In this document: one piece after another, positions 1-64,000 of the stretch
Layout of the letters: every line of letters begins with the position of its first letter
How positions within the stretch are numbered: position 1 is the first letter of the stretch
DNA from: Saccharibacillus sacchari DSM 19268
GTDB lineage: Bacteria; Bacillota; Bacilli; Paenibacillales; Paenibacillaceae
Direction: 5' to 3'
Assembly: GCF_000585395.1 (NCBI RefSeq)
Contig: NZ_KK073875.1
Coordinates: forward strand, 3,139,774 to 3,203,773
Length of the DNA: 64,000 nt
The notes under the pieces: generated by a model
Databases searched by the model: none
Seen by the model: the letters and a program-made list of their open reading frames with translations, nothing else
Told to the model about the DNA's origin: nothing
Program-made: the position numbers and the translations under genes

Positions 1-530
1 TGAACGAAGTCAGCGCCATGCTGACTCGCATGAAAGAACTGAACGTACAGAAAGAAAACGGAACATACAGTGCAGGCGACAAGTCGAACATCAGCGCCGA
101 GTTGAACCAACTGGGACAACAAATCGACGACATCATGACGAACACGAAATTCAACGGTATTGCAATTACGTCGAACGTATCGGTGCAAGCGGACGATAGC
201 TCGTTCAAGATCGATATCACAGGCGTATCGAGAACAGGCTTCAGCGGTCTGACTTCGACGACGACGCTTGCTAATATTACATCGGCAATCGAAACGGTTG
301 CAAAAGAACGTTCGAGCCTGGGTGCGGTACAAAACCGTCTGGAGTACACGTCGAACAACTTGGGAACGACTGTAGAAAACCTGACAGCAGCCGAGTCGCG
401 TATCCGTGATACGGACATGGCGAAGGAAATGGTCGCCCTGTCGAAAAACAACATCTTGCTGCAAGCGTCGCAATCGATGCTGTCGCAAGCGAACCAATCG
501 CCGCAAGGCGTACTGTCCCTGCTTCGTTAA
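1..530 (+). CDS. hag: Flagellin, first tandem copy (5' end outside window)
   Basis: Flagellin is the filament subunit, exported by the flagellar type III apparatus. The first complete codon is at 3, and the frame matches the second copy from its residue 79 onward. What remains is the end of the N-terminal helical region, a very short central region and the whole C-terminal helical domain ending in SQANQSPQGVLSLLR, the usual flagellin C-terminus that polymerises and carries the export and chaperone contacts. The 170 residues from the first internal Met differ from the second copy at only five positions, four of them in the central, surface-exposed part rich in Ser and Thr where glycans are normally attached. 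It is followed by a good terminator. The true start and promoter lie upstream of the window. Confidence 0.95.
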   Translation, partial: NEVSAMLTRMKELNVQKENGTYSAGDKSNISAELNQLGQQIDDIMTNTKFNGIAITSNVSVQADDSSFKIDITGVSRTGFSGLTSTTTLANITSAIETVAKERSSLGAVQNRLEYTSNNLGTTVENLTAAESRIRDTDMAKEMVALSKNNILLQASQSMLSQANQSPQGVLSLLR

Positions 531-547
531 TTTTAAGTTCTTTCTTA

Positions 548-580
548 ACAGCCTGCTTTCGAGCAGGCTGTTTCTTTTTT
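548..580 (+). terminator. Rho-independent terminator of first flagellin gene
   Basis: A perfect 10-bp stem (ACAGCCTGCT and its complement) with a TTCG tetraloop is followed by a T-rich stretch. It lies 18 bases after the flagellin stop, so the two flagellin genes are likely separate transcripts. Confidence 0.9.
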
Positions 581-599
581 GTTTTTTAGAAATACTATT

Positions 600-625
600 T
601 AAACTTGGGATTACGCAGCCGATAT
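600..625 (+). promoter_or_regulatory. Sigma-D (sigma-28) promoter of second flagellin gene
   Basis: TAAA at 600-603, a 15-base spacer, and GCCGATAT with its CCGATAT core at 619-625. This is a close match to the Bacillus sigma-D consensus (TAAA, about 15 bases, GCCGATAA). It sits 84 bases before the flagellin start. Sigma-D control would tie expression to completion of the hook-basal body through FlgM, as in Bacillus. Confidence 0.9.
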
Positions 626-708
626 ATATAACAGGGCAGGCAAGTCGTTGACGAACCAAGCCAACCACACGGATGTGGGAATCAACCAATTCAGGGAGGA
701 AACAAACA

Positions 709-1476
709 ATGATTATCAATCACAACCTTCAAGCCGTAAACACGCACCGCAACATGGGACTGAACAGTGCCGCAGCCAGCAAGAACATGGAAAAACTGTC
801 TTCGGGTCTTCGCATCAACCGTGCAGCCGACGACGCAGCGGGCCTGTCGATCTCCGAAAAAATGCGTGGACAAATCCGCGGTCTGGAACAAGCGCAACGT
901 AACGTTCAAGACGGCATTTCGTTCGCACAAACGGCGGAAGGCGCAATGAACGAAGTCAGCGCCATGCTGACTCGCATGAAAGAACTGAACGTACAGAAAG
1001 AAAACGGAACATACAGCACAGGCGACAAGTCGAACATCAGCGCCGAGTTGAACCAACTGGGACAACAAATCGACGACATCATGACAAACACGAAGTTCAA
1101 CGGTATTGCAATCACGTCGAGCGTAAAAGTGCAAGCCGACGATAGTTCGTTCCAAATCGATATTACGGGTGTATCGAGAAGCGGCTTTAGTGGTCTGACT
1201 TCGACGACGACGCTGGCTAACATTACATCGGCAATAGAAACGGTTGCAAAAGAACGTTCGAGCCTGGGTGCGGTACAAAACCGTCTGGAGTACACGTCGA
1301 ACAACTTGGGAACGACTGTAGAAAACCTGACAGCAGCAGAATCGCGTATCCGTGATACCGATATGGCGAAGGAAATGGTTGCTCTGTCGAAGAACAATAT
1401 CTTGCTGCAAGCATCGCAATCGATGCTGTCGCAAGCGAACCAATCGCCACAAGGCGTATTGTCCCTGCTTCGTTAA
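709..1476 (+). CDS. hag: Flagellin, second tandem copy
   Basis: A complete flagellin of 255 residues and the main filament protein. The start at 709 gives the canonical MIINHNLQAVNTHR N-terminus and has a GGGAGGA ribosome site 8 bases upstream; an in-frame GTG-like extension to 673 is not plausible. The N-terminal helical domain carries LSSGLRINRAADDAAGL, and the C-terminal domain ends in NQSPQGVLSLLR. The two helical domains are joined by a short central part (roughly residues 130-175), as in the compact flagellins of Bacillus, so the variable outer domains are almost absent. There is no cysteine. Ser/Thr in the central part are candidate sites for the pseudaminic acid glycan made by the downstream island. 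It has its own sigma-D promoter and terminator. Confidence 0.97.
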   Translation: MIINHNLQAVNTHRNMGLNSAAASKNMEKLSSGLRINRAADDAAGLSISEKMRGQIRGLEQAQRNVQDGISFAQTAEGAMNEVSAMLTRMKELNVQKENGTYSTGDKSNISAELNQLGQQIDDIMTNTKFNGIAITSSVKVQADDSSFQIDITGVSRSGFSGLTSTTTLANITSAIETVAKERSSLGAVQNRLEYTSNNLGTTVENLTAAESRIRDTDMAKEMVALSKNNILLQASQSMLSQANQSPQGVLSLLR

Positions 1477-1496
1477 GATTAAAAATCAGTTGATAG

Positions 1497-1530
1497 AAAA
1501 CCTCGCAAAAGCGGGGTTTTTTATTTTTTA
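1497..1530 (+). terminator. Terminator of second flagellin gene
   Basis: The stem AAAACCTCGC/GCGGGGTTTT (one G-T pair) with an AAAA loop is followed by a long T-rich run, 20 bases after the stop codon. Confidence 0.85.
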
Positions 1531-1543
1531 TATTCAGTTTTCA

Positions 1544-1570
1544 TAAAGAATTCAGACTAAATTCCGATAT
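1544..1570 (+). promoter_or_regulatory. Sigma-D promoter of flaG-fliD-fliS-fliT
   Basis: TAAA at 1544-1547, a 16-base spacer, then CCGATAT at 1564-1570. It matches the flagellin promoter at 600-625 in both boxes and lies 62 bases before flaG. It probably drives the four-gene late flagellar operon up to the terminator near 4459-4505. Confidence 0.85.
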
Positions 1571-1632
1571 ATAAAGTAACGACAACTTAGTAGTGCGGCA
1601 AAGGTATACTTAATCAGAGCGGAGGTCCAATT

Positions 1633-2007
1633 ATGAGTTCGAACATAACAGGCGGTTTAGGAGGAGCAACTCCTATGCCGCAACCGTCCTTTAGCAAAAA
1701 GGAGTACACACCTACTTTCAGTGAAAGCCCTGAAAGTTCTGCCCAAGCCGCGCCTTTAACCACAATTCCTCAAATTCATCAAGATCAAGAAAAAACGATG
1801 CAAGAATTGAGGAAGGCAATCGATGCCATTCAAGGACCGCAAAAATCGCTTGAAATCTCTGTTCATAAACAAACGAATGCAATTATGATCAAAGTCATGA
1901 ATAAGGAAACGGGAGATACCATTCGGGAAATTCCTTCGGAAAAAATTTTGGATGTAGTAGCGAAGATGATGGAATTCACGGGAATACTGGTCGATAAGAA
2001 AGTATAA
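1633..2007 (+). CDS. flaG: FlaG family flagellar protein
   Basis: A small protein of 124 residues. The N-terminal half is polar and probably disordered. The conserved FlaG domain is in the C-terminal half, with the typical VMNKETGDTIREIPSEKIL stretch near residues 94-112. FlaG proteins are encoded next to fliD in many flagellate bacteria and influence filament length; the biochemical role is not settled. ATG start with GGAGG 7 bases upstream. First gene of the operon behind the sigma-D promoter at 1544-1570, followed 15 bases later by fliD. Confidence 0.9.
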   Translation: MSSNITGGLGGATPMPQPSFSKKEYTPTFSESPESSAQAAPLTTIPQIHQDQEKTMQELRKAIDAIQGPQKSLEISVHKQTNAIMIKVMNKETGDTIREIPSEKILDVVAKMMEFTGILVDKKV

Positions 2008-2022
2008 CGGGGAGGAATTTAC

Positions 2023-3711
2023 GTGGTAACAAGAATCTCAGGCATGGCTTCGGGGATGGACATTGACTCCCTTGTAAAATCTTTGATGACGGCAAGACAG
2101 GGTCCGTTGAACAAGCTCAACCAACAAAAGCAAACCCTCGAATGGCAGCGCGACGATTATCGTAAAATGAGTACCAAGCTTGTTACCTTTATGCAAGATA
2201 GCATTACTAAGCTTTCCCAAAGCAGTACAATTAATGCGCAAAAGGCTACGGTTACGGGGAACACAAGTGCAGTTACTGCAACTGCTTCTTCTACAGCAAG
2301 CGGAACGATGACGATTGACGTTAAGGAATTGGCAACTTCGGCTTCAGTTTTAACTGATAAGTTGAAATGGACTTCCACGACAGCCGGAAAGTTGGCGATG
2401 AGTGACCTGAAAGATGGTGATGGGGATCCGCTTTTTACATCTGGCGGCAAAGTTACTATAGGTAATGCTCAAATCGAATTTAAACCTACTGATACAATTG
2501 AGTCATTTGTAGCACAAATTAATTCAAATAAAGATGCTGGTGTAACAGCTGTTTATAGCTCTTCAAGCGGTTTGTCTTTAACTTCAAAAACAGTTGGCTC
2601 GCAGAGTATATTGACCTCAGCTACTGCAGCGAAACAAGGAGTTACGGATGCACAAGCTGCTGTAAAAAGCGCTCAAGAAGAAGTAGATAAGAATTCCGAC
2701 CCTACTGCCAAGGCTGCGGCAGAAAAAAAATTGGCGGACGCAAAGATCGATCTTGAAACAGTCCAAAAAGTTATTGGTATCGATGAGAAAATCCAAGAAG
2801 CTTTTGGACTAAAGATAGATGCTACCGGCAGCAAAGGTACAGATTCGGAAGTTATCGTTAACGGCTTGTCTGTCACAAATTCTTCTAATACATTTGAAGT
2901 AAGTGGGGTTTCACTTACGTTGAATGCTAAAAGTGTCGGCAGTCCGACTACAATTACAGTAGCGAAAGATACAGAGAAAGTAGTAAAAGCCGTTCAAGAT
3001 TTCGTCAACGCTTATAATGACGTTCTCTCCTCCGTCAACAGCAAGGTCGGCGAAGAGCGCTACAAAAAATATACACCACTTAGCAGCGATCAAAAGAAAG
3101 AAATGACCGATGACGAAATCAAACTTTGGGAAGATAAAGCCAAAAGCGGTATGCTGAAGAACGATCCAATCCTTCAACGAACTGTAAGCGATATGCGGTC
3201 AGCTCTAATCCAAGGCGTAGATATCGGCAGAACAGTAATAGAAGATGGAAAAACTGTCAATAAACCGCTGACCATGACTGAGCTAGGGATTACGACAGGC
3301 ACCTACGACACAAAAGGTAAACTCGTGTTGGATGCAGATAAGCTGACTAAAGCTTTGAATGATAATCCCGATATCGTCAATCAGTTCTTCGGTCAAAACT
3401 ATTCAAAGGCTACATTGAACAATAACTATGCGGCAGATGATGGGATCTTGGCGAAGATGAGAAAAATCTCGACAACTTCTCTTGCAAGCCTAGCTGAAAA
3501 AGCAGGTACGTCTAAAGTCAGCAGCGATTTGACTTCGACCTTCTTGACCACAAGTTTGATGGGCCAGCGGCTGACATCGATCGATCGTGAAATCACGAAC
3601 TGGAACAGCCGTTTAACTCGAATCGAAACGAACTACTACAAGCAATTTACGGCCATGGAAACGGCCATGAACAAATACAATACGACAATGTCCAGTCTTT
3701 CGAGCATGTAA
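2023..3711 (+). CDS. fliD: Flagellar filament cap protein FliD
   Basis: FliD (HAP2) forms the cap at the filament tip and folds exported flagellin into place. This 562-residue protein starts with GTG, with GGGGAGGA 5-6 bases upstream. The N-terminal FliD domain begins with GMASGMDIDSLVKSLM (residues 6-21) and continues through the coiled region near 30-70. The C-terminal FliD domain covers roughly residues 275-545 and ends in a coiled coil (ITNWNSRLTRIETNYYKQF). An Ala/Lys/Glu-rich segment around 205-250, predicted helical, is an insertion of the kind that varies between species. It lies between flaG and its neighbour fliS, the usual order. Confidence 0.95.
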   Translation: MVTRISGMASGMDIDSLVKSLMTARQGPLNKLNQQKQTLEWQRDDYRKMSTKLVTFMQDSITKLSQSSTINAQKATVTGNTSAVTATASSTASGTMTIDVKELATSASVLTDKLKWTSTTAGKLAMSDLKDGDGDPLFTSGGKVTIGNAQIEFKPTDTIESFVAQINSNKDAGVTAVYSSSSGLSLTSKTVGSQSILTSATAAKQGVTDAQAAVKSAQEEVDKNSDPTAKAAAEKKLADAKIDLETVQKVIGIDEKIQEAFGLKIDATGSKGTDSEVIVNGLSVTNSSNTFEVSGVSLTLNAKSVGSPTTITVAKDTEKVVKAVQDFVNAYNDVLSSVNSKVGEERYKKYTPLSSDQKKEMTDDEIKLWEDKAKSGMLKNDPILQRTVSDMRSALIQGVDIGRTVIEDGKTVNKPLTMTELGITTGTYDTKGKLVLDADKLTKALNDNPDIVNQFFGQNYSKATLNNNYAADDGILAKMRKISTTSLASLAEKAGTSKVSSDLTSTFLTTSLMGQRLTSIDREITNWNSRLTRIETNYYKQFTAMETAMNKYNTTMSSLSSM

Positions 3712-3731
3712 TTACAGGGAGGGCATAAATT

Positions 3732-4115
3732 TTGATCTACTCACCGCATCAGAAATACCAACAAGCACAAGCTCAGACCGCTTCCAAGCCGAAGCTGTTG
3801 ATTATGCTGTATGATGGAGCCATTCGTTTTGTTAAAGCTGGTATCGACGGAATCACGACGAAGAATGTAGAAGTGGCCAATAACAATCTTTGCAAAGCTC
3901 AAGCAATTGTACATGAGCTCGTATCCTCTTTGAACTTCGACTATCCGATCTCTAACGAACTTGTCCGAGTATACGAATATATGCTGAACCGTCTGATTGA
4001 AGCTAATGTGAAGAAATCGGTCGAGCCTGCAGAAGAAGTATTGGAGTATTTGAACGACCTGCGTGAAGCCTGGCTAGAAGCAAGCAAATCCTCGGGCATG
4101 GCAGGAAGTATGTAA
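3732..4115 (+). CDS. fliS: Flagellin export chaperone FliS
   Basis: FliS binds the C-terminus of flagellin in the cytosol and prevents premature polymerisation. 127 residues, the normal length. The family signature LLIMLYDGAIRFVKAG is at about residues 24-39, and the ends are mostly helical. The start is TTG at 3732 with AGGGAGGG 8 bases upstream; no ATG fits the conserved N-terminus IYSPHQKYQQAQ. In a system where flagellin is glycosylated in the cytosol, FliS is the natural partner present when Maf acts. The stop codon overlaps the start of the next gene by one base (TAATG), implying translational coupling. Confidence 0.95.
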   Translation: MIYSPHQKYQQAQAQTASKPKLLIMLYDGAIRFVKAGIDGITTKNVEVANNNLCKAQAIVHELVSSLNFDYPISNELVRVYEYMLNRLIEANVKKSVEPAEEVLEYLNDLREAWLEASKSSGMAGSM

Positions 4116-4459
4116 TGACAGCCACAGAAGTCGGAAAAATTCTCGATGACTTGCAGGCAATCACCGAGGAAGCCGTTGCCCGACTGAATCTGATGAATGA
4201 AGAAGAGCTTCTCCAGCTGGCAGACCAACGAGAAGAACTTGTAAAAGCTTTAGAGCCATATAGACCTGACATTACTCCTGAGAACCGTACACAGATTGCT
4301 CACATACTGGGTTTTGACTCTTTGATTCTTAGCAGAATGAGCTTTCTGAAAAACGAGGCAGGTCAATGGATGCAAAAGCAAGGAGCAATTAAAAGCCAGC
4401 AAAATGCTTATCATAATGCTTATGCAATGAATAGCGTGTTCATCGATCATAAAAATTGA
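4115..4459 (+). CDS. fliT: FliT-like flagellar protein
   Basis: 114 residues, helical, with no signal peptide. Identification as FliT-like rests on position (directly after fliS, start overlapping the fliS stop by one base), size and helix-rich sequence rather than on a strong motif, which FliT proteins lack. FliT is a chaperone for the FliD cap and in some species also regulates late flagellar genes. It is the last gene before the strong terminator at 4459-4505 and so the last member of the flaG operon. Confidence 0.7.
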   Translation: MTATEVGKILDDLQAITEEAVARLNLMNEEELLQLADQREELVKALEPYRPDITPENRTQIAHILGFDSLILSRMSFLKNEAGQWMQKQGAIKSQQNAYHNAYAMNSVFIDHKN

Positions 4460-4505
4460 AAAAATCCCCTTTCGATCAAAAATCGGTCGAAGGGGGATTT
4501 TTTTG
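4459..4505 (+). terminator. Terminator of the flaG-fliDST operon
   Basis: The A-rich arm AAAAAATCCCC..TTTCGATC pairs with GGTCGAAGGGGGATTTTTT through a short loop, followed by a T run. It separates the flagellar operon from the glycosylation island. Confidence 0.85.
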
Positions 4506-4583
4506 ACTTAATGTTCACTCAACCCTAAAAAAATCCGATATAGTAAATATAGAAATTAACATTTTCGGAATGGTGGTTATCGC

Positions 4584-6389
4584 GTGTCCTATTTCCAGGC
4601 TAACCTAGCAGTGCTTCAAGAACGTTTTCCGAATACTTTGAACGTTATTAAACAAGATGAGGATAATGCAAGAGAAGCTTTTATATCAATTTCTGAACCT
4701 CTTGAAAAAGATCAGGCCTGGCTCAATGCAGTTCGAGGTTCCGTTGGCGATATGAGCGTTATTTTTGTATACGGATTTGGGAATGGTATTGGGCTTGCCG
4801 ATTTGATCGAAATGTATCCGGATCGTTTTTTTATCGTACATGAACCAGATTTAAGTTCTTTTCATAAAATGGTATACGATTATGATTTTAGAGAACTATT
4901 GAAGTGGCCAAAGCTTCTCTGGATCTCGGTAGGCGAATCTCAATTGAAAATATTATTTCATAAAATTTGTACTTATATGAACGAAGAATTAGCCTTTGTA
5001 GCATTAAGGCATTATCTCGAAAATGATATGGATGTACTACAGAAGCTTAAAGAAGAATTTGTAGATTATCGAAACATATTTGAATCCAATCGCTCTACCG
5101 AGAAAAGATATCAAAAAGAATGGTTTGAAAATAGTATAAATCAAATTGCTAATGTTCTTAACGCACCTTCCCTTTTTGAATTTACTGGAAGCTTAAAGGG
5201 GTGCACAGCTGTCATTGTTGCTTCCGGTCCTTCTTTGGAACAGGATATTGAATGGATTCGTGAGTTAGCATCGCATGCTCTGGTTATTTCTGCAGGATCA
5301 AGTATTCAAGCGTTGGCGAAGCATGGAATTCGTCCACATATTTCGGCAATTATGGACGGAGGAGAAATTAACGAGCAAATCTTTTCCGTAGAAGGCGCCT
5401 TGCAGTCTTCGCTATTCTATACATCATCCGCGTATTACAAAATTTCGGAAAGAAAATACGGCGATTCTTTTCATGCAGTTGTACAAAATGATATTACCAG
5501 TAGATACTTGCTTGATATGAGTGAGAACGATCCTTTAATGATTCCTACACCTACAGTTACAGGAACGGCAATTCAAGTCGCAGCTTGGCTTGGGGCTTCA
5601 ACCATTGTTCTGACAGGACAGGATCTTTCTTTTCAACAGGATAAATTTTATACTTCAGGCGTAGCTCATACTGATACTGCAGATATGGAACGAATTGTTC
5701 AAGATTCAAAGCATCATGTAATGAATGTTTATGGAGAGTATAACCGTACAAACAATTCATTTTTAATGATGAAAGATGCGATAGAAAGTCTGATTACGAG
5801 CATTCCTAAAATCCAATTTATTAATGCGACACGCGGAGGAGCCGCAATCGTGGGAGCTGATTGGAAACCGATAGAAGAAGTCTATGAAGAAGTTAAGAAT
5901 CAAGTCATGGAAAAAGAAACAATTAAGTGGCTCTTGCAAAAAGAAAATAAGGGTATTCGAACAGATGACGTTTTTCAAAATCGGATCTTGCTTGTCAAAA
6001 ACCGAATTATTAATGTTTTAAGCGATAGCCTTAAGTTACAGAATGAACTTCTTCAAATAAAAAGACAAATCGATAAACTTCCCGAACTTAGTAGAAAAAA
6101 GGCAGCGAAAGCTTGGAATACTTTAGAAGATATTGAGAAAGCTTGGGCTAAAGTTGTTTCAAGAGAGTGGTTTAATCCGGTATTTGACACTATTTTATCT
6201 GATCGTTTGGATGATTTTGATCGCGCGCTTCCACAAATCAAAGTTGAAACAGAAATTCGAAAAAAGTCCGATTTGCTCTATCAATATTTGGGAGGATTGA
6301 TCACGGCTATTCAAACAGAAATCCCTTGGGTACAGCAGCTCATGCAAAACGGACTTGCTAGGATTGAAAGAATCAACGATAAAGGATGA
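4584..6389 (+). CDS. maf: Maf-type flagellin glycosyltransferase (DUF115)
   Basis: 601 residues with the DUF115/MptE-like core in the middle; the nucleotide-binding stretch VIVASGPSLEQDIEWI begins near residue 210, followed by AGSSIQALAKHGIRPHISAIMDGG. Proteins of this architecture are motility accessory factors; in Campylobacter, Aeromonas and Geobacillus they transfer nonulosonic acids (pseudaminic or legionaminic) to Ser/Thr of flagellin in the cytosol. The start is GTG with a weak GGTGG site. It follows the flagellar operon directly and overlaps the next gene region, a pseB-type dehydratase. That juxtaposition and the complete pse gene set downstream argue that it is the flagellin pseudaminyl transferase. 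Acceptor and donor are inferred, not shown. Confidence 0.85.
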   Translation: MSYFQANLAVLQERFPNTLNVIKQDEDNAREAFISISEPLEKDQAWLNAVRGSVGDMSVIFVYGFGNGIGLADLIEMYPDRFFIVHEPDLSSFHKMVYDYDFRELLKWPKLLWISVGESQLKILFHKICTYMNEELAFVALRHYLENDMDVLQKLKEEFVDYRNIFESNRSTEKRYQKEWFENSINQIANVLNAPSLFEFTGSLKGCTAVIVASGPSLEQDIEWIRELASHALVISAGSSIQALAKHGIRPHISAIMDGGEINEQIFSVEGALQSSLFYTSSAYYKISERKYGDSFHAVVQNDITSRYLLDMSENDPLMIPTPTVTGTAIQVAAWLGASTIVLTGQDLSFQQDKFYTSGVAHTDTADMERIVQDSKHHVMNVYGEYNRTNNSFLMMKDAIESLITSIPKIQFINATRGGAAIVGADWKPIEEVYEEVKNQVMEKETIKWLLQKENKGIRTDDVFQNRILLVKNRIINVLSDSLKLQNELLQIKRQIDKLPELSRKKAAKAWNTLEDIEKAWAKVVSREWFNPVFDTILSDRLDDFDRALPQIKVETEIRKKSDLLYQYLGGLITAIQTEIPWVQQLMQNGLARIERINDKG

Positions 6390-6397
6390 AGTCGTAC

Positions 6398-7414
6398 ATG
6401 GAGCAGAGTATTTATAAAGGGAAAAAAATTCTGATTATCGGTGGGACTGGAACGATTGGTCAACATTTAACACGTATGTTATTGAAGGAAGATCCTCAAG
6501 TTCTTCGCATTTTTAGCCGAGATGAACACAAGCAGTATGAGATGAGTCTCAGTTTTCGGTCGGAGCGAGAGCGTTTGCGCTTTTTGATCGGAGATATTAG
6601 AGACTCTGATCGGTTAAACAGAGCAATGGAAAGTATCGACTATGTTTTTCACTGTGCTGCGATGAAGCACGTGCCGGCGTGCGAATATAATCCTTTTGAA
6701 GCTGTACAAACAAACGTTTTAGGAACGCAAAACGTAATCCAGAATGCTATCAGCAATAAAGTAGGAAAGGTTTTGTTTATCAGTACTGATAAAGCCATTT
6801 CTCCGACAAATACTTATGGCGCGACCAAGTTAATGGCAGAAAAACTTATCTCGGCAACCGAGCTCAATAAAGGAGATAATTCTACCATTTTTGCGGCTGT
6901 TCGATTCGGAAACGTTATGGGCTCGCGCGGCTCGGTCATTCCGCTTTTCAAAAAACAGATCAAGGATATTGGAGAGATTACCGTTACGGACTCCGATATG
7001 CTCCGTTATATGATGACGCCTACTCAAGCCGTGAAACTTATTCTTAAAGCAAATCGGTTAGCTTCCGGTGGTGAAGTTTTTGTTTTAAAAATGCCGCTCG
7101 TCCGAATTGGAGACTTGGCGGTTGTAATGATCGAGGAGTTAGCCGCCCAATCTGCTTCAGGAACAAAAATTGCGATCAAGCAAATTGGCTTGCGTCCCGG
7201 CGAAAAGCGATTTGAGGAGCTAATGACGGATGACGAAGTCGAATATGCCAACGAAACTGAGGACTTATACATCATTTTTTCTCAATATGGAAGAAACGAC
7301 ATTTCCAAAGAAGCTCCGGGAAAAAAATGTCTCAGTAAGCCTGTTCCTCAAATGGAGAATATCATTTCCAAAGAAGAAATCAGAGCATGGCTTTTGCAGG
7401 AAGAGCTCATTTGA
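6398..7414 (+). CDS. pseB: UDP-GlcNAc 4,6-dehydratase (PseB/FlaA1 type)
   Basis: First step of CMP-pseudaminic acid synthesis: converts UDP-GlcNAc to the 4-keto-6-deoxy-L-altro sugar. 338 residues, cytosolic short-chain dehydrogenase fold of the polysaccharide-synthesis (PF02719) group: NAD-binding GGTGTIGQ near the start, and STDKAISPTNTYGATK with the YxxxK pair and the DK characteristic of these dehydratases. Two ATGs are possible. That at 6386 overlaps the maf stop (ATGA) but has no spaced ribosome site; the one at 6398 has AAAGGA 11 bases upstream and is preferred. It stands alone next to maf, 20 kb from the other pse genes. A retaining FlaA1-like specificity cannot be excluded from sequence. 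Confidence 0.85.
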   Translation: MEQSIYKGKKILIIGGTGTIGQHLTRMLLKEDPQVLRIFSRDEHKQYEMSLSFRSERERLRFLIGDIRDSDRLNRAMESIDYVFHCAAMKHVPACEYNPFEAVQTNVLGTQNVIQNAISNKVGKVLFISTDKAISPTNTYGATKLMAEKLISATELNKGDNSTIFAAVRFGNVMGSRGSVIPLFKKQIKDIGEITVTDSDMLRYMMTPTQAVKLILKANRLASGGEVFVLKMPLVRIGDLAVVMIEELAAQSASGTKIAIKQIGLRPGEKRFEELMTDDEVEYANETEDLYIIFSQYGRNDISKEAPGKKCLSKPVPQMENIISKEEIRAWLLQEELI

Positions 7415-7444
7415 CTTTAGCTTTTTCACACTGGAGGATTGTTT

Positions 7445-8425
7445 ATGATCGCAGTTGTTGGCGGAGCGGGATATATTGGTTCGCATGCGGTAAAGCATTT
7501 GATTGAAAAAGGTGAGCGGGTGGTCGTATTTGATAATTTGTCAAATGGACATCGTGAATTGCTTCATCCTAAAGCCGCTTTTTTTCAAGGAGATTTGGCT
7601 TCTCGGTCGAATTTAGAGGCTTTTTTCGATCAATACGAAGTAGATTCTGTGATTCATTTTGCAGCATTCGCCTATGTAGGGGAATCGGTCAAACAACCTG
7701 CGAAGTATTACCGGAACAATATGGCCAATACATTAAACCTGCTGGATGCGATGTTAAAGCATGAGGTGGAATCTATAGTTTTCTCCTCAACCTGCGCCAC
7801 TTACGGTAATCCGGTTAAGCTGCCGATTGACGAAACTCATCCCCAGCAACCAATTAACCCTTACGGACGCACGAAATTGATGATGGAACATATGATGGAG
7901 GACTACGCGTCGGCTTATGGAATGCGCATAGCGGCGCTTCGCTACTTTAATGCAGCTGGTGCGGATTTAGAGGGAGAGATTGGAGAATGGCATGAGCCGG
8001 AGACACATCTGATTCCGTTAGTATTAGAAGCGGCAAGGGGAATTAAGGATGAACTTTTGATTTTTGGACATGATTTCGATACAAAAGACGGTACCTGCGT
8101 ACGCGATTATATACACGTCATGGATTTGGCAGATGCGCATTATCGGGCTTTGATTTATCTTCGTGAAAATTCAGAAAATCTCAAATTGAATCTGGCCAAT
8201 GGAGAAGGTTATTCCAATCTTGAAATTATTCAAATGACAGAGCGAATTACCGGGCGGAAAATCAACTATACATTAACTGGGCGAAGAGAAGGAGATCCGG
8301 CAATTCTAATCGGTTCGGCAGCACAGGCAGAAAAGCTTTTGGGCTGGAAACCAAACTACACGTTAGAGCAGATTATCGAGTCCGCTTGGAACTGGCATGT
8401 GAAGAAATGGGAGGAGAAAGTATGA
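7445..8425 (+). CDS. galE: UDP-glucose 4-epimerase
   Basis: Interconverts UDP-glucose and UDP-galactose with bound NAD. 326 residues; GGAGYIGSH at residues 6-14, the SSTCATYG catalytic serine segment, and [13 protein letters not shown] with the YxxxK pair. RYFNAAGA and the C-terminal RREGDPA segment are typical of GalE. ATG start with GGAGG 7 bases upstream; a TTG two codons earlier is less likely. The ATGA overlap with the next gene shows one operon. In this locus it would supply UDP-Gal, the substrate of the UDP-galactopyranose mutase encoded at 23.8 kb. Confidence 0.92.
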
Positions 8426-9372
8426 GAAAGCGCATATTGGTGACAGGGGGCGCTGGTTTTCTTGGGTCGCATTTGATTGATCGTTTAGTTGCACGCGGAG
8501 ATGACGTGGTGTGTATAGACAATTTGCAAACAGGTTCATTGCAAAACATTTCCCATGTACGCGATCAAATTGCATTCGTGGAACATGATATCATTCAGCC
8601 TTTGCCGGAACTCGGAGAGTTTCATGAGATTTTTAATTTGGCCTGTCCTGCCAGCCCGGTTCACTATCAGGTTGATCCTATTCATACGTTCAAGACCAGC
8701 GTGTTTGGAGTACTAAACTTGTTGGAGCTAGCCAAAAAACAAAATTGCAAAATTTTACAGGCGTCCACATCAGAAGTATACGGAGATCCTTTTGTGCATC
8801 CACAGCCTGAAAGCTATTGGGGAAATGTCAATCCGATCGGCGTTCGAAGCTGCTACGACGAAGGAAAACGCGGGGCTGAAACGTTGCTGTTCGACTACGC
8901 TCGAATGTACGGAGTAACGATCAAAGTGGCACGTATTTTTAATACTTACGGACCGCGTATGGATTCGAAAGATGGACGGGTCGTCAGTAACTTTATTGTC
9001 CAATCTTTACGAAAAAAACCGCTTACAGTATACGGAAGCGGCGAACAGTCACGTTCTTTTTGTTATGTAGAAGACTTGATCGAAGGTTTTTTACTTTTGA
9101 TGGATACGCCTAAAGTTGTTCAAGGACCAGTCAATCTGGGAAATCCTTATGAGTTTACAATGTTGGAATTGGCGCAAAAGGTGAATATGCATACGGGAAA
9201 CCACGTGCCTTTAAAATTTGAAGCATTACCGCAAGATGATCCGAAACAAAGAAAGCCGGTTATTGAAGAAGCGCAGCGTCTTCTGAATTGGATACCGTCT
9301 GTGCTGTTGGATGAAGGTTTGCAGCGTACAGTCGATTATTTCAAAAATAACCTTTCGATAAAAAGCGAATAG
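8422..9372 (+). CDS. uxs: UDP-glucuronate decarboxylase (UDP-xylose synthase)
   Basis: Converts UDP-glucuronate to UDP-xylose. 316 residues; [14 protein letters not shown] for [30 protein letters not shown] and [13 protein letters not shown] (YxxxK) are the signatures that separate UXS from other nucleotide-sugar epimerases; [10 protein letters not shown] follows. The start at 8422 overlaps the galE stop and has GGGAGGAG 5 bases upstream; a longer frame to 8386 lies inside galE. The enzyme that makes its substrate, Ugd, is encoded directly downstream, so the pair forms a complete UDP-glucose to UDP-xylose route, implying xylose in the surface or flagellar glycan. Confidence 0.92.
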
Positions 9373-9421
9373 AATAGATAAACGGAGTCCTATACCATGA
9401 TTGCAGAAAGGGTTCGATGGA

Positions 9422-10660
9422 ATGAATATTGCGGTAATTGGAACGGGTTATGTAGGTCTAGTAACAGGAGCTGTTCTGGCAAGCATGAATCATTGCGTAA
9501 CCTGCTTGGATATCGATAAAGAAAAAATCGATTTATTGAATCAAGGGATTTCACCTATTTACGAACCTGGTATGGATGAACTACTACGTACCCATATTCA
9601 AAAAGGGATGCTTCTTTTTACTGTGGATAAAGAAGAGGCTTTTCGGCATGCAGAAGTGGTTTTTGTGGCTGTAGGTACACCGCAAAGTGAAAAAGGAGCA
9701 GCAGACCTGCAGTATGTGGAGCAAGCGGTCAAAGACATTGCAATGACCATTGATCATGATGCAATCATAGTTGTAAAAAGTACGGTTCCGGTCGGAACGA
9801 ATGATCGAGTAGAAGAAATTGTTAACGTGCATAAACGCTTTGATATCAAGGTGCAGGTTGTATCAAATCCAGAATTTTTGCGTGAAGGTTTCGCTCTGCA
9901 TGATAGCTATCATGGAGATCGAATTGTAATCGGTGCAGAATCGGAAGAAGCCGGCAATACGGTACAATCGTTATTTTCCGGTCTAAACGTACCTGTGCTT
10001 CGTACGAATCGTCGAAGTGCCGAGATGATTAAGTATGCATCGAATGCTTTTTTGGCCGTCAAAATCAGTTATATAAACGAAATCGCAAACTTATGCGAGA
10101 AAATCGGGGTCAATGTGCTGGAAGTAGCGGACGGGATGGGAGCCGATCAGCGAATTGGTCGTTCCTTCTTGAATCCTGGTCTTGGCTATGGGGGCTCCTG
10201 CTTTCCAAAAGATACGGAAGCTATTGCTTATCTGGGCAGAGAGCATGATGCCCCGCTTACCATCGTAGAAAGTACGATTAAAGCGAATTTTCGACAGCGG
10301 GAACTTTTTTTGAACAAAGTACTAGATTATTTTAATGGCAATATTCAAGGGAAAGTCATCAGCATGCTTGGGCTTGCTTTTAAGCCAAATACGGATGACT
10401 TGCGTGAAGCCCCGTCTCTTTATTTAATTGAGCAGCTCAAAAAACATGGTGCTGTGGTAAAAGCATATGATCCTGTAGTTAAGCATTTGGCAGAGTGCTG
10501 CGCGAATATAGAAGAAGCGCTGCAAAATGGTGAACTGATTTTGTTGGTTACGGAATGGGAAGAATTCAAGCAGATTGACTGGGAAGTTTTGAATCGTGGC
10601 CGTGTCGGAATTTTGGATGGACGTTATGTGATGAACATGAACAAAGTTTACCAGCTTTAA
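9422..10660 (+). CDS. ugd: UDP-glucose 6-dehydrogenase
   Basis: Oxidises UDP-glucose to UDP-glucuronate in two NAD-dependent steps. 412 residues. Rossmann start MNIAVIGTGYVGLVTG, then VVKSTVPVGT, SNPEFLREG, and the catalytic cysteine in GYGGSCFPKDT; the C-terminal UDP-binding domain contains GLAFKPNTDDLREAPS. The ATG at 9422 has GAAAGGG 9 bases upstream; upstream in-frame TTG (9401) would add seven residues before the conserved N-terminus. It is placed after uxs, and its product is the uxs substrate. No obvious tyrosine-phosphorylation tail. Confidence 0.95.
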   Translation: MNIAVIGTGYVGLVTGAVLASMNHCVTCLDIDKEKIDLLNQGISPIYEPGMDELLRTHIQKGMLLFTVDKEEAFRHAEVVFVAVGTPQSEKGAADLQYVEQAVKDIAMTIDHDAIIVVKSTVPVGTNDRVEEIVNVHKRFDIKVQVVSNPEFLREGFALHDSYHGDRIVIGAESEEAGNTVQSLFSGLNVPVLRTNRRSAEMIKYASNAFLAVKISYINEIANLCEKIGVNVLEVADGMGADQRIGRSFLNPGLGYGGSCFPKDTEAIAYLGREHDAPLTIVESTIKANFRQRELFLNKVLDYFNGNIQGKVISMLGLAFKPNTDDLREAPSLYLIEQLKKHGAVVKAYDPVVKHLAECCANIEEALQNGELILLVTEWEEFKQIDWEVLNRGRVGILDGRYVMNMNKVYQL

Positions 10661-10684
10661 TAAATTGCAAAGGAAGGGATTTAT

Positions 10685-11575
10685 ATGGATACGGTCGGCT
10701 TTTATCAAAAAGTGAAAGAAAATCCTTATGAATTTCTAGCAATTTACGGAACAGGTAGCGGAGCATTAAAGCTAATCAATGAATTGGGGGATCTGTATCA
10801 CGAAGTAGATTACGTACTGGATTCATTCAATGAAGAAAAACTGTTTTGTAAGAAGAGACTTTATCGTCCTGCAGAGATAGAACAAGAAATGCTTCAAAAC
10901 ACGTTGATTTTGGTTGCTTCCGAACGTTTTACGGAGATTAAATATCACTTGAAATTGTTAAGTGTTGAAGAAAAGCAACTCGTTCCAATATTTACACAAA
11001 CGATTTTTGACGAAAATAGGTTGAAAAATAGGATTATACATGGAATTAAAGTCGGAAAATGTACTTATGGATTTGAAAAACACGTGTTTGCCGGATCCAC
11101 CGTAAAAGAAATAGGTGCTTTTTGTTCGATTAATGAATCTGCAATGATTGGTACTATGACCAATCATCCGGTTCATTTTATTACTACACATCCATTCTTG
11201 TATGTTCCTGTACAGGAGGGAGCCAAGGTGAATTCGTTTTTAGATGAAATGGAGATCTTTGATTATAAGGAACGTGCCCAGGAAATCGTAATAAAAAACG
11301 ACGTTTGGATCGGAGCCAATGTGGTTGTTATGCCCGGAGTGACCATAAACGATGGTGCAATTATAGGAGCAGGCGCAGTTGTTACAAAAAACGTACCTGC
11401 ATATGCCGTAGTTGGCGGTGTGCCAGCCAAAGTCATCAAGTATCGTTTTGAAGAAGAAGAAATAGAATTGCTGGGGAAAATAAAATGGTGGGAATGGGAA
11501 CTAGAAGTCATAAAAAGTCGTTCGCGTTTCTTTACGCAACCTAAAGAATTTTTGAAGCAATTTAATTTAAAGTAA
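10685..11575 (+). CDS. Hexapeptide-repeat O-acetyltransferase with N-terminal Rossmann-like module
   Basis: 296 residues in two parts. Residues about 15-100 form a Rossmann-like module (FLAIYGTGSGALKLI, then DYVLDS, then TLILVASERFTEI) that recurs in seven other proteins of the island. Residues about 115-280 are a left-handed beta-helix acetyltransferase of the xenobiotic/NodL type: imperfect hexapeptides, DVWIGANVVVMPGVTI, GAIIGAGAVVTKNVPAYAVVGG and the end motif PAKVIKYRF. The layout resembles PglD, which acetylates a UDP-amino sugar and has an N-terminal nucleotide-sugar site, but order and sequence differ. Likely role: acetyl-CoA-dependent acetylation of a sugar or nucleotide sugar. AAGGAAGGGA precedes the ATG. 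Confidence 0.8.
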   Translation: MDTVGFYQKVKENPYEFLAIYGTGSGALKLINELGDLYHEVDYVLDSFNEEKLFCKKRLYRPAEIEQEMLQNTLILVASERFTEIKYHLKLLSVEEKQLVPIFTQTIFDENRLKNRIIHGIKVGKCTYGFEKHVFAGSTVKEIGAFCSINESAMIGTMTNHPVHFITTHPFLYVPVQEGAKVNSFLDEMEIFDYKERAQEIVIKNDVWIGANVVVMPGVTINDGAIIGAGAVVTKNVPAYAVVGGVPAKVIKYRFEEEEIELLGKIKWWEWELEVIKSRSRFFTQPKEFLKQFNLK

Positions 11576-11623
11576 GCGAACATGTTGAATGCGTCTTATT
11601 TCAACATAAGGGGGATACTTATT

Positions 11624-12616
11624 ATGAAGGATACTCTTATTTTCGGAGCATCAAAGTTAGGTTCGGCGGTTTTAATGCTCTGTGGGGGAGCCTACAATGT
11701 CGTTGGATTTTTGGATAATGATCAAAACAAAAAAGGAACTTTTTTAAGTGAACTGCCTATCTATCAGATAGAGGATATAACCTTGCAAGACTATCACATC
11801 ATTATTGCAAGTTCGTACTTTGAAGAAATTCAAGAACAACTTCATGGGTTAGGTTATTACTCATATGAAGTATTCAGTTATGGCGTATCCATGTTAGGCA
11901 ATCAAAATAGCTTGGTGAAAAATGAAGGTAAGTTAAAAAAAATTTCCGTAGGTGCGTTACTGCATGATCTCCCGAAAATTTCTATAGAAGATTTGAGTTT
12001 TGTAGGAGGAGGATCTACGGCACTGGATTATTTTTTATTGAAAGGGTTGGCTCAAAAGATCGGCGCAGGTCTTTACTTAGAAATCGGAACTTGGACTGGA
12101 GAAAGTATTGCAGCAGTGTCAGAAGTCGTAAATCATTGTATCAGTATTTCTTTGGCTGATGAACATTTGACTGCAGATTTTAAAAATAGGCTTGAAAAAG
12201 ATAATTTTAGCAGGTACTTCTCGAAAAAAGCTAATATTACGCATTATAAAGGCGATTCTCAAACATTCGACTTTTCGGCGCTGGACATTCCTGACTTGAT
12301 TTTTATTGATGGTGATCATTCGTTTGAGGGAATACGTAAAGATACGAAAAATGTTTTTGATTTTGTAGGTTATGAGAATACGGTTGTTGTTTGGCATGAT
12401 TATCGCACCATGAGAAATGAGATTATCAATTCCACCCATAAGGCTGTACAAAGCGTACTTTCTAAGAAATATCAGGATCGATTGTATTTAGTTGAAAATA
12501 CAATGTGCGGGCTTTATCTCCCTGAAAAATACGCGTTCTTAGCGCAACACACCGAGTTGGAAAAACAAATGTACTCTTACCGGGTAGAGTTGTTTTCCAA
12601 ATTAAATGAACTTTAA
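11624..12616 (+). CDS. SAM-dependent methyltransferase with N-terminal Rossmann-like module
   Basis: 330 residues. Residues 1-85 are the recurrent module (DTLIFGASKLGSAVLML, VVGFLDNDQNKKG, HIIIASSYFEEIQEQL). Residues about 120-325 are a class I methyltransferase of the Methyltransf_24 kind: LYLEIGTWTGESIAAVSEV around residues 150-168 is the SAM loop, and LIFIDGDHSFEGIRKD near 225 is the acidic motif typical of cephalosporin hydroxylase-like and sugar O-methyltransferases. The ATG at 11624 has AAGGGGGA 8-9 bases upstream and gives the conserved module start; the frame also opens at 11582 without a ribosome site. Probable role: O-methylation of a sugar in the glycan. Confidence 0.8.
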   Translation: MKDTLIFGASKLGSAVLMLCGGAYNVVGFLDNDQNKKGTFLSELPIYQIEDITLQDYHIIIASSYFEEIQEQLHGLGYYSYEVFSYGVSMLGNQNSLVKNEGKLKKISVGALLHDLPKISIEDLSFVGGGSTALDYFLLKGLAQKIGAGLYLEIGTWTGESIAAVSEVVNHCISISLADEHLTADFKNRLEKDNFSRYFSKKANITHYKGDSQTFDFSALDIPDLIFIDGDHSFEGIRKDTKNVFDFVGYENTVVVWHDYRTMRNEIINSTHKAVQSVLSKKYQDRLYLVENTMCGLYLPEKYAFLAQHTELEKQMYSYRVELFSKLNEL

Positions 12617-12633
12617 GAGTAAGGAGACGTAGT

Positions 12634-13788
12634 ATGAATATTGTATTTGCGGCCGATAATCATTATATACAGCACTTATCTGTAACCCTCACTTCTTTGC
12701 TAGAAAATGCAACGCATAAAGACAAAATTACTATCAATATAATTGGAAAAGATATCGAAATCAAGAACAAGCTTTTTTTGGATCAGTTAGTGCAAGGTTA
12801 TGGTTCGAGAATCGTGTACAAAGAAATAAATCCCAATCTATTGAAAGAAGCAGTGATTAATGGTCATATTACAGAAGCGACTTATTATCGAATTTTGATT
12901 CCAAATTTATTCGAGGCGGACGTGAAAAAAGTACTGTATTTGGATTGTGATTTGGTGATCACCGCAGATATCTGGGAGCTTTGGGATACGGAGCTGGATG
13001 GACATGCTTTAGGAGCTGTACGCATATACGAATATGTCAATGATGGAAGAGTGCCTGAAAATGCGACTTATTTTAATGCAGGGGTGCTTTTGATTAACTT
13101 GGATAAATGGAGAAGTGAAGATCTTACGCGTAAGGTTCTTGAATATATCAAGGCCTACCCGGACAGACTCCTGTCTTGGGATCAAGATGCATTAAACGGC
13201 GTGCTATATGAAGAATGGGTCGAACTGCCGTTCCACTGGAATTTTAGAAGCCAGTTGTTTGAACTGAATAGTGAACAATTTCCTTTCGTGGAGAAGCGAA
13301 TATTTGAAGAAAGCCAATCTAATCCTTCAATCGTACATTTCACTACAAACTCGAAGCCTTGGCATTATATGAATGAACATCCTTATAAAAATGAATATTT
13401 CAAGTATTTAGATAATAGCGGCTATCCTTATACAAAATATAAAGAAGAAGCAATATTGAAAAGATTGAATTATATTTTGTTTGGTGCAGGTTTAAAAGGC
13501 CAAACGGTTAAAACTCGTCTGGAAAAAAAGGGACTTAGAGTAACAGGGTTTTTGGATAATAGTCCAAGTAAATGGGGAAGTGTAATTGAAAGTTTGCCAG
13601 TGCTGAAACCAGATGTGGACAATATCGATTTCGATAAGAATGTAATTGTCGTCAGCAGCCAGTATGAAAAAGAAATATCGGAGCAGCTAATCCAATCAAA
13701 CCTCAAGCCAAATGAGCATTTTTTTAATGACATCGATAATTTATATTTGTTAGCGAATCAGCTTGAAAAGAAAAAGAACCGACGATGA
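12634..13788 (+). CDS. GT8 family glycosyltransferase with C-terminal Rossmann-like module
   Basis: 384 residues. Residues 1-265 are a GT8 (galactosyltransferase/LgtC type) domain: MNIVFAADNHYIQHL, the metal-binding DxD in VLYLDCDLVI near residue 104, YFNAGVLLINLDKW, SWDQDALNGVL and VHFTTNSKPWHY. GT8 enzymes use UDP-sugars with retention. Residues about 280-365 are the recurrent module (LNYILFGAGLKGQTV, VTGFLDNSPSKWG, VIVVSSQYEKEISEQL). AAGGAG 10 bases before ATG. The end overlaps the next gene (ATGA). A second GT8 of the same architecture lies at 22.7 kb, but the two are clearly diverged. Donor sugar unknown; UDP-Gal, UDP-Xyl and UDP-Glc are all candidates here. Confidence 0.88.
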   Translation: MNIVFAADNHYIQHLSVTLTSLLENATHKDKITINIIGKDIEIKNKLFLDQLVQGYGSRIVYKEINPNLLKEAVINGHITEATYYRILIPNLFEADVKKVLYLDCDLVITADIWELWDTELDGHALGAVRIYEYVNDGRVPENATYFNAGVLLINLDKWRSEDLTRKVLEYIKAYPDRLLSWDQDALNGVLYEEWVELPFHWNFRSQLFELNSEQFPFVEKRIFEESQSNPSIVHFTTNSKPWHYMNEHPYKNEYFKYLDNSGYPYTKYKEEAILKRLNYILFGAGLKGQTVKTRLEKKGLRVTGFLDNSPSKWGSVIESLPVLKPDVDNIDFDKNVIVVSSQYEKEISEQLIQSNLKPNEHFFNDIDNLYLLANQLEKKKNRR

Positions 13789-15458
13789 AGATTATACATT
13801 TTACCAGCGGGGAGATAAGCGGTGGAGCAGCCAGAGGAGCATTATTTCTGCATGAAGCTTTAAAGAAAGAAGGACTGGATTCTGTTTTTTTTGTTGGACA
13901 TCAGGATGCTTTGATATCCCACCCGAATGGAGCATATCCGACCTCTGAGAAATCCATTATGATGAAAAGGTATAGAAACGTCGTTTTTGAAAAATTTATG
14001 CTTAAAGAATATGACCATTCGGCTCAGGATTTATTCAGCTTAGGGACCGGAACCTTTGATCGCGAAATTGTGGAAATTAGCAAAGTTGCCGATATTGTTC
14101 ACCTTCATTGGATAAATAATCAGATGCTGAGTATAGAGGCTATATCCCAAATACGAGTTCCGATCATATGGACACTTCGGGATATGTGGCCTTTTACCGG
14201 AGGATGTCATTATTCCAAAGGGTGCAATCAATATACCAAAGGTTGCGGAAATTGCATTCTATTGAAGAGTCCTAGTACAAAAGATCCTACCTACTGGACC
14301 TATCAACAGAAGTTGGCACATCTTTCTCGAAATATATATCCGGTTGCATTAAGCGCTTGGTTGCAAGAGTGTGCAGCTCAAAGCCGATTATTTGCACAAA
14401 ATGATGTGCAGATGATTCCGAATTGCATAGACATAAACACTTTTACTGCCTTTGCAAAAGAAGAAATGCAAAGCAAGCTAGATCTGCCAAGCGGAAAAAA
14501 AATCATTTTATTTGGAGCTGTCAATTCTTTTTCGGACGAAAGAAAAGGTTTTGGGCTCTTAAAAAGAGCGCTATTGGATATGCCAAATAAACACAGATAC
14601 CATTTGGTAACTTTCGGAGATTCAAATGACGGAGTAGTGGCAGATATGGGTTACTCATTTACCAACTTCGGTAGGGTAAGTAGCGACTTTTTGCTGGCTC
14701 AAATTTATTCTGCGGCACATGTGTTTGTTGCTCCTTCGATAGAGGAAGCATTTGGCAAGACAATTGCGGAAGCTATGGCTTGCGGTACCCCGGTAGTTGC
14801 TTTTAATGCTACGGGTCCACGGGACATTATATCGAATCTGGTAAACGGGTATCTTGCAGAGCCGTTCAGTACAAACGATTTAATCAACGGCATAGAATGG
14901 ATTACAGGCCTTGAACCTTTTGAAGCGCAAAAGCTTGGCGAGCACGCTCGGAAACAGGTATGCGAACAATATAGCCAATCTGTAATAGCAAGAAAATATA
15001 TGGAGCTTTATCAGAATGTTTTCAATCGAGATAGCGCTGCGATTTCGGTTTTACAGGATTCCGGAGAACTTACTTGTAAAAGAGAGCGAGATCAGAAGGA
15101 TTTCTCTCACTTCCTTCTTCAAGAGTTCCAATTATATAATAAATGGTATATTTTTGATGATAAATGGTTGCAGAATTTTCGTTCTCAAAAAAGAAAAGTG
15201 GCTGTATACGGAGCTGGCAGTTTTGGCTTGGAAGTAGCAGAACTCTTGGCCGAGTATAGGTTTTCTGTCGATTGTTTTATTGATAGCAATGCCCAAAAAG
15301 CTGGCACACTTTTCGGGGGGTACGAGATTAAAAACGTGGCAGAATGTACAGATCATTTTATTTTCATTGCTTCAGAATGGTACAAAGAAATTGAAAAAAC
15401 AATCGTAAACAAAGGTTTAAGCAAAAATCAGTACGTAATATGCATGAAATGGGGATAG
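13785..15458 (+). CDS. GT4 family glycosyltransferase with C-terminal Rossmann-like module
   Basis: 557 residues. Residues 1-410 have the GT-B fold of family 4: SGEISGGAARGALFLHEAL at the start, and the EEAFGKTIAEAMACGTPVVAF ExxxxxxxE donor motif near residue 319. Cysteines in GGCHYSKGCNQYTKGCGNC (around 140-160) look like a metal or disulfide cluster, seen in WcaC-like relatives. Residues about 465-557 are the recurrent module (RKVAVYGAGSFGLEVAEL, VDCFIDSNAQKAG, FIFIASEWYKEIEKT). Start overlaps the previous stop. Nucleotide-sugar donor not predictable; a GDP-sugar such as GDP-fucose is possible because the GDP-fucose genes follow. Confidence 0.85.
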   Translation: MKIIHFTSGEISGGAARGALFLHEALKKEGLDSVFFVGHQDALISHPNGAYPTSEKSIMMKRYRNVVFEKFMLKEYDHSAQDLFSLGTGTFDREIVEISKVADIVHLHWINNQMLSIEAISQIRVPIIWTLRDMWPFTGGCHYSKGCNQYTKGCGNCILLKSPSTKDPTYWTYQQKLAHLSRNIYPVALSAWLQECAAQSRLFAQNDVQMIPNCIDINTFTAFAKEEMQSKLDLPSGKKIILFGAVNSFSDERKGFGLLKRALLDMPNKHRYHLVTFGDSNDGVVADMGYSFTNFGRVSSDFLLAQIYSAAHVFVAPSIEEAFGKTIAEAMACGTPVVAFNATGPRDIISNLVNGYLAEPFSTNDLINGIEWITGLEPFEAQKLGEHARKQVCEQYSQSVIARKYMELYQNVFNRDSAAISVLQDSGELTCKRERDQKDFSHFLLQEFQLYNKWYIFDDKWLQNFRSQKRKVAVYGAGSFGLEVAELLAEYRFSVDCFIDSNAQKAGTLFGGYEIKNVAECTDHFIFIASEWYKEIEKTIVNKGLSKNQYVICMKWG

Positions 15459-15467
15459 TCTATCGCA

Positions 15468-16484
15468 ATGAAAACAGCTTTAATTACAGGCATTACAGGT
15501 CAAGATGGAGCCTACTTGACCCAATTTCTTTTGGAGAAAGGCTACTATGTGCATGGATTGATTCGACGGGCGTCAATAGAACGCTTTGACAGGATAGAAG
15601 CTTATCTTAATCATCCTCGTGTCAATCTTCACTACGGTGATATGACGGACTCTTCCAATCTTATTCGTCTTATGTCAGAAATCAAACCCGATGAAGTATA
15701 TAACCTAGCCGCAATGAGTCACGTGAAAGTTTCTTTCGATACACCGGAATATACGGCTAACGCTGATGGATTAGGTATGCTTCGCCTGCTGGAAGCGATT
15801 CGCATACTGGGTTTGGAAGAAAAAACCAGGGTTTATCAAGCGTCTACCAGTGAGTTGTATGGAAATGCCAAAGAAACGCCACAGTCGGAAGAGACCCCTT
15901 TTTATCCGCGGAGTCCATACGCTGCAGCTAAAATCTATGCTTATTGGATCGCTGTCAATTATAGAGAAGCATATCGGATTTTTGCATGCAACGGCATCTT
16001 ATTCAACCATGAATCTCCTTTACGCGGAGAGACTTTTGTGACGCGTAAAATTACGCTAGCCGTAGCTGCAATTAAACATAATCGGCAGGAATGTCTCTAT
16101 TTAGGAAACATGGATGCTAAGCGAGATTGGGGCTTTGCCGGGGATTATGTAGAAGCAATGTGGTTGATGCTGCAGCACACGGAACCAGAAGATTTTGTTG
16201 TTGCTACAGGTGAGACGCATACCGTTCGCGAATTTGTTGAACTGGCTTTCGCAGAAGCCGGAATCGTAATTGCCTGGAAAGGAGAAGGAGTAGAAGAAAA
16301 AGGTATCGATACAAAAACGGGTAAAACGGTGGTTGCTATCGATCCGCAGTTTTTTAGACCGACCGAGGTGGATTTACTGTTGGGCAATCCTGAAAAAGCC
16401 AGAAGAAAGTTAAACTGGCAGCCCAAAATTTCTTTTCATGAGCTTGTGCGAATGATGATTCAATACGATTTGAAGCAAGGCTAG
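15468..16484 (+). CDS. gmd: GDP-mannose 4,6-dehydratase
   Basis: Makes GDP-4-keto-6-deoxy-D-mannose, the precursor of GDP-L-fucose and GDP-rhamnose. 338 residues with the Gmd signatures [19 protein letters not shown], the RRAS loop near residue 35, [14 protein letters not shown] and [12 protein letters not shown] (YxxxK), then [21 protein letters not shown], which holds the GDP-mannose contact region. Ten bases after the GT4 gene. Together with manC and fcl downstream it completes the route from mannose-1-phosphate to GDP-L-fucose. Confidence 0.95.
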
Positions 16485-16591
16485 ACTATGTTTTGAACTT
16501 TTCTTTTATTGGCCTGCGGCTGTTGTTCGGTATACAGACATACTTGGCCGTTTGAGGTTTGAACAGTGTCAACAGCAAGGGAGCGTAGAGG

Positions 16592-17911
16592 ATGAAAGTT
16601 ATCTTACTTTCAGGTGGATCAGGAACAAGACTCTGGCCCTTATCAAACGATTCACGTGCAAAACAATTTTTGAAAGTATTGCGAAATACCGAGACCGGAC
16701 AATTGGAATCGATGGTACAGCGAGTTTATCGTCAGTTATGTGAAATAATGAGCGAAAAGGATATTATTGTAACGACCAATTCGGCGCAAGTAGATATTTT
16801 GCGAAATCAGCTTGGTGATATTCCGATCGTGGTAGAAACGGAGCGGAGGGATACTTTTCCCGCGATCGCGCTGGCCTGTACTTATTTATACTCAGAGTTA
16901 GGTATCGAGAAAAAAGAAATAGTAGCAATTGTATCAGTAGATACGTTTGTAGATAACTCATTTTATCAACAGGTAAACGAGCTTGAGAATCTTCTCACCT
17001 GCACAGGCGCCGAAATTGCATTATTAGGTATCAAGCCCACGTATCCTTCATCAAAATACGGGTATATTATTCCGGAAAAGCATGATGATTATATGCAGGT
17101 GGCGTATTTTGTTGAAAAGCCTTCTGAAGAAAAAGCGGAAATATTGATTGAAGCCGGTGCATATTGGAACAGCGGAATATTTGTATTCCCGCTTCAATTG
17201 ATTTACGATACGCTGCAAGCCAATCAGCTGCCGTGCACATTTGAAAAGTTAAGATCGAATTTTTCATCATTGCCTAAAAAAAGCTTTGACTATGCCGTTC
17301 TTGAGCAACTATCTCGAATCGTGGCATTGACGTATGACGGATATTGGAAAGACCTCGGTACTTGGAACACTTTGACAGAGGAAATGTCTCAACAGATTAT
17401 AGGGAATGGAGGAATTAGCGAGGATTGCCACAATACTCATATCATTAATGAATTAGAGCTGCCGGTGAAAGTGCTTGGGGTATCTAATGCAGTAATTGCA
17501 GTAAGCGCAGATGGGATTTTAGTGACTGATAAACCGTCCAGTTCCAAAATGAAAGATATGTTGCACGAAGGATTGTTTTCGCGTCCGATGTACCAAGAAC
17601 AGCAATGGGGATGGTATCGAGTTCTGGACTACGCGAAAAAAGCGGAAAAAGAAATTTTGACTAGAAAGTTATTTTTGAAAGCCGGAAGGCATATAGAGTA
17701 TCCATCAACACCTTCTTGTACTTTCGTGTGGACAATAATATCTGGAGAAGCCGCTTTTTTACAAGATGAAAAACACGAAATATTAAAAACTGGAGACGTT
17801 ATTCATGTTTCTGCACAAAACCTATATGTGCTGCATGCGGTAAAAGATACGGAGTTTATTGAAGTGCGTATTGATGAACAAGCAGTTAAAAGCGTGGATT
17901 GGGAAGATTGA
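16592..17911 (+). CDS. manC: Mannose-1-phosphate guanylyltransferase
   Basis: Forms GDP-mannose from mannose-1-phosphate and GTP. 439 residues. The nucleotidyltransferase domain starts LLSGGSGTRLWPLSNDSRAK (residues 4-23), with FVEKP and YWNSGIFVF further on, and TYDGYWKDLGTWNTL for metal/product contact. A short C-terminal cupin-like part (from about residue 340: KLFLKAGRHIEYP, then SGEAAFLQ) is reduced compared with the bifunctional ManC/phosphomannose isomerase (about 480 residues), so isomerase activity is doubtful. No phosphomannomutase gene is in the window. ATG with GAGG just upstream. Confidence 0.9.
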   Translation: MKVILLSGGSGTRLWPLSNDSRAKQFLKVLRNTETGQLESMVQRVYRQLCEIMSEKDIIVTTNSAQVDILRNQLGDIPIVVETERRDTFPAIALACTYLYSELGIEKKEIVAIVSVDTFVDNSFYQQVNELENLLTCTGAEIALLGIKPTYPSSKYGYIIPEKHDDYMQVAYFVEKPSEEKAEILIEAGAYWNSGIFVFPLQLIYDTLQANQLPCTFEKLRSNFSSLPKKSFDYAVLEQLSRIVALTYDGYWKDLGTWNTLTEEMSQQIIGNGGISEDCHNTHIINELELPVKVLGVSNAVIAVSADGILVTDKPSSSKMKDMLHEGLFSRPMYQEQQWGWYRVLDYAKKAEKEILTRKLFLKAGRHIEYPSTPSCTFVWTIISGEAAFLQDEKHEILKTGDVIHVSAQNLYVLHAVKDTEFIEVRIDEQAVKSVDWED

Positions 17912-17974
17912 AAACTATTCAAATTCCATTAGGGTATGCCGAATTGCTATGAAGTAGGCGGTGAGGATGAACGT

Positions 17975-18925
17975 ATGAGAAAAGATGCCAAAATTTATGT
18001 GGCCGGTCATCGTGGATTGGTCGGATCAGCTATTGTAAGAGCTTTAGAGGAAAAAGGATATCATAATTTGATTTATCGAACCAGCTCTGAACTAGATTTG
18101 CGACAGCAATCTGCGGTTCAACATTTCTTTGCAGAGGAAAAGCCGGATTATGTATTTCTGGCGGCAGCCAAAGTAGGAGGTATTTTAGCAAACTCGACCT
18201 ATCCGGCTCAATTTTTATATGACAATTTAATGATTCAGGCGAATGTAATCGAAGCCGCTTACCGGAACAAAATAGATAAGTTGTTATTTTTGGGAAGCAC
18301 CTGCATTTATCCTAAATTGGCTCCTCAACCGCTTCAAGAAACTTATCTGCTCACAGGCCCACTTGAAGAAACTAATGAGGCTTATGCAATCGCCAAAATC
18401 AGCGGGATTAAATTGTGCGGTTCATATAATAGAGAATATGGAACAAACTATTTAAGCTTGATGCCAACCAATCTGTACGGTCCTAACGATAATTTTGATC
18501 TAGGGACTTCGCATGTAATGCCAGCACTGATGCGTAAAATCCATGAAGCTAAAATGATGCGACAGTCGACGGTTACCGTATGGGGCAGCGGCAATCCGTT
18601 GCGCGAATTTCTTCACGTGGACGATATGGCACAGGCATGCATCTTCGTAACAGAGCATGTGAAGGCCGAAAAAGCGGGCGAATTTATAAATATAGGCACT
18701 GGAGTGGAGATTACGATTCGAGATCTGGCTTTATTGCTTTGCGAAGTCATTGGTTTTGAAGGAAAGTTGATATTCGATCCAAGCAAACCTGACGGTACAC
18801 CGCGTAAGCTGACAGATGTATCGAAGATTCATCATCTCGGTTGGAAGCATCGGATCGAATTGAGAGAAGGTATTCAAGACACCTATCAATGGTATTTGAA
18901 ACAGATGGAGGAAGCCAATGAGTAA
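17975..18925 (+). CDS. fcl: GDP-L-fucose synthase
   Basis: NADPH-dependent epimerase-reductase that turns GDP-4-keto-6-deoxymannose into GDP-L-fucose. 316 residues; AGHRGLVGSAIVRALEEKG, VFLAAAKVGGI, LLFLGSTCIYPKLAPQPL and YAIAKISGIKLC (catalytic Tyr/Lys), then PTNLYGPNDNFD and WGSGNPLREFLHVDD are diagnostic of Fcl/WcaG. Start at 17975 with GGTGAGG 8 bases upstream; the frame extends to 17936 but without a site or conserved sequence. Ends 8 bases inside the next gene, so translation is coupled. Confidence 0.95.
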   Translation: MRKDAKIYVAGHRGLVGSAIVRALEEKGYHNLIYRTSSELDLRQQSAVQHFFAEEKPDYVFLAAAKVGGILANSTYPAQFLYDNLMIQANVIEAAYRNKIDKLLFLGSTCIYPKLAPQPLQETYLLTGPLEETNEAYAIAKISGIKLCGSYNREYGTNYLSLMPTNLYGPNDNFDLGTSHVMPALMRKIHEAKMMRQSTVTVWGSGNPLREFLHVDDMAQACIFVTEHVKAEKAGEFINIGTGVEITIRDLALLLCEVIGFEGKLIFDPSKPDGTPRKLTDVSKIHHLGWKHRIELREGIQDTYQWYLKQMEEANE

Positions 18926-20024
18926 GCCGAAAATCACTATCGTTACAGCTTGCTATAACGCGGAAAAAACTATCGAGCAGACAATAGAGAGTGTATTGAA
19001 GCAAGCTTATGAGAACTTGGAGTATATTATTATCGACGGTGCTTCGACCGATCATACCATGGAGATAGTAAACCGGTATCGAGATCGCATCGATTTGGTT
19101 GTGTCCGAGCCGGATCGAGGTATTTATGATGCATTCAATAAAGGAGTCCGGCTAGCAACTGGAGAGTACATTAACTTCATGAATGCAGATGATTATTTCA
19201 GCAATGAATCTGTTGTGGAGCAAGTCGGGAGCTTTCTTGAACAAAATCCAGAAACTGTCATGACTTATGGGAGAGTGCAGGCTATGGATGACGAAAACGG
19301 ACATTGGTATTTCAGGGGGCGTCCGCTCACTCTACAAGAATACCGAAATGGAGATATGTATCCGCACCAATCCGGATTTACACAAAAAAAGTTATTCGAA
19401 GAATTCGGTTATTTTGATACTCGTTATAAAATATTGGCGGATAAAGACTTTACTGTTAAGTGTATTAAAAAATATGAAGAGTTTATAAAATTTTTACCTT
19501 TAGAAATTGCCGTCTTTAGACTTGGTGGTATAAGTTCATCGCTAGAGAACGAAAAAGAACGCGATTTGGAGCATGCACATATTCAATTAAATCATTTTGG
19601 TTCTATACCCGAAAAATTGATGGATACAATTAATCATGCAGATATCTATTTGACTCAGAAGATTTATATGGTGTGGTTGAACCAACTGTTGCTCGGAAAA
19701 GACCGGATCATAAAAAAAATAATTGAAAATAATATACGAAAAGTGTATATATTCGGCACCATGGATAATGCGACCCGACTTTATCACTATTTTTCGGGCA
19801 AAGATACAGAGTTTTTGGGTTTTGTAGATAACAATCCACAAATGCAAGTCAAAACCCTGCATGGACAAAAAATTTGGAATCCGAACGAACTGAAAATCGA
19901 TTCCGATACAGCCGTCGTGATTTCGATTGAAAATCCCAATACCGTTCGTGTCGTAGAGCAACAATTGATTGCTCTGGGCTTATCGGTATCTAATATTTTT
20001 GAATGGAAAAAGCTTTTGTTATAA
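18918..20024 (+). CDS. GT2 family glycosyltransferase with C-terminal Rossmann-like module
   Basis: 368 residues. Residues 1-235 are a GT-A inverting glycosyltransferase of the WcaA type: ITIVTACYNAEKTIEQTIESV, IIIDGASTDHT, SEPDRGIYDAFNKG, FMNADDYF (metal site). Residues about 270-365 hold the recurrent module (RKVYIFGTMDNATRLYHYF, FLGFVDNNPQMQ, TAVVISIENPNTVRVVEQQL); this is the most divergent copy, lacking the usual SSYxxEI motif. Ribosome site GGAGG lies inside fcl, and the start overlaps the fcl stop by 8 bases. Because it directly follows the GDP-fucose genes, a fucosyltransferase role is possible, though GT2 enzymes usually use UDP or dTDP donors. Confidence 0.85.
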   Translation: MSKPKITIVTACYNAEKTIEQTIESVLKQAYENLEYIIIDGASTDHTMEIVNRYRDRIDLVVSEPDRGIYDAFNKGVRLATGEYINFMNADDYFSNESVVEQVGSFLEQNPETVMTYGRVQAMDDENGHWYFRGRPLTLQEYRNGDMYPHQSGFTQKKLFEEFGYFDTRYKILADKDFTVKCIKKYEEFIKFLPLEIAVFRLGGISSSLENEKERDLEHAHIQLNHFGSIPEKLMDTINHADIYLTQKIYMVWLNQLLLGKDRIIKKIIENNIRKVYIFGTMDNATRLYHYFSGKDTEFLGFVDNNPQMQVKTLHGQKIWNPNELKIDSDTAVVISIENPNTVRVVEQQLIALGLSVSNIFEWKKLLL

Positions 20025-20063
20025 GCATTCAATTTAAAGTTCATTAAAGATAGGAAGATCGAT

Positions 20064-21512
20064 ATGAGACCGTTGGAAGATTTTTTGATCGAGAAAAGCC
20101 TGGTTTTATTTGGAACCGGAACTACGGCCGGCAAACTTAATGAACAAATCAGCGTTGCCGGCATTCGTATCGACTATTTTAGTGATAACGATCTCACAAA
20201 ATGGGGAGAGAACTTTCAACAACATCTTATTGTGGCTCCATCGGAATTACGGACAGAGCGAGACGTTATCGTGATTGCAAGCGAATACGAAGCCGAAATT
20301 GCCGAACAGCTGACGAGAATGGGATTTGTAATGCATCACAACTGTCTTTTGCATACTCGTCTTTTGATACGAAATAATAAAATCGAGTACTGTTGGGATA
20401 CAAAAGTACTTTCCGAGCTGAAGGCTATCGTTCCTTTAGATGATCTGAAGGCGACAAGCCTAGAAAAAATTCCGGTTTTGCAAAGTGATTACCGATTTCT
20501 TTGTCAAAATCCGATAAATGTAAGTGGATCCCAGTATCCGAGTTTTATGATTCCGCAACAGTCTTATCCTTTAAAAGACGTGAACATCTATATTTTTGAG
20601 CAAGGCACAACGACAGGCGACAACGGAGTCATATTGACTGCGGAAGGTTACTTGATTCGCGAATTTTCGACTTTCACGACCCTTGCGTTAAATATATGGG
20701 ATGCGCAGAGGGTGAAGATCGACGTGATCGGAAATAAGGATGTTGCGGTTTTAAAGCATACCGTAGCCGTTACCACTACGCAGTGGAGCGGTGCCAATTA
20801 TTATCATTGGATGATGGAAGAGCTGCCGCGTTTTTACTTGCTAGGTGCTTACAAGGAACCGATCGATTACTATATCAGCAATTATACAATGCGTGCGTTT
20901 CAACAAGAGACGCTTGAATGTATGGGCATTCCTATACATTCGATCATTAAATCAAGCAACATTTACGCGATTCAGGCTGAGAAATTGGTCGTTCCGTATT
21001 CGCCTGCTTACGATTCCGGATATGTCTCGAAATGGATATGCAATTTTTTGAATCGTTTATTTTCGTCAGCGTTGCAAATCGATGAACGTAAATATCATAA
21101 GCATATTTATATAGCTAGAGGAAATGCGAAGAATCGAAAAGTGGTCAATGAAGAAGATGTCATAGAATATCTGACAAACATGGGTTTTCAAATTGTTTAT
21201 TTGGAACGACATAGCGTACGGGAGCAAGCCGCCATTTTTTACAATGCGGAAGTGATTATAGGTCCTCATGGCGCCGGATTGACCAATCTTGTTTTTTGTA
21301 GAAAACAAACAAAAGTCCTGGAACTTTTCAGTCCTATGTATGCTCCGATTATGTTTTGGAATATTTGCGAAAATCAAGATCTTATTTATCATTGCGCTGT
21401 AGGTGATAGGACGGATTTTGAGTATACTGAGCGTGTGGGCGTATATGTGAACGAAAAAGATATTCATGTCAATATCGAGGATATTTCCAGATTTGTTTCC
21501 TTGTATCTCTAG
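20064..21512 (+). CDS. GT61 family glycosyltransferase with N-terminal Rossmann-like module
   Basis: 482 residues. Residues about 8-105 are the recurrent module (KSLVLFGTGTTAGKLNEQI, IDYFSDNDLTKWG, VIVIASEYEAEIAEQL), here N-terminal. Residues about 230-440 match the GT61/DUF563 domain: SGANYYHWMMEELPRFYLL, YIARGNAKNRKVVNEEDV and AEVIIGPHGAGLTNLVFC. GT61 contains plant xylosyl- and arabinosyltransferases and many bacterial capsule and flagellar loci proteins. A xylosyltransferase using the UDP-xylose made by Uxs/Ugd of this island is therefore a reasonable guess, not proof. AGGAAG 9-10 bases before ATG. Confidence 0.85.
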   Translation: MRPLEDFLIEKSLVLFGTGTTAGKLNEQISVAGIRIDYFSDNDLTKWGENFQQHLIVAPSELRTERDVIVIASEYEAEIAEQLTRMGFVMHHNCLLHTRLLIRNNKIEYCWDTKVLSELKAIVPLDDLKATSLEKIPVLQSDYRFLCQNPINVSGSQYPSFMIPQQSYPLKDVNIYIFEQGTTTGDNGVILTAEGYLIREFSTFTTLALNIWDAQRVKIDVIGNKDVAVLKHTVAVTTTQWSGANYYHWMMEELPRFYLLGAYKEPIDYYISNYTMRAFQQETLECMGIPIHSIIKSSNIYAIQAEKLVVPYSPAYDSGYVSKWICNFLNRLFSSALQIDERKYHKHIYIARGNAKNRKVVNEEDVIEYLTNMGFQIVYLERHSVREQAAIFYNAEVIIGPHGAGLTNLVFCRKQTKVLELFSPMYAPIMFWNICENQDLIYHCAVGDRTDFEYTERVGVYVNEKDIHVNIEDISRFVSLYL

Positions 21513-21529
21513 GAAAGGCGGTTAACGAA

Positions 21530-22642
21530 ATGAACGGAAAAATCGCTGTTTGTTATCATAAAAAAATGCCATTCATTCATAACGAAGTTTTGACTCCTTT
21601 TTTGCTTAATGCCCAAAAAAAACCTCTTCCTGGATTTGAATATGCGGACGATATCGGAGAAAATATTTCATCAAAGAATGAAACTTATTGCGAAATTACG
21701 GCTTTATATGCGATTTGGAAAAACGAAGTCTGGCAGGATATGGACTATATCGGATTATTTCATTACAGACGAATTTTATCGCTAAATAAACAATTGAACG
21801 ATCAGCTTTCCGAGCATGACTTATTTGAAATAAATGAAGTGAACGGTGAATATACTCAATATGGGCTTTCCAAATTTCAAATCGATCAAGTCATGCAAAA
21901 CTGTGACGTGATTCTTCCGATGCCGAGAACATTTGCGGACACCGTTTATGATCAATATGCAAACTCGAAAGATCATTATATCGAACATGTAAAAAGCGCG
22001 TTAGCCTTTATCAAAAAGAATTATCCTGCTTACAAAGAATCGGCACAACATGTATTCGATTCGCATCAGGTTAGCCTATACAACATGTTTGTCATGCGGA
22101 CCGATTTGTTTCGAATATACTGCGAATGGCTTTTTCCGATTTTACGCGATGCAGAGACCGCAATGGACGATAGTCTTTTCAATATTCAAGAACGTAGGTA
22201 TATCGGTTTTTTGACTGAACGCCTTTTTAACGTTTTTATTCATTATCAACAAAAATATCGGCAGCTGGATATACGGTATTTTCCCGTTTTTCAACTGAAT
22301 TATGAACAGCCTTCCACAAAGCTGCAGGAAGTTTTGCGAATCCGTGACAAAGTGGCGCTTTTCGGCACCGGAACCTACGCAGCTAAAATGACAGTCATGC
22401 TGAATAATCCAATCGTTTGTTTCGTGGACAATAATGAAAAATTAGAATCTTTTGCCGATCTTGAAGTGCTTACGCCTGTCGAGTATCAGCGGCGATTCGG
22501 TAAACGGAATCCGATTCTGATCTGCAGTAGTTACGAAGAGCAAATTTCGCAGCAGTTGTCTTCCATGGGGTACGAACACAATCAAGATTACTTTAAACTT
22601 GATACTTCTTATTTTATTGCGCAGCGGCTTGAAGCGCACTAA
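21530..22642 (+). CDS. DUF4422 putative glycosyltransferase with C-terminal Rossmann-like module
   Basis: 370 residues. Residues about 5-250 match DUF4422, a family of capsule and exopolysaccharide proteins thought to be glycosyltransferases: IAVCYHKKMPF, NETYCEITALYAIWKN, YIGLFHYRRIL, CDVILPMPR, and later MFVMRTDLFRIYCEWLFPIL. Residues about 272-365 are the recurrent module (KVALFGTGTYAAKMTVML, VCFVDNNEKLE, PILICSSYEEQISQQLSSMG). AAGGCGG before the ATG. Donor and acceptor cannot be deduced. DUF4422 proteins are often near glf, as here, so a galactofuranosyl role is worth testing. Confidence 0.8.
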   Translation: MNGKIAVCYHKKMPFIHNEVLTPFLLNAQKKPLPGFEYADDIGENISSKNETYCEITALYAIWKNEVWQDMDYIGLFHYRRILSLNKQLNDQLSEHDLFEINEVNGEYTQYGLSKFQIDQVMQNCDVILPMPRTFADTVYDQYANSKDHYIEHVKSALAFIKKNYPAYKESAQHVFDSHQVSLYNMFVMRTDLFRIYCEWLFPILRDAETAMDDSLFNIQERRYIGFLTERLFNVFIHYQQKYRQLDIRYFPVFQLNYEQPSTKLQEVLRIRDKVALFGTGTYAAKMTVMLNNPIVCFVDNNEKLESFADLEVLTPVEYQRRFGKRNPILICSSYEEQISQQLSSMGYEHNQDYFKLDTSYFIAQRLEAH

Positions 22643-22672
22643 AGTTGTTCGGATTGAAAAGGAGCTTCCCTA

Positions 22673-23815
22673 ATGAATATCGTGTTTACTATTGATCGGA
22701 ATTATATTCAACACCTGTGCGTGACGTTAAAATCCATTTTGCGGCATACAAAGACAAACTTGTCTGCCTATATTATAGGGAAAGACTTGGGCGAACCGGA
22801 CCGAAGACTCATTGAAGAAAACTTTATTGATGATGAAATCCGGTTCTTTTTTATAGAGATCAATCCGGATCGGCTTTTACGGTTGGGAATCGACACCAAT
22901 CATCTACCCATTGAAGTATTGTTCCGCCTTGTTGCTCCGGAGTTGCTGCCGGATTCGGTAGAAAAAGCGATCTTTATGGACTGTGATATTGTAGTTCTCG
23001 ACGACTTGGCGATTTTGTACGAGACTGAATTGGAAGGGTATCTGCTTGGCGCGGTAGTGGACATTATTTATGAGGCGTACCGTATTCTGAATTTGGATTC
23101 CATATTGGATTATTTTAATGCCGGAGTTATGTTGATTGATATTTTCTCTTGGCGAAAACAAGATTTTACCGCACAGGCATTGAAATACGCCTCCGAAAAC
23201 GCGGCTATATTGCGTTATGCGGATCAGGATATTTTGAACGGGTTACTGCGGGGAGTTTGGAAAAGACTTCCGCAGCAATGGAACGTCATTACGAATCTTT
23301 TTGAAAACCCGACCGTTTTTCAAAAGACTTTTGGCGAAGAACGGCATGCGCAGGTTTCTGGTCGTCCAAGCCTGGTTCATTTTACAGGAGATATAAAACC
23401 GTGGAGTTTTTTTTCCAACCATCCTTATCGCGATCGATATGATCTTTATTATAGGATGTGTAGCGGTTTTGCCTGGGAAAGAAAATCATCGTTCGCTTAT
23501 GCTTGTCCGCTCTACCTGTTCGGTTCCAGCGTGAATGCCATAGAAATGTCCAAAAAGCTTGAAGCCGCAAATATGACGATACAAGGATATATAGATAACG
23601 ACCGTCAAAAACAAGGCCTTTTGTTGAGAGAGAAGCCGATCATTGCTCCGGATACATATAATGCTGCGGAGAACTCTTTGATTATTATAGCAAGCTCTTA
23701 TACGCGCGAAATTTCAGAACAGTTGGAACAAATGGGTTTGATTTATAAACAAGATTTTTTCAAAAATCTTTCCGAATACGAAAACTATTTGACGGGTTGT
23801 GAGAAGAATGTTTGA
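22673..23815 (+). CDS. Second GT8 glycosyltransferase with C-terminal Rossmann-like module
   Basis: 380 residues, the same domain order as the GT8 protein at 12.6 kb: MNIVFTIDRNYIQHLCVTL, DxD in IFMDCDIVVLDD near residue 102, YFNAGVMLIDIFSW, YADQDILNGLL and VHFTGDIKPW; then the module at about 285-375 (PLYLFGSSVNAIEMSKKL, IQGYIDNDRQKQG, LIIIASSYTREISEQLEQMG). AAAAGGAG 8 bases before ATG. It overlaps the start of glf. The two GT8 proteins share the framework but not much else, suggesting different acceptors. Confidence 0.88.
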   Translation: MNIVFTIDRNYIQHLCVTLKSILRHTKTNLSAYIIGKDLGEPDRRLIEENFIDDEIRFFFIEINPDRLLRLGIDTNHLPIEVLFRLVAPELLPDSVEKAIFMDCDIVVLDDLAILYETELEGYLLGAVVDIIYEAYRILNLDSILDYFNAGVMLIDIFSWRKQDFTAQALKYASENAAILRYADQDILNGLLRGVWKRLPQQWNVITNLFENPTVFQKTFGEERHAQVSGRPSLVHFTGDIKPWSFFSNHPYRDRYDLYYRMCSGFAWERKSSFAYACPLYLFGSSVNAIEMSKKLEAANMTIQGYIDNDRQKQGLLLREKPIIAPDTYNAAENSLIIIASSYTREISEQLEQMGLIYKQDFFKNLSEYENYLTGCEKNV

Positions 23816-24953
23816 CACGATAGTCATTGGGGCGGGTTATGCGGGGCTTGTGCTGGCAGAACGATTGGCTTCCCAGCAAAATGAGCAGGTGCTGGTCATT
23901 GAACAGCGCCGACATATCGGCGGCAACGCGTATGACCGCTTTGATACGAACGGCGTATTGATTCATGAGTACGGACCCCATATCTTTCATACGCGGTCGA
24001 AAGAAGTTTGGGACTATCTTTCTTTGTTTACGAATTGGCATTACTATGAACATAAAGTGCTGGCTAAAGTGGATGGCAAAGAAGTCCCGATCCCTTTCAA
24101 CTTAAATACGATCGAAGAAGTTTTTACGCCCGCTTTAGCGCATCGCATGCAGCAAAAGCTGGTTGATCTGCTTGGATACAACGTCAAGGTCCCAATTCTT
24201 AAATTGAAAGAGCAAGATGACGAGGACTTGAAGTTTCTTGCGAATTACGTGTATGAAAAAGTGTTTTTGAATTATACGCTCAAGCAGTGGGGAATCGGAC
24301 CGGAAGAATTGGATCCTACGGTAACGGCGCGCGTACCTGTATATATTTCGCGGGACGACCGTTATTTCCAGGATGAATATCAAGGACTGCCGAAGTTTGG
24401 TTATACGGAAATGTTCAAGGCGATGAGCGATCATCCCAATATTCATATGCTAATGAATACGCGGTATCAGGATATAATGGATATTGGAGAAGAAGGGAAT
24501 CGGCTGTTCGGTCAGTTTTTCGAAGGAAAGATTATCTATACGGGCATGATCGATGAACTGTTCGGTTTTTGTTTCGGAGAACTTCCGTATCGTTCGCTTC
24601 GATTCGAATACGATACATACGATACGGAATATAAACAGAGTGTAGGTCAATTAAACTCGCCCAACAGTTACGACTTTACGCGTATAACGGAGTTCAAACA
24701 TCTAACCGGACAACAGCATCCAAAAACTACTCTTGCCCGCGAGTATCCGCAGGCTTATCGTAGTGGAGAAAACACAGCTTATTATCCAATAATTGCTGAA
24801 GAAAATCAGAAGAGATATAAACAGTATAAAAAGCGTGCGGCAACTCTTCATAACGTACATCTTGTCGGTCGTTTGGCAGAATACAAATATTATAATATGG
24901 ATGCGGTTGTCGCCACTGCTTTAAAATTATACGCGAAATTGCAACACAAATGA
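23808..24953 (+). CDS. glf: UDP-galactopyranose mutase
   Basis: FAD enzyme that ring-contracts UDP-galactopyranose to UDP-galactofuranose. 381 residues. FAD-binding VIGAGYAGLVLAERLA near residue 6, EQRRHIGGNAYD, the substrate loop GPHIFHTRSKEVWDYL, then WGIGPEELDPTVTARVPV and YTGMIDELFGF, all typical of Glf; the C-terminal GRLAEYKYYNMDAVV also fits. The start is ATG 23808 inside the end of the GT8 gene, or GTG 23799. GalE at 7.4 kb supplies the substrate. Galactofuranose is therefore probably part of the glycan. Confidence 0.95.
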   Translation: MFDTIVIGAGYAGLVLAERLASQQNEQVLVIEQRRHIGGNAYDRFDTNGVLIHEYGPHIFHTRSKEVWDYLSLFTNWHYYEHKVLAKVDGKEVPIPFNLNTIEEVFTPALAHRMQQKLVDLLGYNVKVPILKLKEQDDEDLKFLANYVYEKVFLNYTLKQWGIGPEELDPTVTARVPVYISRDDRYFQDEYQGLPKFGYTEMFKAMSDHPNIHMLMNTRYQDIMDIGEEGNRLFGQFFEGKIIYTGMIDELFGFCFGELPYRSLRFEYDTYDTEYKQSVGQLNSPNSYDFTRITEFKHLTGQQHPKTTLAREYPQAYRSGENTAYYPIIAEENQKRYKQYKKRAATLHNVHLVGRLAEYKYYNMDAVVATALKLYAKLQHK

Positions 24954-25018
24954 TTTGCACGAGTAAAATGAATTTATGTCTTCCCGCATACACTCAATGA
25001 AGCATAGTGAGGGTTAAA

Positions 25019-26170
25019 ATGAAAATTTCATGCGTGATTCCGCTTTACCATGCCGAAAAATATATTGTTGAAACGTTGGATAGCCTGATGGCGCAAAGTT
25101 ATGCATTGGATGAAATCCTTGTGGTAGACGACTGCGGGCAGGATCGTTCGGCGGAATTGGTACAGGCATACAGCATGCGGCATCCGGTTGTCCGTTTGAT
25201 CCGGCAGCCTTCGAATCAAGGAGGTTCCGCTGCGCGCAATCGAGGTTTGCATGAAGCGCGCAATACATGGCTGCTCATGATGGATGCTGATGATACCGTT
25301 CATCCTAATCTGCTGGAGCGACAGATTGAACTGTTGCGGCAAGCTGAAGCTATAAAACCTTCGCCGGTCTGTGTGCATTCTGCTTACTTGCAGACGGATG
25401 CCGACGGCCAGGTATTAGAAAATAGCGAATACCGCGGAATGCAGTTGCCTTTTAACGAAACGTTCGGATCGCTTTTGGTACGCAATTATATTATCACTCC
25501 ATCGGGCCTGCTTCTAAATCGGGATGCGGCGCTGGAGATCGGCGGTTATCGTACCAACATTTTTATTTCCGAAGATGCCGAGTTTATTTTGCGGTTGGCG
25601 AGAAAAGGTTCTTTCATTTATCTGGATGAACCTTATGTATATTTCAGGCGTCATGCGATGAGTATTACTTCAGATCTAAATAAGGCTTCCCAAGCAGGAC
25701 AAGCTATTCTGGATATTTACTCGATCGATGAAATCAAAAAGGCTGTGTTCGAAAGAGGTTATTCGGAACAGAAAAATCGACTTGATTTCATCACGTTATT
25801 ATATCAGTATCAACGGTATACAGAAGGATTTGCAGCTTTAGAACAAATTACGGAAGAAGAATTTTTGCATAGCAAATATTTTTTGCAGGCAGTTTTTTAT
25901 CAAGAACGTCAGCAGTGGAATGAAGCTTCGCTTCTTCTGGATCGGCTGATTTCGCAAAATCATAATCATGGAGCAGCTTTAAACAATCGGGCTGTTTTAT
26001 ACGCGTATAGCGGCGATAGCAAAGCGGCGATGGAGCTTTGGGAAAAAGCGATTGCATTATTTCCGGGCTATATGGATGCTACGGACAATTTGAAAGTATG
26101 GAAGAGTGGCGTAGGCGACTATCGATTTACGAAAAGGGAACTGCGCAAAAATCTGCTCAGATACTCTTGA
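25019..26170 (+). CDS. GT2 family glycosyltransferase with TPR-like C-terminus
   Basis: 383 residues. Residues 1-230 are a GT-A domain: ISCVIPLYHAEKYIVETLDSL, ILVVDDCGQDRS, GGSAARNRGLHEA, MMDADDTVHP (DxD). The rest is helical; the stretch from about 265 to 365 (WNEASLLLDRLISQNHNHGA, NRAVLYAYSGDSKAAMELWE) resembles tetratricopeptide repeats, so this enzyme has a protein-contact region in place of the Rossmann-like module of its neighbours. ATG 25019 with GTGAGGG 6 bases upstream. Base composition begins to rise from here on relative to the genes before it. Confidence 0.85.
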   Translation: MKISCVIPLYHAEKYIVETLDSLMAQSYALDEILVVDDCGQDRSAELVQAYSMRHPVVRLIRQPSNQGGSAARNRGLHEARNTWLLMMDADDTVHPNLLERQIELLRQAEAIKPSPVCVHSAYLQTDADGQVLENSEYRGMQLPFNETFGSLLVRNYIITPSGLLLNRDAALEIGGYRTNIFISEDAEFILRLARKGSFIYLDEPYVYFRRHAMSITSDLNKASQAGQAILDIYSIDEIKKAVFERGYSEQKNRLDFITLLYQYQRYTEGFAALEQITEEEFLHSKYFLQAVFYQERQQWNEASLLLDRLISQNHNHGAALNNRAVLYAYSGDSKAAMELWEKAIALFPGYMDATDNLKVWKSGVGDYRFTKRELRKNLLRYS

Positions 26171-26189
26171 ATAAGAAAGGAACAGAGTT

Positions 26190-26909
26190 ATGAAGACTGT
26201 AGCGATCGTTCAAGCTAGAATGGGATCTACGCGCTTGCCGGGAAAAATCATGAAAATATTGGCCGGTCGCACGGTGCTCAGTCACGTTCTGGAGCGATGT
26301 CGGGCTATTCCTTCCGTCGATCAAGTGATCGTAGCTACCACCGATCTACCGGAAGACGAAGCCGTCTGTCAGGAAGCGGAGCGCAGCGGGGTTGAGTTTT
26401 ATCGGGGAAGCTCCGGCGACGTGCTCAGCCGTTATTATCATGCCGCGCAGACATCGCAGGCGGACATCATCGTAAGGGTGACTTCGGATTGTCCGCTACT
26501 GGATCCGTATATTTCGAACGAAGTGATTCTCGATTTTCAGCGAGGAGCTTACGATTATTCGTCAAGTGAAGGCTTTCCGAGAGGAATGGACACGGAGGTC
26601 TTCACGTTTCGTGTCTTGGAGCAGGCATATTGTGAAGCCAAATTCGATTATGAACATGAACATGTTACGCCTTACCTATATCGACATCCGGAAAAATTCG
26701 ATCTTCGCACTTTTCGAAGCGAACATGACAACTCGGAGTATCGGCTGACATTGGACACCGAAGAAGATTGGACATTGATCTCGCAAATTTATGAACGCCT
26801 GCATAAAGGTGGGATTTTCAAACTGGCTGACGTGCTGGAATTGTTGAAGAAAGAACCGGAGCTGGCATTGATCAATGGTCATATTGTACAAAAAAGGTTG
26901 GGGGAGTAA
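26190..26909 (+). CDS. pseF: CMP-pseudaminic acid cytidylyltransferase (PseF/SpsF type)
   Basis: Activates the nonulosonic acid with CTP; last step before transfer by Maf. 239 residues of the CMP-KDO synthetase-like family: VAIVQARMGSTRLPGKIMK at the start (RxxSxRxPGK nucleotide motif), VRVTSDCPLLDP, and RLTLDTEEDWTLI near the end. SpsF of Bacillus spore-coat polysaccharide loci has the same layout and the same neighbour (SpsG, a PseG relative). AAAGGA before ATG. Directly followed by pseG (2-base gap). Nearest alternative: a legionaminic or other nonulosonate cytidylyltransferase; the pse neighbours favour pseudaminic acid. Confidence 0.82.
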   Translation: MKTVAIVQARMGSTRLPGKIMKILAGRTVLSHVLERCRAIPSVDQVIVATTDLPEDEAVCQEAERSGVEFYRGSSGDVLSRYYHAAQTSQADIIVRVTSDCPLLDPYISNEVILDFQRGAYDYSSSEGFPRGMDTEVFTFRVLEQAYCEAKFDYEHEHVTPYLYRHPEKFDLRTFRSEHDNSEYRLTLDTEEDWTLISQIYERLHKGGIFKLADVLELLKKEPELALINGHIVQKRLGE

Positions 26910-26911
26910 AA

Positions 26912-28009
26912 ATGAAGGTGGCGATTCGCGTCGATTCCTCCGATTTGCTCGGTTCCGGACACGTGATGAGGTGTCTTACGCTAGCAGACATGTTAAGCTC
27001 GTTCGGTGCTGTGGTACGTTTCATCTGTTTAAATCTTCCGGGTAACCTATCTGATTACGTGCTCGGTCGGGGGTTTCACGTTGATCATATCGAACCAAGG
27101 CGTCGGTACGCATCATCGAATCAGGAAGAGCTGCTTGCAGAGCTGCGTTTGGATGAGGACTACGACTCGGAGCAGACTCTTTCGCTTCTCGAACGGCACC
27201 CTCTCCACGATTGGATAATTGTGGATCATTATGCGCTCGATGAAAGATGGGAACAAAGGGTCCGCAAGCGAACATCCGGTATTCTGGTCATTGACGATCT
27301 GGCAGATCGTGCACACGATTGCGATCTGCTGTTAGACCAGAACTTTCATTACGATATGAAGTCCCGTTATGCAGGTCTTGTTCCAGACAACTGCCTCCTG
27401 CTGCTGGGGCCGGAATTTCTGCTGCTGCGTGAAGAATTTCGTGAATTTGAAGGCAGGCGAAAAAATCGTGATGGGACGCTCTCCCGGCTGCTGATATTTT
27501 TCGGCGGAAGCGATGTGAGCAACGAGACGGAGAAAGCTTTACAGGCCATTCGTCTTTTGGATCGCGATCTTCATGTCGATGTAGTCGTGGGCGCAAGCAA
27601 TCCGCACCAAGAACGGATTCGGGCGATATGCGATTCGACGGCAGGCATGGTGTTTCATTGTCAGATCGATTATATGGCCGAATTGATGAATGAAGCGGAT
27701 TTGGCGATCGGAGCGGGAGGGGCTACTACCTGGGAACGCTGTTATCTGGGGCTGCCCGCATTGATCTTGATTCTGACGGAGAATCAACGGATCGGGATTC
27801 GGCAGTTGGAACCCACGGGAGCCTTTGTGAATCTGGGAGATTGCCTTCAGGTTAGTCAAGAACAAATCCGCCGTCATCTTGAAAGACTATTGGATAGCCC
27901 GCAACTTCTGAAGGAGTTAAGCGAAAAAGCGTCGGCCCTTGTCCCGTCAAAGATCGTTTACGGAACAGCCGAATGGCGGCGTTTGTTCAAAAAGGAGGAA
28001 TCGGAATGA
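26912..28009 (+). CDS. pseG: UDP-sugar hydrolase PseG
   Basis: Removes UDP from UDP-2,4-diacetamido-trideoxy-L-altrose, fourth step of pseudaminic acid synthesis. 365 residues with a GT-B-like fold: VDSSDLLGSGHVMRCLTLA (catalytic His in GHVMR), VIDDLADRAHDCDLLLDQN, LIFFGGSDVSNET, and AIGAGGATTWERCYLGLPAL. Ribosome site GGGGGAG 5 bases upstream. Overlaps pseH by four bases (ATGA). Confidence 0.9.
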   Translation: MKVAIRVDSSDLLGSGHVMRCLTLADMLSSFGAVVRFICLNLPGNLSDYVLGRGFHVDHIEPRRRYASSNQEELLAELRLDEDYDSEQTLSLLERHPLHDWIIVDHYALDERWEQRVRKRTSGILVIDDLADRAHDCDLLLDQNFHYDMKSRYAGLVPDNCLLLLGPEFLLLREEFREFEGRRKNRDGTLSRLLIFFGGSDVSNETEKALQAIRLLDRDLHVDVVVGASNPHQERIRAICDSTAGMVFHCQIDYMAELMNEADLAIGAGGATTWERCYLGLPALILILTENQRIGIRQLEPTGAFVNLGDCLQVSQEQIRRHLERLLDSPQLLKELSEKASALVPSKIVYGTAEWRRLFKKEESE

Positions 28010-28551
28010 ACGCAGGTACTTATTCCATGAGTCCGATTCGCGAAGAGCATTTGGAGCAACTGTTGGAGTGGCGCAACTCTGAAACGATCCGCTCCAAAAT
28101 GATTACCGATCATCTGATAACGATGGAAGAACATCGGAACTGGTTCAAACAAAAAGAAAAGCAGGCGACGCCTCTTCATTTCGTTTTCGAGTATAAAGGT
28201 AAGCCCGTCGGTTATATCGGGTATACCGATAGGGATCCGGCCAGCGGCATTTGTTCTTCCGGGCTTTATATCGGCGATCATGAAGGATTGCCTCCCACGT
28301 CGGGATTCGCGATCGAGTTTCTGATGCTGGAGTACGCGTTCGAGCGTTTGGACGTTCGCAAGCTTTGGGCCGGGGTATTTTCTTTTAATCGCAAAGTCAT
28401 TCAACTGCACGAATTGTTCGGATTTCAGCATGAGGGGTTGTTGAAAGCTCATGTGCTGAAAAACGGGCAATATGAAGACTTTGCGCTGATGGCAATCTTT
28501 TCCGGGGACTGGGCAGAAAAAAGAAGTCGTTTTTACCGATATTTCAAGTAG
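28006..28551 (+). CDS. pseH: N-acetyltransferase PseH
   Basis: GNAT enzyme that acetylates the 4-amino group of the UDP-altrosamine intermediate, third step of the pathway. 181 residues: WRNSETIRSKMITDHLIT near the N-terminus (the typical opening of PseH-like GNATs), GYIGYTDRDPASG, and ERLDVRKLWAGVFSFNRKVIQLHELFGF towards the end as the acetyl-CoA region. Start at 28006 with AAAGGAGG 7 bases upstream. It is the gene just before the acyl carrier protein block, raising the possibility that it uses a non-acetyl acyl donor. Confidence 0.88.
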   Translation: MNAGTYSMSPIREEHLEQLLEWRNSETIRSKMITDHLITMEEHRNWFKQKEKQATPLHFVFEYKGKPVGYIGYTDRDPASGICSSGLYIGDHEGLPPTSGFAIEFLMLEYAFERLDVRKLWAGVFSFNRKVIQLHELFGFQHEGLLKAHVLKNGQYEDFALMAIFSGDWAEKRSRFYRYFK

Positions 28552-28587
28552 GTCGATTCAATTCGACAAAGAAAAGAGGAGAGCAAC

Positions 28588-28815
28588 ATGGAACAAAAGC
28601 TGAGAACCATTTTTGCCGAATCGTTGGAGATTCCCGAAGAAAGGGTAAAGGACGAGCTGGAATACAATACGTTGCCGGAGTGGGATTCGATCTCTCATAT
28701 GTCGCTCATTGCGGCAATCGAAGACTCTTTCGACATTATGCTGGATACGGAAGACGTCATCGATATGAGCAGCTTCGGCAAAGCCAAAGAGATCGTTGCT
28801 AAATACGGAGCGTAA
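28588..28815 (+). CDS. Acyl carrier protein
   Basis: 75 residues, acidic, four-helix ACP. The phosphopantetheine serine is S34 in EWDSISHMSLI, with helix 3 (DSFDIMLDTEDVID) following. It is not the housekeeping AcpP: no fatty acid genes are adjacent and the motif is DSISHM rather than the DSLDTV of AcpP. AAGAGGAG before the ATG. It is followed immediately by a ketoreductase and an AMP-ligase, so it most likely carries a dedicated acyl chain for the glycan. Confidence 0.9.
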   Translation: MEQKLRTIFAESLEIPEERVKDELEYNTLPEWDSISHMSLIAAIEDSFDIMLDTEDVIDMSSFGKAKEIVAKYGA

Positions 28816-28819
28816 AGGG

Positions 28820-29563
28820 ATGCTCCTTAAAGATCGAATCGTATGGGTAACCGGCGCCTCTGGAGGAATCGGAAGAAGTACGGCTTTAAAGCTCGCATCC
28901 GAAGGGGCGACTTTGATACTAGCCGGTCGGCAGGAAGAACGCTTGCACGCGGTTGCGGAGGAGATTCGGGCTTCTGGAGCTTCAGCATGTACGGTGTTCG
29001 CTTATGACGTTGCGAATCAGGAAGAAGTGCAGCAGACTTTCAAAGAAGCCGCAGCCAAATACGGTCGATTGGACGGAATGGTTAATAATGCAGGCATTTT
29101 GGAGGAGTCGTTGTTATCGACGCTGAAGCACGACCATCTCCAACGCGTATTTTCCGTAAATGTTTTCGGTACGCTTTATCACATGCAGATGGCTTCGCGG
29201 TTGATGATGAGAAAAAAACAAGGAAGCATCGTGAATATTTCCTCGATCATCGGAAGCAGCGGCAAAGAAGGACTTAGCGTCTACGGAGCGAGTAAGGCGG
29301 CAGTGAACGGAGCGGTCAAATCGGCGGCCAAAGAGCTGGCTCCGTTCGGAATCCGCGTGAATGCCGTTGCCCCTGGATTCATCGCGACGGATATGACCGG
29401 CAAACTCAAAGAAGATATTTATCGAATGCGGATGGGAAGCATCAAAATGAAGCGTGCCGGGCTGCCCGAAGAGGTTGCGGATACGGTACTGTATCTGTTG
29501 TCCGACCTTTCAAAGTACGTGACGGGTCAGACAATAGGCGTGGATGGAGGAATGGTTGAATGA
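28820..29563 (+). CDS. FabG-like short-chain dehydrogenase
   Basis: 247 residues, classical SDR: VTGASGGIGRSTALKLASEG for NADP, NNAG near residue 87, ISSIIGSSGKEGLSVYGASKAAV (Ser-Tyr-Lys), PGFIATDMT and the C-terminal VTGQTIGVDGG of 3-oxoacyl-ACP reductases. Start ATG 28820 with GGAG 9 bases upstream, inside the end of the ACP gene. Next to an ACP it probably reduces a 3-oxoacyl group to 3-hydroxyacyl. Overlaps the AMP-ligase gene by four bases. Confidence 0.88.
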   Translation: MLLKDRIVWVTGASGGIGRSTALKLASEGATLILAGRQEERLHAVAEEIRASGASACTVFAYDVANQEEVQQTFKEAAAKYGRLDGMVNNAGILEESLLSTLKHDHLQRVFSVNVFGTLYHMQMASRLMMRKKQGSIVNISSIIGSSGKEGLSVYGASKAAVNGAVKSAAKELAPFGIRVNAVAPGFIATDMTGKLKEDIYRMRMGSIKMKRAGLPEEVADTVLYLLSDLSKYVTGQTIGVDGGMVE

Positions 29564-30957
29564 TGTATTTTTGGAATAATGGGCATCCAGGAAATCATGC
29601 CGCTTTTATCGAGGAAGAGGAAACGATTCTCTTTTCGGAACTAGATCGTGATGTTAAAGCATGTATGGAAAAGCTGCATTCGGAAACGAAGGAGCTTCTT
29701 TTTCTGTTGTGCAAAAATACATATTCTACCATATGCCTCTATCTGGCTGCTTTGCGCGGCGGAAAAACAGTTTGTCTGCTGCCCGCCTCGCTCGACCCCG
29801 GGCTTTTAGCTCATTTGATAGAAAGTTATCAGCCGGAGTGGCTTGCGGTTTCGGATCTAAACGCAGGCGGTGAGTTGTTTGGCTACGAAACTTTTCAGCA
29901 TTTCAGATCGCATACGTTATTTCAGCGCCGCAAAGTTGGCGAACACCCGCCGATCCATCCCGAACTTGCTTTGCTTCTTTCCACATCAGGCACTACAGGC
30001 AGTCCCAAAATGGTACGTCTTTCATACGATAACCTCCAGGCTAATGCTTCGTCTATCGTTGAATACTTGAAGCTGAACGGCGACCATAGGCCGATTACGA
30101 CGCTGCCTATGTCATATTCGTATGGGCTTTCGGTGATTAACAGCCATCTGCTGGCAGGAGCTTGCACGATCCTGACGGAGGAGTCTATCGTTTCCCGAAC
30201 ATTTTGGGATCAGTTTAACACGAACCGCGCAGCGTCGATCGCAGGTGTACCCTACACGTACCAAATGCTTCGGCGGCTGAAATTCGCGGAAATGGATCTC
30301 CCGTCGCTCAAGCAAATGACGCAGGCTGGAGGAAGGCTTCCTGCCGACCTGCAGCGATATTTTGGAGAGGTATGCAGCGTCAGGGGCATTGAATTTTATG
30401 TCATGTATGGCCAGACGGAAGCTACGGCGAGAATGAGTTACCTGCCTCCTGAAAAAATGCTGACGAAGCCGGGTTCGATCGGGATTGTCATTCCGAATGG
30501 GAATCTGCGCGTCGACGAACAGGAAGAGTTGATTTACGCCGGACCGAACGTGATGCTCGGTTATGCGGAATCGCGGGGAGACTTGAAACGCGGCGACGAA
30601 CAGCAGAGTGTGCTGCGTACCGGCGATCTGGCCGAATTCGACGAGGATGGGTATTGTTTTATCAAAGGAAGGCTTAAGCGATTCGTAAAACCTTTCGGGC
30701 TGCGGATCAATTTGGACGATATCGAAAGCTATTTGGAAAAGAAATTTGCCGGACGCTTCTTCTGCGTGGGCAACGATACGAAGATCGTGATTTTGTGCGA
30801 GTCCGAACCGCTGCTTGAAGTGGCGCGGCTGGATACTCTCCAGAGGTACGGGCTGCATCATTCGACCATCAAAGCGATTCGAATCGATGACGTTCCGATC
30901 TTGAATTCCGGTAAAACGGATTATTCTGTATTGCAGCGGAAGGCGGGGATCGAATGA
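29560..30957 (+). CDS. AMP-forming acyl ligase
   Basis: 465 residues of the ANL family. ATP-binding LLLSTSGTTGSPKMVRLS near residues 138-155, YGQTEATARMSYLPPEK as A5, RTGDLAEFDEDGYCFIKGR as A7-A8, and the final lysine in SGKTDYSVL (A10). The N-terminal part is shorter than in most acyl-CoA ligases. Likely activates a carboxylic acid and loads it on the ACP two genes upstream. Both ends overlap neighbours by four bases, so the block is translated as a unit. Confidence 0.88.
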   Translation: MMYFWNNGHPGNHAAFIEEEETILFSELDRDVKACMEKLHSETKELLFLLCKNTYSTICLYLAALRGGKTVCLLPASLDPGLLAHLIESYQPEWLAVSDLNAGGELFGYETFQHFRSHTLFQRRKVGEHPPIHPELALLLSTSGTTGSPKMVRLSYDNLQANASSIVEYLKLNGDHRPITTLPMSYSYGLSVINSHLLAGACTILTEESIVSRTFWDQFNTNRAASIAGVPYTYQMLRRLKFAEMDLPSLKQMTQAGGRLPADLQRYFGEVCSVRGIEFYVMYGQTEATARMSYLPPEKMLTKPGSIGIVIPNGNLRVDEQEELIYAGPNVMLGYAESRGDLKRGDEQQSVLRTGDLAEFDEDGYCFIKGRLKRFVKPFGLRINLDDIESYLEKKFAGRFFCVGNDTKIVILCESEPLLEVARLDTLQRYGLHHSTIKAIRIDDVPILNSGKTDYSVLQRKAGIE

Positions 30958-32036
30958 ACGTGCAGGAGATGTTCGAGATCGGGCCTTATGCGCTCGATAA
31001 AAAACAAAAAAGTTTGTTTTTGAATGCCGAGCTTCATCGTTTGACTCTGCATCACCGGCGGCATTGCGAAGCTTATGCCAATATCTTGAATGCGACCGCC
31101 GGAGCTTCTTCGTATTTGGACGAATCAGGAATCGAATCCGAACCGTTTCTGCCGGTGCGTCTGTTCAAAATGTTGGAGTTGAAAAGCATCGGGCGGCAGG
31201 ACGTGGTGAAGGTGCTGACTTCGAGCGGAACGACTTCTCAGACGGTATCCAAAATCTTTTTGGATAAACAAACGGCGGGCCTGCAAGCCCGAGCCTTGGT
31301 GCACATTGTGAAATCTTTTTTAGGGCCCAAAAGAATGCCGATGATCATTGTCGATACGCCGAACGTTATCAAGGATCGCAAATCGTATAGCGCCAGGGGA
31401 GCCGGAATCATGGGTATGATCAATTTTGGCCGAAACCATTTTTATCTGCTGAATGACGAAATGGAGGCCGATTGGGAAGGGCTTGAACGTTTCCTCAAGG
31501 TTCATACCGATCAAAAAGTACTGTTGTTCGGATTTACTTTCATGGTCTGGAAGTATTTCGCGCAGGCGGCCGAGCGCCAGGGCAAAAAAGTGGATCTGGG
31601 CGACAGCCTGCTGATTCATAGCGGAGGATGGAAAAGGCTCGAAGAAGAAGCGGTCGATAACGTGACGTTCAAAAAAGTGTTGCGTGAACGTTTGGGCATC
31701 GGTCAAATCCATAACTTCTACGGGATGGTCGAGCAGGTAGGGTCCATTTTCATGGAGTGCGAGCACGGGCATTTGCATGTTCCCACTTTTGCCGACGTTC
31801 GCGTAAGGGACAGTGAGACGCTTGAGCCGCTACCTGCAAACCGCCCAGGGTTGCTTCAGGTGCTTAGCGTCCTTCCCGAAAGCTATCCCGGCCATAGTTT
31901 GCTGACGGAGGATATCGGTCAAATCCATGGAGAAGACGATTGTCCATGCGGACGGCAAGGCATTTATTTCTCCGTGCACGGCCGTTTGCCCAGAGCGGAA
32001 ATCAGAGGCTGCAGCGATACGCACGAGTCCGTTTGA
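30954..32036 (+). CDS. LuxE-like acyl-protein synthetase
   Basis: 360 residues matching the LuxE/acyl-protein synthetase family (PF04443): VLTSSGTTSQTVSKIFLD near residue 85, IVDTPNVIKDRKSYSARGAG, FGFTFMVWKYF, SGGWKRLEEEAV, NFYGMVEQVGSIFMECEHGH, and a C-terminal CPCGRQG segment. In bioluminescent bacteria LuxE activates a fatty acid and hands the acyl group to LuxC. Here no luciferase genes are present, so the pair works in another acyl route. Overlaps the previous gene by four bases; luxC-like gene follows. Confidence 0.85.
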   Translation: MNVQEMFEIGPYALDKKQKSLFLNAELHRLTLHHRRHCEAYANILNATAGASSYLDESGIESEPFLPVRLFKMLELKSIGRQDVVKVLTSSGTTSQTVSKIFLDKQTAGLQARALVHIVKSFLGPKRMPMIIVDTPNVIKDRKSYSARGAGIMGMINFGRNHFYLLNDEMEADWEGLERFLKVHTDQKVLLFGFTFMVWKYFAQAAERQGKKVDLGDSLLIHSGGWKRLEEEAVDNVTFKKVLRERLGIGQIHNFYGMVEQVGSIFMECEHGHLHVPTFADVRVRDSETLEPLPANRPGLLQVLSVLPESYPGHSLLTEDIGQIHGEDDCPCGRQGIYFSVHGRLPRAEIRGCSDTHESV

Positions 32037-32047
32037 GGAGGGATCAT

Positions 32048-33277
32048 ATGCAAATACTGTTTCCGGTTACGCAACAGGACCGGACTTGGCAAGAATTAAT
32101 GGACATGTTGAAAAAACGGCCTGCGCTTCAAGCTTTTGATCCGCTCGTGGTCGAATTCATTCATCGGCTGTCGAAACGGATTTTGCTTGATCGCGGGTTT
32201 CGCGGATACGCGGAACTGATGGCGATGGCCCATTGGATGAGAAGAGCTAATATCGAACAGTTAGAACGCGATTACCGAAAAAAAAGAAAAGAACGAATCT
32301 GGCAGCCCAGGGGAGTGGCTCTGCATTTCGCCCCTTCCAATGTCGATACGATCTTTATGTACTCCTGGTTCTTGTCGATGCTTGTTGGGAATAAAAACGT
32401 GATTCGTTTGTCGGGGCGGCGCGATGAACAGGTCGATATGCTGATTGGGTTGATTGAAGATATAGCCGGAGAAAGCGAATTTAAAACTATTGCTGAACGA
32501 ACGCTGATCGTCAGTTATGAACATGATGCCGCCAAAACCGCTGCTTTATCCGGTTACTGTGATATTCGCGTAATTTGGGGCGGCGACGAAACTATTCGAA
32601 GTATCCGCCAATCTCCGCTTCCGCCAAGAGCGACGGAACTTGTTTTTGCCAACCGATTTTCGCTTTCGGCAATTCGGACGTCGAGTCTTGACAAGTTGAA
32701 CGAAGAGCAGTGGAAACAACTGGCGGCAGACTTTTATAACGACGCCTACTGGTTCAATCAGATGGCCTGCTCGTCTCCGCGTTTGTTGGTATGGATCGGG
32801 CAGCACGAAAAAGAAAAAGAATTGAAGCAAAAGTTTTGGGAGGAATTAAGCAAAGTCATTCGTCAAAAAGGAATACGTTGGGAAGCAGCCGTAGGGATCA
32901 ACCGCTTGGTGGAAGGATATTCCTACGCGGCAAAAGGAATCGTGGATCGCTTGTCAACGCGTTATACGGGCCATCCTTACCGCGCGAATATCGGTCAATA
33001 CTCCGATGAGATCAAATCGGTTGATTGTGGCGGGGGATTTTTCTTCGAGCTTGTCCTTGAAGAGATCGGACAAATTGTCGATATTATCGGCAAGCAGGAT
33101 CAGACTTTGACGGTACACGGATTCGAATCCGAAGAGTTGCGAACGCTGGCCTGGAACTTGACAGATAAAGGCATAGACCGGATCGTGACGATCGGTCAAG
33201 CACTTCACTTTTCCGAAGTTTGGGACGGATATGATTTCTTTGTGCATTTTACGAGAGAAATATCGCTTCGCTGTTGA
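32048..33277 (+). CDS. LuxC-like acyl-CoA/acyl-protein reductase
   Basis: 409 residues of the LuxC family (PF05893), NADPH-dependent reductases giving aldehydes. GVALHFAPSNVDTIFMYSWF is the conserved nucleotide-side segment; the reactive cysteine is likely that in NQMACSSPRLLVW around residue 250. The start is ATG 32048 with GAGGAGGG 6 bases upstream; upstream codons in the same frame lie within the LuxE-like gene. Last gene of the ACP-SDR-ligase-LuxE-LuxC block. Substrate chain length unknown. Confidence 0.85.
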   Translation: MQILFPVTQQDRTWQELMDMLKKRPALQAFDPLVVEFIHRLSKRILLDRGFRGYAELMAMAHWMRRANIEQLERDYRKKRKERIWQPRGVALHFAPSNVDTIFMYSWFLSMLVGNKNVIRLSGRRDEQVDMLIGLIEDIAGESEFKTIAERTLIVSYEHDAAKTAALSGYCDIRVIWGGDETIRSIRQSPLPPRATELVFANRFSLSAIRTSSLDKLNEEQWKQLAADFYNDAYWFNQMACSSPRLLVWIGQHEKEKELKQKFWEELSKVIRQKGIRWEAAVGINRLVEGYSYAAKGIVDRLSTRYTGHPYRANIGQYSDEIKSVDCGGGFFFELVLEEIGQIVDIIGKQDQTLTVHGFESEELRTLAWNLTDKGIDRIVTIGQALHFSEVWDGYDFFVHFTREISLRC

Positions 33278-33300
33278 GCATAAGAATCGGAGGGATGAAC

Positions 33301-34347
33301 TTGGAATTTCAAATTGGCGAACGGTGGATCGGCAAGGCGCACAAGCCTTTTATTATTGCCGAGATGTCCGGCAATCACAATCAATCGCTGGAGCGCGCTT
33401 TGGCTATCGTGGAAGCTGCCGCTGCAGCGGGAGCCGATGCGCTCAAGCTTCAAACTTATACCGCGGATACTATGACGCTGGATATCCATGAAGGCGACTT
33501 TTTTATCGACGATCCGAGTAACTTGTGGAAGGGTAGTTCGTTATACGATTTGTATAAGGAAGCCTATACGCCTTGGGAATGGCATAAGCCTATCTTTGAT
33601 CGTGCGGCCGAGCTCGGCATACTGGCTTTCAGTACGCCTTTTGATGAAACGGCCGTGGACTTTCTGGAAAGCCTGAATGTGCCTGCTTACAAAATCGCTT
33701 CGTTCGAAAACACGGATATTCAACTTATTCGGAAAGCGGCGGCGACAGGCAAACCTTTGATCATCTCGACAGGAATGGCCTCTCTTGCGGAACTCGACGA
33801 ATCGGTTCGTGCCGCACGGGAAGCGGGCTGCAAAGAGTTGGTTTTGCTTAAGTGCACGAGCACGTATCCGGCAACGCCGGAAAATACAAACATTTTGACA
33901 CTTCCTCACATGGAGGAGCTGTTCGGCTGTACCGTCGGAATGTCCGACCATACGATGGGAGCGGGAGTGTCAGTCGCTTCCGTTGCCTTGGGCGCGTCGG
34001 TTATCGAAAAGCACTTTACCCTACGTCGGGCAGACGGAGGAGTCGACTCGGCATTTTCGCTGGAACCCGAAGAGCTGTCCGCCCTGGTTCTCGAAACGGA
34101 AAGAGCTTGGCAATCCCTCGGCCGCGTTTTTTACGGAGCCACGGAACGCGAACGCGGATCGCTGAAGCATCGCCGATCTTTATATATCTCTCAGGATTTG
34201 AAAAAAGGAGATACTTTGACGCGCGAGAACATTAAAGCGATTCGGCCGGGTTCGGGACTGCCGACAAAATATTTGGACGAGATGCTCGGCCGTGCCGTTT
34301 CGAAAGATGTTGCTAAAGGCACGCCGTTGTCCTGGGAGGTCATTTGA
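33301..34347 (+). CDS. pseI: Pseudaminic acid synthase PseI
   Basis: Condenses the trideoxy sugar with phosphoenolpyruvate to pseudaminic acid. 348 residues: a NeuB TIM barrel with FIIAEMSGNHNQS near residue 19 (the EMSGNHN form is typical of PseI rather than NeuB), LKLQTYTADTMT, STPFDETAVDFLESL, ISTGMASLAELDE, GMSDHTMGAGVSVASVALGA and VIEKHFTL, then a C-terminal SAF/antifreeze-like domain (RRSLYISQDLKKGDTL to the end). TTG 33301 has GGAGGG ideally spaced 6 bases upstream; ATG 33295 touches the site and is less likely. Confidence 0.92.
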   Translation: MEFQIGERWIGKAHKPFIIAEMSGNHNQSLERALAIVEAAAAAGADALKLQTYTADTMTLDIHEGDFFIDDPSNLWKGSSLYDLYKEAYTPWEWHKPIFDRAAELGILAFSTPFDETAVDFLESLNVPAYKIASFENTDIQLIRKAAATGKPLIISTGMASLAELDESVRAAREAGCKELVLLKCTSTYPATPENTNILTLPHMEELFGCTVGMSDHTMGAGVSVASVALGASVIEKHFTLRRADGGVDSAFSLEPEELSALVLETERAWQSLGRVFYGATERERGSLKHRRSLYISQDLKKGDTLTRENIKAIRPGSGLPTKYLDEMLGRAVSKDVAKGTPLSWEVI

Positions 34348-34349
34348 TC

Positions 34350-35303
34350 ATGTCGAAAAATGTTCTGCTTACCGGCGGAGCCGGGTTTATTGGCCGCTGG
34401 GTGACAAAAAAGTTGCTTGACGAAGGTCACAGAGTATGGATTCTGGACGATTTGTCAAATGGACGAGAAACGAACCTGGAAGAGTTTCGGCAGCACTCGG
34501 ACTTGAAAAAATTCGTGCGCGGCACTCTTCTCGATGAACAAATTCTGGGCGATCTGTTCGAAGAGCATAAGTTCGATATCTGCTACCATTTAGGTGCTTC
34601 TATCAATGTGCAGGACTCGATCGACGACCCGCGAACCACGTTCAACAATGATACGGTCGGTACGTTTTATATTTTGGAGCAGTGCAAAAAGTATGGAACA
34701 AAAGTCGTGTTTATGAGCACCTGTATGGTCTACGACCGCTGCAGCGACGAGAGCGGCATTGACGAGAATCATCCAACTAAACCAGCCTCTCCGTATGCAG
34801 GAGCGAAGATCGGTGCGGAGAATATGGTGCTGTCCTACTATCATGCATATGGGCTGCCGACCGTCGTTATTCGTCCGTTCAATACCTACGGCCCTTTCCA
34901 AAAGACGGGGGGCGAAGGCGGGGTCGTGGCGATTTTCTTGAAAAACGAGCTTGAAGGCAAAACGCTCAACATTTACGGTGAGGGTACGCAAACGCGAGAC
35001 CTTCTCTATGTCGAAGACTGTGCGCGTTTCGTGGTACAGGCCGGCTTTAGCGACGAAGTGAACGGCGAGATTGTTAACGCTGGTCTGGGCCGCGATATTT
35101 CCGTCAATGATCTGGCGCTGCTGATTACGGGCGACGCCGCAAGAATCAAACATGTGGAACATATCCACCCGCAGAGCGAAATTCAGAAGCTGCTGTGCAA
35201 TTCGGGCAAAGCCAAGCGGCTGCTCGGCTGGGAGCCGCAAGTCTCTTTGGAAGAAGGCATCTCACGGACGCGCGATTGGATTGCTCAAGGCGGGCTGGCG
35301 TAA
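34350..35303 (+). CDS. Extended SDR nucleotide-sugar epimerase/dehydratase
   Basis: 317 residues. NAD motif LLTGGAGFIGRWVTKKL, catalytic segment STCMVYDRC and SPYAGAKIGAENM (YxxxK), RPFNTYGPFQ and TRDLLYVEDCARF; overall like GalE and dTDP-glucose 4,6-dehydratase relatives but without the signatures of a named enzyme. ATG 34350 has GGGAGG 10 bases upstream; TTG 34344 overlaps the pseI stop. Sandwiched between pseI and pseC, so it may alter a nonulosonate precursor or another amino sugar. Function unassigned. Confidence 0.75.
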   Translation: MSKNVLLTGGAGFIGRWVTKKLLDEGHRVWILDDLSNGRETNLEEFRQHSDLKKFVRGTLLDEQILGDLFEEHKFDICYHLGASINVQDSIDDPRTTFNNDTVGTFYILEQCKKYGTKVVFMSTCMVYDRCSDESGIDENHPTKPASPYAGAKIGAENMVLSYYHAYGLPTVVIRPFNTYGPFQKTGGEGGVVAIFLKNELEGKTLNIYGEGTQTRDLLYVEDCARFVVQAGFSDEVNGEIVNAGLGRDISVNDLALLITGDAARIKHVEHIHPQSEIQKLLCNSGKAKRLLGWEPQVSLEEGISRTRDWIAQGGLA

Positions 35304-35338
35304 TGCATGATATTTCTTCGAACGGGAAGGAGCGCGAT

Positions 35339-36508
35339 ATGAGCGGAAACGGAAAAAGGGAAAAAATGCTGCCTTACGGCCGGCAGTGGTTGGATGAATC
35401 GGACATCGAAGCCGTTCTACAGGTGCTGAAAAGCGACTTCATCACGCAGGGGCCGGCTATCCGAACTTTCGAGCAAAAGGTGGCCGATTATGCGGGTGCG
35501 CGCTACGGAGTCGCTTTTTCCAACGGTACGGCGGCGCTTCACGGAGCTTGCTTCGCTGCAGGCATAGGCAGGGGAGACGAAGTTATTACGACTCCGCTGA
35601 CGTTCTTGGCGAGCAGTAACTGCGTTTTGTACCAGGGAGGTACGCCGGTGTTCGCGGATATCGATCCGGACACGTATAATATCGATCCGCGTCAAATCGA
35701 GCAGAAACTGACCTCGCGGACAAAAGCAATTATTCCTGTCGATTTTAGCGGACAGCCTGCCGAGATGGATCGTATTCAGGAAATCGCTCGGCTGCATGAC
35801 CTTATCGTCATCGAAGATGCGGCTCATTCTATCGGGGCGGAGTATCAAGGTCGAAAAGTCGGAACTTGGGCAGACATGACTATGTTCAGTTTTCATCCGG
35901 TCAAGCACGTCACAACAGGCGAAGGTGGCATGATCGTAACCGACAATGAGACATTTTATCGGAAACTACTTCAATTCCGCAATCATGGCATTACACGGGA
36001 CCCGCAGGAATTGACGAGAAACGAAGGGCCTTGGTATTACGAAATGCAGTCTCTAGGTTATAACTATAGAATGACGGATATTCAGGCAGCTTTGGGTATA
36101 TCACAAATGAATAAGCTGGATGTGTTTATAGAACGGAGGCGCAGGATCGTATCCATATATAATCATGAACTTTCGGGTATACCAGGACTTGAGTTACCTC
36201 TTCAGCTTTCTGAAACAAAGTCGAGTTGGCATTTGTATGTCGTTCGTTTTTTGCCAGAGTATTTCGAAGGTTCACGTCTAGACATATTCGAACAGTTGCG
36301 AAATTTGAATATCGGGGTGAATGTTCACTATCTTCCTGTCTATTTACAGCCGTATTATCAAAACCTTGGATACGAAGTTGGAATTTGTCCTCATGCGGAA
36401 GCCTATTATCGAACGGCGATCACCCTTCCAGTTTTTCCGGAAATGAGTGATAAAGATGTGTTCGATGTTATATCTGCAGTCAAAGATATTCCATCCCGAA
36501 AGATTTGA
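35339..36508 (+). CDS. pseC: UDP-4-keto-6-deoxy-altrose aminotransferase PseC
   Basis: PLP enzyme of the DegT/DnrJ/EryC1 family, second step of pseudaminic acid synthesis. 389 residues: MLPYGRQWLDESDIEAVLQV and SDFITQGPAIRTFE at the N-terminus, VPVDFSGQPAEMD-like segment, VIEDAAHSIGAEY, and the PLP lysine in FSFHPVKHVTTGEGG; all strongly PseC-like. ATG 35339 has AAGGAG 6 bases upstream; an ATG at 35303 overlaps the previous stop but lacks a site. To the eye the first half is GC-richer than the second, with the change around 35.9-36.05 kb. Confidence 0.92.
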   Translation: MSGNGKREKMLPYGRQWLDESDIEAVLQVLKSDFITQGPAIRTFEQKVADYAGARYGVAFSNGTAALHGACFAAGIGRGDEVITTPLTFLASSNCVLYQGGTPVFADIDPDTYNIDPRQIEQKLTSRTKAIIPVDFSGQPAEMDRIQEIARLHDLIVIEDAAHSIGAEYQGRKVGTWADMTMFSFHPVKHVTTGEGGMIVTDNETFYRKLLQFRNHGITRDPQELTRNEGPWYYEMQSLGYNYRMTDIQAALGISQMNKLDVFIERRRRIVSIYNHELSGIPGLELPLQLSETKSSWHLYVVRFLPEYFEGSRLDIFEQLRNLNIGVNVHYLPVYLQPYYQNLGYEVGICPHAEAYYRTAITLPVFPEMSDKDVFDVISAVKDIPSRKI

Positions 36509-36529
36509 TTTGTTTAAAGGAGTGCAGAA

Positions 36530-37915
36530 ATGACAGTTTTTGATGATGGCTCGGGATCGCGGAAAAAAGAGTTAGACGCAATAGATCAACTCTTCGACAG
36601 ATTATTCCCGATTTGCAGAAGCATTATGGGAGAAGGACTGCGCCAAACGTTGACCATTCTAGGTGAGTATCTTCCTCTCGAGCGCTTTGGCATTCCTAGC
36701 GGTACTCAAGTCCTTGATTGGACAATTCCGCAAGAATGGATAGTTCGAGGAGGAGTGTTGAAGGGACCAGAAGGGCAGGTTATTGCGGATTTTGAAGAAA
36801 GTAATCTCCATATCGTGAACTACAGCCAGCCGGTAAATCAAACATTAAGTCTCGAGGAACTTGAACCGAATCTTTATTCTATTCCTAGACTACCTAAAGC
36901 GATACCTTACGTGATTTCTTACTACAGAAAACGCTGGGGATTTTGTATTCCGCAAACGGTTAGGGATGCTTTGCCGGAAGGACAGTATCATGCGTTCATT
37001 GATACCGACTTTATAGACGGAGAACTCAATTTTTCCCATTCGCTACTTGCTGGCAGCACGGAAAAAGAAATCATGATCAGTAGTTATGTGTGTCATCCTT
37101 CCATGGCGAATAACGAACTTAGCGGACCGCTAGTGGCGACATTTCTTTATCGTCGCTTAGCCAATAAACCGTCGCGGCGCTTTACTTACCGTTTCGTTTT
37201 CACACCGGAAACAATCGGAAGCATAAGTTATCTTTCAATGTTTGGAGAAGAATTGATGAAGCGTCTGCATGCAGGGCTTGTTCTTACTTGCATGGGCGGC
37301 GATCGCGATTTAAGTTATAAGCAATCTCGTAGGGAAAATACTCCTTTGGATCTAATGTGGGCGCATCTTTTGAAATGGAATGAAATTTGCGGGGAAACGC
37401 GAGCGTTTACGCCCGTTCACGGGTCGGATGAAAGACAATATTGTTCTCCTGGTTTTAACCTGCCTGTGGGACAACTGTCCAGAACTGTCTATGGTACCAA
37501 TGAAGAGTACCATAACTCTTTCGATACCAAGGAGTTCATGACTATCGATGCTTTACAAGCAAGTGTAGATGGGCTTGAAAAGCTTCTGGATGCTATTGAA
37601 TGGGACGGTTATTACGTGAATCGCTCTCCTTACGGAGAAATCAAGCTTGATCGTCATGGATTGTATCCGGATTTGAATGCGCCTGAAATCATAGGCAAAT
37701 ATTCGGCGAATGGGTTGATGGACCAGAGAACGCAACTTTCTCGGATTCTGATTATTTTGAACTATTCGGATGGACAATACTCTATGCGCGAAATAGCAGA
37801 AAAATGCGGCTGCAGCATCCTGGCTTTGATTCCGATTATAGAACTCCTGTTGAACAAGGAAATCTTATCAGGGCCTTTTGAAGACAAGCAGCTAATGGCG
37901 CCTTTACATCCATAA
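36530..37915 (+). CDS. DUF4910/DUF2172 aminopeptidase-like protein
   Basis: 461 residues. The body resembles M28-type zinc aminopeptidases: SSYVCHPSMANNELSGPLVA (likely metal-binding His and Asn/Glu), TPETIGSISYL, and HGSDERQYCSPGFNLPVG. The C-terminal 70 residues (TQLSRILIILNYSDGQYSMR.., EIAEKCGC) look like the winged helix that this family carries. Such proteins are regular members of polysaccharide and flagellin glycosylation loci, with unknown activity; a deacylase or amide hydrolase acting on an amino sugar is one possibility. AAGGAG 8 bases before ATG. Lower GC than the genes before it. Confidence 0.8.
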   Translation: MTVFDDGSGSRKKELDAIDQLFDRLFPICRSIMGEGLRQTLTILGEYLPLERFGIPSGTQVLDWTIPQEWIVRGGVLKGPEGQVIADFEESNLHIVNYSQPVNQTLSLEELEPNLYSIPRLPKAIPYVISYYRKRWGFCIPQTVRDALPEGQYHAFIDTDFIDGELNFSHSLLAGSTEKEIMISSYVCHPSMANNELSGPLVATFLYRRLANKPSRRFTYRFVFTPETIGSISYLSMFGEELMKRLHAGLVLTCMGGDRDLSYKQSRRENTPLDLMWAHLLKWNEICGETRAFTPVHGSDERQYCSPGFNLPVGQLSRTVYGTNEEYHNSFDTKEFMTIDALQASVDGLEKLLDAIEWDGYYVNRSPYGEIKLDRHGLYPDLNAPEIIGKYSANGLMDQRTQLSRILIILNYSDGQYSMREIAEKCGCSILALIPIIELLLNKEILSGPFEDKQLMAPLHP

Positions 37916-37928
37916 GGAGATGGGAAAA

Positions 37929-38723
37929 ATGAAAATCATGTTTTTTACGGGATCGCATCCTCGGCATAGCCATGTGGCTTCGAGGCTTCAAGCGGCCGGG
38001 CTTCTTTCGCACTTGGTCATTGAGCAAAGAGAGTCTTTCACGCCGTTGCCGCCCGATTCGATTTCTTTGAAGGACAAAGAACTTTTTGTTCTTCATTTTG
38101 AAAAACGAGAACAAGCGGAAGAAAAATTTTTCGGGCCGATTTCTACAGAATGGGAAATTCCCGTGCTACATGTTTCTTCGCAAGAACTTAACGGGGAAAA
38201 AGTAAAGAATTGGGTGAAAGAGCATCGTCCGGATGCGGTAATCAGTTATGGTGTGCATAAAATAAGTGGTGAAGTACTCGATATATTTCCGAATATCGCA
38301 TGGAATATTCATGGCGGCTTGTCTCCATGGTATAAGGGGAACATCACGTTGTTTTGGCCTTTTTATTTTTTAAAACCAAACTGGGCAGGAATGACGCTTC
38401 ACCGTCTGACAGCTCAATTGGATGGAGGCGGAATTTTGCATCACTCAGTTCCAAAGTTAGAATTCGGTGATGGAATCCATGATGTTGCTTGTAAGGCCGT
38501 CATGCAGGTTGCGCAGGATCTAATAACCATTCTACAAAAAGTTAAGGCCGGAGAAAAACTCAATGAAGTTCCCCAAAAAAGCAGCGGTAAACTTTTTAAC
38601 GGAACGGATTGGCAACCTCATCATTTGAGACTCGTATACGAATTGTTCAATGATGACATCGTTGATCATTATCTTCGAGGCGATTTACAAAATACAGAGC
38701 CACTTCTAATAAAAGCTTTTTAA
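37929..38723 (+). CDS. Sugar N-formyltransferase-like protein
   Basis: 264 residues with a formyltransferase fold: AWNIHGGLSPWYKGNITLFW carries the Asn and His of the N-H-D triad, and AQLDGGGILHH the Asp (around residues 120-165). Family members use 10-formyltetrahydrofolate to formylate amino sugars; PseJ of Anoxybacillus-type pseudaminic acid loci is one. ATG 37929 keeps the AAGGAG at proper distance; ATG 37920 touches it. Last gene of the island. It coexists with pseH, so both acetyl and formyl forms may be made. Confidence 0.78.
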   Translation: MKIMFFTGSHPRHSHVASRLQAAGLLSHLVIEQRESFTPLPPDSISLKDKELFVLHFEKREQAEEKFFGPISTEWEIPVLHVSSQELNGEKVKNWVKEHRPDAVISYGVHKISGEVLDIFPNIAWNIHGGLSPWYKGNITLFWPFYFLKPNWAGMTLHRLTAQLDGGGILHHSVPKLEFGDGIHDVACKAVMQVAQDLITILQKVKAGEKLNEVPQKSSGKLFNGTDWQPHHLRLVYELFNDDIVDHYLRGDLQNTEPLLIKAF

Positions 38724-39130
38724 ATGATTAATATTTGAGAAAGGGGTTAAGAATGGATTTGGAGCAGTAAAGCTGCAACATACAGTGGTTTCTCTGAACT
38801 ATGTCCTGAAGAAATAATATGAAATTGACAGAGAAAGGTCGGCACTGGAGCAATGATTGTGTTCGGCTTCCATTTGTTCAACCTGTGGTGATTGAATAAG
38901 GTGAGATAGTGGTTATGTAAAATTTCATTACTTTTACAAATATTAATAATATTAAGAAGTGTGCTTAACATCTTTCTTGTTTTCTGTAATTTATAATAAA
39001 TATTTCTCGTATTTTATTCGTTAAATAAGGAAGTTGGCTTTACGGATCAATCGATTCTGGAAATTTTTGGAATTAGTCATACATTTTCTATAGAATTACG
39101 AATGCATATTTATAGCAAGGGGAATAACCA
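38724..39130 (+). pseudogene. 407-base AT-rich gap with a possible decayed coding remnant
   Basis: No intact gene. In one frame, 38728-38817 encodes a 29-residue fragment containing NGFGAVKLQHTVVSLNYVLKK, then a stop, then YEIDRERSALEQ and another stop at 38854. The protein-like composition suggests a decayed gene, but I do not recognise the family. A candidate sigma-A promoter for the next gene (TTGGAA 39067, 16 bases, TATAGA 39089) is at the right-hand end. Confidence 0.3.
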
Positions 39131-40237
39131 ATGGCAGAAAATCATACGTTTAATGTACTTGCTCACCCAAATATTTATACGGGAAATACAGGAAGAGAAC
39201 TGCGGATCGAATTTTCTATCCCGTCGGCTGGCGTTCAAGCTAATACAGGATTCATCATTTTGGTTCCGGGATTTGGAGCTACCATCGATTCGAATGTATA
39301 TCAGAAAATGAGGGAACAGTTTGCGGATTCGTATAATGCAGTCACCATTCAATGCGAGTATTTCGGAAGTGCCCATATGCAATCAGCAGACAAAATAAGT
39401 GTAACGAATCAGCAGGCGCTTCGTTCGATCTTGAGCGAGGCAGAATGGAGTCATATCCAACAAAATCCCGGGGCATTTACTCAGTTGATTTCCTCTAAGG
39501 AAGTTACGTTCCCTGTAAAAGCAGACTTGAGCGAAACCGTCGAAGACTTTAATGATATGGGCTACATGCAAGCGATCGATATTATTACTGCATTCGAAAC
39601 CGTTAAGTTGCTCTTGGACGATAACAAACTGGAATATGATGTTAATCGGGTCATTGGCTACGGGCATTCTCACGGTTCATACTTATTGCATTTATGCAAC
39701 GTAATGTCACCTTGGACTTTTTCTTTTATCGTAGATAATTCGGCTTGGCTTGAACCACTTTACATAAATCATTACAGAGTGCTTTATAAGGGATTGGGCA
39801 AATGTACATTAGCAATCCATTTCGATTATCTTGCAAAGCAGGTACTTGAAAATAAGTCCTTATTGAACCTGTTCGGTTTGTATCAAACATTTCAAAATCA
39901 AGCCAAGATCATTTCGTTTATGGGTATTGATGATAATCTGGTTAAGGCCCAGGAGAAAGAACGGTTTATTGCCAACATTCCGAATGCCGATTTCATTCTG
40001 GTAACGAAAGACGATGTCGATCAGGTAAAATACAAATCAACTTCCCATGGTTTGGATGCAGATTTCCTTGAGCTTTTTGCTTACGCGTTGCAGTTTGAGA
40101 GTCATGAAAAGCAAAATCAGACAATGGAGCTTCAATATGAAATCCACTATGAAACTTTAAAAATTCAAGCTGATTTTACTCAAGGATTGCCTATATTCAA
40201 ATTCGATTTTGAAGCCAATCTGCAAACTTTAGTTTAA
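39131..40237 (+). CDS. DUF2920 family protein (alpha/beta-hydrolase-like)
   Basis: 368 residues, cytosolic. An alpha/beta-hydrolase pattern is visible: GFIILVPGFGATIDSNVY near residue 40 (oxyanion region) and the nucleophile elbow GYGHSHGSYLLHL around residue 178. YMQAIDIITAFETVKLLLDD and the C-terminal TSHGLDADFLELF (possible catalytic His) also match DUF2920. In Campylobacter, paralogous DUF2920 proteins sit in the flagellin glycosylation locus beside Maf proteins, which supports a link to the island upstream; the biochemical activity is not established. Separate from the island by 400 bases with its own likely promoter. AAGGGG before the ATG. Confidence 0.75.
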   Translation: MAENHTFNVLAHPNIYTGNTGRELRIEFSIPSAGVQANTGFIILVPGFGATIDSNVYQKMREQFADSYNAVTIQCEYFGSAHMQSADKISVTNQQALRSILSEAEWSHIQQNPGAFTQLISSKEVTFPVKADLSETVEDFNDMGYMQAIDIITAFETVKLLLDDNKLEYDVNRVIGYGHSHGSYLLHLCNVMSPWTFSFIVDNSAWLEPLYINHYRVLYKGLGKCTLAIHFDYLAKQVLENKSLLNLFGLYQTFQNQAKIISFMGIDDNLVKAQEKERFIANIPNADFILVTKDDVDQVKYKSTSHGLDADFLELFAYALQFESHEKQNQTMELQYEIHYETLKIQADFTQGLPIFKFDFEANLQTLV

Positions 40238-40371
40238 CACCCAAATAAATGTTTCAACTTATCAGATAATTGTTTATATAGAACTCAAGTCTATTATCCC
40301 GGATTTTCAACTGCAATATTCTTTTAATCTTTTATTGGAATATAATTGCATGTAATCATTTTAAATTCCAA

Positions 40372-40400
40372 TTGACATTGGAGAAAAACGGCAGTATATT
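40372..40400 (+). promoter_or_regulatory. Sigma-A promoter of the cold-shock gene
   Basis: TTGACA at 40372-40377, a 17-base spacer, TATATT at 40395-40400. A near-consensus housekeeping promoter, leaving a leader of about 45 bases to the cold-shock start. Confidence 0.85.
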
Positions 40401-40450
40401 CGAGTAGTAGGCCACACCTATTTATTTGATAATGAAGGGAATGTTCGTGC

Positions 40451-40648
40451 ATGCAAGGTAAAGTAAAATGGTTTAACGCAGAAAAAGGTTACGGTTTCAT
40501 TGAAACGGAAGAAGGCGGCGACGTTTTCGTTCACTTCTCGGCGATCCAAATCGAAGGATTCAAAACGCTGGAAGAAGGACAATCCGTTGAGTTTGATATC
40601 GTTGAAGGCGCTCGCGGACCGCAAGCATCCAACGTTACTCCTCTGTAA
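40451..40648 (+). CDS. csp: Cold-shock protein (CspA family)
   Basis: 65-residue nucleic acid chaperone, a single cold-shock domain with both RNA-binding motifs: GYGFIE (RNP1, here [10 protein letters not shown]) and VFVHFSAI (RNP2). Sequence starts [16 protein letters not shown], the standard CspB-type N-terminus. AAGGGA 10 bases upstream. Strong promoter at 40372-40400 and terminator at 40732-40759 make it a single-gene unit. The leader is short, unlike that of cold-inducible cspA of Escherichia coli, so it may be constitutive. Confidence 0.95.
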
Positions 40649-40731
40649 GTCGTCGCAGCCGTATACCTGACCTACATAGATGATTAGGTTTAATGATTTA
40701 TGATGGTTGGAGACTACACATGGCTCAATCG

Positions 40732-40759
40732 AAAGACCTCACCTAGGTGGGGTCTTTTT
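40732..40759 (+). terminator. Terminator of the cold-shock gene
   Basis: AAAGACCTCACC pairs with GGTGGGGTCTTT (loop TA, one mismatch), followed by a T-rich end. It lies 83 bases after the stop. An eight-codon reading frame (ATG at 40720, preceded by GGTTGGAG) ends inside the stem. Confidence 0.8.
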
Positions 40760-40973
40760 CTATGTCAAAAAGAAGAGAAGAGTATAGATATAAATATAAA
40801 TTCTCAATCCTTTATACCCATATAAAGTAATATATTGTACTAAATACAAGGTTCATTGTTTTTCGAAACGTTTAAGCAAAAAGTAGTGTATTTTATGAGC
40901 CTTTTAGCCCAGTCTATCGACGGACAGTCTGCAGAAGTGTTTTTAAGGAATGATTCGGAGAGGGGAACATCTA
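40760..40973. other. AT-rich leader region before the adhesin gene
   Basis: No gene. A/T-rich with a short direct repeat CAGTCT at 40911 and 40926. No convincing promoter could be picked with both boxes well spaced. GGAGAGGGG at 40957-40965 serves the adhesin start. Confidence 0.4.
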
Positions 40974-43900
40974 GTGCGAAACAACAGAATGGGTAAGGGG
41001 TTTATCCTTATCATGGCTATTTTGCTCACCGTACATACTTTTTTCGGGGGATTTATAGCTTCAACTTACGCGGCAGAAGCACAGCCTTCACCTGGCGGGC
41101 AATCGTCGGACAGTGTGCAAGTTCAATCCGATAATGCACCTGTTCAAAATGAGTCTACGAGTTCGGAAGCTAACGCTTCGGAAGACACGCAACCGGCGCA
41201 AGGACAGGCAGGCGAATCGATCGAAGCCCAAGCCCAAACGCCGGAAGAATTCGCTTCGCAAGGCGAAGCAACCGAAACGGTCGATCCGGAAGCCGACCTC
41301 GAAGCAGCGGAGAAAGCCGATACCGAGGAAACCGAACAGGCAGCCCAAGCACCCGTGCCTGTATCGGAAAACATTTTGAACGCGGTCACGTTGACCGACG
41401 ATGCCGGACAGCCGATCATTTCGGACGACCCGGATCGCTTCTTCAACGGAGAAAACGCAATTAGCCTGAACTACGCGTGGTCGCTCGAAAACGGGCATCC
41501 GTACACGGCAGGTTCCGTGTTCGAATTCGACGTTCCGTCGCAGTTCCGCATTTACACGCCAATCTCCGACGCTCCCCTGATCGTGAGCGGAGAAGACGGA
41601 AGCGGGCAGTCCGCCGGATCGTTCTCGGTCACGACCGACGGTCATGTCACGGTCACGTTCAGCGAATTCGTCGAATCGCACTCCGACGTTGCCGGAACGC
41701 TGACGATTCGTACCGAATTGACGCGCGAAGTGGTACAAGACAGCACGCAGGTCAAATTGACGTTCCCGATCGCAAGCGGAGAACAGGCTTTCGTGTTGCA
41801 TCTCAAACCGGAAGCGGGATTGACTCTTTCCAAAACAGGAACTGCCGATAATGCCGCAGGCGTTATTCGTTGGTCCGTCGATCTTAACACGTCGGAACAA
41901 ACGCTGCGCGGAGTCAAATTGAAAGACGCGATTCCCGAGGGTCTTGCGCTCGAAGCGGAATCCGTCACGGTAACGAAATTGAACAAAATTGCAGACGGAA
42001 GCTTTGAAAAGGGGGAGGCTGCCGATCCGGCAAGCTACACGCTCAATACCGCTGCAGGCGAATTGGAACTGGATTTCGGCTCTGGCGAGCTCAAAGGAGC
42101 GTACCGCGTCGACTATTCGACCAAGCTTCAAGCCGGCAAAGCGACGTCGTTCAAAAATACGGCCGTATTGTCCGCGCAAAGCCGTCAGGATGCTTCGGCT
42201 TCCGCCACGGTCACCGTGCAGCGCGGCTTGCAGATGGACAAAAAGGTCGCCGCTTACGACGACAAAAATCAGACGATCGATTGGGAAATTCGCTATAACT
42301 ACGGCGATGCCATTTTGATTCCCGCGGATCAAGCACGGCTTGAGGACCGCTTCACGAGCGGGCAAAGCCTGATCGAAAATACGTTCCAAGTGTACAAAGG
42401 ATCTGAACTTCTCGTTCGCGATCGGGATTACACGCTGACGATCGTTCCGGAATCCGGCGGACTGAGAGGCTTTAATCTTCAATTCCTGCAGGATGTGAGC
42501 GCGGAGCATAATATAAAGTACAGCACGAAAGCCGCTATTGCCGTTTACGCGAAAGACCGGATCACCAACACCGTGACGAGCGGCGGGATCAAAGCGTCGG
42601 CTTCGCAGGTGCTGGAGCGCAATCTGTTCGTAAAAACGAATAAAGGCGCCGATTTCAAAAAGCGCGTGACTTCGTGGCAGATCGCGATCAACACCGACCG
42701 TTTCGATATGCGCGATGTGATGATGAAAGACACGTTCCCGGAAGGCGGCCTTGAATTCCAGGAAAGCACGCTGGTCATCAAACGGGAAAACGGATCCGCG
42801 CTTGTGCGCGATGTCGATTACACGCTGACGACCGATAACGGAATCCGTTCCGGATTCGAAATCAAGTTCACCAACGCCGTTACGCAGCGTTACTTGATTA
42901 CGTACGACACGCGTTACGAAGTGGATTGGAAAAAGAATCAAAAAGAAAAAAGCTTTTTGAACAGCTCGCAGCTCGACTTTACGCATGAAGGCAAACCGCG
43001 CGTCAAAACGTCTAGCGCCCGTTTTTGGCCGGATGATCTGACGGTGGCGAACGGCGCGAAAAGCGGCGTTTACGATCCGTCCACCAAAGAAATCACGTGG
43101 ACGATCAAAGCCAACTACAATCAAAAACGCGTTGACGATGCCGCGATCGTCGATCGCTTGACGCAAGGCCAGCGTTACATGGAAGGTTCGTTGGAAGTGA
43201 GCGACATGAACCTGACCGGAACATGGTTGGGAGCCCGTAAGGGATCTCCCGTCGATCCTTCGCGTTATTCTGCTGCTTATCCTGACGCAAACAACGGGAA
43301 CGAGTTGAAAATCGCATTCCCGAACGGCATCGACTCCGCTTATTGGATCACGTTCAAAACGACGCTCAAAGGCAGCGTGATCGAAGGAACGAACGTGACC
43401 AACCAAGCGGTATTGACCGGTAACGATCAAACCGTGAATACGTGGGACGCCAGCGTGAACATTCCCGGCGGCGGCACGTATACGGCCAAAGAAGGCGTGC
43501 AGCAGGCCGACCGCATTCTGTGGAAAATCAAATTGAATCAAGGTCAATCGTACGTGGAAAATGCGCGGATCGTCGATACGCATTCGGGCAACCAGTTCCT
43601 CGACGATCAGACTTTCCGCCTGTACCGCCTCGTTTCTTCGTCCGACGGGAAATCGACCCGGGGCGAGGAACTGAAACGCGATGTCGATTACACGCTGGAT
43701 ATCATGTCCGGCGACAGTGAACGATTCGAATTGAAATTCGCGAAGCCGATCGAATCGGCTTACGAACTGGAGTACCAGACCGTTATTCGAGCGAATGACC
43801 GCGAAAAATTGTCCAACAGCGTTCGTTTCGAAGGAGACGGCGTGAAAAAAGGAACGGTGGATTCAACTCGCGAAATCATCGTGCGCACCACTTCCGGTTC

Positions 43901-44843
43901 GGGTACGGGAGGCGGCGTGACGGGAGCGGTCGAAGTGACGAAAACTGATGCGGCCGACGCCGGAATCAAACTGCCGGGAGCCGTATTCGTTCTGCAGGAT
44001 TCGGCAGGCCGCAGAGCCCCGATCACCCGCACGACGGACGAAAACGGGCAAATCGTATTCGGCAATCTTCTGTACGGTTCGTACACGTTGACGGAAACGA
44101 AAGCGCCGGAAGGGTATAAACTCGGCGATGAAGGCCCGGCGACGATCGTGATCGGAACCAAGACGCTTGCGGAAAACAACGGACGCGTAAAAACGACCGT
44201 CGAGAACGAAAAGCTTCCGAACATTCCGACGACACCGCCGACCGAGCCGGGTACGCCGACCGAGCCGGGTACGCCGACCGAGCCGGGTACGCCGATGGAA
44301 CCAGGTACGCCGACAACACCGCCGACGGAGCCAGGTACGCCGGTAACACCGACCGAGCCGCCTGTCGTGCAAGTACCTGACGAAAACATTCCGCAAGGAC
44401 CGACCGAGCCGCCGACGGACAATACGCCGCAGCAGCCTCAGCCGACCGAACCGGGAGTCGAAGTTCCGGACGAAAACACGCCGCAGGGGCCGCCCGTAGT
44501 GCCGGCTCAACCGGTTTCGCCGGAACAGCCGACGACGCCTTCGGAAAATCCCGAAGTGCCGGTACCCGTCGATCCGATCCCGCAGGGCGTTCCGCCCGTG
44601 GTTCCGGGCGAACCGGAATTCTACGTGCCGGACGGCGACGTTCCGCAAGGCACGCCTCCCGTTGTGCCGGGAACGGTAGTTCCGGGCACCGTAGTTCCTA
44701 ACGCCGATACCGACGTTCCGCAAGACGTTCCTATGCTGCCTCAGACGGGCGAAGAAAGCAAACTGCCTTATGTTTTGGCGGGCATCTGCCTGATCCTGTT
44801 TGGCTTGGTTTTGAGACGTAAAGCTTCGGTGAAAAACCGTTAA
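40974..44843 (+). CDS. LPXTG-anchored multi-domain adhesin
   Basis: 1289 residues, secreted and sortase-anchored. A signal peptide (residues 1-35: basic head, FILIMAILLTVHTFFGGFI core, cut near TYAA-EA) is followed by an acidic Gln/Glu/Ala-rich stretch to about 130. A ligand-binding domain (about 130-280) precedes five repeats of about 135 residues, with conserved DxxxxG..F segments near 316, 453, 582, 723 and 862, of the collagen-binding or isopeptide-forming fimbrial type. Then come one SpaA/Cna-B domain (about 985-1078), a Pro/Glu/Thr-rich wall-spanning stalk (1082-1252) with TEPGTP repeats, LPQTG at 1255-1259, a hydrophobic span and a basic tail. GTG 40974 follows GGAGAGGGG; ATG 40950 would need no spacer. 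No sortase gene is in the window. GC-rich compared with the island. Confidence 0.88.
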   Translation: MRNNRMGKGFILIMAILLTVHTFFGGFIASTYAAEAQPSPGGQSSDSVQVQSDNAPVQNESTSSEANASEDTQPAQGQAGESIEAQAQTPEEFASQGEATETVDPEADLEAAEKADTEETEQAAQAPVPVSENILNAVTLTDDAGQPIISDDPDRFFNGENAISLNYAWSLENGHPYTAGSVFEFDVPSQFRIYTPISDAPLIVSGEDGSGQSAGSFSVTTDGHVTVTFSEFVESHSDVAGTLTIRTELTREVVQDSTQVKLTFPIASGEQAFVLHLKPEAGLTLSKTGTADNAAGVIRWSVDLNTSEQTLRGVKLKDAIPEGLALEAESVTVTKLNKIADGSFEKGEAADPASYTLNTAAGELELDFGSGELKGAYRVDYSTKLQAGKATSFKNTAVLSAQSRQDASASATVTVQRGLQMDKKVAAYDDKNQTIDWEIRYNYGDAILIPADQARLEDRFTSGQSLIENTFQVYKGSELLVRDRDYTLTIVPESGGLRGFNLQFLQDVSAEHNIKYSTKAAIAVYAKDRITNTVTSGGIKASASQVLERNLFVKTNKGADFKKRVTSWQIAINTDRFDMRDVMMKDTFPEGGLEFQESTLVIKRENGSALVRDVDYTLTTDNGIRSGFEIKFTNAVTQRYLITYDTRYEVDWKKNQKEKSFLNSSQLDFTHEGKPRVKTSSARFWPDDLTVANGAKSGVYDPSTKEITWTIKANYNQKRVDDAAIVDRLTQGQRYMEGSLEVSDMNLTGTWLGARKGSPVDPSRYSAAYPDANNGNELKIAFPNGIDSAYWITFKTTLKGSVIEGTNVTNQAVLTGNDQTVNTWDASVNIPGGGTYTAKEGVQQADRILWKIKLNQGQSYVENARIVDTHSGNQFLDDQTFRLYRLVSSSDGKSTRGEELKRDVDYTLDIMSGDSERFELKFAKPIESAYELEYQTVIRANDREKLSNSVRFEGDGVKKGTVDSTREIIVRTTSGSGTGGGVTGAVEVTKTDAADAGIKLPGAVFVLQDSAGRRAPITRTTDENGQIVFGNLLYGSYTLTETKAPEGYKLGDEGPATIVIGTKTLAENNGRVKTTVENEKLPNIPTTPPTEPGTPTEPGTPTEPGTPMEPGTPTTPPTEPGTPVTPTEPPVVQVPDENIPQGPTEPPTDNTPQQPQPTEPGVEVPDENTPQGPPVVPAQPVSPEQPTTPSENPEVPVPVDPIPQGVPPVVPGEPEFYVPDGDVPQGTPPVVPGTVVPGTVVPNADTDVPQDVPMLPQTGEESKLPYVLAGICLILFGLVLRRKASVKNR
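44240..44345 (+). repeat. Tandem TEPGTP codon repeats in the adhesin stalk
   Basis: About 15-base units coding for (T)EPGTP repeat several times in nearly identical form, then in looser form with PPTEPGTP and VPDENTPQGP-like units. Such repeats can change copy number by slippage and so vary stalk length. Confidence 0.8.
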
Positions 44844-44856
44844 AACTTCTTTTCTC

Positions 44857-44902
44857 AATCTTGCTTTCGATACCTGTATCGGATCGAAAGCAAGGTTTTT
44901 TT
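44857..44902 (+). terminator. Terminator of the adhesin gene
   Basis: CTTGCTTTCGAT (44860-44871) pairs perfectly with ATCGAAAGCAAG (44883-44894), followed by a run of T. Confidence 0.9.
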
Positions 44903-44931
44903 CTTTATGGCCTAACATTTAAAATGATATA

Positions 44932-45794
44932 ATGAAGTCAAAACACAGAGCTCCGCATCACGAATACACATCTTTGTTTGATCAATCGAAAACAAGCAAT
45001 TGTCCAAAGAAGAACTGACTCAAAAAACGGGCAGGTTGGATATTCGCGCCGAGACGCGTAAAGGCGTTCTGATCAACATTGAAATGCAAGTTGCGGAACA
45101 AAAATACATGGCACAAAGAACCTTGTTTTATTTCAGCAAATTGTATGCGGATACGATCAAGGCCGGCGAAGAATATCAAAAGCTCAAAAAAACGATCATG
45201 ATTAATATTCTGGATTTTGAACTGCTGGATGCCGGGCGCTATCATACAACATTCCATTTGTACGAGGATCAGGATCGCAACCTAAAATTGACGGACGATT
45301 TGCAAATTCACTTTATCGAACTTCCCGTATTGGGCAGAGTGCAAAGAAATTTTTCGGACCCTCTTCATCGTTGGCTTACTTTTATGGACGAAGATATTGA
45401 AGAACCTGAATTAAAGGAGCTGATCAGCATGGATAAATCGATTCGCGAAGCGGAAGACCGGCTTGAGTATTTTAGCGGCAATCCCGAAGTCCGACGCTTG
45501 TACGAAGCACGCGAGTATGCCAAATACGAATGGAACAGCATGCGCAGAGAGAGCTTGGAGCAAGGATTGGAAGAAGGACGGAAAGAAGGAAAAGAACTAG
45601 GGATCAAGCAAGGTATCGAACAAGGTATCGAACAAGGTATTGAACAAGGCAGGAGGGCAGCTTTAGCAGCGAGCGTGCAGCGCATGCTGGATAAAAGTTA
45701 TGCAGTCCCCGAAATCGCCGAGCTGCTTGGACTAACGGAAAAAGAAGTCGGCGAATTGATTCTGCTTTTATCGGATTCCGACAAAAACGCATAA
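44932..45794 (+). pseudogene. Rpn/PD-(D/E)XK transposase-nuclease gene, decayed
   Basis: The main frame (45000-45794, 264 residues) matches the PDDEXK_2 family: LDIRAETRKGVLINIEMQ has the catalytic Asp and ExQ, then the helical region typical of Rpn-like nucleases, and a C-terminal EQGLEEGRKEG tail. It lacks about 50-60 N-terminal residues; the only start is TTG 45000 without a ribosome site. A different frame just upstream (ATG 44932) reads MKSKHRAPHHEYTSLFDQSK, an N-terminus reminiscent of the PHHPYDKAYK start of the intact Rpn gene at 52.4 kb, before running into a stop. I infer an internal deletion with a frameshift. If TTG 45000 is used, a truncated protein could still be made. Confidence 0.65.
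45601..45648 (+). repeat. Four 12-base tandem repeats (GIEQ codons)
   Basis: Near-identical 12-base units coding GIKQ-GIEQ-GIEQ-GIEQ within the tail of the Rpn-like gene. The unit keeps the frame, so copy number can change without a frameshift. Confidence 0.85.
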
Positions 45795-45894
45795 GCCTAA
45801 AAATTGCCTCGCTTCCTTACAGCGATCAATCCGAAAGCCAGTTATTCAACAACATGCGTTTTCCATGCCGCTTTTTCGGTTAATTGAATCTAAC

Positions 45895-45940
45895 AACGAT
45901 TTTCGACCAGGCGATCCGCGCTCGGAAAAATCGTTTTTAC
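45895..45940 (+). terminator. Terminator upstream of hpf
   Basis: AACGATTTT (45895-45903) pairs with AAAATCGTT (45927-45935), continuing into TTTTT. It ends transcription from the Rpn-like remnant ahead of the hpf promoter. Confidence 0.7.
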
Positions 45941-45946
45941 ACAAAA

Positions 45947-45988
45947 CGTTAACACTGTTTTTACTCGGCGTTAACGCTGTGTTATAAT
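45947..45988 (+). promoter_or_regulatory. hpf promoter with two 12-bp direct repeats
   Basis: Sigma-A-like boxes TTTACT (45960-45965) and TATAAT (45983-45988), spacer 17. CGTTAACRCTGT occurs at 45947-45958, just upstream of the -35, and again at 45969-45980, inside the spacer, exactly 22 bases apart (two helical turns). A regulator bound to both would cover the promoter. Confidence 0.6.
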
Positions 45989-46011
45989 GGTGACATAAGG
46001 AGGAGTGCCCT

Positions 46012-46572
46012 ATGGATTTTGCGATTCGAGGACAACAAATTGAGGTTACTGACGCTCTGAGAGATTATATCGACAAGAGACTCAGCCGACTTGAAAAGTA
46101 CTTCGATATTCCCCCGGCTACGGAGGGTGCCGTGACGCTCAGCGTGACAAGAGGCATTCACAAGGTCGAGGTGACGATTCCTCTTCCCGGCGGCGTGTTC
46201 CTTCGCGCCGAAGACCGCAGCGACGATATGTACACGTCGATCGATTCGGTACTGTCGAAGCTGGAACGTCAGATTCGTAAGCACAAGACCAAAATGAACC
46301 GCAGATTCCGTCAAGACGAAAGTCTCAAGGGACTTTTCGTGGACGAAGGCGCGAATGCTTCCGTTTCTCCATCCACGGATGAAGAAGAGGATGAACTCCA
46401 AGTCGTGCGCAACAAGCGTTTCCTGCTGAAACCGATGGACGTCGAAGAAGCGATCCTGCAAATGAACATGATCGGCCACAACTTCTTCGTATTTTCGAAC
46501 ATCGAATCCGAAACGGTTAACGTCGTATATCGTCGTAACGACGGCAAATACGGCCTGATCGAACAGGAATAA
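46012..46572 (+). CDS. hpf: Ribosome hibernation promoting factor, long form
   Basis: Long HPF dimerises 70S ribosomes into inactive 100S particles in stationary phase. 186 residues: N-terminal S30AE domain beginning MDFAIRGQQIEVTDALRDY, a charged linker (about 95-130), and the C-terminal dimerisation domain ending FVFSNIESETVNVVYRRNDG. AAGGAGG 8-9 bases before the ATG. Located directly before secA as in Bacillus and relatives. The terminator after the gene separates it from secA. Confidence 0.95.
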   Translation: MDFAIRGQQIEVTDALRDYIDKRLSRLEKYFDIPPATEGAVTLSVTRGIHKVEVTIPLPGGVFLRAEDRSDDMYTSIDSVLSKLERQIRKHKTKMNRRFRQDESLKGLFVDEGANASVSPSTDEEEDELQVVRNKRFLLKPMDVEEAILQMNMIGHNFFVFSNIESETVNVVYRRNDGKYGLIEQE

Positions 46573-46610
46573 CGACTCACTTTCACAAAAAAATCATGAA
46601 TTTTGAAGAA

Positions 46611-46645
46611 AAAGAGTCTTATCCGCACCGGATAAGGCTCTTTCT
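46611..46645 (+). terminator. Terminator after hpf
   Basis: A 15-bp stem (AAAGAGTCTTATCCG pairing with CGGATAAGGCTCTTT, one G-T pair) with a CAC loop and a short T stretch at its foot. Confidence 0.75.
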
Positions 46646-46769
46646 GCGTATATAATATGTTGAGAAGTTTTACGGATCCTTGCTGGGTGGGCTCTTACGC
46701 GGTTGCCCGTGTCCGCTCAAGCTGGTACAATTTAGGCAAACCATCCGTTTTGCACGAAAGGGGCACAAC

Positions 46770-49217
46770 ATGTTAGGACTTGTCAAAAAAATCTTCGGGG
46801 ATATGAACGAACGTGACGTCAAAAAGTTCATGCGTACCGTCGACATCATCAATAAAATGGAACCCGATTTCGAAAAACTCACGGACGAGCAGCTTAAAAA
46901 TAAAACGGTCGAATTTCGCGAACGTTTAGCCAAGGGAGAATCGATTGACAGTCTGTTGCCGGAAGCTTTCGCGACGACGCGCGAAGCGTCCAAGCGTACG
47001 CTCGGCAAACGCCATTACGACGTTCAGTTGGTCGGCGGCATCGCTCTGCATAACGGCCGAATCGCGGAAATGAAAACCGGCGAAGGCAAGACGCTGGTCG
47101 GCACCCTTCCGGTTTATTTGAATGCACTCGCGGGCCAAGGCGTGCACGTCGTTACCGTCAACGATTACCTGGCTCAGCGCGACAGCGAAGAAATGGCTCA
47201 AGTCTATAACTTCCTGGGCATGACCGTAGGTCTGAACTTGAGCGGCATGGAACATGCGCAAAAGCAAGAAGCTTACGGCTGCGACATCACGTACGGAACG
47301 AACAACGAGTACGGCTTCGACTATCTGCGCGACAACATGGTGTTGTACAAAGAGCAGATGGTTCAACGTCCGCTCTATTTCTGCATTATCGACGAAGTAG
47401 ACTCCATTCTCGTCGACGAAGCGCGTACGCCGCTGATCATCTCCGGTCAAGCGCAAAAATCGACGGAACTGTATTTCCTCGCGGACCGCTTCGTGAAGCG
47501 TCTGCAGGCGGAAGAGGATTACACGGTCGATATCAAGGTCAAATCCGTATCGCTGTCCGATAAAGGCGCCGCGAAAGCAGAACGCGATTTTGGCATCGAC
47601 AACCTGTACGACCAGAAGCATGTCATGCTCAATCACCATATCGTTCAAGCGCTGAAAGCCAACGTTATCATGCGCCGCGACGTGGATTACGTGGTCGTTG
47701 AAGACGAAGTCGTCATCGTTGACGAATTCACGGGCCGCCTGATGGCGGGACGCCGCTACAGCGACGGCCTGCACCAAGCGATCGAAGCGAAAGAAGGCAT
47801 CACGGTTCAAAACGAAAGCATGACGCTTGCGACGATCACGTTCCAAAACTACTTCCGCATGTACCGCAAGCTGGCCGGCATGACCGGTACGGCCAAGACG
47901 GAGGAAGAAGAATTCAAAAAGATCTACGGACTTGAAGTCCTTCAAGTACCGACGAACCGTCCGAACCAACGCATCGATGCGCCGGACGTCGTGTATAAGA
48001 GCGTAGCCAGCAAATTCCGCGCCGTCGTGGCCGAGATCGAAGAGCGTCACGCCAAAAACCAACCGATCCTGGTCGGTACGGTATCGATCGAGAACTCCGA
48101 AGTGCTGTCGGAAATGCTCAAGAAAAAAGGCATTCGTCACCAGGTGTTGAACGCCAAGTATCACGCCGAAGAAGCCGAGATCATTTCGAGCGCCGGGCAA
48201 GCCGGTTCCGTTACGATCGCGACCAACATGGCGGGACGCGGTACCGACATCGTATTGGGCGAAGGCGTGCATGACGTCGGCGGCCTGCATATCATCGGTA
48301 CCGAGCGCCACGAATCGCGCCGGATCGATAACCAGCTGCGCGGCCGTGCCGGACGTCAAGGCGACCCGGGTTCGACGCAGTTCTACCTGTCGCTCGGCGA
48401 CGAATTGATGAAGCGTTTCGGCGCGGACAACGTGTTGAACATGATGGAGCGTCTGGGCTTCGAAGAAGACCAACCGATCGAAAGCCGCATGATCACGCGT
48501 GCCGTCGAATCCGCTCAGAAGCGCGTAGAAGGCAACAACTTCGATACGCGCAAAGTCGTTCTCCAATACGATGACGTGATGAACCAACAGCGCGGCGTCA
48601 TCTACAAACAGCGTATGGAACTGCTTGAGGCCGACAACGTGAAGCAGATCGTGCTCGACATGATCCGCGGCACCATCGAACGGATCGTCGAAGCGCATAC
48701 GGGCGACGACATCCCGGAAAACTGGGAGCTGCAAGAAGTGGCGGACTACATCAACGCCAAGCTGCTTGAAGAAGGCGAAATCACTCGCGACGAGCTGTGG
48801 GGCAAAGAAGCTTCCGAAATCACGGAATATCTGTACGATAAAGTTCAACAGCGTTACGACGAGCGCGAAGCTTCGCTTGGAGAAGCCATGGTTCGCGAAT
48901 TCGAGAAAGTTATCGCGCTGCGTGCGGTTGACCGTAAATGGATGGATCATATCGATGCGATGGATCAACTGCGCCAAGGTATCCACCTGCGTGCTTACGG
49001 CGGTACGGACCCTCTGCGCGAGTACCAATTCGAAGGCTATGAAATGTTCAACCAGATGATCGCCAGCATTCAGGAAGAGGTTGCGACGTACATCATGAAA
49101 GCACGCGTCGAATCGAACCAACAGCGTGAAGCGGTTATCGATGAGAAGAAGATCAGCACGAACAGCCCGACACCGGAGAAAAAGGCTTCCCGCAAAGAGC
49201 GTCGCGCTCAACGTTAA
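46770..49217 (+). CDS. secA: Preprotein translocase ATPase SecA
   Basis: Motor of the Sec pathway; drives secreted proteins such as the adhesin of this window through SecYEG. 815 residues: N-terminal [18 protein letters not shown], Walker A in [16 protein letters not shown], preprotein cross-linking domain, [16 protein letters not shown] (DEAD box), [10 protein letters not shown] and [20 protein letters not shown]. The C-terminus ends [12 protein letters not shown] and lacks the CxCxGSGKKxKxCHG zinc motif found at the end of most Bacillus SecA proteins. ATG 46770 with GAAAGGGG 7 bases upstream; longer in-frame sequence to 46680 is not coding-like. Confidence 0.97.
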
Positions 49218-49360
49218 GATTGCGGTAGACCCATTTTAAAGATAGTCAAGCAACGGCCCGGTTCCAGGAGGCGACTTCCGGGATCGGGCCGCAGGGCTGT
49301 CTAAGGTGATAAAAAGGAAGACGATTACGTTTTCCCATACTATAGAAGAGGTGACGACAT

Positions 49361-50474
49361 ATGATCGATCCGTCAGTCAAGCAGGATCTGCGCGAAATGG
49401 CGCAGAAATTAACCAACCTTAGGGGGTCTCTTTGACTTAGATCTGAAGCAAGAACTGATCTCCAACTTCGAAGAGAAAATGTCCGCACCGGATTTTTGGG
49501 ACGATAACGATAAAGCGCAAGCCGTTATCGCAGAAATGAACGCCGTCAAAGGTTCGGTCGACCAATATGCGAAGCTGCAGCAGGATTACGACGATGCCGC
49601 GCTGATGGCCGAACTGGCCGATGAGGAAGACGACCAAGATATGGCTAACGAAGTCGCTGGAAGCATTGAAGACCTCGTTAAGCGGGTCAGCGAATTCGAA
49701 CTGCAGCTGCTGCTCAGCGAACCTTACGATAAGCTCAATGCAATCTTGGAGCTTCACCCGGGCGCAGGCGGCACGGAGTCGCAGGACTGGGGAGAAATGC
49801 TGTTCCGTATGTATAGACGTTGGGCGGAAAAACGCGGCTTTAAAGTCGAGACGCTCGACTACTTGCCGGGCGACGAAGCCGGCATCAAAAGCGTTACGCT
49901 GCTGATCAAGGGCTATAATGCCTACGGCTATCTGAAAGCGGAAAAAGGCGTGCACCGCCTGGTTCGCATCTCGCCGTTCGATTCGTCGGGCAGACGCCAT
50001 ACGTCGTTCGTGTCTTGCGACGTCGTACCGGAAATCGACGATACGATCGATATCGAGATTCGTACGGAAGACCTGAAGGTCGATACTTACCGCGCAAGCG
50101 GCGCCGGCGGCCAGCATATCAATACGACCGACTCGGCGATCCGCATTACCCACCTTCCGACCGGAATCGTGGTTACCTGTCAGAACGAACGCTCGCAGAT
50201 TAAAAACCGCGCGCAAGCCATGACCATGCTGCGTTCCAAGCTGTATGAGCGCAAGATCGAAGAGCAGAAGCAGGAACTGGCCGAGATTCGCGGCGAGCAA
50301 TCCGAGATCGGTTGGGGCAGCCAAATCCGTTCGTACGTGTTCCACCCGTACAACATGGTCAAAGACCATCGTACAGCGCATGAAACCGGCAATATCGGCG
50401 CGGTGATGGACGGCGATCTGGACGGATTCGTCGATGCTTATCTGCGCAGCCAACTGAAGATCGAAACGGAGTAA
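49361..50474 (+). CDS. prfB: Peptide chain release factor 2, programmed +1 frameshift
   Basis: RF2 ends translation at TGA and TAA. The coding sequence is join(49361..49432, 49434..50474), 370 residues. The first part ([17 protein letters not shown]..) runs to CTT TGA C at 49430-49436; AGGGGG (49421-49426) upstream acts as the internal Shine-Dalgarno-like stimulator, and the ribosome slips +1 to read GAC. After the shift: SPF-type recognition ([13 protein letters not shown]) and the GGQ loop ([15 protein letters not shown]). GAGGTG 7 bases before ATG. The window's annotation would be wrong if the shift were not joined. Confidence 0.97.
49430..49436 (+). promoter_or_regulatory. prfB +1 frameshift site
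   Basis: CTT-TGA-C with AGGGGG three bases upstream of CTT and in-frame UGA recognised by RF2 itself; the well-known autoregulatory slip site. Confidence 0.97.
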
Positions 50475-50483
50475 ACGAGAACG

Positions 50484-51365
50484 ATGAAAACAAGCAAAGG
50501 CGGCAGAAAGCCGCTGGTCCCGATCGACGGTACCCAACGCAATGTACTGGATGCGGTGCTGATTATCGTAGGGGCTTTTATCACGGCGCTCGCGTTTAAC
50601 CTGTTCCTGTTACCTAACCAGATCGCATCCGGTGGCGTATCGGGGTTGTCGATCATCATCAAGGAATGGTTCGGCTTTGAGCCAGCATTTACCCAATGGA
50701 TCTTCAATATTCCGTTGTTTGTCGCAGGCGTTATTTTTCTGGGCAAAAAGTACGGTGCGCGTACATTGATCGGCACCATTTGTTTACCTTTGTTCATCTA
50801 CGTCACGCGCGATTGGCCGATCTCGACCACTAACCCGCTGCTTGGAGCCTTATATGGCGGTATTGGAGTCGGGTTGGGCCTTGGACTCGTTTTCCGCGGA
50901 CGTGGATCGACGGGCGGCTTGTCCATCGTGGCGCAGCTGCTGCAAAAATTCAGCGGGCTTAGCTTATCGCTCTGCGTTATGCTGGTCGACGGTTCGGTCA
51001 TCATGCTGGCAGGCTTTACCCTGTCGCTAGAAAATGCGCTGTACGCGTTGATCGGCCTGTACGTTACCGGAAAAGTGATCGACGCCGTAGAGATGGGCCT
51101 GGGTTATACGAAAGTGGCCTATATCATTACGGATAAGCGCGAAGAGCTCACGCAGGTCATTCTGAAAGATCTCGATCGCGGTTTAACCGAGTTGACAGGC
51201 AAAGGCGGCTATACGGGGGAGTCTCGTCCTGTCTTAATGGTCGTTATCGGGCAAAGCGAGACCAGTCGATTGAAAACTTTGGTACGCTCCGTCGACCCGG
51301 AAGCTTTTGTGGTTATCAGCAATGCGCAGGAAGTGTTAGGCAAAGGGTTTAAGATTCAAATGTAA
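50484..51365 (+). CDS. yitT: YitT family membrane protein
   Basis: 293 residues. Five to six membrane segments in the first 200 residues (starting VLDAVLIIVGAFITALAFNLFLL; FNIPLFVAGVIFLG; GGIGVGLGLGLVF; LSLCVMLVDGSVIMLAGF), with the conserved FLLPNQIASGGVSG and RGRGSTGG loops, then the soluble DUF2179 domain (AYIITDKREELTQVILKDL..). Function in Bacillus is unknown (BCR, YitT family). Starts 9 bases after prfB, so probably cotranscribed with it. Weak ribosome site. Confidence 0.9.
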   Translation: MKTSKGGRKPLVPIDGTQRNVLDAVLIIVGAFITALAFNLFLLPNQIASGGVSGLSIIIKEWFGFEPAFTQWIFNIPLFVAGVIFLGKKYGARTLIGTICLPLFIYVTRDWPISTTNPLLGALYGGIGVGLGLGLVFRGRGSTGGLSIVAQLLQKFSGLSLSLCVMLVDGSVIMLAGFTLSLENALYALIGLYVTGKVIDAVEMGLGYTKVAYIITDKREELTQVILKDLDRGLTELTGKGGYTGESRPVLMVVIGQSETSRLKTLVRSVDPEAFVVISNAQEVLGKGFKIQM

Positions 51366-51385
51366 TCCTTTTTAAAAAGAAAAAA

Positions 51386-51428
51386 GAGAGCCGCTTTTCA
51401 GGTCGTTAGATCTGAAAAGCGGCTCTTT
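51386..51428. terminator. Bidirectional terminator between yitT and the rpn gene
   Basis: GAGCCGCTTTTCAG (51388-51401) and CTGAAAAGCGGCTC (51412-51425) form a perfect 14-bp stem with T runs on the plus-strand side (TTTTA) and A runs upstream that act as T runs for the minus-strand gene. Confidence 0.9.
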
Positions 51429-51454
51429 TAATCATAAAAACAGTGCAGCGTCAA

Positions 51455-52447
51455 TCAAGACGGGTTCTCGTTCTGCAATTCTTCCACGTCACTCAGACTC
51501 AAGCCCGTCAAGCGCGCGACTTGCGCGGCGCTCATACCTTCTTTCAACAGATTACGCGCGATTTTTAAACTAGCGGAAGCTTCTCCTTCAATACGCCCTT
51601 CGGCGAGCCCTTCCGCCAACCCATCTTCCAAACCTTTTCTACGCATTTCATAGTACTCGTCGCGCAATGCTTTTGTCAGATTCGAAATCATGATATCTAC
51701 TCCTTTCGGATCTTCATATTCGTCGAGAATATGACCGATTTTTTCGGTTTCTTTGGGATTCGTCATTTTGAACCAGGACTTGAATAGTTGAAACAGTTCA
51801 GGGTTCAGGTTTTTCAATATTTGGCTCGACTTCCTCAACCGATTGGTAAAAGGCACTGCTCCCGGATTTTGCTCAACGAGAAAAATCAGCCCGATTAAAT
51901 TGCCCATTTCCTCCAACTGCTGCGCATCCAGCCTTTTCACATCCAGGAGCACATAACGAAAATTGAGCAATTCTGCACCAAAATGGTGTTCGCCCTCCAT
52001 CATTTCCCGCAAAGAACGAACCGCTGTCCATTTTGCGTTGCCATTATATAAAACGATCGGAACAACGGCAGGGAGTTTATGGTTTTTTCGGCGCTTCTCC
52101 GACTGTGGCGTGTTGTTCTGTACATCCCGCCAAATCTCGGTCATATACGTAAGTAACCGATGCGGCATTTGAAAATCAACCCTCGATTGAAACTCCAGCA
52201 ATACATAAAAGTAAAACTCTTGTCCATTCAATTGCGCTCTGTAAACAAGATCCGCTTCTTTTTCTTTATAATCGCTCAAAACATAGGACTTGTCGACCCT
52301 AATTAAGTCGTCAGTACCCAACTTTTTCGCCCAGTCTCCCGGAACGAAATGATGGAGTAGTTCAGCGAACATCGTGCGACTGGAAAGCAGCACTTTGTAT
52401 GCTTTGTCGTAGGGGTGATGAGGCTCATCCGGTTTGTTCGGCGGCAT
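51455..52447 (-). CDS. Rpn family recombination-promoting nuclease
   Basis: 330 residues, the PF04754/YhgA-like type of putative transposase. Starts MPPNKPDEPHHPYDKAYKVLL; the nuclease core carries EADLVYRAQ (Asp) and FYFYVLLEFQS (the ExQ motif), then PAVVPIVLYNGNAKW. The C-terminal tail LEDGLAEGLAEGRIEGEAS is a repeated Glu/Gly-rich motif, and AAQVARLTGLSLSDVEEL is a short helix-turn-helix-like end. Escherichia coli Rpn proteins are DNA endonucleases that raise RecA-independent recombination. GGGAAGG lies 6 bases before ATG. Between two conserved operons and facing away, it looks inserted. Its promoter region overlaps a LexA-box-like palindrome. Confidence 0.85.
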   Translation of the reverse strand: MPPNKPDEPHHPYDKAYKVLLSSRTMFAELLHHFVPGDWAKKLGTDDLIRVDKSYVLSDYKEKEADLVYRAQLNGQEFYFYVLLEFQSRVDFQMPHRLLTYMTEIWRDVQNNTPQSEKRRKNHKLPAVVPIVLYNGNAKWTAVRSLREMMEGEHHFGAELLNFRYVLLDVKRLDAQQLEEMGNLIGLIFLVEQNPGAVPFTNRLRKSSQILKNLNPELFQLFKSWFKMTNPKETEKIGHILDEYEDPKGVDIMISNLTKALRDEYYEMRRKGLEDGLAEGLAEGRIEGEASASLKIARNLLKEGMSAAQVARLTGLSLSDVEELQNENPS

Positions 52448-52532
52448 ATCCGACCTTCCCTTCTCTGATTCAGATATTCAATAGAAGATCGCGCCCGGGT
52501 CGGGTGTGCGCCTTGTCTTTTCCTTTATACAT

Positions 52533-52538
52533 ATTATA
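52533..52538 (-). promoter_or_regulatory. Candidate -10 box of the rpn gene
   Basis: TATAAT on the minus strand (plus 52533-52538), about 85 bases before the ATG; the -35 hexamer at 52556-52561 (TTCCTT) is poor, which fits a regulated promoter. Confidence 0.5.
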
Positions 52539-52558
52539 AGGGATATGAACTAAAAAAG

Positions 52559-52570
52559 GAACATATGTTC
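52559..52570. promoter_or_regulatory. LexA/DinR-box-like operator
   Basis: GAACATATGTTC is a perfect 12-bp palindrome that matches the Gram-positive SOS-box core GAAC-N4-GTTC and the RNRY inner bases. It overlaps the likely -35 region of the minus-strand rpn promoter. The outer bases (G and T) do not match the extended consensus. Confidence 0.6.
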
Positions 52571-52615
52571 TTGTTCCGAGATCGAAAATATAGGTCATAA
52601 ACTTGTCGCTTAGCG

Positions 52616-52661
52616 CGGGTCTGCTTAATCTTTTTGCCCGGAGGGGTTAAAGATTAATTGG
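52616..52661. repeat. Inverted repeat between rpn and argC
   Basis: TTAATCTTT (52625-52633) and AAAGATTAA (52649-52657) form a perfect stem, with an outer GGTC/GACC pair. No T run follows. Purpose unknown. Confidence 0.6.
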
Positions 52662-52697
52662 ACCTATCACACAGAATGTGAACTTTTCCCGGAGAGG

Positions 52698-52739
52698 TTG
52701 TATTTATATGATGCCGAACGTATAATAATACATATTATT
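52698..52739 (+). promoter_or_regulatory. argC promoter with palindrome over the -10
   Basis: TTGTAT (52698-52703), 17-base spacer, TATAAT (52721-52726). A perfect palindrome AATAATA-CA-TATTATT (52724-52739) overlaps the -10 and the likely start site. ArgR/AhrC boxes are A/T-rich 18-bp palindromes, so this is a candidate operator; the match to the TGAAT core is poor. Confidence 0.65.
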
Positions 52740-52795
52740 TTGAAAACATGCACGGAATTATACGAAAAAAACGGTGCGGATGGAGGTTAGGAAGC

Positions 52796-53848
52796 ATGGA
52801 CAACGGTACAATCAAAGCAGCAATCGTCGGCGCGACCGGCTATGGAGGAGCAGAACTGATTCGCTTGCTACAAGCGCATCCTCAAGTGGAGGTTAGCTGC
52901 GTATTATCTTCATCGAATAGCGGTACGCCTTTAAGCGCAAGTTTCCCTCATTTGACGAACATTATCGAACTGGAACTCACGGCGATCGAACCTGCGGTGA
53001 TCAAAGAAAAGGCCGATGTCGTCTTCCTCGCCACCCCGGCCGGAGTCAGTTCCGAACTGACGCCGAAGCTGTTGGAACAGGGCTTGAAAATCATTGACCT
53101 ATCGGGCGATCTTCGTTTGAAAGACGGAGCCGTTTACGAGAAATGGTACAAGCGCGCTCCGGCGTCGCAGGACATTCTGGAAAAAGCCGTTTACGGACTC
53201 AGTGACGTGTACGGAGATTCGGTAGCCGGACAGTCGGTCATCTCGAATCCGGGCTGCTTCCCGACGGCGACGCTGCTGGGTTTGATCCCGGCGGTAAAGG
53301 AAGGCTGGATCGACCCGTCTACCCTGATCATCGATGCCAAGACCGGTGTGTCCGGCGCAGGACGCGGAGTCGGGCTCGGCACGCATTACAGCGAAATCAA
53401 CGAGAGCGTGAAAGCTTACAAAGTGAACGCACATCAGCATATTCCGGAGATCGAGCAGGTACTGAGCGAAACGGCAGGTAGCGAAGTTGTTGTTACGTTC
53501 ACTACTCACTTGATTCCGATGACGCGCGGTATTCTTAGTACGATGTACGCATCGGTAAACGGATCAAAAAGCACGCAGGATTTTATCGATTTGTACCGAA
53601 GCTTCTATAAAGACAGACCTTTCGTGCGTATCCGGGAAAACGGCACTCTGCCGGCGACCAAAGAAGTATCAGGCTCGAACTATTGCGATATCGGCTTTGC
53701 CGCGGATGAGCGGACCGGGCGCGTAACCATCGTGTCGGCAATCGACAACATGGTCAAAGGCGCAGCCGGACAAGCGATTCAGAACCTCAACTTGGCGATG
53801 GGCTGGGACGAGGCGACCGGTTTGAACTTTATTCCGATGTATCCTTGA
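52796..53848 (+). CDS. argC: N-acetyl-gamma-glutamyl-phosphate reductase
   Basis: Third step of arginine synthesis, NADPH-dependent. 350 residues; AAIVGATGYGGAELIRLL at the N-terminus, catalytic Cys in SNPGCFPTATLLGL near residue 155, GVSGAGRGVGLGTH and THLIPMTRGI. ATG 52796 with GGAGG 9 bases upstream; a longer frame to 52748 has no site. First gene of argCJBD-F-G-H, behind a promoter with a possible ArgR site. Confidence 0.95.
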   Translation: MDNGTIKAAIVGATGYGGAELIRLLQAHPQVEVSCVLSSSNSGTPLSASFPHLTNIIELELTAIEPAVIKEKADVVFLATPAGVSSELTPKLLEQGLKIIDLSGDLRLKDGAVYEKWYKRAPASQDILEKAVYGLSDVYGDSVAGQSVISNPGCFPTATLLGLIPAVKEGWIDPSTLIIDAKTGVSGAGRGVGLGTHYSEINESVKAYKVNAHQHIPEIEQVLSETAGSEVVVTFTTHLIPMTRGILSTMYASVNGSKSTQDFIDLYRSFYKDRPFVRIRENGTLPATKEVSGSNYCDIGFAADERTGRVTIVSAIDNMVKGAAGQAIQNLNLAMGWDEATGLNFIPMYP

Positions 53849-53893
53849 TTTTCGAAAATATAGCGATTATATAGCGAAAGGCGGAAGCGTCTC

Positions 53894-55123
53894 ATGGCAG
53901 TTCCTTCTTATACCGTCGTCGAAGGCGGTTCGATCATCACCCCGCGCGGATTCCGAGCGGCTGGTCTGCATTGCGGGCTGAAAAAAACGGAAAGAAACGA
54001 TATCGGCGCGATTGTATGCGAGGTGCCTGCGGCGGCTGCGGCGGTGTACACCACGAATATTTTCCAAGCGGCTCCGCTGCAAACGACACGCGAAAGCTTG
54101 GCGAATGGCGTACTGCGTGCCGTGATCGTCAACAGCGGGAACGCGAACGCGTGCACAGGCAAGCAAGGCGACGCCGACGCTTACGAAATGCGTGCGCTTG
54201 CGGCTGAAAGTTTCGGCGTCAGCGCGGATGACGTAGCGGTGGCTTCGACAGGCGTGATCGGCGAAAACCTGAAAATGGACCGGGTACGCGACGGCATTGC
54301 CCGACTTTCGGGAGTTTTGAGCAGCGACGCCGACGGCGGCGAGCAGTTCAGCCAATCGATCCTCACGACCGACCTGGTGAAAAAAGAACTGTGCGTCACC
54401 GTACAGATTGACGGAAAGCCGGTCGTGATTGCAGGCGCAGCCAAAGGCTCGGGCATGATTCATCCGAACATGGCGACGATGCTGGCCTTTATGACAACGG
54501 ATGCGAAGATCAGCAGCGAAGATTTACATCAGCTGCTTCGACGGACGACAGACGATACATTCAATATGATCACCGTCGACGGCGATACCAGCACCAACGA
54601 TATGCTGGTCGCAATGGCAAGCGGTTTGTCGGATCAGAAAACAGAGCTGAACGAACAGCATGCGGACTGGGCGGCGTTTGCGGAGGCATTTGCCGCGGTA
54701 TGCGAACATCTGGCCAAAGCTATTTCCCGCGACGGCGAAGGCGCAACGAAGCTGGTCGAAGTCACCGTCAACGGCGCGGAAAGCAAGGACTCGGCTCGCG
54801 CGATCGCGAAGACCGTTATCGGTTCGAGTTTGGTGAAAACGGCCGTGTACGGCGCGGACGCCAACTGGGGACGGATCATCGCGGCGGTCGGCCGTGCAGG
54901 CGTTCCGGTCAACCCGCATACCGTCGATATCAGACTCGGCGAGATCCTTGTGCTTGAGCACTCCCAACCCGTTAAATTCGACGAAGACATTGCTTTGGAA
55001 TATTTGAAAGGCGATGACGTGCTGATTACGGTCGAGCTGAACATGGGTCCTGAACAAGCAACCGCATGGGGCTGTGACCTGACCTATGACTATGTACGGA
55101 TCAACGCGGCATACCGGACTTAA
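53894..55123 (+). CDS. argJ: Bifunctional ornithine acetyltransferase/N-acetylglutamate synthase
   Basis: Recycles the acetyl group from N-acetylornithine to glutamate and can prime the pathway with acetyl-CoA; this explains why no argA or argE gene is needed here. 409 residues. The autocatalytic cleavage site is the Thr in GSGMIHPNMATMLAFM (around residue 190), which splits the chain into alpha and beta subunits. Reading frame also matches TTDTKISS-like and NTFNMITVDGDTSTNDM segments. 45 bases after argC. Confidence 0.95.
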   Translation: MAVPSYTVVEGGSIITPRGFRAAGLHCGLKKTERNDIGAIVCEVPAAAAAVYTTNIFQAAPLQTTRESLANGVLRAVIVNSGNANACTGKQGDADAYEMRALAAESFGVSADDVAVASTGVIGENLKMDRVRDGIARLSGVLSSDADGGEQFSQSILTTDLVKKELCVTVQIDGKPVVIAGAAKGSGMIHPNMATMLAFMTTDAKISSEDLHQLLRRTTDDTFNMITVDGDTSTNDMLVAMASGLSDQKTELNEQHADWAAFAEAFAAVCEHLAKAISRDGEGATKLVEVTVNGAESKDSARAIAKTVIGSSLVKTAVYGADANWGRIIAAVGRAGVPVNPHTVDIRLGEILVLEHSQPVKFDEDIALEYLKGDDVLITVELNMGPEQATAWGCDLTYDYVRINAAYRT

Positions 55124-55142
55124 CGAAGGAGGAAGAAACGAA

Positions 55143-55985
55143 ATGACTCAAGCAAATGCAAACGAAGTCGGCGGATCTTCCGCTTCGCAAGCCGGAAGCG
55201 CCAAAGCATCCTTCGTTATGAAATGCGGCGGAAGCACGTTGGCCGCGCTGCCGGAAGCCTTTTTCACCGATCTGGCCGAGCTGCAAAAAAGCGGCGTCAA
55301 GTCGGTCATCGTGCACGGCGGCGGCCCGGCGATCTCGGAAAACCTGGAGAAGCTAGGTATTCCGACAGAGTTCGTCAACGGACTGCGGCGCACTACCGAA
55401 GAAGTGCTCGACGTGGTCGAAATGGTACTGGCCGGCACGATCAACAAACTGATCGTTCGCCGTATCCAATCCGCAGGCGGCCAAGCGCTCGGTTTATCCG
55501 GTTCGGACGGTTCGCTGATCCAAGCCGAGCCTGTCCCGAACGCAGCCGAAGTCGGTCTCGTGGGCGACGTAACCTACGTTGAAGCAAGCATCGTCGACGG
55601 CATTCTCGATCTGGGCTATATGCCCGTTATCGCCCCTCTGGGCGTCGACGAGAGCGGACAACGCTACAACATCAACGCCGACACCGCAGCCGGAGCCGTG
55701 GCCTCCTTTATCGGAGCGTCCCGCATGATCGTCGTCACCGACGTTCCCGGCATTCTCAAAACCATCGACGGCGTCAAAATGGCTCTCCCTTCCGTCACCT
55801 TCGCGGAGATCGAAGACATGATCGCGAGCGGCGAAATCTACGGCGGCATGATCCCGAAAGTCCGCGCCGCCATGAAATGCATCCACGGCGAGGTCCAGGA
55901 AGTCGTCATCGTAGACGGCAGCGAACCCCGCGTCCTGCCCCGCCTTCTGTCCGGCGAACAGATCGGAACGGTCATTCGACGATGA
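55143..55985 (+). CDS. argB: Acetylglutamate kinase
   Basis: Phosphorylates N-acetylglutamate. 280 residues of the amino acid kinase fold; MKCGGSTLAALPEAFF, VIVHGGGPAISENLEKLGI, QALGLSGSDGSLI and TAAGAVASFIGA, then GGMIPKVRAAM. A Ser/Ala-rich leader of about 25 residues precedes the domain. ATG 55143 with GGAGGA 10 bases upstream; the frame also opens inside argJ. No N-terminal helix of the arginine-inhibited hexameric type is evident. Confidence 0.95.
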   Translation: MTQANANEVGGSSASQAGSAKASFVMKCGGSTLAALPEAFFTDLAELQKSGVKSVIVHGGGPAISENLEKLGIPTEFVNGLRRTTEEVLDVVEMVLAGTINKLIVRRIQSAGGQALGLSGSDGSLIQAEPVPNAAEVGLVGDVTYVEASIVDGILDLGYMPVIAPLGVDESGQRYNINADTAAGAVASFIGASRMIVVTDVPGILKTIDGVKMALPSVTFAEIEDMIASGEIYGGMIPKVRAAMKCIHGEVQEVVIVDGSEPRVLPRLLSGEQIGTVIRR

Positions 55986-56523
55986 GTTTCGGTAAACGGG
56001 CGGTTGAGACCGGGTTTTGAAAACGAAAGTTTAAAGACCCTTTGTCGCTGCCGCAAAACGTATTCCGACTTATCGTTCATCGGGTACAGGGTAATTGTCT
56101 GTTATCGTCAGCGTTTCTGTAATCCGGATACAGATTCAACGACGATACAATCCCGAATACCGTTCAATAATATAAATTTATCGAGCAGATTCGTTCTTTT
56201 CTTTTTATTACGTTTTGCCCGAAAAGAACTGCCGACAAGCTTTCAGCTTCATCCCTGTTTATCCCGACATCCATGATTTCACTTGAAGTCTTACCCAAGA
56301 GAGAATCGACATCCAAATTCGATTCTGTGTCTTATCCCTAAAAGCTTGCGAACGGCCAATCGTACCAAGCGGAGGGAAAAGTCCAGTGGAGAAGCGTCAG
56401 CGTTCGCCTTTGAACTCGGGGAATCACCTTTTAAATCCAATTCAAATTCCCCGAGTTCAACAAGCGATCGTAATCGGACTTTTCCCGGAGCCTCCCACCG
56501 ACTTCAGGAAGGAGCACCCCACT
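55986..56523. other. 538-base gap between argB and argD with a strong inverted repeat
   Basis: No convincing gene. TGAACTCGGGGAAT (56411-56424) and ATTCCCCGAGTTCA (56446-56459) are a perfect 14-bp inverted repeat with a 21-base loop, 65 bases before argD. No T run follows, so it is not a simple terminator. The rest is an A/T-rich sequence with no clear promoter. AAGGAG near 56508 serves argD. Confidence 0.6.
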
Positions 56524-57711
56524 ATGTCCACCGAAAGCGCATTGTTTCAAACGTATGCGAGAAATCCTTTAGCCCTCGTCAAAGGCGAAGGCAGCTGGCT
56601 CTGGGACGACCAGGGCAACAAATACCTCGACTTCATGAGCGGTCTCGCCGTCACCAACCTCGGCCACGCGCCGAAGAAAGTATCCGAGAAGCTCAAGGAA
56701 CAGATCGATACCCTGTGGCATACCTCCAACCTGTTCGTGATCCCGAAACAGGAAGAAGCCGCTAAAAAAGTCGCCGAAGTCGCGCAAGCCGACGCCGTGT
56801 TCTTTTGCAACAGCGGCGCGGAGTCGAACGAAGCCGCAATCAAGCTGGCTCGTCGCTATTTCCAAAAAGTGAAAGGCGAAGAGCGCTACGAGATCATCAC
56901 GCTCGGCAAATCGTTCCACGGGCGCACGCTGGCCACGCTGACCGCGACCGGACAGGACAAAGTCAAAGAAGGCTTCCTGCCGCTTCCTGCCGGATTCGTG
57001 ACCGTGCCTCCGCATGATATCAAAGCCATCGAAGACGCGATCAACGAACGCACTGCCGCGGTTATGATCGAAATGGTACAAGCCGAAGGCGGCGTGTATC
57101 CGTTGGAGCAAGAATATGCGCAGCAGATCGAACAGCTTTGCCGCGACAAAGGCATTCTGCTGATCGTCGACGAAGTGCAAACCGGAATGGGGCGCACGGG
57201 AGCATGGTTCGCGCATCATCGCTATGGCATCAAGCCGGATATTTTTACCGTCGCAAAAGGCATCGCTTCCGGCTTCCCGGCAGGCGCCATGATCGGACGC
57301 GAGTATCTCAAAGAAGCGTTTACGGCGGGTAGCCATGCCACGACATTCGGCGGTACGCCGCTGGCATCGTCCGCGATCATTGCCACCATCGAGACGATGC
57401 AGGAAGACAATCTTCCGGCCAGAGCCGCAGAGATCGGCGACAAGCTGATGAACCAACTGCGCGAGCGCCTAAACGGCAATCCGTTCGTGAAGGAAGTGCG
57501 CGGACTCGGTTTGCTGATCGGCATCGAATGCGCGGAACCGGTCGCCGATCTGGTCGCAGCCGGACAAAAGCGCGGTCTGCTGTTCGTATCGGCCGGCCCG
57601 AACGTGATCCGTTTGCTGCCGAACTTGTACGTGACCGAAGAGGAAGTTGCACAGGCGGTCGATATTGTCGCTTCGATTATTGAAGAAAAGGTACCGACAC
57701 CCAGCGCTTAA
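56524..57711 (+). CDS. argD: Acetylornithine aminotransferase
   Basis: PLP enzyme, fourth step of arginine synthesis; may also serve lysine. 395 residues. NSGAESNEAAIKLARRY, GKSFHGRTLATLTATGQ, LLIVDEVQTGMGRTGAWFAH, and the PLP lysine in FTVAKGIASGFPAGAMIG. ATG 56524 with AAGGAG about 10 bases upstream; the upstream in-frame extension to 56386 lacks similarity. Confidence 0.95.
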   Translation: MSTESALFQTYARNPLALVKGEGSWLWDDQGNKYLDFMSGLAVTNLGHAPKKVSEKLKEQIDTLWHTSNLFVIPKQEEAAKKVAEVAQADAVFFCNSGAESNEAAIKLARRYFQKVKGEERYEIITLGKSFHGRTLATLTATGQDKVKEGFLPLPAGFVTVPPHDIKAIEDAINERTAAVMIEMVQAEGGVYPLEQEYAQQIEQLCRDKGILLIVDEVQTGMGRTGAWFAHHRYGIKPDIFTVAKGIASGFPAGAMIGREYLKEAFTAGSHATTFGGTPLASSAIIATIETMQEDNLPARAAEIGDKLMNQLRERLNGNPFVKEVRGLGLLIGIECAEPVADLVAAGQKRGLLFVSAGPNVIRLLPNLYVTEEEVAQAVDIVASIIEEKVPTPSA

Positions 57712-57782
57712 AATAGAGCGAATGTGACTGTCTGAACAGTCAAGATTTCATAGTAGGGAAGAGTCGTCTCAGGCGGCGCTAG

Positions 57783-57833
57783 AGCGTTCGGCAAACCGGA
57801 CAGTGACTTCCGGCTCGCGAACGCTTCTTTTTT
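57783..57833 (+). terminator. Terminator/attenuator-like hairpin between argD and argF
   Basis: AGCGTTCG (57783-57790) and CGAACGCT (57818-57825) with an inner CCGGA/TCCGG pairing, then CTTTTTT. It stands 30 bases before the argF start. It either ends the argCJBD transcript or attenuates into argF. Confidence 0.75.
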
Positions 57834-57863
57834 GAAAATAACTGAATTCAAGGAGGCAACCTC

Positions 57864-58820
57864 ATGGACCTGACCCAACAAGCGCACGGCATCGCCCTCA
57901 AAGGACGCGATCTCGTCGAACTGACCGATTACACGACCGAAGAAATTCAATACCTGTTGGACCTGGCGATCGAACTTAAACGCAAACAGAAAGCGGGAGA
58001 AACGTTCCGTCCGCTGGAAGGCAAGACGCTTGGCATGATTTTCGAAAAGTCGTCGACGCGTACCCGCGTATCGTTCGAAGTCGGCATGTTCCAACTCGGC
58101 GGGCATGCCCTTTTCCTCAGCAAAAACGATATTCAACTCGGACGCGGCGAAGCCATTCCCGATACGGCAGGCGTGTTGTCGCGTTACCTGGACGGCATCA
58201 TGATCCGCACTTTCGGCCATGAAAACGTGACGGAGCTGGCAAAATACGCGGACATCCCGGTCATTAATGCCCTAAGCGATCTCGGTCATCCGTGTCAGGT
58301 GCTCGCCGATCTGCAAACGATCCAAGAACATAAAGGATCGCTGCGCGGCAAAAAGCTGGCATATATCGGTGACGGCAACAACATGGCGCACTCGCTGCTG
58401 CTCGGCGGCGCGAAGATGGGCATGGACGTGAGCATTGCGAGCCCGGAAGGCTACGAGTCGGATTCGGATATCGTGCGTCAGGCACAAGAAATCGCGAATC
58501 AAACCGGTTCGAAAATCGCCATCGTGCGCGACGCGCGCGAAGCGGTCGAAAACGCCGATGCCGTGTACACGGACGTCTGGGCGAGCATGGGCTTTGAAGA
58601 AGAACAGAAAGTTCGCGAGTTGGCGTTCAAAGACTATCAGGTTAATGAAGAGTTGGTACAGCACGCAAAGAGCGACTATCTGTTCCTGCACTGTCTCCCG
58701 GCACACCGCGGCGAAGAAGTGAGCGCAGGCGTGATCGACGGCAAAAACAGCGTGATCTTCGACGAAGCGGAAAACCGCCTGCACGCGCAAAAAGCGGTCA
58801 TGGCGACCCTGATGGCGTAA
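57864..58820 (+). CDS. argF: Ornithine carbamoyltransferase
   Basis: Makes citrulline from ornithine and carbamoyl phosphate. 318 residues; carbamoyl-phosphate motif KSSTRTRVSFEVGMFQLGG, HPCQVLADLQT, and HCLPAHRGEEVS for ornithine. AAGGAGG 6 bases before ATG. Confidence 0.95.
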   Translation: MDLTQQAHGIALKGRDLVELTDYTTEEIQYLLDLAIELKRKQKAGETFRPLEGKTLGMIFEKSSTRTRVSFEVGMFQLGGHALFLSKNDIQLGRGEAIPDTAGVLSRYLDGIMIRTFGHENVTELAKYADIPVINALSDLGHPCQVLADLQTIQEHKGSLRGKKLAYIGDGNNMAHSLLLGGAKMGMDVSIASPEGYESDSDIVRQAQEIANQTGSKIAIVRDAREAVENADAVYTDVWASMGFEEEQKVRELAFKDYQVNEELVQHAKSDYLFLHCLPAHRGEEVSAGVIDGKNSVIFDEAENRLHAQKAVMATLMA

Positions 58821-58840
58821 GTTTTTTTACCGGACAAAAA

Positions 58841-58880
58841 AAGAGCGGCGCTCCTGAGTAAGCAGGAGAACGCCGCTCTT
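58841..58880. terminator. Hairpin between argF and argG
   Basis: AAGAGCGGCG and CGCCGCTCTT flank an inner CTCCTG/CAGGAG stem (58841-58880). The T-rich side is on the minus strand (AAAAAAA upstream), so for plus-strand transcripts it looks more like an RNA barrier than a standard terminator. Confidence 0.6.
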
Positions 58881-58950
58881 GCGACGAAAAAAGAAAGACC
58901 ATCCTAACAAGATATGAACGGCAGCGTTCAGAGCGGAGGAATAAACAATC

Positions 58951-60183
58951 ATGGCAAAAGAAAAAATCGTACTCGCGTATTCCGGTGGATTGGATACCTC
59001 GATCATTTTGAAATGGCTCAAAGAAACCTATGACGCGGAAATTATCGCTTTTACGGCGGATATCGGTCAAAAAGAAGAACTGGACGGCTTGGAAGAGAAA
59101 GCACTGGCGACAGGCGCTTCGAAAGTCTACATCGACGACCTGCAAGCCGAATTCGCTTCGGACTTCATCTACCCGATGTTCCAATCCGGCGCTCTGTATG
59201 AAGGACAATACCTGCTCGGTACCAGCATCGCGCGTCCTCTGATCGCGAAACGCATGGTCGAAATCGCTCGCGCCGAAGGCGCTACGATGATCGCCCACGG
59301 CGCGACGGGCAAAGGCAACGACCAGGTTCGTTTCGAACTCGGCGTCGCGGCTCTCGCTCCGGATATCAAAGTTGTCGCTCCTTGGAGACTCGACACGTTC
59401 CGCGACACGTTCCCGGGCCGTGCCGAGATGATCGCTTACGCCGAAAAACACGGCATCCCGGTTACGGCATCCGCTGCTAAACCGTATTCCACCGACCGCA
59501 ACCTGCTGCATATCAGCTATGAAAGCGGCGTGCTGGAAGATCCTTGGTTCGATGCCAGCGCTCCGGAAAACAAAGAAATGTTCCTGCTCAGCGTAGATCC
59601 CGAAGACGCGCCGAACGAGCCGGAAATGCTGGAAATCGAATTCGAAAAAGGCAACGCGGTCGCACTGAACGGCGAAAAGCTGAGCCCGCTGCAAGTCATG
59701 GACAAACTGAACGAGCTCGGCGGCAAACACGGCATCGGCCGCGTGGACATGGTGGAAAACCGCTTTGTCGGCATGAAGAGCCGCGGCGTGTACGAGACTC
59801 CGGGCGGCACGATCCTGTTCACCGCTCACCGCAAAATGGAATCCCTGACCATGGACCGCGAAGTCATGAACCTGCGCGATTCCTTGCTCACCCGTTACAG
59901 CACGCTCGTGTACAACGGCTTCTGGTTCGCACCGGAGCGCCTTGCGCTGCAAGCTCTGGTGACGGAAAGCCAGAAAAACGTAAGCGGCACGGTTCGCGTG
60001 AAACTGTACAAAGGCAACGTGATCGGCGCCGGCGTCAAAAGCCCGGTCAGCCTGTACAACCCGGACATCGCGACGATGGAAGCCGACCCGAGCCAAGCTT
60101 ACGATCAGAATGATGCGACAGGGTTTATCAGCCTTAACGCGCTTCGTTTGAAAGTGGGGACGGGAGTCGAACAGAGTAAGTAG
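58951..60183 (+). CDS. argG: Argininosuccinate synthase
   Basis: Joins citrulline and aspartate using ATP. 410 residues; [19 protein letters not shown] (P-loop-like pyrophosphatase motif), [16 protein letters not shown], and [22 protein letters not shown] about 9 bases before ATG. Full length for the family. Confidence 0.96.
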
Positions 60184-60799
60184 TCTTTTTTGGGGGAAAG
60201 AGTGGGTTCCGGGGGAGTTTCGTAGCTTATGCTTCCGAAGTGACTTTCTTCGAAAGTCTGTAGCTCCTTCACTGAAACTCACCCTCCACCCACGCTATTC
60301 CCTTTTTTATAGGGGAAGTAAGGGCGTCCGGCTTGCGCGAGAAGACGGACAAGCTCTTGACCTTGCGCAGCCAAAAGTCAGGGTTCCTCGAACGGGAACC
60401 TGGCCGGACAGGGCAAGCTTAGCTGCCCGCTTCCAGCCCCGGGTCTTCCGGTCGAACAGGGCCACGCGGAGCGGCCCGCCTTCGACCCCGCCCTTGGCCG
60501 GATAAGCTGCGCAGCTTATCCGCCTCCGGCCCGGATCTAAGTCCCACCCGAGCGTCGCACAAGGCAGCAATCCGCTGCCCGCAACCCGCTCCCGTACCAC
60601 CGTCAGCCGCGGCCCGCCGAAGGCAGGGCAAGCGCGGCGGCGCGTATCGCTAGCACCACCACTACACTAAAGCAAACCTCCCGCCCAAAGCCGACCGCAA
60701 TCTCTGCCCTTTACAGGTGTCCAGAGGGCAGTCGCCCTTTGGGGCCCTCCCTTGGGGAGGGTTTGGGAGGGGACGCCACGAGGGGGAAGAGGAACGTTT
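60184..60799. other. 617-base GC-rich gap between argG and argH with palindromes
   Basis: No gene; reading frames on either strand are unrelated to known families. It holds (a) a nested hairpin at 60202-60293 (GTGGGT/ACCCAC, GAGTTTC/GAAACTC, inner GACTTTC/GAAAGTC) followed by TTTTTT at 60302, probably the argG terminator; (b) a 24-bp perfect palindrome at 60499-60522 (half-site CGGATAAGCTGC); (c) at 60725-60772 AGGGC/GCCCT and CCCTCCC/GGGAGGG stems. Such runs of inverted repeats are typical of dispersed intergenic repeats. Confidence 0.7.
60202..60307 (+). terminator. Long nested hairpin after argG
   Basis: Three nested stems as described for the gap entry, ending about nine bases before a T6 run. 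A terminator is the simplest reading. Confidence 0.6.
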
Positions 60800-62203
60800 A
60801 TGAATAAACTATGGGGAGGCCGCTTCACCAAGCCGACCGACCGTCTGGTCGAGGAGTATACCGCCTCCATCAATTTCGATAAAGCACTGGCCGAAGAAGA
60901 CATTCAAGGCAGCCTGGCGCATGTCGCCATGCTGGGCAAATGCGGCATCATTCCGCAAAAAGACGCCGACACGATCGCCGAAGGCCTGATCAAAGTCCTG
61001 CATAAGATCGAAGCCGGCGAAGTCGAATTCTCCGTTTCCGACGAAGATATTCATATGAACATCGAAAAGCACCTGATCCAGGAAGTCGGCCCGGTCGGCG
61101 GCAAGCTGCATACCGGCCGCAGCCGCAACGACCAGGTCGCGACCGACATGCACTTGTACCTGCGCAGCCGCGTCGTCGAACTGACAGGGCTGGTGCAAGC
61201 GGTCCAACAAGCGCTGATCGACCAAGCCAAGCAGCATACCGATACGATCATCCCGGGCTACACGCACTTACAAAGAGCGCAGCCGATCCTGTTCGCGCAC
61301 CATCTGCTCGCTTACGTCTCAATGTTCCAACGCGACGCGGAGCGCCTGATGGACAGCTACAAGCGTATCAACGTACTGCCGCTGGGCGCGGGCGCGCTTG
61401 CGGGCACGACGTTCCCGATCGACCGGCATTTCGTGGCCGAACAGCTCGGTTTCGACGGCGTGTATGAGAATAGTCTGGATGCGGTCAGCGACCGCGACTT
61501 CATTTTGGAGTTCCTGTCCGGCGCGTCGATCCTGATGATGCATATGTCCCGTCTTTGCGAAGAGTTGGTCCTGTGGAGCAGCACCGAGTTCGGCTTCGTC
61601 GAGCTGGATGACGCGTTCTGCACAGGCAGCAGCATCATGCCGCAGAAGAAAAATCCGGACGTGGCCGAGCTGGTTCGCGGTAAAACAGGCCGTGTCTACG
61701 GCAACCTGATGGGTCTGCTGACGGTGTTGAAATCTCTGCCGCTCGCGTACAACAAAGACATGCAGGAAGACAAAGAAGGCATGTTCGACACGGTAGCGAC
61801 GCTTGACGGGGCGCTGCGTTTGTTCGCTCCGATGATCGCGACGATGCAGGTTCGCACGGGCCGCATGCGCGAAGCGGTCAACAAAGACTTCTCGAACGCG
61901 ACCGACATTGCGGATTTCCTGGTCGGCAAAGGCCTTCCGTTCCGCGACGCGCACGAAGTGATCGGCAAAACGGTCCTCTACTGTATCGAGAACGGCAAGT
62001 ATCTGCTTGACCTCACGCTCGAAGAGTTCAAGACCTTCTCCGATCTGTTCGACGACAAAATCTACGACGTGCTTCAGCCGGAGAACGTGGTCAATGCCCG
62101 CAACGTCTACGGCGGTACGGCCAAGCCCCAAGTTGAAGCCGCGATCGAACGCGCAACGGCAACGCTTGAGCACACGACCGAGTGGCTGAGCACGCGACTG
62201 TAA
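60800..62203 (+). CDS. argH: Argininosuccinate lyase
   Basis: Releases arginine and fumarate; last step. 467 residues; [20 protein letters not shown] at the N-terminus, [39 protein letters not shown] (catalytic His) and [23 protein letters not shown] (mobile loop Ser). AGAGGAA before ATG 60800; longer frame to 60752 is part of the repeat-like gap. With argC-G this completes arginine synthesis from glutamate except for carbamoyl phosphate. Confidence 0.96.
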
Positions 62204-62258
62204 TCAATTATCGTAATCGATCATGATACTAGAATGATTTTTTTCGGCAGTATTGATG

Positions 62259-62322
62259 CGCCTTCGCTTCATCGAGCCTGTGCGAAAGAAAAGACGTCTT
62301 CCTCCGCGAAGGCGTTTTTTTT
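62259..62322 (+). terminator. Terminator after argH
   Basis: CGCCTTCGC (62259-62267) pairs with GCGAAGGCG (62306-62314), followed by eight T. A smaller alternative stem CGTCTTC/GAAGGCG uses the same right arm. Confidence 0.8.
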
Positions 62323-62357
62323 GCTTTTTCCTTTATTTTGAAAAAAGCAAACTTTGT

Positions 62358-62385
62358 TTGCAGAAACTCGGGAATCGGGTAAAAT
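62358..62385 (+). promoter_or_regulatory. Candidate promoter of the diguanylate cyclase gene
   Basis: TTGCAG (62358-62363), 16-base spacer, TAAAAT (62380-62385). Moderate match to sigma-A. Confidence 0.45.
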
Positions 62386-62459
62386 GTAGAAAAAGCGGCC
62401 GGCTAACCTGTCTTCTGCTTAATTCGCATTGTTGCAGACTGCGAGGCGCAATCTTAATT

Positions 62460-63605
62460 ATGTTCAAAGAGTTATTTATCAACTTTACGATTCTGGCGAC
62501 TCTGTTGTTTTTCGGTAATGTTTTTTTTAATCGTTTTCGTAAATCCTCGCTGGCCGCGCGTTCCGCTTCTTGGCTGCCTTGGTTTACCGGAGCCGCTTTG
62601 GGCGTCGCGGGTATCCTCATGATGGAATTCTCTTTTCCGATCGGAGAAAATTCGGTTATCGATCTTCGTCAAACGGCGATTATTATCGGCGTTTACGTCG
62701 CGGGAATTCCCGGCGGTTTTGCAGCGAGCCTGATCATCGCGGCTTTTCGCTTTTTCTTTTTCGGCGATTTCGGCTTGTCTTCGTACGTCGGTGCTTCTAA
62801 TGCGCTCGTCACGTTCTTGCTCGTCATTTTGGTATTGAAAAAAGGACAGTTGGAACCCAAAAGATGGGCTTCGGCTTTTGCCATTCAAGTGGTTGTGCTC
62901 CTCGGCAGTTTTTATATCATGATCGGCCCGAGTTTCGTCAAGATCATACCGGTCTATTCCGTGATCATCGCGGGAACCGCCGTCTTTACTTTCCTCATGC
63001 TGCGCCATCTCAAAAATTCCAATGAACTTTTCGCTTTTATGGAAGACGCCGCGCACCGCGACTTCCTGACAGGCCTGCATAATCCGAGAGCTTTTCACAT
63101 GCAGTACGACCGACGCGTGAAGCGTGCCCAGAAACATGGCGAAGAATTCGGCCTGATCCTGCTCGATATCGATCACTTCAAGCGCGTAAACGACACGCAC
63201 GGACATCCGGCCGGGGACATTGTGCTCAGGCAGCTCGGCAAAATTCTGACCTCTTATTCGCCTGTCGACAGCTATGCGGCCCGGAACGGAGGCGAAGAGT
63301 TCGCGATCGTGATCGACCGCCACGAAGAAGAGTCGATCTTGCGCGTCGCGGAACGGATACGAGCGGTCGTGGAGGGACATGCTTTCGTGCTGGATGACGG
63401 AACCCGTCTACAGTTGACCGTCTCGCTCGGGTACGGCTTGTCGTACGCGGGCGCTCCCAGAACCTTGTTCCGCCGCGTCGACGATGCGTTGTACCGCGCG
63501 AAGGAAAGCGGGCGCAATCGGATCTGCAAAGCGAGCAACGAATTAGGGCGCTTGAGCGAAGCCGCATCGTCCGCCGGCCGAACCGACGCTCCGACCTCCA
63601 AATAG
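62460..63605 (+). CDS. Membrane GGDEF diguanylate cyclase (5TM-LytS-like sensor)
   Basis: Makes the second messenger c-di-GMP, which controls motility and surface matrix. 381 residues. About six membrane helices in residues 1-190 (FINFTILATLLFFGNVFF; WFTGAALGVAGILMMEF; IIIGVYVAGIPGGFAASLIIAAF; etc.) resemble the 5TM-5TMR_LYT sensor. The GGDEF domain covers about 200-365: HRDFLTGLHNPRAF, LILLDIDHFKRVNDTHGHPAGD, and the active-site loop NGGEEFAI (GGEEF variant, active in other proteins). No RxxD precedes it, so the inhibitory I-site is absent. ATG 62460; the upstream frame to 62253 is not coding-like. Confidence 0.9.
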   Translation: MFKELFINFTILATLLFFGNVFFNRFRKSSLAARSASWLPWFTGAALGVAGILMMEFSFPIGENSVIDLRQTAIIIGVYVAGIPGGFAASLIIAAFRFFFFGDFGLSSYVGASNALVTFLLVILVLKKGQLEPKRWASAFAIQVVVLLGSFYIMIGPSFVKIIPVYSVIIAGTAVFTFLMLRHLKNSNELFAFMEDAAHRDFLTGLHNPRAFHMQYDRRVKRAQKHGEEFGLILLDIDHFKRVNDTHGHPAGDIVLRQLGKILTSYSPVDSYAARNGGEEFAIVIDRHEEESILRVAERIRAVVEGHAFVLDDGTRLQLTVSLGYGLSYAGAPRTLFRRVDDALYRAKESGRNRICKASNELGRLSEAASSAGRTDAPTSK

Positions 63606-63638
63606 TATCTTCAAGCGTTTTCACGGAATGTGTAACGT

Positions 63639-63681
63639 CGAATAAGCCATGTCTCATCGTTACCGAGACGCGGCTTATTCG
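63639..63681. terminator. Bidirectional hairpin between convergent genes
   Basis: CGAATAAGCC (63639-63648) pairs with GGCTTATTCG (63672-63681), with an inner GTCTC/GAGAC stem. It separates the cyclase from the minus-strand esterase gene; no long T run is present. Confidence 0.65.
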
Positions 63682-63766
63682 CATTCGCGCATAAAAACAG
63701 TCGTCCGTCGTTATTTCGCGATCCTTTCCGCCTGCAATGGAGACGAAAGAAATCGACGAACGGTCT

Positions 63767-64000
63767 TTACTCGCTCGGATCGCCGAGAGGGAGCCATTCC
63801 AGCACGTTTTGGATCATTTTATCCCAATAACCCCATTCGTGCTCGCCGGGACCTTCTTCGTACTTAAAGTCCAGTCCGCTGCCTTCGGCCGCTTTTTTGA
63901 ACGTCTGATTGTCTCGGTAAAGGAAATCTTCGGTGCCGCAGCACTGGTACAGCTTCGGCTTAGGCATGCTCGATTTCGATACGCGATCCAGCAGGTACAG
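63767..64000 (-). CDS. Esterase (tributyrin esterase/EstA-like), C-terminal part
   Basis: Partial gene on the minus strand; its 5' end lies beyond the right edge. The last 77 codons read [20 protein letters not shown] and continue [33 protein letters not shown] and a stop. The final stretch [12 protein letters not shown] carries the likely catalytic His of the alpha/beta-hydrolase family of tributyrin and enterochelin esterases, and CCGTEDFLY is its usual Asp-containing motif. The Met at 63967 is internal and not the start. Confidence 0.8.

Follow-up and report, generated by a model that had tools for sequence, protein, structure and literature searches.

A Rossmann-type accessory domain shared by eight glycan enzymes of a flagellar locus in Saccharibacillus sacchari

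Long, variable glycans are built on flagellin by cytosolic enzymes before it is exported. In a 64-kb window (the whole stretch of DNA analyzed here) of the Saccharibacillus sacchari DSM 19268 genome, glycan enzymes encoded close to flagellar genes carry copies of one module. The features relevant to the analysis are the following.

673..1476, + strand: flagellin (Pfam Flagellin_N and Flagellin_C)
2023..3711, + strand: FliD (FliD_N and FliD_C), landmark of the neighbourhood test
4584..6389, + strand: Maf/PseD-type flagellin modification protein (MptE-like, 6e-33), without the module
6386..10660, + strand: sugar-nucleotide enzymes (PseB-like dehydratase; presumably GalE-like, UXS-like and UGDH-like enzymes), no significant module match
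10739..10978, + strand: module copy, hexapeptide acetyltransferase (ORF 10685-11575, N-terminal; E 3e-11; Pfam Hexapep)
11630..11866, + strand: module copy, methyltransferase (ORF 11582-12616, N-terminal; E 1.4e-20; Pfam Methyltransf_24)
13468..13722, + strand: module copy, GT8 (ORF 12634-13788, C-terminal; E 1.1e-21; Pfam Glyco_transf_8)
15192..15434, + strand: module copy, GT4 (ORF 13785-15458, C-terminal; E 1.2e-19; Pfam Glycos_transf_1)
15468..18925, + strand: enzymes between carriers, which we take to be GMD-like, ManC-like and GDP-fucose-synthase-like; no significant module match
19737..20000, + strand: module copy, GT2 (ORF 18918-20024, C-terminal; E 1.9e-15; Pfam Glycos_transf_2)
20094..20330, + strand: module copy, GT61 (ORF 20064-21512, N-terminal; E 4.2e-21; Pfam Glyco_transf_61)
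22349..22588, + strand: module copy, DUF4422 protein (ORF 21530-22642, C-terminal; E 4.8e-15; Pfam DUF4422)
23510..23758, + strand: module copy, second GT8 (ORF 22673-23815, C-terminal; E 3.8e-20; structure model)

Eight copies of one module in a flagellar island

One mobile accessory domain of Rossmann type is present in the eight segments. Their homology, claimed in a preliminary description of this DNA, is borne out by a profile built on 109 modules; these are encoded on named contigs of other genomes, include no window sequence, and were first gathered by an iterated profile seeded with the window copies. The profile matches exactly eight of the 108 window ORFs, with E-values ranging from 1.1e-21 (12634) to 3e-11 (10685), the next window ORF scoring 0.029; chance similarity of the segments is rejected on these matches. 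No copy beyond the eight was found by profile search in the 6.08 Mb genome. Pairwise phmmer comparisons of the segments with the eight proteins, E-values being calculated for a set of that size, revealed many direct links (GT8 to GT8 2e-14, GT61 to GT8 1e-12, methyltransferase to GT8 2e-10); links of the methyltransferase copy to GT61 or DUF4422 are weaker (about 1e-5 to 1e-4), and GT2, acetyltransferase and GT4 copies are mostly weakly linked. The positions originally assigned to the ORFs are right for all eight; the methyltransferase ORF starts at 11582, and has an in-frame ATG at 11624. Three copies are N-terminal and five C-terminal, as described, and the GT2 copy (ORF 18918) lacks the SSxY motif, as also noted, and has lost the second glycine of the loop, the Asp being retained. 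The carriers had been called eight unrelated glycan enzymes: eight they are, but the catalytic parts of the two GT8 proteins are 39% identical, and the catalytic families are therefore seven. At curated cut-offs Pfam calls the module in 0/8 window proteins, so it has likely been overlooked in routine annotation. The window's modules are somewhat more alike among themselves than to others (mean score 68.5 vs. 58.9).

Glycan transferases and sugar genes reside in the window beside flagellin, FliD and a Maf-type protein, the composition of a flagellin glycosylation island, and the eight carriers probably build the flagellar sugar coat. The Maf-type ORF matches NCBIfam FlagModPseD at 1.8e-30, under the cut-off of that family. 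Pfam support within 6386..10660 concerns the first enzyme only, the PseB-like dehydratase. NeuB and a cytidylyltransferase are encoded downstream. The end of a second flagellin, by eye very similar to the first, is found at 18-530, at the left edge of the window. Passages of papers on Geobacillus and Clostridium describe variable flagellin glycosylation islands located in flagellar loci; these islands have genes for the biosynthesis of sugars and for modifying flagellin and, in Geobacillus, also for glycosyltransferases, Maf and methyltransferases (PMC5109656, PMC13317340). The window resembles them in island type, sugar and flagellin modification genes being found beside flagellar genes; the same passages describe no shared module, and the words "Rossmann" and "fused" are absent from the two main texts. 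A search of open-licence papers yielded no description of the module either.

Fold, nearest kin and conserved residues

The structure model has a confident Rossmann-type fold (pLDDT 90.4, pTM 0.82), as had been supposed, and its topology and fold matches indicate a beta-alpha-beta unit with a GxGxxG-type loop and an acidic residue past strand 2. Closest by sequence and fold are the VioB/PglD N-domain, FlaA1-type and WbaP accessory domains, 3nkl, Rex and PDB 2g6t, VioB (7txp) being the top Foldseek match (2e-4); the nearest solved kin include the nucleotide-sugar enzymes VioB and PerB. The module belongs to the superfamily of the PglD/VioB N-domain, the C-methyltransferase C-terminal domain, the FlaA1/WbaP accessory domain and the Rex NADH domain, and the kinship suggested earlier to PglD, C-methyltransferase and CapD/FlaA1-type domains is thus supported by sequence and fold matches.

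At E <= 0.01, 73 modules match ten Pfam families, including PglD_N (PF17836; 14/73) and Methyltransf_14 (PF08484; 17/73). The module shares fold and the GxG...FxDN/D pattern with PglD_N, the N-domain of PglD/VioB/NeuD sugar N-acetyltransferases, but its carriers are mostly not acetyltransferases; attachment to a left-handed beta-helix acyltransferase, a PglD_N trait, is found in one of the eight (Hexapep in 10685). The PglD_N cut-off is not reached in the window (best 18.2 vs. 23.4 bits) and is passed by L061:6739-7641 (23.9 bits). Similarly, the best window score for Methyltransf_14, the C-terminal domain of sugar C-methyltransferases, is 18.3 against a cut-off of 23.5 bits, which is passed by relatives elsewhere, such as L073 with 45 bits; the module differs from this family in residing on many non-methyltransferases. 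C2185-like_N (PF22674), the N-domain of a DUF1919 protein that we infer to be the one solved as 2g6t, is reported for none of the eight, and its cut-off is passed by L059:18274, L048:11943 and L126:2362. CoA_binding_3 (PF13727), the domain of WbaP and FlaA1-type dehydratases, best known from membrane PGTs and dehydratases, is absent both for the eight and from the ten families.

The glycine loop and the Asp belong to the best-conserved positions of the module set. Of the 222 modules (out of 249) passing a quality and coverage filter, 216 have the first glycine, 187 have the second and 201 have the Asp that follows strand 2; 161 have all three. All eight window copies have the first glycine and the Asp, and five the second, replaced in the others by Ser, Ser and Met, which implies that the eight do not all share one mode of binding.

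Carriers, fusion history and distance from fliD

The HMM search for the module on other catalytic domains, proposed in the preliminary description, found carriers of 39 catalytic clusters in 36 regions (single-linkage clusters, one merging GT2 with GT4). The module is N-terminal in 48, C-terminal in 60 and in the middle in 6 of 114 cases. Nameable carriers are mostly enzymes adding groups to a glycan. In L057 it is found on an MptE-like (Maf-type) protein scoring above the Pfam cut-off and in L062 on one scoring below it (25.5 vs. 34.6 bits), and in L058:9624-12026 the module and a cytidylyltransferase-like domain are joined in one protein. In loci of Lachnospiraceae and other Clostridia, proteins of about 155-170 aa (such as L099:2405-2884 and L161:5310-5783) consist of a hydrophobic N-terminal stretch, recognized by eye, and the module, with little else.

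The module is missing from all 115 relatives (phmmer, E <= 1e-10) of sugar-nucleotide or nonulosonate enzymes, counting the window's own, found with 15 window enzymes named from sequence, Pfam having been run on three of them (6386, 26190, 33274). Relatives of the transferases carry it in 114/153 cases, a circular count, since carriers served as queries; the other 39, from the same regions, are module-free. The idea that the module is a built-in part of GT8 is rejected, since 19 of 22 GT8 matches in the family, some up to 44% identical, lack it; for GT8, then, it is not a normal part of the enzyme in all genomes. Nine of these 19 are in genomes with a fliD position, and by eye none (0/9) lies within 35 kb of fliD.

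Repeated independent fusion had been proposed, and the 39 clusters, the carrier changes in the module tree (at least 55) and the DUF4422 fusion, whose module is C-terminal in the window and N-terminal in L126, uphold it. The events need not have taken place in this genome, however, as near-full-length relatives of the methyltransferase, GT8 and GT2 fusions occur in Lysinibacillus, Paenibacillus, Robertmurraya and an uncultured Bacillus. A search for DUF4422 relatives among 148 genomes retrieved the window's own copy alone. Locus changes in the same tree, which is poorly resolved, with few columns and 53 of 111 inner branches open, number 94 vs. 96.8 +- 1.7 shuffled, and modules on unrelated carriers score on average 58.1 within a locus and 55.4 between loci (222 modules). 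Locus-specific, co-evolved docking sets are rejected on these figures. The sequences argue against a locus-specific docking code and would be compatible with a universal partner or ligand.

The module is concentrated beside fliD. Any match is found in 50/148 genomes of the family, and in these 50, using the best fliD match per genome and leaving out weaker fliD-like ones, 74 of the 98 matches that fall in ORFs of at least 250 aa are no more than 35 kb from fliD, against 0/14 in shorter ORFs, PglD-size by length only, a further difference from PglD_N. The remaining 24 long-ORF matches are either far from fliD on the same contig (6) or on contigs other than that of fliD (18). Clusters of this kind have LicD, TagF-like and CTP_transf fusions among their carriers, and flagellin is thus maybe not the sole setting.

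In a sample of the phylum, matches were detected in 140/398 genomes, the weaker ones including many ORFs of 200-240 aa. The preliminary description regarded so large a set in one locus as unusual; among the matches listed, single genomes with 11, 10 and 9 were found, so that eight copies are a high, not a unique, number. By eye, at least 38 genomes have more than one match. Apart from ten with best E above 1e-10, these were tested for fliD (28 genomes), which in 17 shares a contig with the matches at a distance of up to about 90 kb, 13 of them having it, by eye, at 35 kb or less from the nearest listed copy. In the other 11, fliD is plainly far in G294 (single contig), has no match in G351, and is on another draft contig in nine. 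That the module simply marks genomes with flagella is rejected: fliD occurs in 309/398 phylum genomes anyway, so its presence in 27/28 genomes and in 34/37, the latter from named loci whose contig numbers are not matchable with certainty, says little, and only nearness counts. A pattern scan of named contigs found the module in 49/118 loci and, in Ornithinibacillus gellani, in 0/12 rows, both among the matches listed. Flagellar context and restriction to transferase-like carriers are the two observations that go beyond the earlier account.

What the module may do

The same domain on many glycan enzymes of related bacteria, mostly beside flagellar genes, suggests shared grouping or control of such enzymes. 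By analogy with WbaP, it may be a common nucleotide-responsive association domain, a reading held tentatively and short of probable. The module would self-associate, like the related WbaP domain, and would sense, again by analogy, a UMP/UDP/CMP-type by-product or NAD(H); more speculatively, cytosolic transferases acting on flagellin could be held together and switched jointly before its export. In passages on WbaP, most dimer contacts are made via the domain, which dimerizes by swap of a beta-hairpin and is reported to bind uridine nucleotides, UMP, UDP and UTP are stabilizing, and the IC50 of UMP for the full-length protein is 4.1 uM, an inhibition which, according to a reviewer in that text, may be competitive (PMC10942596). 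The likeness of the module to WbaP is drawn from fold and sequence. Acetyl- and methyltransferases, unlike GTs, release no nucleotides, which counts against the sensing of a nucleotide by-product.

The module might instead help bind the nucleotide part of its own enzyme's substrate, as in PglD-type N-acetyltransferases and sugar C-methyltransferases, clustering reflecting island content. In VioB and PerB the nucleotide sits in the module-like domain, modules travel with the carrier family in the tree (55 carrier changes vs. 85.5 +- 1.9 shuffled), and some copies pass the Methyltransf_14, C2185-like_N or PglD_N cut-offs; yet GT8, GT4, GT2 and GT61 folds have donor sites of their own, close GT8 kin dispense with the module, and its absence from sugar-nucleotide and nonulosonate enzymes also makes this substrate-side role unlikely. 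Likewise improbable is a pure docking tag, which would recruit each transferase by binding some conserved protein, be it flagellin, FliS, Maf or a hub made of the module alone, the pocket being a relic. Linkage to fliD, the sharing of the module by carriers of unrelated chemistry, the retention of three window copies with altered glycine loop, and the clostridial module-only proteins, which could be a membrane hub, are in its favour, but the high conservation of glycine loop and Asp would be odd for a docking surface, and modules are barely more alike within than between loci. A domain for oligomerization or stability of each enzyme, as homodimers, with neither ligand nor partner in common and with island frequency due to cassette exchange, fits an accessory found at either end of its carriers and cassettes that look ready-made in other species; leaving fliD linkage, transferase bias and pocket conservation unexplained, it is quite unlikely.

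For the nucleotide-responsive association domain, the near-equal likeness of modules within and between loci implies that all loci should share one ligand or partner. A wider and rather doubtful proposal sees in the module an assembly-line tag used generally in Gram-positive flagellin glycosylation, through which any transferase fold could join one cytosolic flagellin complex, modules pairing mutually or with a module-only membrane hub of Lachnospiraceae type, and one nucleotide being in control; if so, islands would swap enzymes freely, and the flagellar glycan would diversify. The module provides a concrete hypothesis for grouping or regulation of island transferases, and a sequence handle for them across unrelated folds, unnamed families included. 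Several carriers lack a family name or resemble something else, as the protein of L194, by eye radical-SAM-like. The latter is a tandem-module protein, the first module of which has no aligned kin.

The eight copies and their setting

The shared module of the preliminary description is confirmed, and the observation is enlarged. A profile built from 109 modules, all on named contigs elsewhere and none of window sequence, picks exactly the eight carriers among the 108 ORFs of the window (E 1.1e-21 to 3e-11; next ORF 0.029). Compared pairwise within the set of eight, many copies match each other at E values of 1e-7 to 1e-14; the methyltransferase copy matches the GT61 and DUF4422 copies at about 1e-5 to 1e-4, and matches of the GT2, acetyltransferase and GT4 copies are mostly weak. 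Searched with the window profile, the whole genome (6,075,237 bases) yields eight places at E up to 1, every one of them in this locus. Carriers are a hexapeptide acetyltransferase, a Methyltransf_24 protein, two GT8, and one GT4, GT2, GT61 and DUF4422 protein each, the module being N-terminal in three and C-terminal in five, as had been described. The aspartate after strand 2 and the first glycine are kept in all eight copies, the second glycine in five.

Flagellar genes come first, then sugar-nucleotide genes and the eight carriers; a nonulosonate-type cluster that includes NeuB and a cytidylyltransferase follows. At the start of the window lie:

673, flagellin
18-530, end of another flagellin
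2023, FliD
4584, Maf/PseD-type protein

Genes lying between these are presumably FlaG-, FliS- and FliT-like, as named from sequence. In its gene content the window corresponds to a flagellin glycosylation island, a setting absent from the preliminary description.

Spread, carrier families and distance from fliD

The module was matched in 50 of 148 family genomes, and an iterated profile collected 114 modules on 114 ORFs from 35 fetched stretches and the window. Carriers with modules masked form 39 single-linkage clusters. Pfam, applied to 40 carriers, adds to the window families Methyltransf_23, pyruvyl transferase, TagF-like, LicD, TylF, RgpF, FkbM, WbsX, DUF1919, NKWYS (sulfotransferase-like) and DUF4915, besides MptE-like (Maf-type) proteins and a cytidylyltransferase-like fusion; a CmcI-like match is below its cut-off, and several of the 40 have no Pfam family. 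In locus L126 a DUF4422 carrier has the module at the end opposite to that in the window protein.

At least 118 loci came from a pattern scan across named genomes; at least 49 of them hold the module, with at least 135 domains. Loci listed include Lachnospiraceae, Oscillospiraceae, Paenibacillus, Lysinibacillus, Geobacillus and a Synergistetes bin, and near full-length relatives of the window methyltransferase, GT8 and GT2 fusions. The module is missing in all 12 loci of one Ornithinibacillus gellani genome (L130 and 11 others) despite a match to the FxDNxxxKWG DNA pattern, probably an unrelated repeat, since the three matches in L130 are about 155 bases apart.

Two MptE-like (Maf-type) proteins with an N-terminal module, L057:9627-10688 and L062:7683-9152, tie the module most directly to flagellin glycosylation; the latter is below the Pfam cut-off. 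One protein (L117:5775-7274) has a module at each end and, by eye, an FkbM-like region between; another (L194:5309-7006, Pseudobutyrivibrio) has two tandem modules and then a CxxxCxxC-motif region, radical-SAM-like by eye. Small module proteins of about 155-170 aa were found in Lachnospiraceae/Clostridia:

L099:2405-2884
L109:1107-1571
L132:1863-2369
L161:5310-5783

Each has, N-terminally, a hydrophobic stretch (by eye), then a short linker and a single module. All four adjoin enzymes that bear the module, and they could be membrane hubs.

The module is absent from all 115 ORFs, in the same 36 regions (35 stretches and the window), that are related to 15 of the window's sugar-nucleotide and nonulosonate enzymes. 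The sole carrier seen with a nucleotidyltransferase-like domain, L058:9624-12026, belongs to a cluster unlinked to fliD. The module is no built-in part of GT8: 19 of the 22 GT8 matches in the family lack it. The three module-bearing GT8 are the two of the window and one in genome G020, about 7 kb from fliD.

The fliD gene was located in all 50 family genomes with a module match. On ORFs of at least 250 aa, 74 of 98 matches (30 of 40 genomes) lie within 35 kb of it, 66 of 90 leaving out the window's genome; on shorter ORFs, of PglD size by length, 0 of 14 do. In a 6-Mb genome, a zone of this kind (70 kb) covers about 1.2%. Six of the remaining 24 long-ORF matches are far from fliD on the same contig, and 18 are on contigs other than that of fliD and may lie near it or far; module clusters of four genomes (G069, G070, G099 and G147) are among these 24. 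At phylum level, fliD is within about 90 kb in 17 of 28 chosen genomes, among the matches listed.

History and proposed function

On the module tree, carrier labels (39 states) require 55 changes vs. 85.5 +- 1.9 when shuffled, and thus modules mostly travel with their own enzyme, with repeated new fusions. Locus labels (36 states) require 94 vs. 96.8 +- 1.7, and therefore the modules of one locus are in general not a matched set, the window's eight resembling one another somewhat more than they do the others (68.5 vs. 58.9). Islands seem to collect ready-made enzyme-module cassettes out of a common pool.

The fold is already known; no description of its promiscuous add-on use on flagellar-island transferases was found in the open-licence papers searched. 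WbaP, whose accessory domain is of the same class, offers a worked precedent: according to PMC10942596, this domain makes most dimer contacts and is stabilised by UMP, UDP and UTP, UMP inhibits WbaP at 4.1 uM, and the authors propose one-size-fits-all regulation, a reviewer remarking that the inhibition may be competitive. EpsZ, a related large PGT, owes its activation to a response regulator for which a role in promoting the EpsZ dimer is proposed (PMC12802240).

The module may likewise be a nucleotide-responsive association domain, a reading tentatively favored over a docking tag, a substrate-side domain or plain oligomerisation because of the WbaP precedent, residue conservation, the bias to transferases and islands, and weak locus-wise likeness. 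Conservation of the glycine loop and aspartate over unrelated carriers (all three residues in 161 of 222 modules) fits a common ligand. The preference for transferases and flagellar islands is in keeping with a shared role, which would lie at the acceptor, and the weak likeness by locus with a ligand or partner that would be identical at all loci.

Other genes of the window

Directly after the carriers, a GT2 with a TPR-like C-terminus (25007-26170) lacks the module. Within the nonulosonate-type cluster, LuxE and LuxC genes and, by eye, an AMP-ligase-like gene (29560-33277) make up an acyl-activation/reduction set which adjoins NeuB and is unusual. In a large surface protein (40950-44843), Collagen_bind and SpaA domains are accompanied by Pro-rich repeats and, by eye, an LPxTG-like end.
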